A stretch of 64,000 bases of DNA, from positions 124,001-188,000 of the forward strand of contig NC_058342.1 in the NCBI RefSeq assembly GCF_905475395.1, read 5' to 3'. The position numbers and the translations under genes were made by a program. The notes below the pieces were generated by a model that was not told the DNA's origin, made no database searches, and saw only the letters and a list, made by a program, of their open reading frames with translations. The DNA comes from Chrysoperla carnea (Eukaryota > Arthropoda > Insecta > Neuroptera > Chrysopidae). This document shows positions 1 through 64,000 of the stretch, piece after piece (positions within the stretch are counted from its first letter, which is position 1; each line of letters opens with the position of its first letter).

Positions 1-1623
1 TGGAGGATAGCCAAAAACTTTAAAAAAGTGCCACAAACCATCCCTACTCTGATTAAAGACAACAAAACCTACCTGACTGATAAAGCAAAAGCGAATATTA
101 TAAGCGAAACGCTAGAGGAGATACAAACCAATGAACTTATATCTCCTCTTGAAATCGAAATAAAAGATACCTTAGAAAAGTACTTTTTAAACACCCAAAC
201 CGAAAGGACAGCTAAAATAAAACTCACTTCTCCCCAAGAGATTAGGGAAATAATCCGAACCCTTCCTAACAACAAAGCTCCTGGCAAAGATGTGGTGGAC
301 AATAAGCTAATTAAAAATTTATCAACTAAAGCTATTGTCCAACTAAATTATATCTTTAACGCTATGCTAAAAACAGGACATTTCCCCAAAGCATTGAAAA
401 CTGCTATAGTGGTCCCCATACCTAAACCAAATAAAGACAACCAGGACCCGCTGAACTACAGACCTATCAGTTTACTGAGCTCGCTGTCCAAGATTGCCGA
501 GAAGGTTATCTTGGGAAGAATAACCAAATTTAATCAAAAGAAAAACATCATCAAAAATGAACAATTCGGGTTCAGAAGTGGGCACAGCACAAGCATGCAG
601 GTGGCAAGAATCGCCAACGATATTGCTACTAATTTCAACAAAAATAATGTAACTGCTGTGGCCCTTCTGGACATCGAAAAGGCCTTTGATACCGTCTACA
701 TCGACGGCTTATTATATAAACTGATTAAATACGACTTCCCACGGTACCTGATCGCAATACTGGACAGCTACCTTAAAAACAGGAACTTTTATGTTAAAAT
801 CAACAATAGTGTCTCGGATCTTAGAGAGCCAAAAGCTGGGGTACCACAAGGGTCGGTTCTCGGGCCAGCCCTATTTAACTATCTTATCAACGATATCCCG
901 CTTTTTCCAAAAACAAAGATAGCTGTATACGCGGATGACACTGCAGTATACACCCACTCCTTTAACGCGCAAGTGGCTACTAAGCAAATCCAGATACACC
1001 TGGATATGATACTAAAATATACCAAGGTATGGAAAATTAAAATCAACCAATCCAAAACTGAATTCAAAATATTTAGTAAAAAATTCACTAATATAAAAAT
1101 TCACGACCCGCTTAAAATAGAAAGCGTTAAAATTCAACCGACCAAAAACCCGATAAAATATCTAGGGGTGTATCTGGATAAAACCTTATCTTTCGCACCG
1201 CACATTAACCAACTTGTAAAAAAGGGACATGGGTGTATACGGCTGCTATATCCACTTCTGAACAAATACAGCGCCCTAAGCATAAATAATAAAAAACTGT
1301 TGTACACTGCAGTTATAAGACCAATTCTGACCTACGCAGCCCCTGTGTGGAGCGGAGTCTCAGACACTTCATTGCACAAACTACAACGTATACAAAATAA
1401 GTGTCTGAGGCTCGTACTCAACCGTGATAGATACGCAAAAATTGATGACCTACACAGACGAACGAACATAACATTAATTAAAAATTACGTAATGCAACAG
1501 TCGAACACATTCTATACAAAAACAATTATGAACAGCGAACTAACCAAACACATGCTGTCATCAAACTCACTCACCAACGACAAACATAAGTCAATATACT
1601 ACAAATGGAAGGCTAATACTTGA
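1..1623 (+). CDS. ORF2 of element L, reverse transcriptase part (5' end outside window)
   Basis: The frame is open from base 1 (WRIAKNFKKV..., matching WRITKTFKK in the complete elements) to the TGA at 1621-1623, so it is cut by the window edge and not by mutation. The endonuclease domain is missing from view. Reverse transcriptase motifs appear in order: NNKAPGKD, NYRPISLLSSLSKIAEKV, EQFGFRSGHS, LLDIEKAFDTVY (catalytic Asp), GVPQGSVLGP, the catalytic YADDTAVY, and KYLGVYLDKTLSF. The C-terminal region has CLRLVLNRDRYAKIDDLHR. There is no RNase H domain, as usual in the jockey clade. No stop or frameshift is seen in 540 codons, so the element may be young or active. Confidence 0.93.
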   Translation, partial: WRIAKNFKKVPQTIPTLIKDNKTYLTDKAKANIISETLEEIQTNELISPLEIEIKDTLEKYFLNTQTERTAKIKLTSPQEIREIIRTLPNNKAPGKDVVDNKLIKNLSTKAIVQLNYIFNAMLKTGHFPKALKTAIVVPIPKPNKDNQDPLNYRPISLLSSLSKIAEKVILGRITKFNQKKNIIKNEQFGFRSGHSTSMQVARIANDIATNFNKNNVTAVALLDIEKAFDTVYIDGLLYKLIKYDFPRYLIAILDSYLKNRNFYVKINNSVSDLREPKAGVPQGSVLGPALFNYLINDIPLFPKTKIAVYADDTAVYTHSFNAQVATKQIQIHLDMILKYTKVWKIKINQSKTEFKIFSKKFTNIKIHDPLKIESVKIQPTKNPIKYLGVYLDKTLSFAPHINQLVKKGHGCIRLLYPLLNKYSALSINNKKLLYTAVIRPILTYAAPVWSGVSDTSLHKLQRIQNKCLRLVLNRDRYAKIDDLHRRTNITLIKNYVMQQSNTFYTKTIMNSELTKHMLSSNSLTNDKHKSIYYKWKANT

Positions 1624-1662
1624 ACTACTTTTTAAACTTGAATAATGAACACTTCTTCATAA

Positions 1663-1755
1663 GTCTCCGTAGCTCAGTGGTAAGAGCATCGGATCACCAC
1701 TCAAAATCACCATGTTCGGTGCCCGGCAGTTCCATAATCTTTTTTTTTTTTTTTT
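1663..1755 (+). other. tRNA-like block with T-run in the 3' UTR of element L
   Basis: Bases 1670-1680 (TAGCTCAGTGG) are a perfect pol III A-box. GCTC/GAGC forms a 4-bp D-stem around an 8-base loop, and TCGGA follows as the 5' side of an anticodon-like stem. A degenerate B-box (GTTCGGTGCC, from 1714) follows, then 16 T (1740-1755), a strong pol III stop. The 3' side of the anticodon stem and the acceptor stem have decayed, so a working tRNA is unlikely. It begins about 40 bases after the ORF2 stop, the same place as the block in elements A-D. Confidence 0.6.
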
Positions 1756-1919
1756 CTGTTACATTTTATTTTTATTTTTTTATTTTATTTAAAATTACCT
1801 AATACTATGTGAATAGTGATTTAAAATATGAAAGTGTGTGCTGTATTTTTGTATATCAAGCATATTGAAGTGTAAACACAGGGAACAAAAATTATCAATC
1901 TAACGTAACAACACCATCA

Positions 1920-2119
1920 AGGCAACGGCAGATATGCAAAAACAGTTGCCTATTAAGTAAAGTAGGTTTTTGGCTAGTTTCCTACAGATTATCAAAAACT
2001 TTATAAAATTTAAAAGGAACATAATAAATTCTACCTAAATTAGTTTAAGTACGCATTGCGCTATAGCAGGCATACAAAGTTCTATTATAATTAAGGATGA
2101 AAGCCGTATGTTTAAGGCT
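1920..2119 (+). other. Structured 3' UTR of element L (three hairpins)
   Basis: Hairpin 1 pairs AGGCAAC (1920-1926) with GTTGCCT (1945-1951). Hairpin 2 pairs GTAGG (1962-1966) with CCTAC (1981-1985). Hairpin 3 pairs AGCC (2102-2105) with GGCT (2116-2119) inside the conserved frame GGATGAAAGCC...AAGGCTAATAACCT. Elements A-D have hairpins in the same order whose stems differ by paired changes. This suggests an RNA fold recognised by the reverse transcriptase, which is inference. Confidence 0.6.
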
Positions 2120-2239
2120 AATAACCTTTAATAAATGTAATTAAATGAAATGTAATATGTTATAATGTTGTAAATCAGCCTTGTACATAGAATGTAATTG
2201 TTGAATTTTAATAAAGTTTATTTTGAAGTTGAAGTTGAA

Positions 2240-2328
2240 GGTTCTCGTCCGATCACCGAAGTTAAGCAACATTGGGCACAGTCAGTACTTGGATGGGTGA
2301 CCGCTTGGGAACACTGTGTGCGGTTGCC
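2240..2328 (+). pseudogene. 5S rRNA 3' part (nt 30-118), separated by element L
   Basis: Identical to nucleotides 30-118 of the intact 5S genes in this window. It begins with the 11-bp target duplication GGTTCTCGTCC (2240-2250). The internal control region (A box, intermediate element, C box) and the T-run after the gene (2329-2333) are kept, so pol III factors could still bind. The start would fall in the tail of element L, and the 5' strand of helix I is absent, so normal 5S RNA cannot be made. Confidence 0.93.
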
Positions 2329-2660
2329 TTTTTATATTAAAAATATAAATTATTTTTCTTCTGTTTTTTTTTTTTACACACCATATATAAATATATGTTA
2401 TTTATAAATGTAAACCTTTTATATTATTCGTCAACAAATAAATATTATTTTTTGTATAAAATTTTATTGCATTTATAACTCATATCATGGTTACTTTAAA
2501 GCGAGAAGTTTTTTTAATATTTCAAATGAATATAAAATAATATAAATTTTATGAAATTTATTTATTTTTAGAAATAGCAATCGCTTATAATTATAACAAA
2601 ATTTTAATAATGTTTAATTTTATTTCAATAATTTATATATATATTTTTTAATAAAAATAA

Positions 2661-2704
2661 TATACTCTTATTTAATAATATATGTTGGTCCTATATATAG
2701 GACC
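2661..2704 (-). terminator. H3 3' stem-loop and histone downstream element
   Basis: Read on the minus strand, the 18-bp palindrome GGTCCTATATATAGGACC (2687-2704) lies about 50 bases after the H3 stop. It is followed by TAAGAGTATA (2661-2670), the purine-rich element that pairs with U7 snRNA. The hairpin is longer than the canonical 6-bp stem with 4-base loop: it allows 7 bp with a TATA loop. It replaces polyadenylation in replication-dependent histone messages. Confidence 0.88.
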
Positions 2705-2755
2705 GAAAATATTTCTTATTTGTTTTTTTTTTTTTTAAATTGTCATTTAAAACGC

Positions 2756-3803
<1,048 letters not shown>

Positions 3804-3878
3804 GAAAATATAATAATTTACTTAAAATATTTAGTAAATTTATTAAAGAATATTTAATACATCCGATAAATTTAAACA

Positions 3879-3925
3879 GGCTTTCCTTTTTGGGAAGCCA
3901 CTAATTTTATTTATATAAGAGTAAA
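3879..3925 (+). terminator. H4 3' stem-loop and downstream element
   Basis: GGCTTTCC (3879-3886) pairs with GGGAAGCC (3892-3899) as an 8-bp stem with one G-T pair and a T5 loop. TAAGAGTAAA (3916-3925) follows 16 bases later. The stem is two pairs longer and the loop one base longer than the classical histone hairpin. Confidence 0.87.
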
Positions 3926-4563
3926 TAAATTTGTTAATAAATATAACATATTATATAATTTGTTTACAACAAATTATTTTGTTTATAACATACATTACCA
4001 AATATTTTTTTTTTTTTTTTTTTTTTGTAATATATCTGCAATAATAAATTATAATTTGTATATTATCTATTTTATTTTACAATAACTTATTGAATTTTTG
4101 AAAAAATTTTATTATAAATTAATATACTATTATATTTTTTATATATACAAGTTAAGAGTAACAAGTATCGATAGGAGATTATCGAATTTATAACTAATAA
4201 AACATTTCGCCTTAATCAAAGAAAATAAATATTTTGCTATACCATTTGTTATACTTTCAATAAATAATTTATTATTAAATTTTTATTATTTCATTTATTT
4301 TTTAAAATTATTAAAAATATTTTTCTAATAATTATAAGCGTACATAAACAAGTAGTAAATGTAAAATGAAAATAATAAAGGTAATGTAATGCATTTGCAT
4401 TACACTGATTTACGATATATATTCCGATATCCTTTATTATATTTAAAATTAATAATATTGATATACTAATAATAGATATATTCAAGCTATTAATATATAA
4501 AATTTTATATTAAATATGATATTAATAATTGTTTATTTTATTTTTTTGTATATATAAAAATAA
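3926..4563. other. H4-H2B convergent spacer with DRE-like site and palindrome
   Basis: A+T-rich spacer between two gene ends. It contains a T-run near 4009-4026 whose length varies between units and a perfect TATCGATA (4166-4173), the Drosophila DRE sequence, with a further ATTATCGA close by. A palindrome of two 8-base arms, GTAATGCA/TGCATTAC (4386-4403), contains the octamer ATTTGCAT. The short open frame at 4291-4485 has no coding character. Whether the motifs act as an insulator is inference. Confidence 0.6.
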
Positions 4564-4609
4564 TTTACTCTTATTTAAAAAATTTGATGGCTCTCTTAAA
4601 AAGAGAGCC
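4564..4609 (-). terminator. H2B 3' stem-loop and downstream element
   Basis: On the minus strand GGCTCTCT pairs with AGAGAGCC around a 5-base loop TTTTA (4589-4609), extendable to 9 bp with a 3-base loop. TAAGAGTAAA (4564-4573) follows. This is the longest of the five hairpins in the unit. Confidence 0.87.
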
Positions 4610-4665
4610 GTTTTTATATGTTGATGTATTTTTATGTTATCAATTAAATAATATTTTCGATTTAT

Positions 4666-5037
4666 TTATTTTGAACTTGTATATTTTGTAACAGCTTTAG
4701 TACCTTCACTAACAGCGTGCTTTGCCAATTCACCAGGTAATAATAATCGAACTGCGGTTTGAATTTCCCGACTTGTGATTGTTGAACGTTTATTATAATG
4801 TGCTAAACGTGATGCTTCAGCAGCAATACGTTCAAAAATATCATTAACAAAACTGTTCATGATACTCATAGCTTTACTAGAGATACCAGTATCAGGATGC
4901 ACTTGTTTTAATACTTTGTAAATGTAAATTGCATATGATTCCTTGCGCTTCCTCTTCTTTTTCTTATCACTCTTTGATATATTTTTTTGAGCTTTGCCAG
5001 CTTTTTTTGCTGCTTTTCCACTTGTTTTTGGTGGCAT
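4666..5037 (-). CDS. H2B: Histone H2B
   Basis: 123 codons. The basic N-terminal tail [34 protein letters not shown] leads into the histone fold, ending [10 protein letters not shown]; the conserved lysine near the end is the usual ubiquitination site. It is almost the Drosophila protein, with S for T at two tail positions (NISKSD). It pairs with H2A in the nucleosome. The start is the ATG at 5035-5037; the frame is open four codons upstream only through a TTG. The divergent partner H2A starts 312 bp away. Confidence 0.98.
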
Positions 5038-5349
5038 TGTTACAAACAATTAATATACACAGATAGTTACAGAACACCAGTCAGTATATGTATGAGCGTG
5101 TCGTGTATACAACTAGCGTATTATATACGCGAAGATGGATATAACAATAAAAATGAATACTACTCTCTGATTGGCTGAAAATAATACTATAAGGTGATTG
5201 GTTTATTTTTAAAGTTTTATATTTTATAAATATTATAAATTAAAATACCCAAATAACATTTTAAACATTTATGTTACAATCCCCGTAACGTACACATCTG
5301 TGTGATTATATTTACAAAAAAAAATATTAATTAAATAAATTTATTCGCT
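5038..5349. promoter_or_regulatory. H2B/H2A divergent promoter
   Basis: For H2B the minus strand carries TATATAA (5121-5127), about 85 bases before its ATG. Two inverted CCAAT boxes (GATTGG, near 5169 and 5197) lie in the middle. For H2A, TATAAATA (5225-5232) is the best TATA box, about 120 bases before the ATG. The arrangement fits co-expression of the dimer partners in S phase. Confidence 0.8.
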
Positions 5350-5724
5350 ATGTCTGGACGAGGTAAAGGTGGTAAAGTAAAGGGAAAGGCAAAGTCAAGA
5401 TCAAGCCGAGCAGGATTACAATTTCCTGTTGGAAGAATTCACAGATTATTACGAAAAGGAAATTATGCTGAACGAGTAGGTGCTGGTGCCCCAGTATATT
5501 TGGCTGCTGTTATGGAATATTTGGCTGCAGAAGTTCTCGAGTTAGCTGGTAATGCTGCCCGTGATAACAAAAAAACACGTATCATTCCACGTCATTTACA
5601 ATTGGCAATTCGTAATGATGAAGAATTAAATAAATTATTATCTGGTGTAACAATTGCTCAAGGTGGTGTATTACCAAACATTCAAGCAGTGTTATTACCA
5701 AAGAAAACTGAAAAGAAAGCATAA
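5350..5724 (+). CDS. H2A: Histone H2A
   Basis: 124 codons: tail [53 protein letters not shown], the full histone fold with acidic-patch residues (E56, E61, E64, D90, E91, E92 region), and C-terminus [10 protein letters not shown]. It is canonical H2A: it lacks an SQ(E/D) H2A.X tail and the H2A.Z features. The insect protein usually has SRSNRAG where this has SRSSRAG. Start ATG in CGCTATGTCT. Confidence 0.98.
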
Positions 5725-5771
5725 ATTAAAAACATTGCATTAATTTTTATAATAATAATACATCGATCATA

Positions 5772-5816
5772 GGCCTTTTAATAAAAGGCCACAAATTTAT
5801 TTAAAATAAGAGTAAA
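5772..5816 (+). terminator. H2A 3' stem-loop and downstream element
   Basis: GGCCTTTTAATAAAAGGCC (5772-5790) folds as 8 bp with a 3-base loop or 7 bp with a 5-base loop. TAAGAGTAAA (5807-5816) follows. Confidence 0.87.
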
Positions 5817-5937
5817 AATTATTTTTATAAATAATATATTATAATATTTTTTTAAAGAATCAATTTAAATAATTATAAATTAATGATTCTTTTTTTTTTT
5901 TTCTTTTTTTATATGTTATTATGGAAATAATTCATCA

Positions 5938-6067
5938 TATTATGATGACATTTAGGTAACATATTATAAGAATATTCATAAAATATTATCAAAATAATAT
6001 TGTATTATGATGATATTTAGACAAAATATTATAAGAATATACACAAAATATTATCAAAATAATATCA
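5938..6067. repeat. 65-bp tandem duplication in the H2A-H1 spacer
   Basis: Copies at 5938-6002 and 6003-6067, both starting TATTATGATG and ending near TCAAAATAATAT, differ at only a few positions. The pair recurs in every unit. Confidence 0.85.
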
Positions 6068-6142
6068 TTAGATAACAAAACTGTTCATGATACTCATACC
6101 TTTACTAGAGATAAAAGTATCAGGATGCACTTGTATTAATAC
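6062..6142 (-). pseudogene. H2B gene fragment in the H2A-H1 spacer
   Basis: About 80 bp match the middle of the H2B coding region (compare 4838-4914) with a handful of substitutions and a 4-base insertion near the start. On the minus strand it covers codons for [22 protein letters not shown]. It lies in the same orientation as H2B, has no start or stop of its own, and is kept in all seven units, so it predates the amplification of the array. Confidence 0.88.
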
Positions 6143-7609
6143 ATATTATCACAACATCACAAAATATTTTTTAAAAGGAAACATTTTTTTAAAATTATTA
6201 TAAAATTTGATTGAATTAAATTTCAATTTATTTTTTTAATAATTAAAGAAAAAAAAGAAAAAAAAAGCATATAAACTTTCTATTGAAAATGTTATTTTAA
6301 ACTAGATGGCCAAGTGAACTTCGTTACACAAACAATATATGACGTATTCGTTATTTAAATAATCAGTATCCTTTGATATTATATCAATACGTTACTCTCT
6401 TCTTTTGATACATATTAATAAAATTTCAATTTATAAGATTTTATGTCAATTATATAAATAATATTATAAATTTTCTAAATACATAAGTTAATTAACAAAA
6501 AATTTGAATAACAAGATAAATTTATATATGATGTTTTAATACTCGATACTATAATATATCGCATCCGTTACCAATTATTCGGTATCCTTTGATTTATACA
6601 CAGAATGAACTAAAAATATATATCAAATTTATTTTATTTATTTATATATTTAATATTATTATTATTATTTTATATTACAAAGTTTCTTAACGAAGCTTAC
6701 AATGATTTCTCATATCGTACTTAACAAAATTATTTAGATCATATAAAATTTAAATTGTTAAAAAATTTGTATATTTATTATTATTATTTATTTTTATTAA
6801 AATTACATAACATAAAATTAATAATATTTTAATAATTATATAAATTAATTCTTATTTAAAATAATCTTATATTAATCTCAACAAATACTCTAATAATATA
6901 TTTTGTCATAAATTTTTTTATATTTAAAATAAATATTATAATATATAAATACTTATATCAGTATAAAATTTCTTTATATAATTATGAAAAAATTAATTTA
7001 ATAGTTAATTATTGATATTAATGCATAAATAAAAGTATTTTCTAATGAAATATATTTTGTCAATGTTCGATTAACACATTTCATAATAATACGTTTTCAT
7101 TATTGACAAAAAAAGTTTTTCTAAAAATGAAATCTTATACTATAATATATATATTTATATATTAAATTTTTTAATTATTTATATACTAATAATTTATAAT
7201 AAATCGATATTAAATAAAAAATAAAAATATATACTTTTTAAGTTTACCTTAAAAATATTATTGTTTTGTATGATTGAAATAATTAATATTAAACTATGTT
7301 TATTAATAATTGTTAATAAAAAAATTAAATATATTTTAATTTATAAAATAAATATTATTATTAAATTTATAATTTATTATTTTATATATTATAGAAATTG
7401 AAAAAATAAATCATGTTTACTACGACAGTAAATTAGAAATACTATTTAATTTTTATGTGTTTTCTACATGGTACTTTGACTTACATAGGGACTTATATTA
7501 TTGTGAATAATGATATAATTGAAAACCTTTATTTTTTATTTGATAGAATTATTATATTTTATCATTTAAATATTTATAATAAATACATTATTTTTATAAA
7601 GTAAAAAAT

Positions 7610-8320
7610 ATGGCCGAAGAAAATTCTACAGCTGTTGCAGCAACTGCGGTTACTGCTGCTTCTACAACACCAACAAAAAAAGCAACAGCTTCTGGTGCTA
7701 AACGTACAAAACAACATTCAAAACCAACACATCCACGTACATCAGAAATGGTTGTTAACGCAATTAAAAATTTAAAAGAACGTGGTGGTTCATCATTACA
7801 AGCAATTAAAAAATATTTAGCTGCAAATTATAAAGTGGATTCTGATAAAATTTCACCATTTATTAAAAAATATTTAAAAGCTGCTGTAACTGAGGGAGCC
7901 TTGGTACAAACTAAAGGTAAAGGTGCATCTGGTTCATTCAAATTGGCTGCTTCCGCTTCATCTAATTCTTCAGCTAAATCAAAAGTTTCCAAAAAAGAAA
8001 GTGGAGCAAAAGGTTCAGCAAAGAGTGCTAAAAGTAAACGGGCACCAAAAGAAAAGAAAGCCACAACTACATCATTGGCAGCCAAAAAGCCTAAAGCAAA
8101 AAAAGCGACTCCATCATCATCAACTGCTGCTAAAAAAGTTACTGCAAAATCATCAGCGGCATCAAAAAAAGCACCAGTTAAAGCAAAACCAGCAAAAAGT
8201 ACAAAATCCGCTGCCAAAAGTAGCCCTGCTCGTAAACCGAAAGCACCAAAAGCTAAGAAAGCTTCTGTTGCCAAATCATCTCCTACAAAAATTAAAAAAG
8301 CAGCACCAAAAAAGAAATGA
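7610..8320 (+). CDS. H1: Linker histone H1
   Basis: 236 codons. An Ala/Thr-rich N-terminal tail (1-40) is followed by the winged-helix globular domain (about 41-113, [20 protein letters not shown]...GSFKL) and a long Lys/Ala/Ser-rich tail ending KKAAPKKK. The tail has SPAR and SPTK cyclin-dependent kinase-type sites near its end. H1 binds linker DNA at the nucleosome entry and exit. It stands alone after the 1.8-kb spacer, with its own promoter and its own stem-loop. The start ATG (AAAAATATGGCC) is the only one in frame upstream of the globular domain. Confidence 0.97.
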
Positions 8321-8383
8321 TCTGTTACTTTAATAATATATTGAAATATTTCATTATTTTTGCTAAAAAATGAAAATAACATA

Positions 8384-8425
8384 GGCCTTAATACAGGCCA
8401 CAAATTAATATTTGATAAGAGTAAA
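8384..8425 (+). terminator. H1 3' stem-loop and downstream element
   Basis: GGCCTTAATACAGGCC (8384-8399) has the canonical 16-base length, but the innermost pair is T-C, leaving 5 bp. TAAGAGTAAA (8416-8425) follows. Confidence 0.83.
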
Positions 8426-8470
8426 TTATTTTTTGTATAAATATTTTATAAAATAATAGTTTAGAAACAT

Positions 8471-8526
8471 TTGCCACAGTCAGTACCACGGATGGGTGGC
8501 CACTTGAGAATACTGTGTGCGGTTGC
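8471..8526 (+). pseudogene. Truncated 5S rRNA fragment (3' half)
   Basis: 56 bp match about nt 62-117 of the functional 5S gene located 190 bp downstream, with about nine changes. The C-box region (GTACCACGGATGGGTGG) is altered, and the A-box and 5' half are missing. A T5 run (8528-8532) still follows. It is a relic of an earlier 5S copy and is kept in every unit. Confidence 0.85.
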
Positions 8527-8663
8527 ATTTTTATTTAAAATATATGGTATAATAAATAAGTATATATTTAAATTGATTACTTCATTGAAAATTTTAATAA
8601 TATACTTTAATATTAATGATATTTATGAAAAATATATATTTGTAAAAATTTTCATTTATTACT

Positions 8664-8781
8664 GGCAACAGCCATACCACGTTGAAAACACCGGTTCTCG
8701 TCCGATCACCGAAGTTAAGCAACATTGGGCACAGTCAGTACTTGGATGGGTGACCGCTTGGGAACACTGTGTGCGGTTGCC
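8664..8781 (+). rRNA. 5S rRNA: 5S ribosomal RNA, intact copy
   Basis: 118 nt with the expected conserved blocks: CCATACCACG, GGTTCTCGTCCGATCACCGAAGTTAAGCA (written here only to show its span, nt 30-58 region), and GGATGGGTGACCGCTTGGGAA. The ends GGCAAC and GTTGCC pair fully as helix I, which fixes the limits. A box about nt 48-60, C box about nt 74-92, T5 terminator at 8782-8786. A TA-rich stretch (8633-8640) lies about 25-30 bases upstream, where a pol III TATA-like element would be. One of two uninterrupted copies in the window. Confidence 0.96.
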
Positions 8782-9113
8782 TTTTTATATTAAAAATATA
8801 AATTATTTTTCTTCTGTTTTTTTTTTTTACACACCATATATAAATATATGTTATTTAGAAATGTAAACCTTTTATATTATTCGTCAACAAATAAATATTA
8901 TTTTTTGTATAAAATTTTATTGCATTTATAACTCATATCATGGTTACTTTAAAGCGAGAAGTTTTTTTAATATTTCAAATGAATATAAAATAATATAAAT
9001 TTTATGAAATTTATTTATTTTTAGAAATAGCAATCGCTTATAATTATAACAAAATTTTAATAATGTTTAATTTTATTTCAATAATTTATATATATATTTT
9101 TTAATAAAAATAA

Positions 9114-9157
9114 TATACTCTTATTTAATAATATATGTTGGTCCTATATATAGGACC
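9114..9157 (-). terminator. H3 stem-loop and downstream element, unit 2
   Basis: Hairpin 9140-9157 and TAAGAGTATA 9114-9123 on the minus strand, the same as unit 1. Confidence 0.87.
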
Positions 9158-9208
9158 GAAAATATTTCTTATTTGTTTTTTTTTTTTTTAAATTGTCATT
9201 TAAAACGC

Positions 9209-10256
<1,048 letters not shown>

Positions 10257-10331
10257 GAAAATATAATAATTTACTTAAAATATTTAGTAAATTTATTAAA
10301 GAATATTTAATACATCCGATAAATTTAAACA

Positions 10332-10378
10332 GGCTTTCCTTTTTGGGAAGCCACTAATTTTATTTATATAAGAGTAAA
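10332..10378 (+). terminator. H4 stem-loop and downstream element, unit 2
   Basis: 8-bp hairpin with T5 loop at 10332-10352, TAAGAGTAAA at 10369-10378. Confidence 0.86.
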
Positions 10379-11017
10379 TAAATTTGTTAATAAATATAAC
10401 ATATTATATAATTTGTTTACAACAAATTATTTTGTTTATAACATACATTACCAAATATTTTTTTTTTTTTTTTTTTTTTTGTAATATATCTGCAATAATA
10501 AATTATAATTTGTATATTATCTATTTTATTTTACAATAACTTATTGAATTTTTGAAAAAATTTTATTATAAATTAATATACTATTATATTTTTTATATAT
10601 ACAAGTTAAGAGTAACAAGTATCGATAGGAGATTATCGAATTTATAACTAATAAAACATTTCGCCTTAATCAAAGAAAATAAATATTTTGCTATACCATT
10701 TGTTATACTTTCAATAAATAATTTATTATTAAATTTTTATTATTTCATTTATTTTTTAAAATTATTAAAAATATTTTTCTAATAATTATAAGCGTACATA
10801 AACAAGTAGTAAATGTAAAATGAAAATAATAAAGGTAATGTAATGCATTTGCATTACACTGATTTACGATATATATTCCGATATCCTTTATTATATTTAA
10901 AATTAATAATATTGATATACTAATAATAGATATATTCAAGCTATTAATATATAAAATTTTATATTAAATATGATATTAATAATTGTTTATTTTATTTTTT
11001 TGTATATATAAAAATAA

Positions 11018-11063
11018 TTTACTCTTATTTAAAAAATTTGATGGCTCTCTTAAAAAGAGAGCC
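11018..11063 (-). terminator. H2B stem-loop and downstream element, unit 2
   Basis: Hairpin 11043-11063 and downstream element 11018-11027 on the minus strand. Confidence 0.86.
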
Positions 11064-11119
11064 GTTTTTATATGTTGATGTATTTTTATGTTATCAATTA
11101 AATAATATTTTCGATTTAT

Positions 11120-11491
11120 TTATTTTGAACTTGTATATTTTGTAACAGCTTTAGTACCTTCACTAACAGCGTGCTTTGCCAATTCACCAGGTAATAATAA
11201 TCGAACTGCGGTTTGAATTTCCCGACTTGTGATTGTTGAACGTTTATTATAATGTGCTAAACGTGATGCTTCAGCAGCAATACGTTCAAAAATATCATTA
11301 ACAAAACTGTTCATGATACTCATAGCTTTACTAGAGATACCAGTATCAGGATGCACTTGTTTTAATACTTTGTAAATGTAAATTGCATATGATTCCTTGC
11401 GCTTCCTCTTCTTTTTCTTATCACTCTTTGATATATTTTTTTGAGCTTTGCCAGCTTTTTTTGCTGCTTTTCCACTTGTTTTTGGTGGCAT
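11120..11491 (-). CDS. H2B: Histone H2B, unit 2
   Basis: 123 codons, the A9 form (SGKAAKK), identical to unit 1. Confidence 0.98.
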
Positions 11492-11803
11492 TGTTACAAA
11501 CAATTAATATACACAGATAGTTACAGAACACCAGTCAGTATATGTATGAGCGTGTCGTGTATACAACTAGCGTATTATATACGCGAAGATGGATATAACA
11601 ATAAAAATGAATACTACTCTCTGATTGGCTGAAAATAATACTATAAGGTGATTGGTTTATTTTTAAAGTTTTATATTTTATAAATATTATAAATTAAAAT
11701 ACCCAAATAACATTTTAAACATTTATGTTACAATCCCCGTAACGTACACATCTGTGTGATTATATTTACAAAAAAAAATATTAATTAAATAAATTTATTC
11801 GCT
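11492..11803. promoter_or_regulatory. H2B/H2A divergent promoter, unit 2
   Basis: Same two GATTGG boxes and flanking TATA boxes as unit 1. Confidence 0.78.
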
Positions 11804-12178
11804 ATGTCTGGACGAGGTAAAGGTGGTAAAGTAAAGGGAAAGGCAAAGTCAAGATCAAGCCGAGCAGGATTACAATTTCCTGTTGGAAGAATTCACAGAT
11901 TATTACGAAAAGGAAATTATGCTGAACGAGTAGGTGCTGGTGCCCCAGTATATTTGGCTGCTGTTATGGAATATTTGGCTGCAGAAGTTCTCGAGTTAGC
12001 TGGTAATGCTGCCCGTGATAACAAAAAAACACGTATCATTCCACGTCATTTACAATTGGCAATTCGTAATGATGAAGAATTAAATAAATTATTATCTGGT
12101 GTAACAATTGCTCAAGGTGGTGTATTACCAAACATTCAAGCAGTGTTATTACCAAAGAAAACTGAAAAGAAAGCATAA
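11804..12178 (+). CDS. H2A: Histone H2A, unit 2
   Basis: 124 codons, protein identical to unit 1. Confidence 0.98.
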
Positions 12179-12225
12179 ATTAAAAACATTGCATTAATTT
12201 TTATAATAATAATACATCGATCATA

Positions 12226-12270
12226 GGCCTTTTAATAAAAGGCCACAAATTTATTTAAAATAAGAGTAAA
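12226..12270 (+). terminator. H2A stem-loop and downstream element, unit 2
   Basis: Hairpin 12226-12244, TAAGAGTAAA 12261-12270. Confidence 0.86.
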
Positions 12271-14064
12271 AATTATTTTTATAAATAATATATTATAATA
12301 TTTTTTTAAAGAATCAATTTAAATAATTATAAATTAATGATTCTTTTTTTTTTTTTTTTTTTTTTATATGTTATTATGGAAATAATTCATCATATTATGA
12401 TGACATTTAGGTAACATATTATAAGAATATTCATAAAATATTTTCAAAATAATATTGTATTATGATGATATTTAGACAAAATATTATAAGAATATACACA
12501 AAATATTATCAAAATAATATCATTAGATAACAAAACTGTTCATGATACTCATACCTTTACTAGAGATAAAAGTATCAGGATGCACTTGTATTAATACATA
12601 TTATCACAACATCACAAAATATTTTTTAAAAGGAAAAATTTTTTTAAAATTATTATAAAATTTGATTGAATTAAATTTCAATTTATTTTTTTAATAATTA
12701 AAGAAAAAAAAGAAAAAAAAAGCATATAAACTTTCTATTGAAAATGTTATTTTAAACTAGATGGCCAAGTGAACTTCGTTACACAAACAATATATGACGT
12801 ATTCGTTATTTAAATAATCAGTATCCTTTGATATTATATCAATACGTTACTCTCTTCTTTTGATACATATTAATAAAATTTCAATTTATAAGATTTTATG
12901 TCAATTATATAAATAATATTATAAATTTTCTAAATACATAAGTTAATTAACAAAAAATTTGAATAACAAGATAAATTTATATATGATGTTTTAATACTCG
13001 ATACTATAATATATCGCATCCGTTACCAATTATTCGGTATCCTTTGATTTATACACAGAATGAACTAAAAATATATATCAAATTTATTTTATTTATTTAT
13101 ATATTTAATATTATTATTATTATTTTATATTACAAAGTTTCTTAACGAAGCTTACAATGATTTCTCATATCGTACTTAACAAAATTATTTAGATCATATA
13201 AAATTTAAATTGTTAAAAAATTTGTATATTTATTATTATTATTTATTTTTATTAAAATTACATAACATAAAATTAATAATATTTTAATAATTATATAAAT
13301 TAATTCTTATTTAAAATAATCTTATATTAATCTCAACAAATACTCTAATAATATATTTTGTCATAAATTTTTTTATATTTAAAATAAATATTATAATATA
13401 TAAATACTTATATCAGTATAAAATTTCTTTATATAATTATGAAAAAATTAATTTAATAGTTAATTATTGATATTAATGCATAAATAAAAGTATTTTCTAA
13501 TGAAATATATTTTGTCAATGTTCGATTAACACATTTCATAATAATACGTTTTCATTATTGACAAAAAAAGTTTTTCTAAAAATGAAATCTTATACTATAA
13601 TATATATATTTATATATTAAATTTTTTAATTATTTATATACTAATAATTTATAATAAATCGATATTAAATAAAAAATAAAAATATATACTTTTTAAGTTT
13701 ACCTTAAAAATATTATTGTTTTGTATGATTGAAATAATTAATATTAAACTATGTTTATTAATAATTGTTAATAAAAAAATTAAATATATTTTAATTTATA
13801 AAATAAATATTATTATTAAATTTATAATTTATTATTTTATATATTATAGAAATTGAAAAAATAAATCATGTTTACTACGACAGTAAATTAGAAATACTAT
13901 TTAATTTTTATGTGTTTTCTACATGGTACTTTGACTTACATAGGGACTTATATTATTGTGAATAATGATATAATTGAAAACCTTTATTTTTTATTTGATA
14001 GAATTATTATATTTTATCATTTAAATATTTATAATAAATACATTATTTTTATAAAGTAAAAAAT
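12271..14064. other. H2A-H1 spacer, unit 2
   Basis: Contains the 65-bp tandem duplication (12393-12522), with a single ATTATC to ATTTTC change in the first copy, and the H2B fragment. Nothing else recognised. Confidence 0.6.
12517..12597 (-). pseudogene. H2B gene fragment, unit 2
   Basis: Same fragment as in unit 1, with no new break. Confidence 0.86.
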
Positions 14065-14775
14065 ATGGCCGAAGAAAATTCTACAGCTGTTGCAGCAACT
14101 GCGGTTACTGCTGCTTCTACAACACCAACAAAAAAAGCAACAGCTTCTGGTGCTAAACGTACAAAACAACATTCAAAACCAACACATCCACGTACATCAG
14201 AAATGGTTGTTAACGCAATTAAAAATTTAAAAGAACGTGGTGGTTCATCATTACAAGCAATTAAAAAATATTTAGCTGCAAATTATAAAGTGGATTCTGA
14301 TAAAATTTCACCATTTATTAAAAAATATTTAAAAGCTGCTGTAACTGAGGGAGCCTTGGTACAAACTAAAGGTAAAGGTGCATCTGGTTCATTCAAATTG
14401 GCTGCTTCCGCTTCATCTAATTCTTCAGCTAAATCAAAAGTTTCCAAAAAAGAAAGTGGAGCAAAAGGTTCAGCAAAGAGTGCTAAAAGTAAACGGGCAC
14501 CAAAAGAAAAGAAAGCCACAACTACATCATTGGCAGCCAAAAAGCCCAAAGCAAAAAAAGCGACTCCATCATCATCAACTGCTGCTAAAAAAGTTACTGC
14601 AAAATCATCAGCGGCATCAAAAAAAGCACCAGTTAAAGCAAAACCAGCAAAAAGTACAAAATCCGCTGCCAAAAGTAGCCCTGCTCGTAAACCGAAAGCA
14701 CCAAAAGCTAAGAAAGCTTCTGTTGCCAAATCATCTCCTACAAAAATTAAAAAAGCAGCACCAAAAAAGAAATGA
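14065..14775 (+). CDS. H1: Linker histone H1, unit 2
   Basis: 236 codons, protein identical to unit 1. One silent change (AAGCCTAAA to AAGCCCAAA) distinguishes it. Confidence 0.97.
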
Positions 14776-14838
14776 TCTGTTACTTTAATAATATATTGAA
14801 ATATTTCATTATTTTTGCTAAAAAATGAAAATAACATA

Positions 14839-14880
14839 GGCCTTAATACAGGCCACAAATTAATATTTGATAAGAGTAAA
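14839..14880 (+). terminator. H1 stem-loop and downstream element, unit 2
   Basis: 16-base hairpin 14839-14854, TAAGAGTAAA 14871-14880. Confidence 0.82.
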
Positions 14881-14925
14881 TTATTTTTTGTATAAATATT
14901 TTATAAAATAATAGTTTAGAAACAT

Positions 14926-14981
14926 TTGCCACAGTCAGTACCACGGATGGGTGGCCACTTGAGAATACTGTGTGCGGTTGC
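14926..14981 (+). pseudogene. Truncated 5S fragment, unit 2
   Basis: Same 56-bp relic as in unit 1. Confidence 0.84.
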
Positions 14982-15118
14982 ATTTTTATTTAAAATATAT
15001 GGTATAATAAATAAGTATATATTTAAATTGATTACTTCATTGAAAATTTTAATAATATACTTTAATATTAATGATATTTATGAAAAATATATATTTGTAA
15101 AAATTTTCATTTATTACT

Positions 15119-15158
15119 GGCAACAGCCATACCACGTTGAAAACACCGGTTCTCGTCC
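15119..15158 (+). pseudogene. 5S rRNA 5' part (nt 1-40), interrupted by element A
   Basis: Nucleotides 1-40 of 5S, ending in the left target duplication GGTTCTCGTCC (15148-15158). The internal promoter is on the far side of the insertion, so this part should be silent unless the element supplies a promoter. Confidence 0.94.
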
Positions 15159-15386
15159 GTCCGATTATCTGTACAGCGTTCATACAGTACAGTACAGTGA
15201 ATTGTTGAAGCAAATTATTGTATAATTACATTCAAAGCGAAAACAATTTCATACACACACCTACAGAACAAGTTAAATCAAATATAAAAAAGTATAAAAA
15301 CAAACTATAAAATAAGTGACGGGCGTAGCCAAACAAAAAAAAGGGGGCGACCGAGTCGCTCCCCTGCTATCACTAAAGTTTTAAAA

Positions 15387-16733
15387 GTGCAACCCGATGA
15401 CGTCGGAATACAACAAAGCACCGAAGAAGAAGCCAACAAAATAGAAAAAATAGTTAGTGAAAATAGCGAGAACACAAGTGCATTGCCTCCAAGAATGAAA
15501 AACCAAAACAAAAACAATATACAAAACATTTTCAAAAAACAAACAGAAGTGCAAGTGCAAGTGCCCACAAAAAATAGATTTAATCCCCTAACCACTGAAG
15601 AAGGTCAAATAGTGGAAGATGTGGAACAAGAAGACACAGACCCAAAAGAAATTAATGAAAATGACAAAAACACAGAAAGGACACAAGGAGGTAAGAATAA
15701 ACCACCTCCAATTGTTATACACAGCACTCCAAATAACCATAAGGAGTTCATGGAGCAAATAAAGGAACATGTGAAAAAGGGATTCCATGTGAAATACACG
15801 TTCAAAAAAACGAATCTATTCATCCATGACTCAAATGAATATAAAAACTACGTCAAAATGCTAGACAACGAAAACATGGAGTTCCATACATACACGGAAA
15901 GGACAGAAAAACACCACGCCTTCGTATTGGTCGGGCTACCAAGAGGAATCGACGAAGAGGAAATTAAGCAAGACATAGAGAAATGCCTCAAAACAAACAT
16001 TATTAAAGTATATCCAATGAGATCCTCCTACAGATCTCTATATCTTGTGATCACCGGACAAAGCACGTCCCTAAAACAACTAACCCAAGAAGTTAAATAT
16101 GTGTACAACGTAAAAATTACCTGGGAAAGGCACAGGAACGCCAAACTAATTATCCAGTGTCACAGATGTCAGGCCTGGTCACATGCCACTACGAACTGTA
16201 GAATGAACCCAAAGTGCCTAAAATGCGCAGGACCTCACTGGAGCCGTGACTGTACAATAAAAGAAAACACGGAAGAAAATAAAAAACTTTTAAAATGTGC
16301 AAACTGTGAAAATAACCACCCGGCAAACTCTACAGAATGCCGAATTTATATCAACAAAATCGAGCAGATAGAAAGGAGAAGAAAAACAAACACGGTCCCT
16401 GTAAGAAATCAACAAAAATTCGTGCCAGCACCACTACCTCCAACAAATGCCTGGGCAATGGGAAACCCATTCACTCAAAATGATAGACCCACCCAAGTGT
16501 ACGCTCATGTACACAGCCAAGCACCAACACAAACAACATCCATATCTACTACTACTAACATAAACAATTTGGTAAGTGAGTTTGACACATTAAACAAATT
16601 AATAGATGTAGAAAGAATGCTAAAATATGTAAAAGACCTAAACCATGACCTTATGAAATGCAAAAACGAATTAGAGAAATTCATGGTTTTCAACAACTTT
16701 TGCACAAAAAATTTTAGCCAATGTCCGCCGTAA
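15387..16733 (+). CDS. ORF1 (gag-like RNA-binding protein) of element A
   Basis: 448 codons counted from a GTG; the first ATG is codon 37 (15495) and the frame is open from 15288, so the true start is unresolved. The N-terminal part is hydrophilic and Glu/Lys/Asn-rich. A middle region (about 105-250) with HAFVLVGLPRGIDEEEI resembles the zinc-finger-associated domain of insect jockey-type ORF1 proteins. Three zinc knuckles follow: C-X2-C-X4-H-X4-C (258-271), C-X2-C-X3-H-X4-C (277-289) and C-X2-C-X3-H-X6-C (304-318). Such proteins coat the element RNA and carry it to the nucleus. Just upstream of the GTG, in the same frame, is an AT-hook-like RGRPSRSP (15342-15365). Confidence 0.9.
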   Translation: MQPDDVGIQQSTEEEANKIEKIVSENSENTSALPPRMKNQNKNNIQNIFKKQTEVQVQVPTKNRFNPLTTEEGQIVEDVEQEDTDPKEINENDKNTERTQGGKNKPPPIVIHSTPNNHKEFMEQIKEHVKKGFHVKYTFKKTNLFIHDSNEYKNYVKMLDNENMEFHTYTERTEKHHAFVLVGLPRGIDEEEIKQDIEKCLKTNIIKVYPMRSSYRSLYLVITGQSTSLKQLTQEVKYVYNVKITWERHRNAKLIIQCHRCQAWSHATTNCRMNPKCLKCAGPHWSRDCTIKENTEENKKLLKCANCENNHPANSTECRIYINKIEQIERRRKTNTVPVRNQQKFVPAPLPPTNAWAMGNPFTQNDRPTQVYAHVHSQAPTQTTSISTTTNINNLVSEFDTLNKLIDVERMLKYVKDLNHDLMKCKNELEKFMVFNNFCTKNFSQCPP

Positions 16734-19387
16734 AATGTGCGACATGGAATGCTAATGGGCTACGCCAAAACCTTGGTGAACTTAGATCGTTCATCAGAGA
16801 ACAAAAGGTGGACATTATGATGATAAATGAAACCAAATTATCAGGAGAACATAAAATAAAAATTAGAAATTTTAATATAATTAGGAAAGATAGAACAACA
16901 CAAGGCGGAGGTGTAGCAATAATAATAAAAAATAGCATTCCGTTTCGCACATTTGAAATCAATGGTTCCGTATCCATAGAATGCGTCGGAATCGAACTAT
17001 TAAATAATATAAAAATTATTGCAGTGTATAACACTCCCGCTAACAAGTTCCCCATGGAGGATCTAGCAAAATTGTTCAGGATGGGTAACAAAATATTAGT
17101 AATAGGTGATCTTAATGCTCGCCATACGGCATGGAAGAATCATGTATCAAACACAAACGGACGAACATTACATAAATTCACTAACGACAATAACATCGTC
17201 ATCCAACACACAGACAACCCCACACATTTTCCAACTAACGGAATGACACCCACCTTCATTGATCTTGTGATTAATAAAAATGTTAACAACATCACGCACC
17301 CAACCTCAATACCAGAGTTATCATCAGACCACAACCCGGTAATATTTAATATTACAAACTTAAATAAAGACAACACCAAACACATTGTCACTTCCTATAA
17401 ATCAACCGATTGGGCAGAGTTTAGAAAAAAATTAAATTCAACAATAAAAATCAATAATAAAATAAACAATGCCCAAGAAGTTGATCAGGAAATAGATAAC
17501 TTCACAAAAGGGGTGCAACAAGTCCAAAAAGCTCACAGCCGACGGGTCGTGATAGTTGATAACAGGTATCTCCCTGATGATAACACAAAAAACTTAATCA
17601 AATATAAAAATGCGATGAGGAAACTGTACCAAAAAAGATTTATACCAGGCCTCAAAGCAGATATAAACAAAATCACGAAAATGATCAGGAGGAACATTAA
17701 AAACAAGATCAATGAACAGTGGGAAAAAACACTAACGGACTTACGACCCGGTGACAGAACAATGTGGCGAATAACGAAGACGTTTAAAAAACCGAGACAA
17801 CAAATCCCCACAATCACCACGAACGATAATAATTACATGACGGACAAAGACAAAGCTGACATAATAAGTGAAACTTTAGAGGAGATCCAGACTAACGAAC
17901 AGACTACTCCACTAGAAGAGGACATAAAACGAAGAATACATGAATTCTTTCATACCACACAAACACCACAAAACAACACCAAAATAAAGCTCACAACCCC
18001 CCAAGAAATTAAAAACATAATTAAAACCCTCCCAAATAACAAAGCCCCAGGACAAGACGGGATAGACACCAAAATAATCAAAAACTTTACCACCAAAGCT
18101 ATAGTACAACTTCAGTACATAATAAATGCAATCCTGAGGATAGGATACTTCCCTGAGTCCTGGAGAACGGCAATAGTGATCCCAGTACCGAAACCTAACA
18201 AGGATCATAGTAATCCCAAAAATTACAGACCAATAAGCCTCCTGAGCACGCTGTCCAAGATAGCGGAAAAAGTCATTTTGGAAAGAATAAACAAGATAAG
18301 TCAGTCCAAAAATATAATAATACACGAACAATTCGGATTCAGAAGTGGTCATGGCACTTGCATGCAAGTTGCCAGAATAGCAAGTGACATAATACAAAAT
18401 TTTAACAAAAGTAACGTCACGGCCATGGCCCTTCTGGATATTGAGAAAGCCTTTGACACGGTATATATTGATGGACTGATTTACAAACTAATAAATTATG
18501 ACTTCCCAAGATGGCTAATAGCACTACTGGACAGTTACCTCAGAGGAAGGGGATTCTATGTAAAAATAAACAACAGCACATCGGAACTCCGACACCCAAA
18601 AGCAGGTGTGCCACAAGGATCGGTACTTGGGCCCATATTGTTCACCTACTTTATTAATGATATCCCAAAATTTGCCAAAACAAAAACTGCGATATACGCG
18701 GATGACACTGCCGTGTACGCCCACTCCTTTAGTGCTCAGGTGGCAACAAAACAACTACAAATACACCTGGATATGATACTAAAGTTTGCCAGGGACTGGA
18801 AAATCAAAATAAATAACAGCAAAACTGAACATATAATTTTTAGCAAAAAATTTACAAATGTCAAAATCTACGATCCACTTAAGGTAGACGGCGTAGCCAT
18901 AGTCCCTGCCAAGCACAAAGTAAAGTACCTAGGTGTGTACCTTGATAGGACATTATCGTTTGTCCCACATATCAACCACCTGATCAGTAGGGGAAATGGG
19001 TGTATACGACAACTATACCCACTCCTGAACAAATACAGCAAACTCAGCACCAAAAATAAAAAAATGTTATACACTGCAATAATAAGACCAACTATAACCT
19101 ACGGAGCCCCTGTGTGGAACAGCGTTTCAGACACGACATATCTAAGACTGCAACGTATACAGAACAAATGCCTCCGACTTACACTAAACAAAGATAGATA
19201 CGCTAGAATACAAGACATACATAGAGAGACAGACATACCGACAATCAAAGACTATACCAAACATGTAACGCATTCTATCTACACTAAGTTGATTAAAAAC
19301 AGCTACTTAACCAAAAATATGGTGAAGTCAAACTCACTAACCAAAAAACACAAACAAATATATACAAAATATTTAAATAATGTATAA
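16721..19387 (+). CDS. ORF2 (endonuclease-reverse transcriptase) of element A
   Basis: 888 codons, starting with an ATG inside the last 13 bases of ORF1 in another frame, which suggests termination-reinitiation. Residues 1-210 are an APE-type endonuclease: WNANGL, catalytic NETK (E37), GDLNARH (D130, N132) and SSDHNP (D203, H204). This domain presumably gives the 5S site specificity. The reverse transcriptase spans about 420-740, with NNKAPGQDG, NYRPISLLS, EQFGFRSGHG, LDIEKAFD (D573), GVPQGSVLGP and YADD (659-662). The C-terminal region has CLRLTLNKDRYARIQDIHR. There is no RNase H domain. All catalytic residues I can identify are present. Confidence 0.95.
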   Translation: MSAVKCATWNANGLRQNLGELRSFIREQKVDIMMINETKLSGEHKIKIRNFNIIRKDRTTQGGGVAIIIKNSIPFRTFEINGSVSIECVGIELLNNIKIIAVYNTPANKFPMEDLAKLFRMGNKILVIGDLNARHTAWKNHVSNTNGRTLHKFTNDNNIVIQHTDNPTHFPTNGMTPTFIDLVINKNVNNITHPTSIPELSSDHNPVIFNITNLNKDNTKHIVTSYKSTDWAEFRKKLNSTIKINNKINNAQEVDQEIDNFTKGVQQVQKAHSRRVVIVDNRYLPDDNTKNLIKYKNAMRKLYQKRFIPGLKADINKITKMIRRNIKNKINEQWEKTLTDLRPGDRTMWRITKTFKKPRQQIPTITTNDNNYMTDKDKADIISETLEEIQTNEQTTPLEEDIKRRIHEFFHTTQTPQNNTKIKLTTPQEIKNIIKTLPNNKAPGQDGIDTKIIKNFTTKAIVQLQYIINAILRIGYFPESWRTAIVIPVPKPNKDHSNPKNYRPISLLSTLSKIAEKVILERINKISQSKNIIIHEQFGFRSGHGTCMQVARIASDIIQNFNKSNVTAMALLDIEKAFDTVYIDGLIYKLINYDFPRWLIALLDSYLRGRGFYVKINNSTSELRHPKAGVPQGSVLGPILFTYFINDIPKFAKTKTAIYADDTAVYAHSFSAQVATKQLQIHLDMILKFARDWKIKINNSKTEHIIFSKKFTNVKIYDPLKVDGVAIVPAKHKVKYLGVYLDRTLSFVPHINHLISRGNGCIRQLYPLLNKYSKLSTKNKKMLYTAIIRPTITYGAPVWNSVSDTTYLRLQRIQNKCLRLTLNKDRYARIQDIHRETDIPTIKDYTKHVTHSIYTKLIKNSYLTKNMVKSNSLTKKHKQIYTKYLNNV

Positions 19388-19436
19388 CAAAATATTTTAC
19401 AGTAAATAATAAAGATAAAATACCCATTCCTTACAA

Positions 19437-19527
19437 GAGCCTGTGGCGTCGTGCCAGCGTTCCCGACTGGCACTCCGAAAGCAGGCGTTCAAGTCCCACG
19501 CAAGGCATTAAATTTTTTTTTTCTTTT
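19437..19527 (+). other. tRNA-like block with T-run, element A
   Basis: Starts 50 bases after the ORF2 stop. GTTCAAGTCC (19487-19496) fits the pol III B-box, and the A-box position (TGGCGTCGTGCC) is degenerate. A 7-bp stem GTGCCAG/CTGGCAC (19451-19457, 19467-19473) now dominates the fold. TCCGA (from 19474) corresponds to the 3' half of the anticodon stem whose 5' half TCGGA survives in element L. Ten T, one C and five T follow from 19513. Confidence 0.55.
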
Positions 19528-19556
19528 TAAATCTAATTTTACATGCAAAAACACAT

Positions 19557-19758
19557 AGGCAATGGGCAATATAAGTTTGCCACAGCTATTGCCTAAAACA
19601 TAAAACAGGTTTTTAAAAATTTTCCTGTAAAGAGCATATCAACAAAATTAACTTAACATATACCTGCTCAAACAAATAAATTAAATATCATAAGCATAAT
19701 TGCGACACAGCAATCTGCATGAAAGAAAAATAAGTTAGGATGAAAGCCTTTTAAGGCT
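19557..19758 (+). other. Structured 3' UTR of element A
   Basis: AGGCAAT/ATTGCCT (19557-19563, 19588-19594), ACAGG/CCTGT (19605-19609, 19624-19628) and AGCC/GGCT (19745-19748, 19755-19758). These occupy the same places as the three hairpins of element L but with different, still complementary, stem sequences. Confidence 0.6.
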
Positions 19759-19866
19759 AATAACCTATAATAGTAAATAAAAGTTTTGTAATATATGTTA
19801 TGTATGTAATGTATTGTATTTTTAAATGTTGATTAATAAACTGTTTTTGAATTTGAATTTGAATTT

Positions 19867-19955
19867 GGTTCTCGTCCGATCACCGAAGTTAAGCAACATT
19901 GGGCACAGTCAGTACTTGGATGGGTGACCGCTTGGGAACACTGTGTGCGGTTGCC
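19867..19955 (+). pseudogene. 5S rRNA 3' part (nt 30-118) after element A
   Basis: Identical to the intact gene from nt 30 on, with the internal promoter and T5 terminator preserved. The upstream neighbour is now the (TTTGAA) tail of the element. Confidence 0.94.
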
Positions 19956-20287
19956 TTTTTATATTAAAAATATAAATTATTTTTCTTCTGTTTTTTTTTT
20001 TTACACACCATATATAAATATATGTTATTTATAAATGTAAACCTTTTATATTATTCGTCAACAAATAAATATTATTTTTTGTATAAAATTTTATTGCATT
20101 TATAACTCATATCATGGTTACTTTAAAGCGAGAAGTTTTTTTAATATTTCAAATGAATATAAAATAATATAAATTTTATGAAATTTATTTATTTTTAGAA
20201 ATAGCAATCGCTTATAATTATAACAAAATTTTAATAATGTTTAATTTTATTTCAATAATTTATATATATATTTTTTAATAAAAATAA

Positions 20288-20331
20288 TATACTCTTATTT
20301 AATAATATATGTTGGTCCTATATATAGGACC
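20288..20331 (-). terminator. H3 stem-loop and downstream element, unit 3
   Basis: Hairpin 20314-20331, TAAGAGTATA 20288-20297 on the minus strand. Confidence 0.87.
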
Positions 20332-20382
20332 GAAAATATTTCTTATTTGTTTTTTTTTTTTTTAAATTGTCATTTAAAACGC

Positions 20383-21430
<1,048 letters not shown>

Positions 21431-21505
21431 GAAAATATAATAATTTACTTAAAATATTTAGTAAATTTATTAAAGAATATTTAATACATCCGATAAATTT
21501 AAACA

Positions 21506-21552
21506 GGCTTTCCTTTTTGGGAAGCCACTAATTTTATTTATATAAGAGTAAA
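21506..21552 (+). terminator. H4 stem-loop and downstream element, unit 3
   Basis: Hairpin 21506-21526, TAAGAGTAAA 21543-21552. Confidence 0.86.
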
Positions 21553-22191
21553 TAAATTTGTTAATAAATATAACATATTATATAATTTGTTTACAACAAA
21601 TTATTTTGTTTATAACATACATTACCAAATATTTTTTTTTTTTTTTTTTTTTTTGTAATATATCTGCAATAATAAATTATAATTTGTATATTATCTATTT
21701 TATTTTACAATAACTTATTGAATTTTTGAAAAAATTTTATTTTAAATTAATATACTATTATATTTTTTATATATACAAGTTAAGAGTAACAAGTATCGAT
21801 AGGAGATTATCGAATTTATAACTAATAAAACATTTCGCCTTAATCAAAGAAAATAAATATTTTGCTATACCATTTGTTATACTTTCAATAAATAATTTAT
21901 TATTAAATTTTTATTATTTCATTTATTTTTTAAAATTATTAAAAATATTTTTCTAATAATTATAAGCGTACATAAACAAGTAGTAAATGTAAAATGAAAA
22001 TAATAAAGGTAATGTAATGCATTTGCATTACACTGATTTACGATATATATTCCGATATCCTTTATTATATTTAAAATTAATAATATTGATATACTAATAA
22101 TAGATATATTCAAGCTATTAATATATAAAATTTTATATTAAATATGATATTAATAATTGTTTATTTTATTTTTTTGTATATATAAAAATAA

Positions 22192-22237
22192 TTTACTCTT
22201 ATTTAAAAAATTTGATGGCTCTCTTAAAAAGAGAGCC
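22192..22237 (-). terminator. H2B stem-loop and downstream element, unit 3
   Basis: Hairpin 22217-22237, downstream element 22192-22201, minus strand. Confidence 0.86.
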
Positions 22238-22293
22238 GTTTTTATATGTTGATGTATTTTTATGTTATCAATTAAATAATATTTTCGATTTAT

Positions 22294-22665
22294 TTATTTT
22301 GAACTTGTATATTTTGTAACAGCTTTAGTACCTTCACTAACAGCGTGCTTTGCCAATTCACCAGGTAATAATAATCGAACTGCGGTTTGAATTTCCCGAC
22401 TTGTGATTGTTGAACGTTTATTATAATGTGCTAAACGTGATGCTTCAGCAGCAATACGTTCAAAAATATCATTAACAAAACTGTTCATGATACTCATAGC
22501 TTTACTAGAGATACCAGTATCAGGATGCACTTGTTTTAATACTTTGTAAATGTAAATTGCATATGATTCCTTGCGCTTCCTCTTCTTTTTCTTATCACTC
22601 TTTGATATATTTTTTTGAGCTTTGCCAGCTTTTTTTGCTGCTTTTCCACTTGTTTTTGGTGGCAT
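22294..22665 (-). CDS. H2B: Histone H2B, unit 3
   Basis: 123 codons, the A9 form, identical to unit 1. Confidence 0.98.
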
Positions 22666-22977
22666 TGTTACAAACAATTAATATACACAGATAGTTACAG
22701 AACACCAGTCAGTATATGTATGAGCGTGTCGTGTATACAACTAGCGTATTATATACGCGAAGATGGATATAACAATAAAAATGAATACTACTCTCTGATT
22801 GGCTAAAAATAATACTATAAGGTGATTGGTTTATTTTTAAAGTTTTATATTTTATAAATATTATAAATTAAAATACCCAAATAACATTTTAAACATTTAT
22901 GTTACAATCCCCGTAACGTACACATCTGTGTGATTATATTTACAAAAAAAAATATTAATTAAATAAATTTATTCGCT
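22666..22977. promoter_or_regulatory. H2B/H2A divergent promoter, unit 3
   Basis: As unit 1, except G to A just after the first GATTGG box (GATTGGCTAAA). Confidence 0.78.
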
Positions 22978-23352
22978 ATGTCTGGACGAGGTAAAGGTGG
23001 TAAAGTAAAGGGAAAGGCAAAGTCAAGATCAAGCCGAGCAGGATTACAATTTCCTGTTGGAAGAATTCACAGATTATTACGAAAAGGAAATTATGCTGAA
23101 CGAGTAGGTGCTGGTGCCCCAGTATATTTGGCTGCTGTTATGGAATATTTGGCTGCAGAAGTTCTCGAGTTAGCTGGTAATGCTGCCCGTGATAACAAAA
23201 AAACACGTATCATTCCACGTCATTTACAATTGGCAATTCGTAATGATGAAGAATTAAATAAATTATTATCTGGTGTAACAATTGCTCAAGGTGGTGTATT
23301 ACCAAACATTCAAGCAGTGTTATTACCAAAGAAAACTGAAAAGAAAGCATAA
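22978..23352 (+). CDS. H2A: Histone H2A, unit 3
   Basis: 124 codons, protein identical to unit 1. Confidence 0.98.
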
Positions 23353-23399
23353 ATTAAAAACATTGCATTAATTTTTATAATAATAATACATCGATCATA

Positions 23400-23444
23400 G
23401 GCCTTTTAATAAAAGGCCACAAATTTATTTAAAATAAGAGTAAA
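23400..23444 (+). terminator. H2A stem-loop and downstream element, unit 3
   Basis: Hairpin 23400-23418, TAAGAGTAAA 23435-23444. Confidence 0.86.
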
Positions 23445-25237
23445 AATTATTTTTATAAATAATATATTATAATATTTTTTTAAAGAATCAATTTAAATAA
23501 TTATAAATTAATGATTCTTTTTTTTTTTTTTTTTTTTTATATGTTATTATGGAAATAATTCATCATATTATGATGACATTTAGGTAACATATTATAAGAA
23601 TATTCATAAAATATTATCAAAATAATATTGTATTATGATGATATTTAGACAAAATATTATAAGAATATACACAAAATATTATCAAAATAATATCATTAGA
23701 TAACAAAACTGTTCATGATACTCATACCTTTACTAGAGATAAAAGTATCAGGATGCACTTGTATTAATACATATTATCACAACATCACAAAATATTTTTT
23801 AAAAGGAAAAATTTTTTTAAAATTATTATAAAATTTGATTGAATTAAATTTCAATTTATTTTTTTAATAATTAAAGAAAAAAAAGAAAAAAAAAGCATAT
23901 AAACTTTCTATTGAAAATGTTATTTTAAACTAGATGGCCAAGTGAACTTCGTTACACAAACAATATATGACGTATTCGTTATTTAAATAATCAGTATCCT
24001 TTGATATTATATCAATACGTTACTCTCTTCTTTTGATACATATTAATAAAATTTCAATTTATAAGATTTTATGTCAATTATATAAATAATATTATAAATT
24101 TTCTAAATACATAAGTTAATTAACAAAAAATTTGAATAACAAGATAAATTTATATATGATGTTTTAATACTCGATACTATAATATATCGCATCCGTTACC
24201 AATTATTCGGTATCCTTTGATTTATACACAGAATGAACTAAAAATATATATCAAATTTATTTTATTTATTTATATATTTAATATTATTATTATTATTTTA
24301 TATTACAAAGTTTCTTAACGAAGCTTACAATGATTTCTCATATCGTACTTAACAAAATTATTTAGATCATATAAAATTTAAATTGTTAAAAAATTTGTAT
24401 ATTTATTATTATTATTTATTTTTATTAAAATTACATAACATAAAATTAATAATATTTTAATAATTATATAAATTAATTCTTATTTAAAATAATCTTATAT
24501 TAATCTCAACAAATACTCTAATAATATATTTTGTCATAAATTTTTTTATATTTAAAATAAATATTATAATATATAAATACTTATATCAGTATAAAATTTC
24601 TTTATATAATTATGAAAAAATTAATTTAATAGTTAATTATTGATATTAATGCATAAATAAAAGTATTTTCTAATGAAATATATTTTGTCAATGTTCGATT
24701 AACACATTTCATAATAATACGTTTTCATTATTGACAAAAAAAGTTTTTCTAAAAATGAAATCTTATACTATAATATATATATTTATATATTAAATTTTTT
24801 AATTATTTATATACTAATAATTTATAATAAATCGATATTAAATAAAAAATAAAAATATATACTTTTTAAGTTTACCTTAAAAATATTATTGTTTTGTATG
24901 ATTGAAATAATTAATATTAAACTATGTTTATTAATAATTGTTAATAAAAAAATTAAATATATTTTAATTTATAAAATAAATATTATTATTAAATTTATAA
25001 TTTATTATTTTATATATTATAGAAATTGAAAAAATAAATCATGTTTACTACGACAGTAAATTAGAAATACTATTTAATTTTTATGTGTTTTCTACATGGT
25101 ACTTTGACTTACATAGGGACTTATATTATTGTGAATAATGATATAATTGAAAACCTTTATTTTTTATTTGATAGAATTATTATATTTTATCATTTAAATA
25201 TTTATAATAAATACATTATTTTTATAAAGTAAAAAAT
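23445..25237. other. H2A-H1 spacer, unit 3
   Basis: Holds the 65-bp tandem duplication (23566-23695) and the H2B fragment. Nothing else recognised. Confidence 0.6.
23690..23770 (-). pseudogene. H2B gene fragment, unit 3
   Basis: Same fragment as in unit 1. Confidence 0.86.
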
Positions 25238-25948
25238 ATGGCCGAAGAAAATTCTACAGCTGTTGCAGCAACTGCGGTTACTGCTGCTTCTACAACACCA
25301 ACAAAAAAAGCAACAGCTTCTGGTGCTAAACGTACAAAACAACATTCAAAACCAACACATCCACGTACATCAGAAATGGTTGTTAACGCAATTAAAAATT
25401 TAAAAGAACGTGGTGGTTCATCATTACAAGCAATTAAAAAATATTTAGCTGCAAATTATAAAGTGGATTCTGATAAAATTTCACCATTTATTAAAAAATA
25501 TTTAAAAGCTGCTGTAACTGAGGGAGCCTTGGTACAAACTAAAGGTAAAGGTGCATCTGGTTCATTCAAATTGGCTGCTTCCGCTTCATCTAATTCTTCA
25601 GCTAAATCAAAAGTTTCCAAAAAAGAAAGTGGAGCAAAAGGTTCAGCAAAGAGTGCTAAAAGTAAACGGGCACCAAAAGAAAAGAAAGCCACAACTACAT
25701 CATTGGCAGCCAAAAAGCCTAAAGCAAAAAAAGCGACTCCATCATCATCAACTGCTGCTAAAAAAGTTACTGCAAAATCATCAGCGGCATCAAAAAAAGC
25801 ACCAGTTAAAGCAAAACCAGCAAAAAGTACAAAATCCGCTGCCAAAAGTAGCCCTGCTCGTAAACCGAAAGCACCAAAAGCTAAGAAAGCTTCTGTTGCC
25901 AAATCATCTCCTACAAAAATTAAAAAAGCAGCACCAAAAAAGAAATGA
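25238..25948 (+). CDS. H1: Linker histone H1, unit 3
   Basis: 236 codons, protein identical to unit 1. Confidence 0.97.
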
Positions 25949-26011
25949 TCTGTTACTTTAATAATATATTGAAATATTTCATTATTTTTGCTAAAAAATG
26001 AAAATAACATA

Positions 26012-26053
26012 GGCCTTAATACAGGCCACAAATTAATATTTGATAAGAGTAAA
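26012..26053 (+). terminator. H1 stem-loop and downstream element, unit 3
   Basis: Hairpin 26012-26027, TAAGAGTAAA 26044-26053. Confidence 0.82.
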
Positions 26054-26098
26054 TTATTTTTTGTATAAATATTTTATAAAATAATAGTTTAGAAACAT

Positions 26099-26154
26099 TT
26101 GCCACAGTCAGTACCACGGATGGGTGGCCACTTGAGAATACTGTGTGCGGTTGC
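26099..26154 (+). pseudogene. Truncated 5S fragment, unit 3
   Basis: Same relic as in unit 1. Confidence 0.84.
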
Positions 26155-26291
26155 ATTTTTATTTAAAATATATGGTATAATAAATAAGTATATATTTAAA
26201 TTGATTACTTCATTGAAAATTTTAATAATATACTTTAATATTAATGATATTTATGAAAAATATATATTTGTAAAAATTTTCATTTATTACT

Positions 26292-26331
26292 GGTAACAGC
26301 CATACCACGTTGAAAACACCGGTTCTCGTCC
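26292..26331 (+). pseudogene. 5S rRNA 5' part (nt 1-40), interrupted by element B
   Basis: Ends in the duplication GGTTCTCGTCC (26321-26331). Nucleotide 3 is T instead of C (GGTAAC), which weakens helix I. This is the only substitution in any 5S 5' part here and fits relaxed selection after the insertion. Confidence 0.93.
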
Positions 26332-26554
26332 ATTATCTGTACAGCGTTCATACAGTACAGTACAGTGAATTGTTGAAGCAAATTATTGTATAACTACATT
26401 CAAAGCGAAAACAATTTCATACACACACCTACAGAACAAGTTAAATCAAATATAAAAAAGTATAAAAACAAACTATAAAATAAGTGACGGGCGTAGCCAA
26501 ACAAAAAAAAGGGGGCGACCGAGTCGCTCCCCTGCTATCACTAAAGTTTTAAAA

Positions 26555-27902
26555 GTGCAACCCGATGACGTCGGAATACAACAAAGCACCGAAGAAGAAG
26601 CCAACAAAATAGAAAAAATAGTTAGTGAAAATAGCGAGAACACAAGTGCAGTGCCTCCAAGAATGGAAAACCAAAACAAAAACAATATACAAAACATTTT
26701 CAAAAAACAAACAGAAGTGCAAGTGCAAGTGCCCACAAAAAACAGATTTAATCCCCTAACCACTGAAGAAGGTCAAATAGCGGAAGATGTGGAACAAGAA
26801 GACACAGACCCAAAAGAAATTAATGAAAATGACAAAAACACAGAAAGGACACAAGGAGGTAAGAATAAACCACCTCCAATTGTTATACACAGCACTCCAA
26901 ATAACCATAAGGAGTTCATGGAGCAAATAAAGGAACATGTGAAAAAGGGATTCCATGTGAAATACACGTTCAAAAAAAACGAATCTATTCATCCATGACT
27001 CAAATGAATATAAAAACTACGTCAAAATGCTGGACAACGAAAACATGGAGTTCCATACATACACGGAAAGGACAGAAAAACACCACGCCTTCGTATTGGT
27101 CGGGCTACCAAGAGGAATCGACGAAGAGGAAATTAAGCAAGACATAGAGAAATGCCTCAAAACAAACATTATTAAAGTATATCCAATGAGATCCTCCTAC
27201 AGATCTCTATATCTTGTGATCACCGGACAAAGCACGTCCCTAAAACAACTAACCCAAGAAGTTAAATATGTGTACAACGTAAAAATTACCTGGGAAAGGC
27301 ACAGGAACGCCAAACTAATTATCCAGTGTCACAGATGTCAGGCCTGGTCACATGCCACTACGAACTGTAGAATGAACCCAAAGTGCCTAAAATGCGCAGG
27401 ACCTCACTGGAGCCGTGACTGTACAATAAAAGAAAACACGGAAGAAAATAAAAAACTTTTAAAATGTGCAAACTGTGAAAATAACCACCCGGCAAACTCT
27501 ACAGAATGCCGAATTTATATCAACAAAATCGAGCAGATAGAAAGGAGAAGAAAAACAAACACGGTCCCTGTAAGAAATCAACAAAAATTCGTGCCAGCAC
27601 CACTACCTCCAACAAATGTCTGGGCAATGGGAAACCCATTCACTCAAAATGATAGACCCACCCAAGTGTACGCTCATGTACACAGCCAAGCACCAACACA
27701 AACAACATCCATATCTACTACTACTAACATAAACAATTTGGTAAGTGAGTTTGACACATTAAACAAATTAATAGATGTAGAAAGAATGCTAAAATATGTA
27801 AAAGACCTAAACCATGACCTTATGAAATGCAAAAACGAATTAGAGAAATTCATGGTTTTCAACAACTTTTGCACAAAAAATTTTAGCCAATGTCCGCCGT
27901 AA
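26555..27902 (+). pseudogene. ORF1 of element B, frameshifted
   Basis: Same protein as ORF1 of A until about codon 141, where a run of seven A has become eight (26972-26979). The first frame then ends at 26998 (KKNESIHP). The second part, open from 27027, restores the ORF1 frame and keeps all three zinc knuckles. A one-base slip in an A-run could also be a sequencing or assembly error. Confidence 0.9.
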
Positions 27903-30556
27903 AATGTGCGACATGGAATGCTAATGGGCTACGCCAAAACCTTGGTGAACTTAGATCGTTCATCAGAGAACAAAAGGTGGACATTATGATGATAAATGAA
28001 ACCAAATTATCAGGAGAACATAAAATAAAAATTAGAAATTTTAATATAATTAGGAAAGATAGAACAACACAAGGCGGAGGTGTAGCAATAATAATAAAAA
28101 ATAGCATTCCGTTTCGCACAATTGAAATCAATGGTTCCGTATCCATAGAATGCGTCGGAATCGAACTATTAAATAATATAAAAATTATTGCAGTGTATAA
28201 CACTCCCGCTAACAAGTTCCCCACGGAGGATCTAGCAAAATTGTTCAGGATGGGTAACAAAATATTAGTAATAGGTGATCTTAATGCTCGCCATACGGCA
28301 TGGAAGAATCATGTATCAAACACAAACGGACGAACATTACATAAATTCACTAACGACAATAACATCGTCATCCAACACACAGACAACCCCACACATTTTC
28401 CAACTAACGGAATGACACCCACCTTCATTGATCTTGTGATTAATAAAAATGTTAACAACATCACGCACCCAACCTCAATACCAGAGTTATCATCAGACCA
28501 CAACCCGGTAATATTTAATATTACAAACTTAAATAAAGACAACACCAAACACATTGTCACTTCCTATAAATCAACCGATTGGGCAGAGTTTAGAAAAAAA
28601 TTAAATTCAACAATAAAAATCAATAATAAAATAAACAATGCCCAAGAAGTTGATCAGGAAATAGATAACTTCACAAAAGGGGTGCAACAAGTCCAAAAAG
28701 CTCACAGCCGACGGGTCGTGATAGTTGATAACAGGTATCTCCCTGATGATAACACAAAAAACTTAATCAAATATAAAAATGCGATGAGGAAACTGTACTA
28801 AAAAAGATTTATACCAGGCCTCAAAGCAGATATAAACAAAATCACGAAAATGATCAGGAGGAACATTAAAAACAAGATCAATGAACAGTGGGAAAAAACA
28901 CTAACGGACTTACGACCCGGTGACAGAACAATGTGGCGAATAACGAAGACGTTTAAAAAACCGAGACAACAAATCCCCACAATCACCACGAACGATAATA
29001 ATTACATGACGGACAAAGACAAAGCTGACATAATAAGTGAAACTTTAGAGGAGATCCAGACTAACGAACAGACTACTCCACTAGAAGAGGACATAAAACG
29101 AAGAATACATGAATTCTTTCATACCACACAAACACCACAAAACAACACCAAAATAAAGCTCACAACCCCCCAAGAAATTAAAAACATAATTAAAACCCTC
29201 CCAAATAACAAAGCCCCAGGACAAGACGGGATAGACACCAAAATAATCAAAAACTTTACCACCAAAGCTATAGTACAACTTCAGTACATAATAAATGCAA
29301 TCCTGAGGATAGGATACTTCCCTGAGTCCTGGAGAACGGCAATAGTGATCCCAGTACCGAAACCTAACAAGGATCATAGTAATCCCAAAAATTACAGACC
29401 AATAAGCCTCCTGAGCACGCTGTCCAAGATAGCGGAAAAAGTCATTTTGGAAAGAATAAACAAGATAAGTCAGTCCAAAAATATAATAATACACGAACAA
29501 TTCGGATTCAGAAGTGGTCATGGCACTTGCATGCAAGTTGCCAGAATAGCAAGTGACATAATACAAAATTTTAACAAAAGTAACGTCACGGCCATGGCCC
29601 TTCTGGATATTGAGAAAGCCTTTGACACGGTATATATTGATGGACTGATTTACAAACTAATAAATTATGACTTCCCAAGATGGCTGATAGCACTACTGGA
29701 CAGTTACCTCAGAGGAAGGGGATTCTATGTAAAAATAAACAACAGCACATCGAAACTCCGACACCCAAAAGCAGGTGTGCCACAAGGATCGGTACTTGGG
29801 CCCATATTGTTCACCTACTTTATTAATGATATCCCAAAATTTGCCAAAACAAAAACTGCGATATACGCGGATGACACTGCCGTGTACGCCCACTCCTTTA
29901 GTGCTCAGGTGGCAACAAAACAACTACAAATACACCTGGATATGATACTAAAGTTTGCCAGGGACTGGAAAATCAAAATAAATAACAGCAAAACTGAACA
30001 TATAATTTTTAGCAAAAAATTTACAAATGTCAAAATCTACGATCCACTTAAGGTAGACGGCGTAGCCATAGTCCCTGCCAAGCACAAAGTAAAGTACCTA
30101 GGTGTGTACCTTGATAGGACATTATCGTTTGTCCCACATATCAACCACCTGATCAGTAGGGGAAATGGGTGTATACGACAACTATACCCACTCCTGAACA
30201 AATACAGCAAACTCAGCACCAAAAATAAAAAAATGTTATACACTGCAATAATAAGACCAACTATAACCTACGGAGCCCCTGTGTGGAACAGCGTTTCAGA
30301 CACGACATATCTAAGACTGCAACGTATACAGAACAAATGCCTCCGACTTACACTAAACAAAGATAGATACGCTAGAATACAAGACATACATAGAGAGACA
30401 GACATACCGACAATCAAAGACTATACCAAACATGTAACGCATTCTTTCTACACTAAGTTGATTAAAAACAGCTACTTAACCAAAAATATGGTGAAGTCAA
30501 ACTCACTAACCAAAAAACACAAACAAATATATACAAAATATTTAAATAATGTATAA
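27890..30556 (+). pseudogene. ORF2 of element B, nonsense codon
   Basis: Open and endonuclease-intact until codon 304, where CAA (Gln) is TAA (28799-28801), a single C to T change. The remaining reverse transcriptase part (open again to 30556, YADD present) is otherwise undamaged. Differences from A include F78I and M112T in the endonuclease and E to K before the PQG motif. Confidence 0.92.
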
Positions 30557-30605
30557 CAAAATATTTTACAGTAAATAATAAAGATAAAATACCCATTCCT
30601 TACAA

Positions 30606-30675
30606 GAGCCTGTGGCGTCGTGCCAGCGTTCCCGACTGGCACTCCGAAAGCAGGCGTTCAAGTCCCACGCAAGGC
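30606..30675 (+). other. tRNA-like block, element B
   Basis: Same sequence as in element A; the T-run that follows is one base shorter. Confidence 0.52.
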
Positions 30676-30724
30676 ATTAAATTTTTTTTTCTTTTTAAAT
30701 CTAATTTTACATGCAAAAACACAT

Positions 30725-30927
30725 AGGCAATGGGCAATATAAGTTTGCCACAGCTATTGCCTAAAACATAAAACAGGTTTTTAAAAATTTTCCTGTAAAG
30801 AGCATATCAACAAAAATTAACTTAACATATACCTGCTCAAACAAATAAATTAAATATCATAAGCATAATTGCGACACAGCAATCTGCATGAAAGAAAAAT
30901 AAGTTAGGATGAAAGCCTTTTAAGGCT
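30725..30927 (+). other. Structured 3' UTR, element B
   Basis: Three hairpins identical to element A; one extra A in the linker (CAAAAATTAAC). Confidence 0.58.
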
Positions 30928-31034
30928 AATAACCTATAATAGTAAATAAAAGTTTTGTAATATATGTTATGTATGTAATGTATTGTATTTTTAAATGTTG
31001 ATTAATAAACTGTTTTTGAATTTGAATTTGAATT

Positions 31035-31123
31035 GGTTCTCGTCCGATCACCGAAGTTAAGCAACATTGGGCACAGTCAGTACTTGGATGGGTGACCGCT
31101 TGGGAACACTGTGTGCGGTTGCC
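31035..31123 (+). pseudogene. 5S rRNA 3' part (nt 30-118) after element B
   Basis: Unchanged from nt 30, with the internal promoter present. Confidence 0.94.
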
Positions 31124-31455
31124 TTTTTATATTAAAAATATAAATTATTTTTCTTCTGTTTTTTTTTTTTACACACCATATATAAATATATGTTATTTAT
31201 AAATGTAAACCTTTTATATTATTCGTCAACAAATAAATATTATTTTTTGTATAAAATTTTATTGCATTTATAACTCATATCATGGTTACTTTAAAGCGAG
31301 AAGTTTTTTTAATATTTCAAATGAATATAAAATAATATAAATTTTATGAAATTTATTTATTTTTAGAAATAGCAATCGCTTATAATTATAACAAAATTTT
31401 AATAATGTTTAATTTTATTTCAATAATTTATATATATATTTTTTAATAAAAATAA

Positions 31456-31499
31456 TATACTCTTATTTAATAATATATGTTGGTCCTATATATAGGACC
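31456..31499 (-). terminator. H3 stem-loop and downstream element, unit 4
   Basis: Hairpin 31482-31499, TAAGAGTATA 31456-31465, minus strand. Confidence 0.87.
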
Positions 31500-31551
31500 G
31501 AAAATATTTCTTATTTGTTTTTTTTTTTTTTTAAATTGTCATTTAAAACGC

Positions 31552-32599
<1,048 letters not shown>

Positions 32600-32674
32600 G
32601 AAAATATAATAATTTACTTAAAATATTTAGTAAATTTATTAAAGAATATTTAATACATCCGATAAATTTAAACA

Positions 32675-32721
32675 GGCTTTCCTTTTTGGGAAGCCACTAA
32701 TTTTATTTATATAAGAGTAAA
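32675..32721 (+). terminator. H4 stem-loop and downstream element, unit 4
   Basis: Hairpin 32675-32695, TAAGAGTAAA 32712-32721. Confidence 0.86.
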
Positions 32722-33358
32722 TAAATTTGTTAATAAATATAACATATTATATAATTTGTTTACAACAAATTATTTTGTTTATAACATACATTACCAAATA
32801 TTTTTTTTTTTTTTTTTTTTTTTAATATATCTGCAATAATAAATTATAATTTGTATATTATCTATTTTATTTTACAATAACTTATTGAATTTTTGAAAAA
32901 ATTTTATTATAAATTAATATACTATTATATTTTTTATATATACAAGTTAAGAGTAACAAGTATCGATAGGAGATTATCGAATTTATAACTAATAAAACAT
33001 TTCGCCTTAATCAAAGAAAATAAATATTTTGCTATACCATTTGTTATACTTTCAATAAATAATTTATTATTAAATTTTTATTATTTCATTTATTTTTTAA
33101 AATTATTAAAAATATTTTTCTAATAATTATAAGCGTACATAAACAAGTAGTAAATGTAAAATGAAAATAATAAAGGTAATGTAATGCATTTGCATTACAC
33201 TGATTTACGATATATATTCCGATATCCTTTATTATATTTAAAATTAATAATATTGATATACTAATAATAGATATATTCAAGCTATTAATATATAAAATTT
33301 TATATTAAATATGATATTAATAATTGTTTATTTTATTTTTTTGTATATATAAAAATAA

Positions 33359-33404
33359 TTTACTCTTATTTAAAAAATTTGATGGCTCTCTTAAAAAGAG
33401 AGCC
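33359..33404 (-). terminator. H2B stem-loop and downstream element, unit 4
   Basis: Hairpin 33384-33404, downstream element 33359-33368, minus strand. Confidence 0.86.
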
Positions 33405-33460
33405 GTTTTTATATGTTGATGTATTTTTATGTTATCAATTAAATAATATTTTCGATTTAT

Positions 33461-33832
33461 TTATTTTGAACTTGTATATTTTGTAACAGCTTTAGTACCT
33501 TCACTAACAGCGTGCTTTGCCAATTCACCAGGTAATAATAATCGAACTGCGGTTTGAATTTCCCGACTTGTGATTGTTGAACGTTTATTATAATGTGCTA
33601 AACGTGATGCTTCAGCAGCAATACGTTCAAAAATATCATTAACAAAACTGTTCATGATACTCATAGCTTTACTAGAGATACCAGTATCAGGATGCACTTG
33701 TTTTAATACTTTGTAAATGTAAATTGCATATGATTCCTTGCGCTTCCTCTTCTTTTTCTTATCACTCTTTGATATATTTTTTTGAGCTTTGCCAGCTTTT
33801 TTTTCTGCTTTTCCACTTGTTTTTGGTGGCAT
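33461..33832 (-). CDS. H2B: Histone H2B, unit 4 (A9E variant)
   Basis: 123 codons; GCA to GAA changes SGKAAKK to SGKAEKK in the N-terminal tail. The same variant occurs in units 5 and 6, so it has spread within the array. Confidence 0.97.
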
Positions 33833-34144
33833 TGTTACAAACAATTAATATACACAGATAGTTACAGAACACCAGTCAGTATATGTATGAGCGTGTCGTG
33901 TATACAACTAGCGTATTATATACGCGAAGATGGATATAACAATAAAAATGAATACTACTCTCTGATTGGCTGAAAATAATACTATAAGGTGATTGGTTTA
34001 TTTTTAAAGTTTTATATTTTATAAATATTATAAATTAAAATACCCAAATAACATTTTAAACATTTATGTTACAATCCCCGTAACGTACACATCTGTGTGA
34101 TTATATTTACAAAAAAAAATATTAATTAAATAAATTTATTCGCT
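33833..34144. promoter_or_regulatory. H2B/H2A divergent promoter, unit 4
   Basis: Same boxes as unit 1. Confidence 0.78.
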
Positions 34145-34519
34145 ATGTCTGGACGAGGTAAAGGTGGTAAAGTAAAGGGAAAGGCAAAGTCAAGATCAAG
34201 CCGAGCAGGATTACAATTTCCTGTTGGAAGAATTCACAGATTATTACGAAAAGGAAATTATGCTGAACGAGTAGGTGCTGGTGCCCCAGTATATTTGGCT
34301 GCTGTTATGGAATATTTGGCTGCAGAAGTTCTCGAGTTAGCTGGTAATGCTGCCCGTGATAACAAAAAAACACGTATCATTCCACGTCATTTACAATTGG
34401 CAATTCGTAATGATGAAGAATTAAATAAATTATTATCTGGTGTAACAATTGCTCAAGGTGGTGTATTACCAAACATTCAAGCAGTGTTATTACCAAAGAA
34501 AACTGAAAAGAAAGCATAA
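34145..34519 (+). CDS. H2A: Histone H2A, unit 4
   Basis: 124 codons, protein identical to unit 1. Confidence 0.98.
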
Positions 34520-34566
34520 ATTAAAAACATTGCATTAATTTTTATAATAATAATACATCGATCATA

Positions 34567-34611
34567 GGCCTTTTAATAAAAGGCCACAAATTTATTTAAA
34601 ATAAGAGTAAA
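34567..34611 (+). terminator. H2A stem-loop and downstream element, unit 4
   Basis: Hairpin 34567-34585, TAAGAGTAAA 34602-34611. Confidence 0.86.
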
Positions 34612-36405
34612 AATTATTTTTATAAATAATATATTATAATATTTTTTTAAAGAATCAATTTAAATAATTATAAATTAATGATTCTTTTTTTTTTTTTTTT
34701 TTTTTTATATGTTATTATGGAAATAATTCATCATATTATGATGACATTTAGGTAACATATTATAAGAATATTCATAAAATATTATCAAAATAATATTGTA
34801 TTATGATGATATTTAGACAAAATATTATAAGAATATACACAAAATATTATCAAAATAATATCATTAGATAACAAAACTGTTCATGATACTCATACCTTTA
34901 CTAGAGATAAAAGTATCAGGATGCACTTGTATTAATACATATTATCACAACATCACAAAATATTTTTTAAAAGGAAAAATTTTTTTAAAATTATTATAAA
35001 ATTTGATTGAATTAAATTTCAATTTATTTTTTTAATAATTAAAGAAAAAAAAGAAAAAAAAAGCATATAAACTTTCTATTGAAAATGTTATTTTAAACTA
35101 GATGGCCAAGTGAACTTCGTTACACAAACAATATATGACGTATTCGTTATTTAAATAATCAGTATCCTTTGATATTATATCAATACGTTACTCTCTTCTT
35201 TTGATACATATTAATAAAATTTCAATTTATAAGATTTTATGTCAATTATATAAATAATATTATAAATTTTCTAAATACATAAGTTAATTAACAAAAAATT
35301 TGAATAACAAGATAAATTTATATATGATGTTTTAATACTCGATACTATAATATATCGCATCCGTTACCAATTATTCGGTATCCTTTGATTTATACACAGA
35401 ATGAACTAAAAATATATATCAAATTTATTTTATTTATTTATATATTTAATATTATTATTATTATTTTATATTACAAAGTTTCTTAACGAAGCTTACAATG
35501 ATTTCTCATATCGTACTTAACAAAATTATTTAGATCATATAAAATTTAAATTGTTAAAAAATTTGTATATTTATTATTATTATTTATTTTTATTAAAATT
35601 ACATAACATAAAATTAATAATATTTTAATAATTATATAAATTAATTCTTATTTAAAATAATCTTATATTAATCTCAACAAATACTCTAATAATATATTTT
35701 GTCATAAATTTTTTTATATTTAAAATAAATATTATAATATATAAATACTTATATCAGTATAAAATTTCTTTATATAATTATGAAAAAATTAATTTAATAG
35801 TTAATTATTGATATTAATGCATAAATAAAAGTATTTTCTAATGAAATATATTTTGTCAATGTTCGATTAACACATTTCATAATAATACGTTTTCATTATT
35901 GACAAAAAAAGTTTTTCTAAAAATGAAATCTTATACTATAATATATATATTTATATATTAAATTTTTTAATTATTTATATACTAATAATTTATAATAAAT
36001 CGATATTAAATAAAAAATAAAAATATATACTTTTTAAGTTTACCTTAAAAATATTATTGTTTTGTATGATTGAAATAATTAATATTAAACTATGTTTATT
36101 AATAATTGTTAATAAAAAAATTAAATATATTTTAATTTATAAAATAAATATTATTATTAAATTTATAATTTATTATTTTATATATTATAGAAATTGAAAA
36201 AATAAATCATGTTTACTACGACAGTAAATTAGAAATACTATTTAATTTTTATGTGTTTTCTACATGGTACTTTGACTTACATAGGGACTTATATTATTGT
36301 GAATAATGATATAATTGAAAACCTTTATTTTTTATTTGATAGAATTATTATATTTTATCATTTAAATATTTATAATAAATACATTATTTTTATAAAGTAA
36401 AAAAT
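34612..36405. other. H2A-H1 spacer, unit 4
   Basis: Holds the 65-bp tandem duplication (34734-34863) and the H2B fragment. Nothing else recognised. Confidence 0.6.
34858..34938 (-). pseudogene. H2B gene fragment, unit 4
   Basis: Same fragment as in unit 1. Confidence 0.86.
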
Positions 36406-37116
36406 ATGGCCGAAGAAAATTCTACAGCTGTTGCAGCAACTGCGGTTACTGCTGCTTCTACAACACCAACAAAAAAAGCAACAGCTTCTGGTGCTAAACG
36501 TACAAAACAACATTCAAAACCAACACATCCACGTACATCAGAAATGGTTGTTAACGCAATTAAAAATTTAAAAGAACGTGGTGGTTCATCATTACAAGCA
36601 ATTAAAAAATATTTAGCTGCAAATTATAAAGTGGATTCTGATAAAATTTCACTATTTATTAAAAAATATTTAAAAGCTGCTGTAACTGAGGGAGCCTTGG
36701 TACAAACTAAAGGTAAAGGTGCATCTGGTTCATTCAAATTGGCTGCTTCCGCTTCATCTAATTCTTCAGCTAAATCAAAAGTATCCAAAAAAGAAAGTGG
36801 AGCAAAAGGTTCAGCAAAGAGTGCTAAAAGTAAACGGGCACCAAAAGAAAAGAAAGCCACAACTACATCATTGGCAGCCAAAAAGCCTAAAGCAAAAAAA
36901 GCGACTCCATCATCATCAACTGCTGCTAAAAAAGTTACTGCATTATCATCAGCGGCATCAAAAAAAGCACCAGTTAAAGCAAAACCAGCAAAAAGTACAA
37001 AATCCGCTGCCAAAAGTAGCCCTGCTCGTAAACCGAAAGCACCAAAAGCTAAGAAAGCTTCTGTTGCCAAATCATCTCCTACAAAAATTAAAAAAGCAGC
37101 ACCAAAAAAGAAATGA
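36406..37116 (+). CDS. H1: Linker histone H1, unit 4 (P83L, K180L)
   Basis: 236 codons. Pro83 in the globular domain (KISPFIKK) is Leu, and Lys180 in the C-terminal tail is Leu through two adjacent changes (AAA to TTA). It shares a silent GTT to GTA (Val126) with unit 5. The frame is intact, but two non-conservative changes in one copy suggest weaker constraint. Confidence 0.96.
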
Positions 37117-37179
37117 TCTGTTACTTTAATAATATATTGAAATATTTCATTATTTTTGCTAAAAAATGAAAATAACATA

Positions 37180-37221
37180 GGCCTTAATACAGGCCACAAA
37201 TTAATATTTGATAAGAGTAAA
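37180..37221 (+). terminator. H1 stem-loop and downstream element, unit 4
   Basis: Hairpin 37180-37195, TAAGAGTAAA 37212-37221. Confidence 0.82.
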
Positions 37222-37266
37222 TTATTTTTTGTATAAATATTTTATAAAATAATAGTTTAGAAACAT

Positions 37267-37322
37267 TTGCCACAGTCAGTACCACGGATGGGTGGCCACT
37301 TGAGAATACTGTGTGCGGTTGC
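37267..37322 (+). pseudogene. Truncated 5S fragment, unit 4
   Basis: Same relic as in unit 1. Confidence 0.84.
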
Positions 37323-37459
37323 ATTTTTATTTAAAATATATGGTATAATAAATAAGTATATATTTAAATTGATTACTTCATTGAAAATTTTAATAATATA
37401 CTTTAATATTAATGATATTTATGAAAAATATATATTTGTAAAAATTTTCATTTATTACT

Positions 37460-37499
37460 GGCAACAGCCATACCACGTTGAAAACACCGGTTCTCGTCC
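37460..37499 (+). pseudogene. 5S rRNA 5' part (nt 1-40), interrupted by element C
   Basis: Unchanged nt 1-40, ending in GGTTCTCGTCC (37489-37499). Confidence 0.94.
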
Positions 37500-37722
37500 A
37501 TTATCTGTACAGCGTTCATACCGTACAGTACAGTGAATTGTTGAAGCAAATTATTGTATAATTACATTCAAAGCGAAAACAATTTCATACACACACCTAC
37601 AGAACAAGTTAAATCAAATATAAAAAAGTATAAAAACAAACTATAAAATAAGTGACGGGCGTAGCCAAACAAAAAAAAGGGGGCGACCTAGTCGCTCCCC
37701 TGCTATCACTAAAATTTTAAAA

Positions 37723-39069
37723 GTGCAACCCGATGACGTCGGAATACAACAAAGCACCGAAGAAGAAGCCAACAAAATAGAAAAAATAGTTAGTGAAAAT
37801 AGCGAGAACACAAGTGCAGTGCCTCCAAGAATGGAAAACCAAAACAAAAACAATATACAAAACATTTTCAAAAAACAAACAGAAGTGCAAGTGCAAGTGC
37901 CCACAAAAAACAGATTTAATCCCCTAACCACTGAAGAAGGTCAAACAGAGGAAGATGTGGAACAAGAAGGCACAGACCCAAAAGAAATTAATGAAAATGA
38001 CAAAAACACAGAAAGGACACAAGGAGGTAAGAATAAACCACCTCCAATTGTTATACACAGCACTCCAAATAACCATAAGGAGTTCATGGAGCAAATAAAG
38101 GAACATGTGAAAAAGGGATTCCATGTGAAATACACGTTCAAAAAAACGAATCTATTCATCCATGACTCAAATGAATATAAAAACTACGTCAAAATTCTAG
38201 ACAACGAAAACATGGAGTTCCATACATACACGGAAAGGACAGAAAAACACCACGCCTTCGTATTGGTCGGGCTACCAAGAGGAATCGACGAAGAGGAAAT
38301 TAAGCAAGACATAGAGAAATGCCTCAAAACAAACATTATTAAAGTATATCCAATGAGATCCTCCTACAGATCTCTATATCTTGTGATCACCGGACAAAGC
38401 ACGTCCCTAAAACAACTAACCCAAGAAGTTAAATATGTGTACAACGTAAAAATTACCTGGGAAAGGCACAGGAACGCCAAACTAATTATCCAGTGTCACA
38501 GATGTCAGGCCTGGTCACATGCCACTACGAACTGTAGAATGAACCCAAAGTGCCTAAAATGCGCAGGACCTCACTGGAGCCGTGACTGTACAATATAAGA
38601 AAACACGGAAGAAAATAAAAAACTTTTAAAATGTGCAAACTGTGAAAATAACCACCCGGCAAACTCTACAGAATGCCGAATTTATATCAACAAAATCGAG
38701 CAGATAGAAAGGAGAAGAAAAACAAACACGGTCCCTGTAAGAAATCAACAAAAATTCGTGACAGCACCACTACCTCCAACAAATCCCTGGGCAATGAGAA
38801 ACCCATTCACTCAAAATGATAGACCCACCCAAGTGTACGCTCATGTACACAGCCAAGCACCAACACAAACAACATCCATATCTACTACTACTAACATAAA
38901 CAATTTGGTAAGTGAGTTTGACACATTAAACAAATTAATAGATGTAGAAAGAATGCTAAAATATGTAAAAGACCTAAACCATGACCTTATGAAATGCAAA
39001 AACGAATTAGAGAAATTCATGGTTTTCAACAACTTTTGCACAAAAAATTTTAGCCAATGTCCGCCGTAA
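37723..39069 (+). pseudogene. ORF1 of element C, nonsense codon
   Basis: AAA to TAA at 38596-38598 stops the frame right after the second zinc knuckle (RDCTI*). The third knuckle and the C-terminal 150 or so residues are still in frame behind the stop. In the upstream part, CCG to CCT in the AT-hook-like RGRP stretch is silent, weakly supporting translation there. Confidence 0.92.
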
Positions 39070-41723
39070 AATGTGCGACATGGAATGCTAATGGGCTACG
39101 CCAAAACCTTGGTGAACTTAGATCGTTCATCAGAGAACAAAAGGTGGACATTATGATGATAAATGAAACCAAATTATCAGGAGAACATAAAATAAAAATT
39201 AGAAATTTTAATATAATTAGGAAAGATAGAACAACACAAGGCGGAGGTGTAGCAATAATAATAAAAAATAGCATTCCGTTTCGCACATTTGAAATCAATG
39301 GTTCCGTATCCATAGAATGCGTCGGAATCGAACTATTAAATAATATAAAAATTATTGCAGTGTATAACACTCCCGCTAACAAGTTCCCCATGGAGGATCT
39401 AGCAAAATTGTTCAGGATGGGTAACAAAATATTAGTAATAGGTGATCTTAATGCTCGCCATACGGCATGGAAGAATCATGTATCAAACACAAACGGACGA
39501 ACATTACATAAATTCACTAACGACAACAACATCGTCATCCAACACACAGACAACCCCACACATTTTCCAACTAACGGAATGACACCCACCTTCATTGATC
39601 TTGTGATTAATAAAAATGTTAACAACATCACGCACCCAACCTCAATACCAGAGTTATCATCAGACCACAACCCGGTAATATTTAATATTACAAACTTAAA
39701 TAAAGACAACACCAAACACATTGTCACTTCCTATAAATCAACCGATTGGGCAGAGTTTAGAAAAAAATTAAATTCAACAATAAAAATCAATAATAAAATA
39801 AACAATGCCCAAGAAGTTGATCAGGAAATAGATAACTTCACAAAAGGGGTGCAACAAGTCCAAAAAGCTCACAGCCGACGGGTCGTGATAGTTGATAACA
39901 GGTATCTCCCTGATGACAACACAAAAAACTTAATCAAATATAAAAATGCGATGAGGAAACTGTACCAAAAAAGATTTATACCAGGCCTCAAAGCAGATAT
40001 AAACAAAATCACGAAAATGATCAGGAGGAACATTAAAAACAAGATCAATGAACAGTGGGAAAAAACACTAACGGACTTACGACCCGGTGACAGAACAATG
40101 TGGCGAATAACGAAGACGTTTAAAAAACCGAGACAACAAATCCCCACAATCACCACGAACGATAATAATTACATGACGGACAAAGACAAAGCTGACATAA
40201 TAAGTGAAACTTTAGAGGAGATCCAGACTAACGAACAGACTACTCCACTAGAAGAGGACATAAAACGAAGAATACATGAATTCTTTCATACCACACAAAC
40301 ACCACAAAACAACACCAAAATAAAGCTCACAACCCCCCAAGAAATTAAAAACATAATTAAAACCCTCCCAAATAACAAAGCCCCAGGACAAGACGGGATA
40401 GACACCAAAATAATCAAAAACTTTACCACCAAAGCTATAGTACAACTTCAGTACATAATAAATGCAATCCTGAGGATAGGATACTTCCCTGAGTCCTGGA
40501 GAACGGCAATAGTGATCCCAGTACCGAAACCTAACAAGGATCATAGTAATCCCAAAAATTACAGACCAATAAGCCTCCTGAGCACGCTGTCCAAGATAGC
40601 GGAAAAAGTCATTTTGGAAAGAATAAACAAGATAAGTCAGTCCAAAAATATAATAATACACGAACAATTCGGATTCAGAAGAGGTCATGGCACTTGCATG
40701 CAAGTTGCCAGAATAGCAAGTGACATAATACAAAATTTTAACAAAAGTAACGTCACGGCCATGGCCCTTCTGGATATTGAGAAAGCCTTTGACACGGTAT
40801 ATATTGATGGACTGATTTACAAACTAATAAATTATGACTTCCCAAGATGGCTAATAGCACTACTGGACAGTTACCTCAGAGGAAGGGGATTCTATGTAAA
40901 AATAAACAACAGCACATCGGAACTCCGACACCCAAAAGCAGGTGTGCCACAAGGATCGGTACTTGGGCCCATATTGTTCACCTACTTTATTAATGATATC
41001 CCAAAATTTGCCAAAACAAAAACTGCGATATACGCGGATGACACTGCCGTGTACGCCCACTCCTTTAATGCTCAGGTGGCAACAAAACAACTACAAATAC
41101 ACCTGGATATGATACTGAAGTTTGCCAGGGACTGGAAAATCAAAATAAATAACAACAAAACTGAACATATAATTTTTAGCAAAAAATTTACAAATATCAA
41201 AATCTACGATCCACTTAAGGTAGACGGCGTAGCCATAGTCCCTGCCAAGCACAAAGTAAAGTACCTAGGTGTGTACCTTGACAAAACATTATCGTTTGTC
41301 CCACATATCAACCACCTGATCAGTAAAGGAAATGGGTGTATACGACAACTTTACCCACTCCTGAACAAATACAGCAAACTCAGCACCAAAAATAAAAAAA
41401 TGTTATACACTGCAATAATAAGACCAACTATAACCTACGGAGCCCCTGTGTGGAACAGCGTTTCAGACACGACATATCTAAGACTGCAACGTATACAGAA
41501 CAAATGCCTCCGACTTACACTAAACAAAGATAGATACGCTAGAATACAAGACATACATAGAGAGACAGACATACCGACAATCAAAGACTATACCAAACAT
41601 GTAACGCATTCTTTCTACACTAAGTTGATTAAAAACAGCTACTTAACCAAAAATATGGTGAAGTCAAACTCACTAACCAAAAAACACAAACAAATATATA
41701 CAAAATATTTAAATAATGTATAA
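39057..41723 (+). CDS. ORF2 of element C (mosaic)
   Basis: 888 codons, open, with all endonuclease and reverse transcriptase catalytic residues as in A. One change, FGFRRGHG for FGFRSGHG (40682), hits a conserved reverse transcriptase motif. Between 41068 and 41351 there are ten substitutions against A. They give N for S (FNAQ, NNNKTEH), I for V (NIKIY) and K for R (DKTLSF, SKGNG), and several match element L. Outside this block it is nearly identical to A and D. Confidence 0.94.
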   Translation: MSAVKCATWNANGLRQNLGELRSFIREQKVDIMMINETKLSGEHKIKIRNFNIIRKDRTTQGGGVAIIIKNSIPFRTFEINGSVSIECVGIELLNNIKIIAVYNTPANKFPMEDLAKLFRMGNKILVIGDLNARHTAWKNHVSNTNGRTLHKFTNDNNIVIQHTDNPTHFPTNGMTPTFIDLVINKNVNNITHPTSIPELSSDHNPVIFNITNLNKDNTKHIVTSYKSTDWAEFRKKLNSTIKINNKINNAQEVDQEIDNFTKGVQQVQKAHSRRVVIVDNRYLPDDNTKNLIKYKNAMRKLYQKRFIPGLKADINKITKMIRRNIKNKINEQWEKTLTDLRPGDRTMWRITKTFKKPRQQIPTITTNDNNYMTDKDKADIISETLEEIQTNEQTTPLEEDIKRRIHEFFHTTQTPQNNTKIKLTTPQEIKNIIKTLPNNKAPGQDGIDTKIIKNFTTKAIVQLQYIINAILRIGYFPESWRTAIVIPVPKPNKDHSNPKNYRPISLLSTLSKIAEKVILERINKISQSKNIIIHEQFGFRRGHGTCMQVARIASDIIQNFNKSNVTAMALLDIEKAFDTVYIDGLIYKLINYDFPRWLIALLDSYLRGRGFYVKINNSTSELRHPKAGVPQGSVLGPILFTYFINDIPKFAKTKTAIYADDTAVYAHSFNAQVATKQLQIHLDMILKFARDWKIKINNNKTEHIIFSKKFTNIKIYDPLKVDGVAIVPAKHKVKYLGVYLDKTLSFVPHINHLISKGNGCIRQLYPLLNKYSKLSTKNKKMLYTAIIRPTITYGAPVWNSVSDTTYLRLQRIQNKCLRLTLNKDRYARIQDIHRETDIPTIKDYTKHVTHSFYTKLIKNSYLTKNMVKSNSLTKKHKQIYTKYLNNV

Positions 41724-41772
41724 CAAAATATTTTACAGTAAATAATAAAGATAAAATACCCATTCCTTACAA

Positions 41773-41842
41773 GAGCCTGTGGCGTCGTGCCAGCGTTCCC
41801 GACTGGCACTCCGAAAGCAGGCGTTCAAGTCCCACGCAAGGC
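41773..41842 (+). other. tRNA-like block, element C
   Basis: Same as element A, followed by a T-run. Confidence 0.52.
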
Positions 41843-41892
41843 ATTAAATTTTTTTTTTCTTTTTAAATCTAATTTTACATGCAAAAACACAT

Positions 41893-42095
41893 AGGCAATG
41901 GGCAATATAAGTTTGCCACAGCTATTGCCTAAAACATAAAACAGGTTTTTAAAAATTTTCCTGTAAAGAGCATATCAACAAAAATTAACTTAACATATAC
42001 CTGCTCAAACAAAAAAATTAAATATCATAAGCATAATTGCGACACAGCAATCTGCATGAAAGAAAAATAAGTTAGGATGAAAGCCTTTTAAGGCT
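41893..42095 (+). other. Structured 3' UTR, element C
   Basis: Three hairpins identical to element A. Confidence 0.58.
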
Positions 42096-42201
42096 AATAA
42101 CCTATAATAGTAAATAAAAGTTTTGTAATATATGTTATGTATGTAATGTATTGTATTTTTAAATGTTGATTAATAAACTGTTTTTGAATTGAATTTGAAT
42201 T

Positions 42202-42290
42202 GGTTCTCGTCCGATCACCGAAGTTAAGCAACATTGGGCACAGTCAGTACTTGGATGGGTGACCGCTTGGGAACACTGTGTGCGGTTGCC
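42202..42290 (+). pseudogene. 5S rRNA 3' part (nt 30-118) after element C
   Basis: Unchanged from nt 30. Confidence 0.94.
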
Positions 42291-42622
42291 TTTTTATATT
42301 AAAAATATAAATTATTTTTCTTCTGTTTTTTTTTTTTACACACCATATATAAATATATGTTATTTATAAATGTAAACCTTTTATATTATTCGTCAACAAA
42401 TAAATATTATTTTTTGTATAAAATTTTATTGCATTTATAACTCATATCATGGTTACTTTAAAGCGAGAAGTTTTTTTAATATTTCAAATGAATATAAAAT
42501 AATATAAATTTTATGAAATTTATTTATTTTTAGAAATAGCAATCGCTTATAATTATAACAAAATTTTAATAATGTTTAATTTTATTTCAATAATTTATAT
42601 ATATATTTTTTAATAAAAATAA

Positions 42623-42666
42623 TATACTCTTATTTAATAATATATGTTGGTCCTATATATAGGACC
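42623..42666 (-). terminator. H3 stem-loop and downstream element, unit 5
   Basis: Hairpin 42649-42666, TAAGAGTATA 42623-42632, minus strand. Confidence 0.87.
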
Positions 42667-42717
42667 GAAAATATTTCTTATTTGTTTTTTTTTTTTTTAA
42701 ATTGTCATTTAAAACGC

Positions 42718-43765
<1,048 letters not shown>

Positions 43766-43840
43766 GAAAATATAATAATTTACTTAAAATATTTAGTAAA
43801 TTTATTAAAGAATATTTAATACATCCGATAAATTTAAACA

Positions 43841-43887
43841 GGCTTTCCTTTTTGGGAAGCCACTAATTTTATTTATATAAGAGTAAA
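43841..43887 (+). terminator. H4 stem-loop and downstream element, unit 5
   Basis: Hairpin 43841-43861, TAAGAGTAAA 43878-43887. Confidence 0.86.
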
Positions 43888-44525
43888 TAAATTTGTTAAT
43901 AAATATAACATATTATATAATTTGTTTACAACAAATTATTTTGTTTATAACATACATTACCAAATATTTTTATTTTTTTTTTTTTTTTGTAATATATCTG
44001 CAATAATAAATTATAATTTGTATATTATCTATTTTATTTTACAATAACTTATTGAATTTTTGAAAAAATTTTATTATAAATTAATATACTATTATATTTT
44101 TTATATATACAAGTTAAGAGTAACAAGTATCGATAGGAGATTATCGAATTTATAACTAATAAAACATTTCGCCTTAATCAAAGAAAATAAATATTTTGCT
44201 ATACCATTTGTTATACTTTCAATAAATAATTTATTATTAAATTTTTATTATTTCATTTATTTTTTAAAATTATTAAAAATATTTTTCTAATAATTATAAG
44301 CGTACATAAACAAGTAGTAAATGTAAAATGAAAATAATAAAGGTAATGTAATGCATTTGCATTACACTGATTTACGATATATATTCCGATATCCTTTATT
44401 ATATTTAAAATTAATAATATTGATATACTAATAATAGATATATTCAAGCTATTAATATATAAAATTTTATATTAAATATGATATTAATAATTGTTTATTT
44501 TATTTTTTTGTATATATAAAAATAA

Positions 44526-44571
44526 TTTACTCTTATTTAAAAAATTTGATGGCTCTCTTAAAAAGAGAGCC
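44526..44571 (-). terminator. H2B stem-loop and downstream element, unit 5
   Basis: Hairpin 44551-44571, downstream element 44526-44535. The base just before the stem on the minus strand is changed (G to A on the plus strand at 44572); the stem is unaffected. Confidence 0.86.
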
Positions 44572-44627
44572 ATTTTTATATGTTGATGTATTTTTATGTT
44601 ATCAATTAAATAATATTTTCGATTTAT

Positions 44628-44999
44628 TTATTTTGAACTTGTATATTTTGTAACAGCTTTAGTACCTTCACTAACAGCGTGCTTTGCCAATTCACCAGGT
44701 AATAATAATCGAACTGCGGTTTGAATTTCCCGACTTGTGATTGTTGAACGTTTATTATAATGTGCTAAACGTGATGCTTCAGCAGCAATACGTTCAAAAA
44801 TATCATTAACAAAACTGTTCATGATACTCATAGCTTTACTAGAGATACCAGTATCAGGATGCACTTGTTTTAATACTTTGTAAATGTAAATTGCATATGA
44901 TTCCTTGCGCTTCCTCTTCTTTTTCTTATCACTCTTTGATATATTTTTTTGAGCTTTGCCAGCTTTTTTTTCTGCTTTTCCACTTGTTTTTGGTGGCAT
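44628..44999 (-). CDS. H2B: Histone H2B, unit 5 (A9E variant)
   Basis: 123 codons with SGKAEKK, the same tail variant as units 4 and 6. Confidence 0.97.
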
Positions 45000-45311
45000 T
45001 GTTACAAACAATTAATATACACAGATAGTTACAGAACACCAGTCAGTATATGTATGAGCGTGTCGTGTATACAACTAGCGTATTATATACGCGAAGATGG
45101 ATATAACAATAAAAATGAATACTACTCTCTGATTGGCTGAAAATAATACTATAAGGTGATTGGTTTATTTTTAAAGTTTTATATTTTATAAATATTATAA
45201 ATTAAAATACCCAAATAACATTTTAAACATTTATGTTACAATCCCCGTAACGTACACATCTGTGTGATTATATTTACAAAAAAAAATATTAATTAAATAA
45301 ATTTATTCGCT
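45000..45311. promoter_or_regulatory. H2B/H2A divergent promoter, unit 5
   Basis: Same boxes as unit 1. Confidence 0.78.
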
Positions 45312-45686
45312 ATGTCTGGACGAGGTAAAGGTGGTAAAGTAAAGGGAAAGGCAAAGTCAAGATCAAGCCGAGCAGGATTACAATTTCCTGTTGGAAGAAT
45401 TCACAGATTATTACGAAAAGGAAATTATGCTGAACGAGTAGGTGCTGGTGCCCCAGTATATTTGGCTGCTGTTATGGAATATTTGGCTGCAGAAGTTCTC
45501 GAGTTAGCTGGTAATGCTGCCCGTGATAACAAAAAAACACGTATCATTCCACGTCATTTACAATTGGCAATTCGTAATGATGAAGAATTAAATAAATTAT
45601 TATCTGGTGTAACAATTGCTCAAGGTGGTGTATTACCAAACATTCAAGCAGTGTTATTACCAAAGAAAACTGAAAAGAAAGCATAA
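45312..45686 (+). CDS. H2A: Histone H2A, unit 5
   Basis: 124 codons, protein identical to unit 1. Confidence 0.98.
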
Positions 45687-45733
45687 ATTAAAAACATTGC
45701 ATTAATTTTTATAATAATAATACATCGATCATA

Positions 45734-45778
45734 GGCCTTTTATTAAAAGGCCACAAATTTATTTAAAATAAGAGTAAA
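45734..45778 (+). terminator. H2A stem-loop and downstream element, unit 5
   Basis: GGCCTTTTATTAAAAGGCC: a loop A has become T, leaving 8 bp of stem. TAAGAGTAAA at 45769-45778. Confidence 0.86.
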
Positions 45779-47576
45779 AATTATTTTTATAAATAATATA
45801 TTATAATATTTTTTTAAAGAATCAATTTAAATAATTATAAATTAATGATTCTTTTTTTTTTTTTTTTTTTTTTATATGTTATTATGGAAATAATTCATCA
45901 TATTATGATGACATTTAGGTAACATATTATAAGAATATTCATAAAAAATTATCAAAATAATATTGTATTATGATGATATTTAGACAAAATATTATAAGAA
46001 TATACACAAAATATTATCAAAATAATATCATTAGATAACAAAACTGTTCATGATACTCATACCTTTACTAGAGATAAAAGTATCAGGATGCACTTGTATT
46101 AATACATATTATCACAACATCACAAAATATTTTTTAAAAGGAAAAATTTTTTTAAAATTATTATAAAATTTGATTGAATTAAATTTCAATTTATTTTTTT
46201 AATAATTAAAGAAAAAAAAGAAAAAAAAAGCATATAAACTTTCTATTGAAAATGTTATTTTAAACTAGATGGCCAAGTGAACTTCGTTACACAAACAATA
46301 TATGACGTATTCGTTATTTAAATAATCAGTATCCTTTGATATTATATCAATACGTTACTCTCTTCTTTTGATACATATTAATAAAATTTCAATTTATAAG
46401 ATTTTATGTCAATTATATAAATAATATTATAAATTTTCTAAATACATAAGTTAATTAACAAAAAATTTGAATAACAAGATAAATTTATATATGATGTTTT
46501 AATACTCGATACTATAATATATCGCATCCGTTACCAATTATTCGGTATCCTTTGATTTATACACAGAATGAACTAAAAATATATATCAAATTTATTTTAT
46601 TTATTTATATATTTAATATTATTATTATTATTTTATATTACAAAGTTTCTTAACGAAGCTTACAATGATTTCTCATATCGTACTTAACAAAATTATTTAG
46701 ATCATATAAAATTTAAATTGTTAAAAAATTTGTATATTTATTATTATTATTTATTTTTATTAAAATTACATAACATAAAATTAATAATATTTTAATAATT
46801 ATATAAATTAATTCTTATTTAAAATAATCTTATATTAATCTCAACAAATACTCTAATAATATATTTTGTCATAAATTTTTTTATATTTAAAATAAATATT
46901 ATAATATATAAATACTTATATCAGTATAAAATTTCTTTATATAATTATGAAAAAATTAATTTAATAGTTAATTATTGATATTAATGCATAAATAAAAGTA
47001 TTTTCTAATGAAATATATTTTGTCAATGTTCGATTAACACATTTCATAATAATACGTTTTCATTATTGACAAAAAAAGTTTTTCTAAAAATGAAATCTTA
47101 TACTATAATATATATATTTATATATTAAATTTTTTAATTATTTATATACTAATAATTTATAATAAATCGATATTAAATAAAAAATAAAAATATATACTTT
47201 TTAAGTTTACCTTAAAAATATTATTGTTTTGTATGATTGAAATAATTAATATTAAACTATGTTTATTAATAATTTATTGTTAATAAAAAAATTAAATATA
47301 TTTTAATTTATAAAATAAATATTATTATTAAATTTATAATTTATTATTTTATATATTATAGAAATTGAAAAAATAAATCATGTTTACTACGACAGTAAAT
47401 TAGAAATACTATTTAATTTTTATGTGTTTTCTACATGGTACTTTGACTTACATAGGGACTTATATTATTGTGAATAATGATATAATTGAAAACCTTTATT
47501 TTTTATTTGATAGAATTATTATATTTTATCATTTAAATATTTATAATAAATACATTATTTTTATAAAGTAAAAAAT
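45779..47576. other. H2A-H1 spacer, unit 5
   Basis: Holds the 65-bp duplication (45901-46030; first copy has AAAAAATTATC for AAAATATTATC), the H2B fragment and the 4-base duplication near 47275. Nothing else recognised. Confidence 0.6.
46025..46105 (-). pseudogene. H2B gene fragment, unit 5
   Basis: Same fragment as in unit 1. Confidence 0.86.
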
Positions 47577-48287
47577 ATGGCCGAAGAAAATTCTACAGCT
47601 GTTGCAGCAACTGCGGTTACTGCTGCTTCTACAACACCAACAAAAAAAGCAACAGCTTCTGGTGCTAAACGTACAAAACAACATTCAAAACCAACACATC
47701 CACGTACATCAGAAATGGTTGTTAACGCAATTAAAAATTTAAAAGAACGTGGTGGTTCATCATTACAAGCAATTAAAAAATATTTAGCTGCAAATTATAA
47801 AGTGGATTCTGATAAAATTTCACCATTTATTAAAAAATATTTAAAAGCTGCTGTAACTGAGGGAGCCTTGGTACAAACTAAAGGTAAAGGTGCATCTGGT
47901 TCATTCAAATTGGCTGCTTCCGCTTCATCTAATTCTTCAGCTAAATCAAAAGTATCCAAAAAAGAAAGTGGAGCAAAAGGTTCAGCAAAGAGTGCTAAAA
48001 GTAAACGGGCACCAAAAGAAAAGAAAGCCACAACTACATCATTGGCAGCCAAAAAGCCTAAAGCAAAAAAAGCGACTCCATCATCATCAACTGCTGCTAA
48101 AAAAGTTACTGCAAAATCATCAGCGGCATCAAAAAAAGCACCAGTTAAAGCAAAACCAGCAAAAAGTACAAAATCCGCTGCCAAAAGTAGCCCTGCTCGT
48201 AAACCGAAAGCACCAAAAGCTAAGAAAGCTTCTGTTGCCAAATCATCTCCTACAAAAATTAAAAAAGCAGCACCAAAAAAGAAATGA
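47577..48287 (+). CDS. H1: Linker histone H1, unit 5
   Basis: 236 codons, protein identical to unit 1; carries the silent GTA at Val126 shared with unit 4. Confidence 0.97.
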
Positions 48288-48350
48288 TCTGTTACTTTAA
48301 TAATATATTGAAATATTTCATTATTTTTGCTAAAAAATGAAAATAACATA

Positions 48351-48392
48351 GGCCTTAATACAGGCCACAAATTAATATTTGATAAGAGTAAA
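48351..48392 (+). terminator. H1 stem-loop and downstream element, unit 5
   Basis: Hairpin 48351-48366, TAAGAGTAAA 48383-48392. Confidence 0.82.
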
Positions 48393-48437
48393 TTATTTTT
48401 TGTATAAATATTTTATAAAATAATAGTTTAGAAACAT

Positions 48438-48493
48438 TTGCCACAGTCAGTACCACGGATGGGTGGCCACTTGAGAATACTGTGTGCGGTTGC
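48438..48493 (+). pseudogene. Truncated 5S fragment, unit 5
   Basis: Same relic as in unit 1. Confidence 0.84.
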
Positions 48494-48630
48494 ATTTTTA
48501 TTTAAAATATATGGTATAATAAATAAGTATATATTTAAATTGATTACTTCATTGAAAATTTTAATAATATACTTTAATATTAATGATATTTATGAAAAAT
48601 ATATATTTGTAAAAATTTTCATTTATTACT

Positions 48631-48748
48631 GGCAACAGCCATACCACGTTGAAAACACCGGTTCTCGTCCGATCACCGAAGTTAAGCAACATTGGGCACA
48701 GTCAGTACTTGGATGGGTGACCGCTTGGGAACACTGTGTGCGGTTGCC
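48631..48748 (+). rRNA. 5S rRNA: 5S ribosomal RNA, intact copy, unit 5
   Basis: 118 nt, identical to the unit 1 gene, with complementary ends (GGCAAC/GTTGCC) and a T5 terminator at 48749-48753. The second uninterrupted copy in the window. Confidence 0.96.
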
Positions 48749-49080
48749 TTTTTATATTAAAAATATAAATTATTTTTCTTCTGTTTTTTTTTTTTACACA
48801 CCATATATAAATATATGTTATTTATAAATGTAAACCTTTTATATTATTCGTCAACAAATAAATATTATTTTTTGTATAAAATTTTATTGCATTTATAACT
48901 CATATCATGGTTACTTTAAAGCGAGAAGTTTTTTTAATATTTCAAATGAATATAAAATAATATAAATTTTATGAAATTTATTTATTTTTAGAAATAGCAA
49001 TCGCTTATAATTATAACAAAATTTTAATAATGTTTAATTTTATTTCAATAATTTATATATATATTTTTTAATAAAAATAA

Positions 49081-49124
49081 TATACTCTTATTTAATAATA
49101 TATGTTGGTCCTATATATAGGACC
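49081..49124 (-). terminator. H3 stem-loop and downstream element, unit 6
   Basis: Hairpin 49107-49124, TAAGAGTATA 49081-49090, minus strand. Confidence 0.87.
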
Positions 49125-49174
49125 GAAAATATTTCTTATTTGTTTTTTTTTTTTTAAATTGTCATTTAAAACGC

Positions 49175-50222
<1,048 letters not shown>

Positions 50223-50297
50223 GAAAATATAATAATTTACTTAAAATATTTAGTAAATTTATTAAAGAATATTTAATACATCCGATAAATTTAAACA

Positions 50298-50344
50298 GGC
50301 TTTCCTTTTTGGGAAGCCACTAATTTTATTTATATAAGAGTAAA
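50298..50344 (+). terminator. H4 stem-loop and downstream element, unit 6
   Basis: Hairpin 50298-50318, TAAGAGTAAA 50335-50344. Confidence 0.86.
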
Positions 50345-50982
50345 TAAATTTGTTAATAAATATAACATATTATATAATTTGTTTACAACAAATTATTTTG
50401 TTTATAACATACATTACCAAATATTTTTTTTTTTTTTTTTTTTTTGTAATATATCTGCAATAATAAATTATAATTTGTATATTATCTATTTTATTTTACC
50501 ATAACTTATTGAATTTTTGAAAAAATTTTATTATAAATTAATATACTATTATATTTTTTATATATACAAGTTAAGAGTAACAAGTATCGATAGGAGATTA
50601 TCGAATTTATAACTAATAAAACATTTCGCCTTAATCAAAGAAAATAAATATTTTGCTATACCATTTGTTATACTTTCAATAAATAATTTATTATTAAATT
50701 TTTATTATTTCATTTATTTTTTAAAATTATTAAAAATATTTTTCTAATAATTATAAGCGTACATAAACAAGTAGTAAATGTAAAATGAAAATAATAAAGG
50801 TAATGTAATGCATTTGCATTACACTGATTTACGATATATATTCCGATATCCTTTATTATATTTAAAATTAATAATATTGATATACTAATAATAGATATAT
50901 TCAAGCTATTAATATATAAAATTTTATATTAAATATGATATTAATAATTGTTTATTTTATTTTTTTGTATATATAAAAATAA

Positions 50983-51028
50983 TTTACTCTTATTTAAAAA
51001 ATTTGATGGCTCTCTTAAAAAGAGAGCC
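50983..51028 (-). terminator. H2B stem-loop and downstream element, unit 6
   Basis: Hairpin 51008-51028, downstream element 50983-50992, minus strand. Confidence 0.86.
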
Positions 51029-51084
51029 GTTTTTATATGTTGATGTATTTTTATGTTATCAATTAAATAATATTTTCGATTTAT

Positions 51085-51456
51085 TTATTTTGAACTTGTA
51101 TATTTTGTAACAGCTTTAGTACCTTCACTAACAGCGTGCTTTGCCAATTCACCAGGTAATAATAATCGAACTGCGGTTTGAATTTCCCGACTTGTGATTG
51201 TTGAACGTTTATTATAATGTGCTAAACGTGATGCTTCAGCAGCAATACGTTCAAAAATATCATTAACAAAACTGTTCATGATACTCATAGCTTTACTAGA
51301 GATACCAGTATCAGGATGCACTTGTTTTAATACTTTGTAAATGTAAATTGCATATGATTCCTTGCGCTTCCTCTTCTTTTTCTTATCACTCTTTGATATA
51401 TTTTTTTGAGCTTTGCCAGCTTTTTTTTCTGCTTTTCCACTTGTTTTTGGTGGCAT
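51085..51456 (-). CDS. H2B: Histone H2B, unit 6 (A9E variant)
   Basis: 123 codons with SGKAEKK, as in units 4 and 5. Confidence 0.97.
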
Positions 51457-52143
<687 letters not shown>

Positions 52144-52190
52144 ATTAAAAACATTGCATTAATTTTTATAATAATAATACATCGATCATA

Positions 52191-52235
52191 GGCCTTTTAA
52201 TAAAAGGCCACAAATTTATTTAAAATAAGAGTAAA
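52191..52235 (+). terminator. H2A stem-loop and downstream element, unit 6
   Basis: Hairpin 52191-52209, TAAGAGTAAA 52226-52235. Confidence 0.86.
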
Positions 52236-54029
52236 AATTATTTTTATAAATAATATATTATAATATTTTTTTAAAGAATCAATTTAAATAATTATAAATT
52301 AATGATTCTTTTTTTTTTTTTTTTTTTTTTATATGTTATTATGGAAATAATTCATCATATTATGATGACATTTAGGTAACATATTATAAGAATATTCATA
52401 AAATATTATCAAAATAATATTGTATTATGATGATATTTAGACAAAATATTATAAGAATATACACAAAATATTATCAAAATAATATCATTAGATAACAAAA
52501 CTGTTCATGATACTCATACCTTTACTAGAGATAAAAGTATCAGGATGCACTTGTATTAATACATATTATCACAACATCACAAAATATTTTTTAAAAGGAA
52601 AAATTTTTTTAAAATTATTATAAAATTTGATTGAATTAAATTTCAATTTATTTTTTTAATAATTAAAGAAAAAAAAGAAAAAAAAAGCATATAAACTTTC
52701 TATTGAAAATGTTATTTTAAACTAGATGGCCAAGTGAACTTCGTTACACAAACAATATATGACGTATTCGTTATTTAAATAATCAGTATCCTTTGATATT
52801 ATATCAATACGTTACTCTCTTCTTTTGATACATATTAATAAAATTTCAATTTATAAGATTTTATGTCAATTATATAAATAATATTATAAATTTTCTAAAT
52901 ACATAAGTTAATTAACAAAAAATTTGAATAACAAGATAAATTTATATATGATGTTTTAATACTCGATACTATAATATATCGCATCCGTTACCAATTATTC
53001 GGTATCCTTTGATTTATACACAGAATGAACTAAAAATATATATCAAATTTATTTTATTTATTTATATATTTAATATTATTATTATTATTTTATATTACAA
53101 AGTTTCTTAACGAAGCTTACAATGATTTCTCATATCGTACTTAACAAAATTATTTAGATCATATAAAATTTAAATTGTTAAAAAATTTGTATATTTATTA
53201 TTATTATTTATTTTTATTAAAATTACATAACATAAAATTAATAATATTTTAATAATTATATAAATTAATTCTTATTTAAAATAATCTTATATTAATCTCA
53301 ACAAATACTCTAATAATATATTTTGTCATAAATTTTTTTATATTTAAAATAAATATTATAATATATAAATACTTATATCAGTATAAAATTTCTTTATATA
53401 ATTATGAAAAAATTAATTTAATAGTTAATTATTGATATTAATGCATAAATAAAAGTATTTTCTAATGAAATATATTTTGTCAATGTTCGATTAACACATT
53501 TCATAATAATACGTTTTCATTATTGACAAAAAAAGTTTTTCTAAAAATGAAATCTTATACTATAATATATATATTTATATATTAAATTTTTTAATTATTT
53601 ATATACTAATAATTTATAATAAATCGATATTAAATAAAAAATAAAAATATATACTTTTTAAGTTTACCTTAAAAATATTATTGTTTTGTATGATTGAAAT
53701 AATTAATATTAAACTATGTTTATTAATAATTGTTAATAAAAAAATTAAATATATTTTAATTTATAAAATAAATATTATTATTAAATTTATAATTTATTAT
53801 TTTATATATTATAGAAATTGAAAAAATAAATCATGTTTACTACGACAGTAAATTAGAAATACTATTTAATTTTTATGTGTTTTCTACATGGTACTTTGAC
53901 TTACATAGGGACTTATATTATTGTGAATAATGATATAATTGAAAACCTTTATTTTTTATTTGATAGAATTATTATATTTTATCATTTAAATATTTATAAT
54001 AAATACATTATTTTTATAAAGTAAAAAAT
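52236..54029. other. H2A-H1 spacer, unit 6
   Basis: Holds the 65-bp duplication (52358-52487) and the H2B fragment. Nothing else recognised. Confidence 0.6.
52482..52562 (-). pseudogene. H2B gene fragment, unit 6
   Basis: Same fragment as in unit 1. Confidence 0.86.
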
Positions 54030-54740
54030 ATGGCCGAAGAAAATTCTACAGCTGTTGCAGCAACTGCGGTTACTGCTGCTTCTACAACACCAACAAAAAA
54101 AGCAACAGCTTCTGGTGCTAAACGTACAAAACAACATTCAAAACCAACACATCCACGTACATCAGAAATGGTTGTTAACGCAATTAAAAATTTAAAAGAA
54201 CGTGGTGGTTCATCATTACAAGCAATTAAAAAATATTTAGCTGCAAATTATAAAGTGGATTCTGATAAAATTTCACCATTTATTAAAAAATATTTAAAAG
54301 CTGCTGTAACTGAGGGAGCCTTGGTACAAACTAAAGGTAAAGGTGCATCTGGTTCATTCAAATTGGCTGCTTCCGCTTCATCTAATTCTTCAGCTAAATC
54401 AAAAGTTTCCAAAAAAGAAAGTGGAGCAAAAGGTTCAGCAAAGAGTGCTAAAAGTAAACGGGCACCAAAAGAAAAGAAAGCCACAACTACATCATTGGCA
54501 GCCAAAAAGCCTAAAGCAAAAAAAGCGACTCCATCATCATCAACTGCTGCTAAAAAAGTTACTGCAAAATCATCAGCGGCATCAAAAAAAGCACCAGTTA
54601 AAGCAAAACCAGCAAAAAGTACAAAATCCGCTGCCAAAAGTAGCCCTGCTCGTAAACCGAAAGCACCAAAAGCTAAGAAAGCTTCTGTTGCCAAATCATC
54701 TCCTACAAAAATTAAAAAAGCAGCACCAAAAAAGAAATGA
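54030..54740 (+). CDS. H1: Linker histone H1, unit 6
   Basis: 236 codons, protein identical to unit 1; Val126 is again GTT, unlike neighbouring unit 5. Confidence 0.97.
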
Positions 54741-54803
54741 TCTGTTACTTTAATAATATATTGAAATATTTCATTATTTTTGCTAAAAAATGAAAATAAC
54801 ATA

Positions 54804-54845
54804 GGCCTTAATACAGGCCACAAATTAATATTTGATAAGAGTAAA
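54804..54845 (+). terminator. H1 stem-loop and downstream element, unit 6
   Basis: Hairpin 54804-54819, TAAGAGTAAA 54836-54845. Confidence 0.82.
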
Positions 54846-54890
54846 TTATTTTTTGTATAAATATTTTATAAAATAATAGTTTAGAAACAT

Positions 54891-54946
54891 TTGCCACAGT
54901 CAGTACCACGGATGGGTGGCCACTTGAGAATACTGTGTGCGGTTGC
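54891..54946 (+). pseudogene. Truncated 5S fragment, unit 6
   Basis: Same relic as in unit 1. Confidence 0.84.
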
Positions 54947-55083
54947 ATTTTTATTTAAAATATATGGTATAATAAATAAGTATATATTTAAATTGATTAC
55001 TTCATTGAAAATTTTAATAATATACTTTAATATTAATGATATTTATGAAAAATATATATTTGTAAAAATTTTCATTTATTACT

Positions 55084-55123
55084 GGCAACAGCCATACCAC
55101 GTTGAAAACACCGGTTCTCGTCC
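55084..55123 (+). pseudogene. 5S rRNA 5' part (nt 1-40), interrupted by element D
   Basis: Unchanged nt 1-40, ending in GGTTCTCGTCC (55113-55123). Confidence 0.94.
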
Positions 55124-55276
55124 CATTATCTGTACAGCGTTCATACAGTACAGTACAGTGAATTGTTGAAGCAAATTATTGTATAATTACACTCAAAGCG
55201 AAAACAATTTCATACACACACCTACAGAACAAGTTAAATCAAATATAAAAAAGTATAAAAACAAACTATAAAATAA

Positions 55277-56698
55277 GTGACGGGCGTAGCCAAACAAAAA
55301 AAAAAAAGGGGGCGACCGAGTCGCTCCCCTGCTATCACTAAAATTTTAAAAGTGCAACCCGATGACGTCGGAATACAACAAAGCACCGAAGAAGAAGCCA
55401 ACAAAATAGAAAAAATAGTTAGTGAAAATAGCGAGAACACAAGTGCAGTGCCTCCAAGAATGGAAAACCAAAACAAAAACAATATACAAAACATTTTCAA
55501 AAAACAAACAGAAGTGCAAGTGCAAGTGCCCACAAAAAACAGATTTAATCCCCTAACCACTGAAGAAGGTCAAATAGAGGAAGATGTGGAACAAGAAGAC
55601 ACAGACCCAAAAGAAATTAATAAAAATGACAAAAACACAGAAAGGACACAAGGAGGTAAGAATAAACCACCTCCAATTGTTATACACAGCACTCCAAATA
55701 ACCATAAGGAGTTCATGGAGCAAATAAAGGAACATGTGAAAAAGGGATTCCATGTGAAATACACGTTCAAAAAAACGAATCTATTCATCCATGACTCAAA
55801 TGAATATAAAAACTACGTCAAAATGCTAGACAACGAAAACATGGAGTTCCATACATACACGGAAAGGACAGAAAAACACCACGCCTTCGTATTGGTCGGG
55901 CTACCAAGAGGAATCGACGAAGAGGAAATTAAGCAAGACATAGAGAAATGCCTCAAAACAAACATTATTAAAGTATATCCAATGAGATCCTCCTACAGAT
56001 CTCTATATCTTGTGATCACCGGACAAAGCACGTCCCTAAAACAACTAACCCAAGAAGTTAAATATGTGTACAACGTAAAAATTACCTGGGAAAGGCACAG
56101 GAACGCCAAACTAATTATCCAGTGTCACAGATGTCAGGCCTGGTCACATGCCACTACGAACTGTAGAATGAACCCAAAGTGCCTAAAATGCGCAGGACCT
56201 CACTGGAGCCGTGACTGTACAATAAAAGAAAACACGGAAGAAAATAAAAAACTTTTAAAATGTGCAAACTGTGAAAATAACCACCCGGCAAACTCTACAG
56301 AATGCCGAATTTATATCAACAAAATCGAGCAGATAGAAAGGAGAAGAAAAACAAACACGGTCCCTGTAAGAAATCAACAAAAATTCGTGCCAGCACCACT
56401 ACCTCCAACAAATCCCTGGGCAATGAGAAACCCATTCACTCAAAATGATAGACCCACCCAAGTGTACGCTCATGTACACAGCCAAGCACCAACACAAACA
56501 ACATCCATATCTACTACTACTAACATAAACAATTTGGTAAGTGAGTTTGACACATTAAACAAATTAATAGATGTAGAAAGAATGCTAAAATATGTAAAAG
56601 ACCTAAACCATGACCTTATGAAATGCAAAAACGAATTAGAGAAATTCATGGTTTTCAACAACTTTTGCACAAAAAATTTTAGCCAATGTCCGCCGTAA
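55277..56698 (+). CDS. ORF1 of element D
   Basis: Open over 473 codons from a GTG. An A-run before the AT-hook-like stretch has 12 A here (about 55296-55307) against 8 in A, B and C, which shifts the frame upstream of it. The sequence before the run is therefore probably not translated, and the true start is uncertain. The first ATG lies at PPRM, as in A. All three zinc knuckles are intact. Confidence 0.9.
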   Translation: MTGVAKQKKKRGRPSRSPAITKILKVQPDDVGIQQSTEEEANKIEKIVSENSENTSAVPPRMENQNKNNIQNIFKKQTEVQVQVPTKNRFNPLTTEEGQIEEDVEQEDTDPKEINKNDKNTERTQGGKNKPPPIVIHSTPNNHKEFMEQIKEHVKKGFHVKYTFKKTNLFIHDSNEYKNYVKMLDNENMEFHTYTERTEKHHAFVLVGLPRGIDEEEIKQDIEKCLKTNIIKVYPMRSSYRSLYLVITGQSTSLKQLTQEVKYVYNVKITWERHRNAKLIIQCHRCQAWSHATTNCRMNPKCLKCAGPHWSRDCTIKENTEENKKLLKCANCENNHPANSTECRIYINKIEQIERRRKTNTVPVRNQQKFVPAPLPPTNPWAMRNPFTQNDRPTQVYAHVHSQAPTQTTSISTTTNINNLVSEFDTLNKLIDVERMLKYVKDLNHDLMKCKNELEKFMVFNNFCTKNFSQCPP

Positions 56699-59352
56699 AA
56701 TGTGCGACATGGAATGCTAATGGGCTACGCCAAAACCTTGGTGAACTTAGATCGTTCATCAGAGAACAAAAGGTGGACATTATGATGATAAATGAAACCA
56801 AATTATCAGGAGAACATAAAATAAAAATTAGAAATTTTAATATAATTAGGAAAGATAGAACAACACAAGGCGGAGGTGTAGCAATAATAATAAAAAATAG
56901 CATTCCGTTTCGCACATTTGAAATCAATGGTTCCGTATCCATAGAATGCGTCGGAATCGAACTATTAAATAATATAAAAATTATTGCAGTGTATAACACT
57001 CCCGCTAACAAGTTCCCCATGGAGGATCTAGCAAAATTGTTCAGGATGGGTAACAAAATATTAGTAATAGGTGATCTTAATGCTCGCCATACGGCATGGA
57101 AGAATCATGTATCAAACACAAACGGACGAACATTACATAAATTCACTAACGACAATAACATCGTCATCCAACACACAGACAACCCCACACATTTTCCAAC
57201 TAACGGAATGACACCCACCTTCATTGATCTTGTGATTAATAAAAATGTTAACAACATCACGCACCCAACCTCAATACCAGAGTTATCATCAGACCACAAC
57301 CCGGTAATATTTAATATTACAAACTTAAATAAAGACAACACCAAACACATTGTCACTTCCTATAAATCAACCGATTGGGCAGAGTTTAGAAAAAAATTAA
57401 ATTCAACAATAAAAATCAATAATAAAATAAACAATGCCCAAGAAGTTGATCAGGAAATAGATAACTTCACAAAAGGGGTGCAACAAGTCCAAAAAGCTCA
57501 CAGCCGACGGGTCGTGATAGTTGATAACAGGTATCTCCCTGATGACAACACAAAAAACTTAATCAAATATAAAAATGCGATGAGGAAACTGTACCAAAAA
57601 AGATTTATACCAGGCCTCAAAGCAGATATAAACAAAATCACGAAAATGATCAGGAGGAACATTAAAAACAAGATCAATGAACAGTGGGAAAAAACACTAA
57701 CGGACTTACGACCCGGTGACAGAACAATGTGGCGAATAACGAAGACGTTTAAAAAACCGAGACAACAAATCCCCACAATCACCACGAACGATAATAATTA
57801 CATGACGGACAAAGACAAAGCTGACATAATAAGTGAAACTTTAGAGGAGATCCAGACTAACGAACAGACTACTCCACTAGAAGAGGACATAAAACGAAGA
57901 ATACATGAATTCTTTCATGCCACACAAACACCACAAAACAACACCAAAATAAAGCTCACAACCCCCCAAGAAATTAAAAACATAATTAAAACCCTCCCAA
58001 ATAACAAAGCCCCAGGACAAGACGGGATAGACACCAAAATAATCAAAAACTTTACCACCAAAGCTATAGTACAACTTCAGTACATAATAAATGCAATCCT
58101 GAGGATAGGATACTTCCCTGAGTCCTGGAGAACGGCAATAGTGATCCCAGTACCGAAACCTAACAAGGATCATAGTAATCCCAAAAATTACAGACCAATA
58201 AGCCTCCTGAGCACGCTGTCCAAGATAGCGGAAAAAGTCATTTTGGAAAGAATAAACAAGATAAGTCAGTCCAAAAATATAATAATACACGAACAATTCG
58301 GATTCAGAAGTGGTCATGGCACTTGCATGCAAGTTGCCAGAATAGCAAGTGACATAATACAAAATTTTAACAAAAGTAACGTCACGGCCATGGCCCTTCT
58401 GGATATTGAGAAAGCCTTTGACACGGTATATATTGATGGACTGATTTACAAACTAATAAATTATGACTTCCCAAGATGGCTAATAGCACTACTGGACAGT
58501 TACCTCAGAGGAAGGGGATTCTATGTAAAAATAAACAACAGCACATCGGAACTCCGACACCCAAAAGCAGGTGTGCCACAAGGATCGGTACTTGGGCCCA
58601 TATTGTTCACCTACTTTATTAATGATATCCCAAAATTTGCCAAAACAAAAACTGCGATATACGCGGATGACACTGCCGTGTACGCCCACTCCTTTAGTGC
58701 TCAGGTGGCAACAAAACAACTACAAATACACCTGGATATGATACTAAAGTTTGCCAGGGAATGGAAAATCAAAATAAATAACAGCAAAACTGAACATATA
58801 ATTTTTAGCAAAAAATTTACAAATGTCAAAATCTACGATCCACTTAAGGTAGACGGCGTAGCCATAGTCCCTGCCAAGCACAAAGTAAAGTACCTAGGTG
58901 TGTACCTTGATAGGACATTATCGTTTGTCCCACATATCAACCACCTGATCAGTAGGGGAAATGGGTGTATACGACAACTATACCCACTCCTGAACAAATA
59001 CAGCAAACTCAGCACCAAAAATAAAAAAATGTTATACACTGCAATAATAAGACCAACTATAACCTACGGAGCCCCTGTGTGGAACAGCGTTTCAGACACG
59101 ACATATCTAAGACTGCAACGTATACAGAACAAATGCCTCCGACTTACACTAAACAAAGATAGATACGCTAGAATACAAGACATACATAGAGAGACAGACA
59201 TACCGACAATCAAAGACTATACCAAACATGTAACGCATTCTTTCTACACTAAGTTGATTAAAAACAGCTACTTAACCAAAAATATGGTGAAGTCAAACTC
59301 ACTAACCAAAAAACACAAACAAATATATACAAAATATTTAAATAATGTATAA
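56686..59352 (+). CDS. ORF2 of element D
   Basis: 888 codons, open, overlapping ORF1 by 13 bases. Catalytic endonuclease (E37, D130, N132, D203, H204) and YADD residues are present. Differences from A are few: a T to A near residue 399 (FFHATQ) and a D to E after the YADD motif (FAREWK). Confidence 0.95.
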   Translation: MSAVKCATWNANGLRQNLGELRSFIREQKVDIMMINETKLSGEHKIKIRNFNIIRKDRTTQGGGVAIIIKNSIPFRTFEINGSVSIECVGIELLNNIKIIAVYNTPANKFPMEDLAKLFRMGNKILVIGDLNARHTAWKNHVSNTNGRTLHKFTNDNNIVIQHTDNPTHFPTNGMTPTFIDLVINKNVNNITHPTSIPELSSDHNPVIFNITNLNKDNTKHIVTSYKSTDWAEFRKKLNSTIKINNKINNAQEVDQEIDNFTKGVQQVQKAHSRRVVIVDNRYLPDDNTKNLIKYKNAMRKLYQKRFIPGLKADINKITKMIRRNIKNKINEQWEKTLTDLRPGDRTMWRITKTFKKPRQQIPTITTNDNNYMTDKDKADIISETLEEIQTNEQTTPLEEDIKRRIHEFFHATQTPQNNTKIKLTTPQEIKNIIKTLPNNKAPGQDGIDTKIIKNFTTKAIVQLQYIINAILRIGYFPESWRTAIVIPVPKPNKDHSNPKNYRPISLLSTLSKIAEKVILERINKISQSKNIIIHEQFGFRSGHGTCMQVARIASDIIQNFNKSNVTAMALLDIEKAFDTVYIDGLIYKLINYDFPRWLIALLDSYLRGRGFYVKINNSTSELRHPKAGVPQGSVLGPILFTYFINDIPKFAKTKTAIYADDTAVYAHSFSAQVATKQLQIHLDMILKFAREWKIKINNSKTEHIIFSKKFTNVKIYDPLKVDGVAIVPAKHKVKYLGVYLDRTLSFVPHINHLISRGNGCIRQLYPLLNKYSKLSTKNKKMLYTAIIRPTITYGAPVWNSVSDTTYLRLQRIQNKCLRLTLNKDRYARIQDIHRETDIPTIKDYTKHVTHSFYTKLIKNSYLTKNMVKSNSLTKKHKQIYTKYLNNV

Positions 59353-59401
59353 CAAAATATTTTACAGTAAATAATAAAGATAAAATACCCATTCCTTACA
59401 A

Positions 59402-59471
59402 GAGCCTGTGGCGTCGTGCCAGAGTTCCCGACTGGCACTCCGAAAGCAGGCGTTCAAGTCCCACGCAAGGC
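59402..59471 (+). other. tRNA-like block, element D
   Basis: As element A except one loop base (CAGAGTTCCC for CAGCGTTCCC). The T-run that follows is broken up by several C. Confidence 0.52.
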
Positions 59472-59530
59472 ATTAAATTTTTTCTTTTTTTCTTTTCTTT
59501 TTAAATCTAATTTTACATGCAAAAACACAT

Positions 59531-59733
59531 AGGCAATGGGCAATATAAGTTTGCCACAGCTATTGCCTAAAACATAAAACAGGTTTTTAAAAATTTTCCT
59601 GTAAAGAGCATATCAACAAAAATTAACTTAACATATACCTGCTCAAACAAATAAATTAAATATCATAAGCATAATTGCGACACAGCAATCTGCATGAAAG
59701 AAAAATAAGTTAGGATGAAAGCCTTTTAAGGCT
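59531..59733 (+). other. Structured 3' UTR, element D
   Basis: Three hairpins identical to element A. Confidence 0.58.
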
Positions 59734-59835
59734 AATAACCTATAATAGTAAATAAAAGTTTTGTAATATATGTTATGTATGTAATGTATTGTATTTTTAA
59801 ATGTTGATTAATAAACTGTTTTTGAATTTGAATTT

Positions 59836-59924
59836 GGTTCTCGTCCGATCACCGAAGTTAAGCAACATTGGGCACAGTCAGTACTTGGATGGGTGACCGC
59901 TTGGGAACACTGTGTGCGGTTGCC
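59836..59924 (+). pseudogene. 5S rRNA 3' part (nt 30-118) after element D
   Basis: Unchanged from nt 30. Confidence 0.94.
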
Positions 59925-60256
59925 TTTTTATATTAAAAATATAAATTATTTTTCTTCTGTTTTTTTTTTTTACACACCATATATAAATATATGTTATTTA
60001 TAAATGTAAACCTTTTATATTATTCGTCAACAAATAAATATTATTTTTTGTATAAAATTTTATTGCATTTATAACTCATATCATGGTTACTTTAAAGCGA
60101 GAAGTTTTTTTAATATTTCAAATGAATATAAAATAATATAAATTTTATGAAATTTATTTATTTTTAGGAATAGCAATCGCTTATAATTATAACAAAATTT
60201 TAATAATGTTTAATTTTATTTCAATAATTTATATATATATTTTTTAATAAAAATAA

Positions 60257-60300
60257 TATACTCTTATTTAATAATATATGTTGGTCCTATATATAGGACC
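60257..60300 (-). terminator. H3 stem-loop and downstream element, unit 7
   Basis: Hairpin 60283-60300, TAAGAGTATA 60257-60266, minus strand. Confidence 0.87.
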
Positions 60301-60351
60301 GAAAATATTTCTTATTTGTTTTTTTTTTTTTTAAATTGTCATTTAAAACGC

Positions 60352-61399
<1,048 letters not shown>

Positions 61400-61474
61400 G
61401 AAAATATAATAATTTACTTAAAATATTTAGTAAATTTATTAAAGAATATTTAATACATCCGATAAATTTAAACA

Positions 61475-61521
61475 GGCTTTCCTTTTTGGGAAGCCACTAA
61501 TTTTATTTATATAAGAGTAAA
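61475..61521 (+). terminator. H4 stem-loop and downstream element, unit 7
   Basis: Hairpin 61475-61495, TAAGAGTAAA 61512-61521. Confidence 0.86.
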
Positions 61522-62159
61522 TAAATTTGTTAATAAATATAACATATTATATAATTTGTTTACAACAAATTATTTTGTTTATAACATACATTACCAAATA
61601 TTTTTTTTTTTTTTTTTTTTTTGTAATATATCTGCAATAATAAATTATAATTTGTATATTATCTATTTTATTTTACAATAACTTATTGAATTTTTGAAAA
61701 AATTTTATTATAAATTAATATACTATTATATTTTTTATATATACAAGTTAAGAGTAACAAGTATCGATAGGAGATTATCGAATTTATAACTAATAAAACA
61801 TTTCGCCTTAATCAAAGAAAATAAATATTTTGCTATACCATTTGTTATACTTTCAATAAATAATTTATTATTAAATTTTTATTATTTCATTTATTTTTTA
61901 AAATTATTAAAAATATTTTTCTAATAATTATAAGCGTACATAAACAAGTAGTAAATGTAAAATGAAAATAATAAAGGTAATGTAATGCATTTGCATTACA
62001 CTGATTTACGATATATATTCCGATATCCTTTATTATATTTAAAATTAATAATATTGATATACTAATAATAGATATATTCAAGCTATTAATATATAAAATT
62101 TTATATTAAATATGATATTAATAATTGTTTATTTTATTTTTTTGTATATATAAAAATAA

Positions 62160-62205
62160 TTTACTCTTATTTAAAAAATTTGATGGCTCTCTTAAAAAGA
62201 GAGCC
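62160..62205 (-). terminator. H2B stem-loop and downstream element, unit 7
   Basis: Hairpin 62185-62205, downstream element 62160-62169, minus strand. Confidence 0.86.
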
Positions 62206-62261
62206 GTTTTTATATGTTGATGTATTTTTATGTTATCAATTAAATAATATTTTCGATTTAT

Positions 62262-62633
62262 TTATTTTGAACTTGTATATTTTGTAACAGCTTTAGTACC
62301 TTCACTAACAGCGTGCTTTGCCAATTCACCAGGTAATAATAATCGAACTGCGGTTTGAATTTCCCGACTTGTGATTGTTGAACGTTTATTATAATGTGCT
62401 AAACGTGATGCTTCAGCAGCAATACGTTCAAAAATATCATTAACAAAACTGTTCATGATACTCATAGCTTTACTAGAGATACCAGTATCAGGATGCACTT
62501 GTTTTAATACTTTGTAAATGTAAATTGCATATGATTCCTTGCGCTTCCTCTTCTTTTTCTTATCACTCTTTGATATATTTTTTTGAGCTTTGCCAGCTTT
62601 TTTTGCTGCTTTTCCACTTGTTTTTGGTGGCAT
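62262..62633 (-). CDS. H2B: Histone H2B, unit 7
   Basis: 123 codons, the A9 form, identical to units 1-3. Confidence 0.98.
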
Positions 62634-62945
62634 TGTTACAAACAATTAATATACACAGATAGTTACAGAACACCAGTCAGTATATGTATGAGCGTGTCGT
62701 GTATACAACTAGCGTATTATATACGCGAAGATGGATATAACAATAAAAATGAATACTACTCTCTGATTGGCTGAAAATAATACTATAAGGTGATTGGTTT
62801 ATTTTTAAAGTTTTATATTTTATAAATATTATAAATTAAAATACCCAAATAACATTTTAAACATTTATGTTACAATCCCCGTAACGTACACATCTGTGTG
62901 ATTATATTTACAAAAAAAAATATTAATTAAATAAATTTATTCGCT
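62634..62945. promoter_or_regulatory. H2B/H2A divergent promoter, unit 7
   Basis: Same boxes as unit 1. Confidence 0.78.
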
Positions 62946-63320
62946 ATGTCTGGACGAGGTAAAGGTGGTAAAGTAAAGGGAAAGGCAAAGTCAAGATCAA
63001 GCCGAGCAGGATTACAATTTCCTGTTGGAAGAATTCACAGATTATTACGAAAAGGAAATTATGCTGAACGAGTAGGTGCTGGTGCCCCAGTATATTTGGC
63101 TGCTGTTATGGAATATTTGGCTGCAGAAGTTCTCGAGTTAGCTGGTAATGCTGCCCGTGATAACAAAAAAACACGTATCATTCCACGTCATTTACAATTG
63201 GCAATTCGTAATGATGAAGAATTAAATAAATTATTATCTGGTGTAACAATTGCTCAAGGTGGTGTATTACCAAACATTCAAGCAGTGTTATTACCAAAGA
63301 AAACTGAAAAGAAAGCATAA
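62946..63320 (+). CDS. H2A: Histone H2A, unit 7
   Basis: 124 codons, protein identical to unit 1. Confidence 0.98.
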
Positions 63321-63367
63321 ATTAAAAACATTGCATTAATTTTTATAATAATAATACATCGATCATA

Positions 63368-63412
63368 GGCCTTTTAATAAAAGGCCACAAATTTATTTAA
63401 AATAAGAGTAAA
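63368..63412 (+). terminator. H2A stem-loop and downstream element, unit 7
   Basis: Hairpin 63368-63386, TAAGAGTAAA 63403-63412. Confidence 0.86.
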
Positions 63413-64000
63413 AATTATTTTTATAAATAATATATTATAATATTTTTTTAAAGAATCAATTTAAATAATTATAAATTAATGATTCTTTTTTTTTTTTTTT
63501 CTTTTTTTATATGTTATTATGGAAATAATTCATCATATTATGATGACATTTAGGTAACATATTATAAGAATATTCATAAAATATTATCAAAATAATATTG
63601 TATTATGATGATATTTAGACAAAATATTATAAGAATATACACAAAATATTATCAAAATAATATCATTAGATAACAAAACTGTTCATGATACTCATACCTT
63701 TACTAGAGATAAAAGTATCAGGATGCACTTGTATTAATACATATTATCACAACATCACAAAATATTTTTTAAAAGGAAAAATTTTTTTAAAATTATTATA
63801 AAATTTGATTGAATTAAATTTCAATTTATTTTTTTAATAATTAAAGAAAAAAAAGAAAAAAAAAGCATATAAACTTTCTATTGAAAATGTTATTTTAAAC
63901 TAGATGGCCAAGTGAACTTCGTTACACAAACAATATATGACGTATTCGTTATTTAAATAATCAGTATCCTTTGATATTATATCAATACGTTACTCTCTTC
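63413..64000. other. H2A-H1 spacer, unit 7 (partial)
   Basis: Holds the 65-bp duplication (63536-63665) and the H2B fragment; a C again interrupts the T-run, as in unit 1. Cut by the window end. Confidence 0.6.
63660..63740 (-). pseudogene. H2B gene fragment, unit 7
   Basis: Same fragment as in unit 1. Confidence 0.86.

Follow-up and report, generated by a model that had tools for sequence, protein, structure and literature searches.

Probable jockey-type retrotransposons at one exact site in the 5S rRNA genes of Chrysoperla carnea histone arrays

Introduction

Some non-LTR retrotransposons insert into ribosomal RNA genes; among them, R2 uses a restriction-like endonuclease and Mutsu belongs to the Tx1/L1 group. 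As far as the accessible text of the cited sources goes, R1 and R2 have their insertion sites in 28S rDNA (PMC2048585), Mutsu is a zebrafish element that targets 5S rRNA genes (PMC3706591, PMC11202950) and target-specific families belong mostly to the early-branched, Tx1 and R1 groups (PMC4640811, 2015). In the beetle Tribolium freemani, the available sections of a 2024 report describe 5S arrays with Jockey-like elements, present as segments of ~5 kb and mostly in 5S; 32 of 113 5S copies are without the first 30 bp, and these 'pseudogenes' are found only in Jockey-containing arrays (PMC11202950). Linked histone and 5S clusters are already known in insects, according to the portion consulted of PMC11354594.

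Here we analyze a window of 64,000 nucleotides of Chrysoperla carnea (G000:C6:124001-188000) together with the genome, a 559-Mb assembly of 337 contigs. Our analysis indicates that a two-ORF, jockey-type non-LTR lineage very probably targets a single exact position in the 5S gene, where it integrates by target-primed reverse transcription.

Results

The window is a tandem array with a unit of ~6.46 kb that carries H3, H4, H2B, H2A, H1 and one 5S gene, so that each unit of the host array links one 5S gene to a complete histone quintet (8664-15158 and its repeats). Among named proteins, those closest to H1 come from a sandfly and a leaf beetle. Rfam found seven 5S loci, two uninterrupted and five in which a non-LTR element separates nt 40 from nt 41, and set the length of the gene at 119 nt rather than the 118 nt of the preceding sequence-only reading. 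The empty targets and one host unit are as follows.

8664-8782, + strand: uninterrupted 5S rRNA gene, empty target (Rfam)
9209-14775, mixed strands: histone quintet of one host unit (ORFs; core histones named by eye)
9209-9619, - strand: H3 (ORF, named by eye)
9945-10256, + strand: H4 (ORF, named by eye)
11120-11491, - strand: H2B (ORF, named by eye)
11804-12178, + strand: H2A (ORF, named by eye)
14065-14775, + strand: H1 (Pfam on the copy in the neighbouring unit)
48631-48749, + strand: uninterrupted 5S rRNA gene, empty target (Rfam)

At the occupied sites, the 11-bp target duplication is GGTTCTCGTCC, which occurs 11 times on the + strand of the window and not once on the - strand: twice in the empty genes, eight times beside four full-length elements and once after a partial element. 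Together with Rfam, these positions bear out what had been read by eye, namely element starts at 15159, 26332, 37500 and 55124, insertion between nt 40 and 41, a duplicated sequence at both ends of all four full-length elements, and 5S-sense orientation. These four elements form family A.

15119-15158, + strand: 5' half of 5S (nt 1-40) before A1, ending in GGTTCTCGTCC (motif positions)
15159-19866, + strand: element A1, full-length, 4708 bp, 5' extra GTCCG (sequence comparison)
15288-16733, + strand: A1 ORF1 frame, 481 aa between stops, three CCHC knuckles (ORF, motif scan)
16721-19387, + strand: A1 ORF2, 888 aa from ATG, APE-type endonuclease and reverse transcriptase (ORF, Pfam, structure)
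19737-19766, + strand: 3'-UTR hairpin-forming stretch AGGATGAAAGCC..GGCTAATAACCT of A1 (alike in A, B, C and D)
19867-19956, + strand: 3' half of 5S after A1 (Rfam, motif positions)
26292-26331, + strand: 5' half of 5S before A2 (motif positions)
26332-31034, + strand: element A2, full-length, 4703 bp, both reading frames broken (ORFs, alignment)
31035-31124, + strand: 3' half of 5S after A2 (Rfam, motif positions)
37460-37499, + strand: 5' half of 5S before A3 (motif positions)
37500-42201, + strand: element A3, full-length, 4702 bp, ORF1 frame broken, ORF2 open (ORFs, alignment)
42202-42291, + strand: 3' half of 5S after A3 (Rfam, motif positions)
55084-55123, + strand: 5' half of 5S before A4 (motif positions)
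55124-59835, + strand: element A4, full-length, 4712 bp, 5' extra C, ORF2 open, ORF1 frame 473 aa (ORFs, alignment)
59836-59925, + strand: 3' half of 5S after A4 (Rfam, motif positions)

A3 carries 20 substitutions that are private within the window, nine of them in alignment columns 3579-3838, where seven of the nine are G to A. It lies only five substitutions from copy L040, and its private changes therefore mark a subfamily rather than a patch of mutation. The ORF1 frame of A1-A4 has no ATG before an RGRP motif (15288-15500 in A1, the same stretch in A2-A4), a motif that we take to be AT-hook-like.

The partial element at 1-2239 had been counted as the same element but belongs to a separate family, B, with 72.6-72.7% DNA identity to A1-A4 over 1.26 kb. 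The window thus holds two families, A with four copies and B with one, that are ~73% alike in DNA. Once the upstream contig is included, B is complete, has the same site and the 11-bp duplication on both sides, and keeps both frames open between stops (ORF1 486 aa, ORF2 890 aa). P0243, a protein of the read collection, appears by eye to be near-identical to B ORF1.

1-2239, + strand: B, 3' part of a complete 4878-bp element with its 5' end upstream at L048:5362 (adjoining 8 kb upstream)
1-1623, + strand: B ORF2, C-terminal part with the RT domain (ORF, Pfam)
2240-2329, + strand: 3' half of 5S (nt 30-119) after B, its first 11 nt being the duplicated target (Rfam)

Occupancy of five sites in seven is correct for the window but, as a general level, it describes a local patch. 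Genome-wide, 644 uninterrupted 5S sites stand against 873 5S 3' halves (≤2 mismatches each), a difference of ~229 interrupted sites that is approximate since the two patterns differ. A and B account for only ~87 of these ~229 halves, and the interrupted share is, very roughly, between 12% (A and B alone) and 26% (counting every 3' half that no 5' half adjoins).

Site specificity was counted with a 24-nt pattern from the A 3' end that holds no 5S letters, at ≤2 mismatches. The pattern occurs at 80 genomic places and its reversed control at none. Mapping of these A 3' ends to their flanks, as the sequence-only reading had proposed, placed 79 of 80 in 5S sequence, with all 79 in sense orientation; 28 of 30 places that were fetched run into canonical 5S. 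By coordinates, 76 of the 80 ends form the canonical junction, and the remaining four were read singly. One (C141:146631) is a canonical A junction, and another (C119:184019) is an A copy in 5S joined 2-3 nt further in. The third, at C1:44745127, is a 5'-truncated A copy of 154 bp. It sits in a dispersed 5S pseudogene that has diverged, and GGTTCACAACC, the form that the target site takes in this pseudogene, flanks it on both sides. In the fourth, at C6:6843842, A is truncated at position 2213 and its end lies in tRNA-like sequence, with a rearranged, inverted flank. L049 and L083 are among the 5'-truncated copies.

A second pattern that spans the A end and 5S matched 79 places, three of which had ends outside the first pattern. 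The count of 80 therefore covers 3' ends within two mismatches: it missed these three 5S-borne A ends as well as L104, an A copy that has no tail, and could likewise miss off-target copies with altered 3' ends. An earlier query of 161 nt, 94 of them from 5S, had 672 candidates, of which 40 were scored; being biased to 5S, it was excluded from the specificity count. A profile scan with the ORF2 alignment found one locus in viral contigs and 18 in genome contigs, all distant LINEs, and an 18-letter 5S pattern had no match in the viral contigs.

The B 3' end (≤3 mismatches) occurs at nine genomic places, eight of them in 5S sequence. Four are copies 98-100% identical to B at the canonical site, and four are older relatives in diverged 5S copies, with best segments 86-95% identical to B, three at 11-12.5 Mb of C6 and one at 489 kb. 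The ninth (C5:76.2 Mb) lies in the tRNA-like sequence that also holds the A exception, and the two end at the same base. That sequence (L079:2908-2979) has 1161 genomic places within three mismatches; many of the places listed are ~300 bp apart or form inverted pairs, like a tRNA-derived repeat. We considered it as a second target but, with two ends against 1161 places, take these insertions to be chance aided by the TTGA match. The two off-target ends, the only ones among A and B-type ends, both lie at the same base of the repeat, where TTGA matches the tail unit, and specificity is therefore not absolute. With this reservation, we hold with high confidence that the element is strictly specific for its site in 5S.

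Further families use the same base. We read 20 5S 3' halves, drawn from 100 of the 873, that appear neither among the A and B places nor among the intact places listed; one further candidate half (C6:10371589) was left out of the 20. An element 3' end adjoins 17 of them upstream: nine are C or C-like (91-100% alike), two D or D-like (87% alike) and six others. L104 is the A copy without a tail, and L106 has B-like coding sequence near the junction (72%). Four other diverged tails (L107, L110, L111 and L114), called elements by their AATAAA-like and TTGAAT-like ends, also adjoin this base of 5S and are located away from the main array, on C3 and C6; upstream of the L107 insert the 5S 5' half is also present. 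The three halves that no element flanks comprise two intact genes with one variant base (L105, L109) and L108, which is unassigned. For C and D the site comes from the 3' junction, with one junction each traced into ORF2. In one C copy and one D copy, no stop interrupts the part of ORF2 that was read (865 and 898 aa). Identity to A in ORF2 is 55% for C and 69% for D, and among A, B and D it is 67-71%.

A hairpin-forming stretch, AGG-(AUGAA)-AGC..GCU-(AAUAA)-CCU, lies ~100-150 nt before the 3' end and is common to A, B, C and D, with loops that differ. It is also found in five older B-type copies (L089-L093), one of which has a changed stem base, and as variants in L107 and L111, the former with an outer pair GGG/CCC; it was not seen in the 3' tails inspected of L106, L110 and L114. 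In other LINEs, 3' structure serves recognition by the reverse transcriptase, a role that this hairpin may share. The tails that follow are (TTTGAA)n or (GTTGAA)n, with several forms among A copies. Just past the ORF2 stop, A and B each have a stretch that resembles a tRNA, by eye A-box-like in B (1660-1736) and B-box-like in A (19434-19510), and each is followed by a T run. A tRNA-like fold had been suspected in the A and B 3' UTRs; Rfam (E up to 1) and ARAGORN found none, folding gave z -2.0 for A and -0.6 for B, and we record it as no more than a possible resemblance.

The marks of target-primed reverse transcription, a target-site duplication and 5'-truncated copies, are present. In the mechanism that we propose, the ORF2 endonuclease would determine specificity and nick the antisense strand opposite the nt 29/30 boundary. 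Element RNA would be recognized through the conserved 3' hairpin, and reverse transcription would run from the freed 3' end through the tail. A later cut of the sense strand after nt 40 would then yield the 11-bp duplication. The host presumably tolerates such insertions, because hundreds of 5S copies are uninterrupted.

Alternatively, RNA polymerase III factors or a chromatin tether might direct insertion, with the exact base as a secondary preference. Such a tether would suit the finding that both non-5S copies lie in tRNA-like sequence. We nevertheless think it rather unlikely, as different families settle on one and the same nucleotide, in diverged pseudogenes too, and the many tRNA-like places hold just two A/B-type ends, each at the match to the TTGA tail. 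Direct targeting by the element's own machinery remains our preferred reading.

The coding sequences bear on the kind of element involved. ORF2 has an N-terminal Exo_endo_phos-type endonuclease and a reverse transcriptase, the arrangement of APE-type non-LTR elements: Pfam reported PF00078 (RVT_1, 5e-41), PF14529 (1e-17) and PF03372 (Exo_endo_phos, 6e-11), and a motif scan found YADD, GDLN and SDHN. An AlphaFold model of ORF2 (mean pLDDT 76.6; poorly modeled at 648-731) matched LINE-1 ORF2p and the endonuclease domains of L1, TRAS1 and R1Bm in a structure search, and a sequence search with the endonuclease domain alone found no solved structure. ORF1 has three CCHC motifs by motif scan and no significant Pfam domain, with no RRM or PRE_C2HC match above cut-off. 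Relative to a type I ORF1 (an RRM followed by three CCHC), the CCHC motifs are seen and an RRM-like match is sub-threshold only (E 0.17); type I ORF1 occurs in other clades besides jockey, by the accessible text of PMC4120745.

Relatives of ORF2 were taken as the best 120 of 3849, of which 68 entered a first tree and 33 the careful trees. A, B and D share a clade with P0001 and P0002 (support 100/100), and C falls in a four-row group (100/100) with P0008, P0015 and P0020. The C group joins the A/B/D clade at 93/92, below the tool's star, within a 25-row clade (100/99) that excludes X-element-like proteins of Formica and Anthophora. C ORF2 is 99.8% identical to P0008, so the read collection holds the same or a very near species. 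Where automated names state an element, it is X-element: two of the best 120 ORF2 relatives (P0075, P0076) and one of 93 for ORF1 (P0277). The original call of a jockey type draws support from these few X-element-named relatives and from the three CCHC knuckles of ORF1; the trees cover X-element-like rows but no R1, Tx1, CR1 or jockey references. From these sequence comparisons, jockey affinity is probable.

Membership of another APE-type clade with site-specific members, R1 or Tx1, appears very unlikely. In its favor, the endonuclease of TRAS1, which we take to be an R1-clade element, gave the highest target-normalized TM (0.81, against 0.76 for R1Bm) among endonuclease-only chains of the 50 matches listed. 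R1 and Tx1 elements carry a CCHC motif in ORF2, and the motif scan found no CCHC-like motif in ORF2 here, which speaks against membership of Mutsu/Tx1. Also against this assignment, the only relatives that name an element say X-element, and PF07530 appears in 16 of 93 ORF1 matches, all weak (E 3.5e-17 or worse). R1 and Tx1 are, on the other hand, the APE-type groups named as target-specific in the available part of PMC4640811.

Individual copies indicate how the elements came to fill the array. Twenty A copies were picked by hand, non-randomly, from 40 places scored with the 5S-containing query, a sample that says nothing on the off-5S share. The 3' junction is visible in all 20 and the 5' junction in 18; L028 stops before its 5' end is reached, and an assembly gap cuts off L031. 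The 11-bp duplication is present in all 18 copies with both ends in view, which with A1-A4 makes 22 full-length copies, each with both flanks exact. Their 5' extras are none, C, CCC or GTCCG, and both long frames are intact in 16 of the 22 (481 and 889 aa between stops). A1-A4 differ pairwise by 0.28-0.70% and the host units by 0.08-0.16%; for elements against host units, Fisher tests on four pairs chosen from six, which are not independent, gave p 0.04, 6e-5, 3e-4 and 2e-6. Gene conversion of units could be another way to low unit divergence.

Because 5' junctions and tails differ and divergence is greater among the elements than among their host units, we favor repeated insertion; that a few ancient insertions multiplied with the array through unequal exchange and gene conversion, with no site-specific activity, is most improbable, for although the elements sit in a homogenized tandem array and some copies are near-identical (2-3 substitutions), diverged families and 5'-truncated copies share the site and the dispersed pseudogene copy duplicates that pseudogene's own 11 nt.

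Discussion

A, B and D share their exact site with C, which belongs to another sub-clade. On this ground, we lean towards an old jockey-clade lineage in which a single 5S-specific ancestor, arisen independently of Mutsu, gave rise to the whole 25-row clade and to the elements of Tribolium freemani. A jockey-type lineage of which several families keep to one base of 5S would add a separate instance of an APE-type endonuclease gaining strict specificity. Here, diverged families share one small target inside histone clusters.

The sequence-only reading knew of no 5S-specific jockey element. Tribolium freemani qualifies this insofar as Jockey-like elements occur in 5S arrays there too; the sections available of that report associate them with satellite and 5S arrays, and hold no insertion site, duplication or specificity (PMC11202950). 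The open-licence literature, which leaves Repbase reports and most subscription papers uncovered, held no other jockey element in 5S genes. The 3' halves described here start at nt 30 and lack 29 nt, and the beetle copies lack the first 30 bp; the beetle 'pseudogenes' may therefore be explained as insertion scars at the same site.

Mutsu resembles the element described here in being a non-LTR element with a 5S target and differs in its fish host and its length of ~5.5 kb, as given in the accessible text of PMC11202950; an independent origin of the two is likely. Like R1 and R2, whose sites are given in PMC2048585, the element occupies an exact site in a multicopy rRNA gene, disrupts some copies and has variable 5' junctions, but the target gene and the clades are different, and its endonuclease is APE-type by Pfam. 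Among insect LINEs of the X-element and jockey clade, its ORF1 and ORF2 relatives with element names are X-element-like. Those LINEs are dispersed and have poly(A) ends, whereas the element described here has one target and a short-repeat tail.
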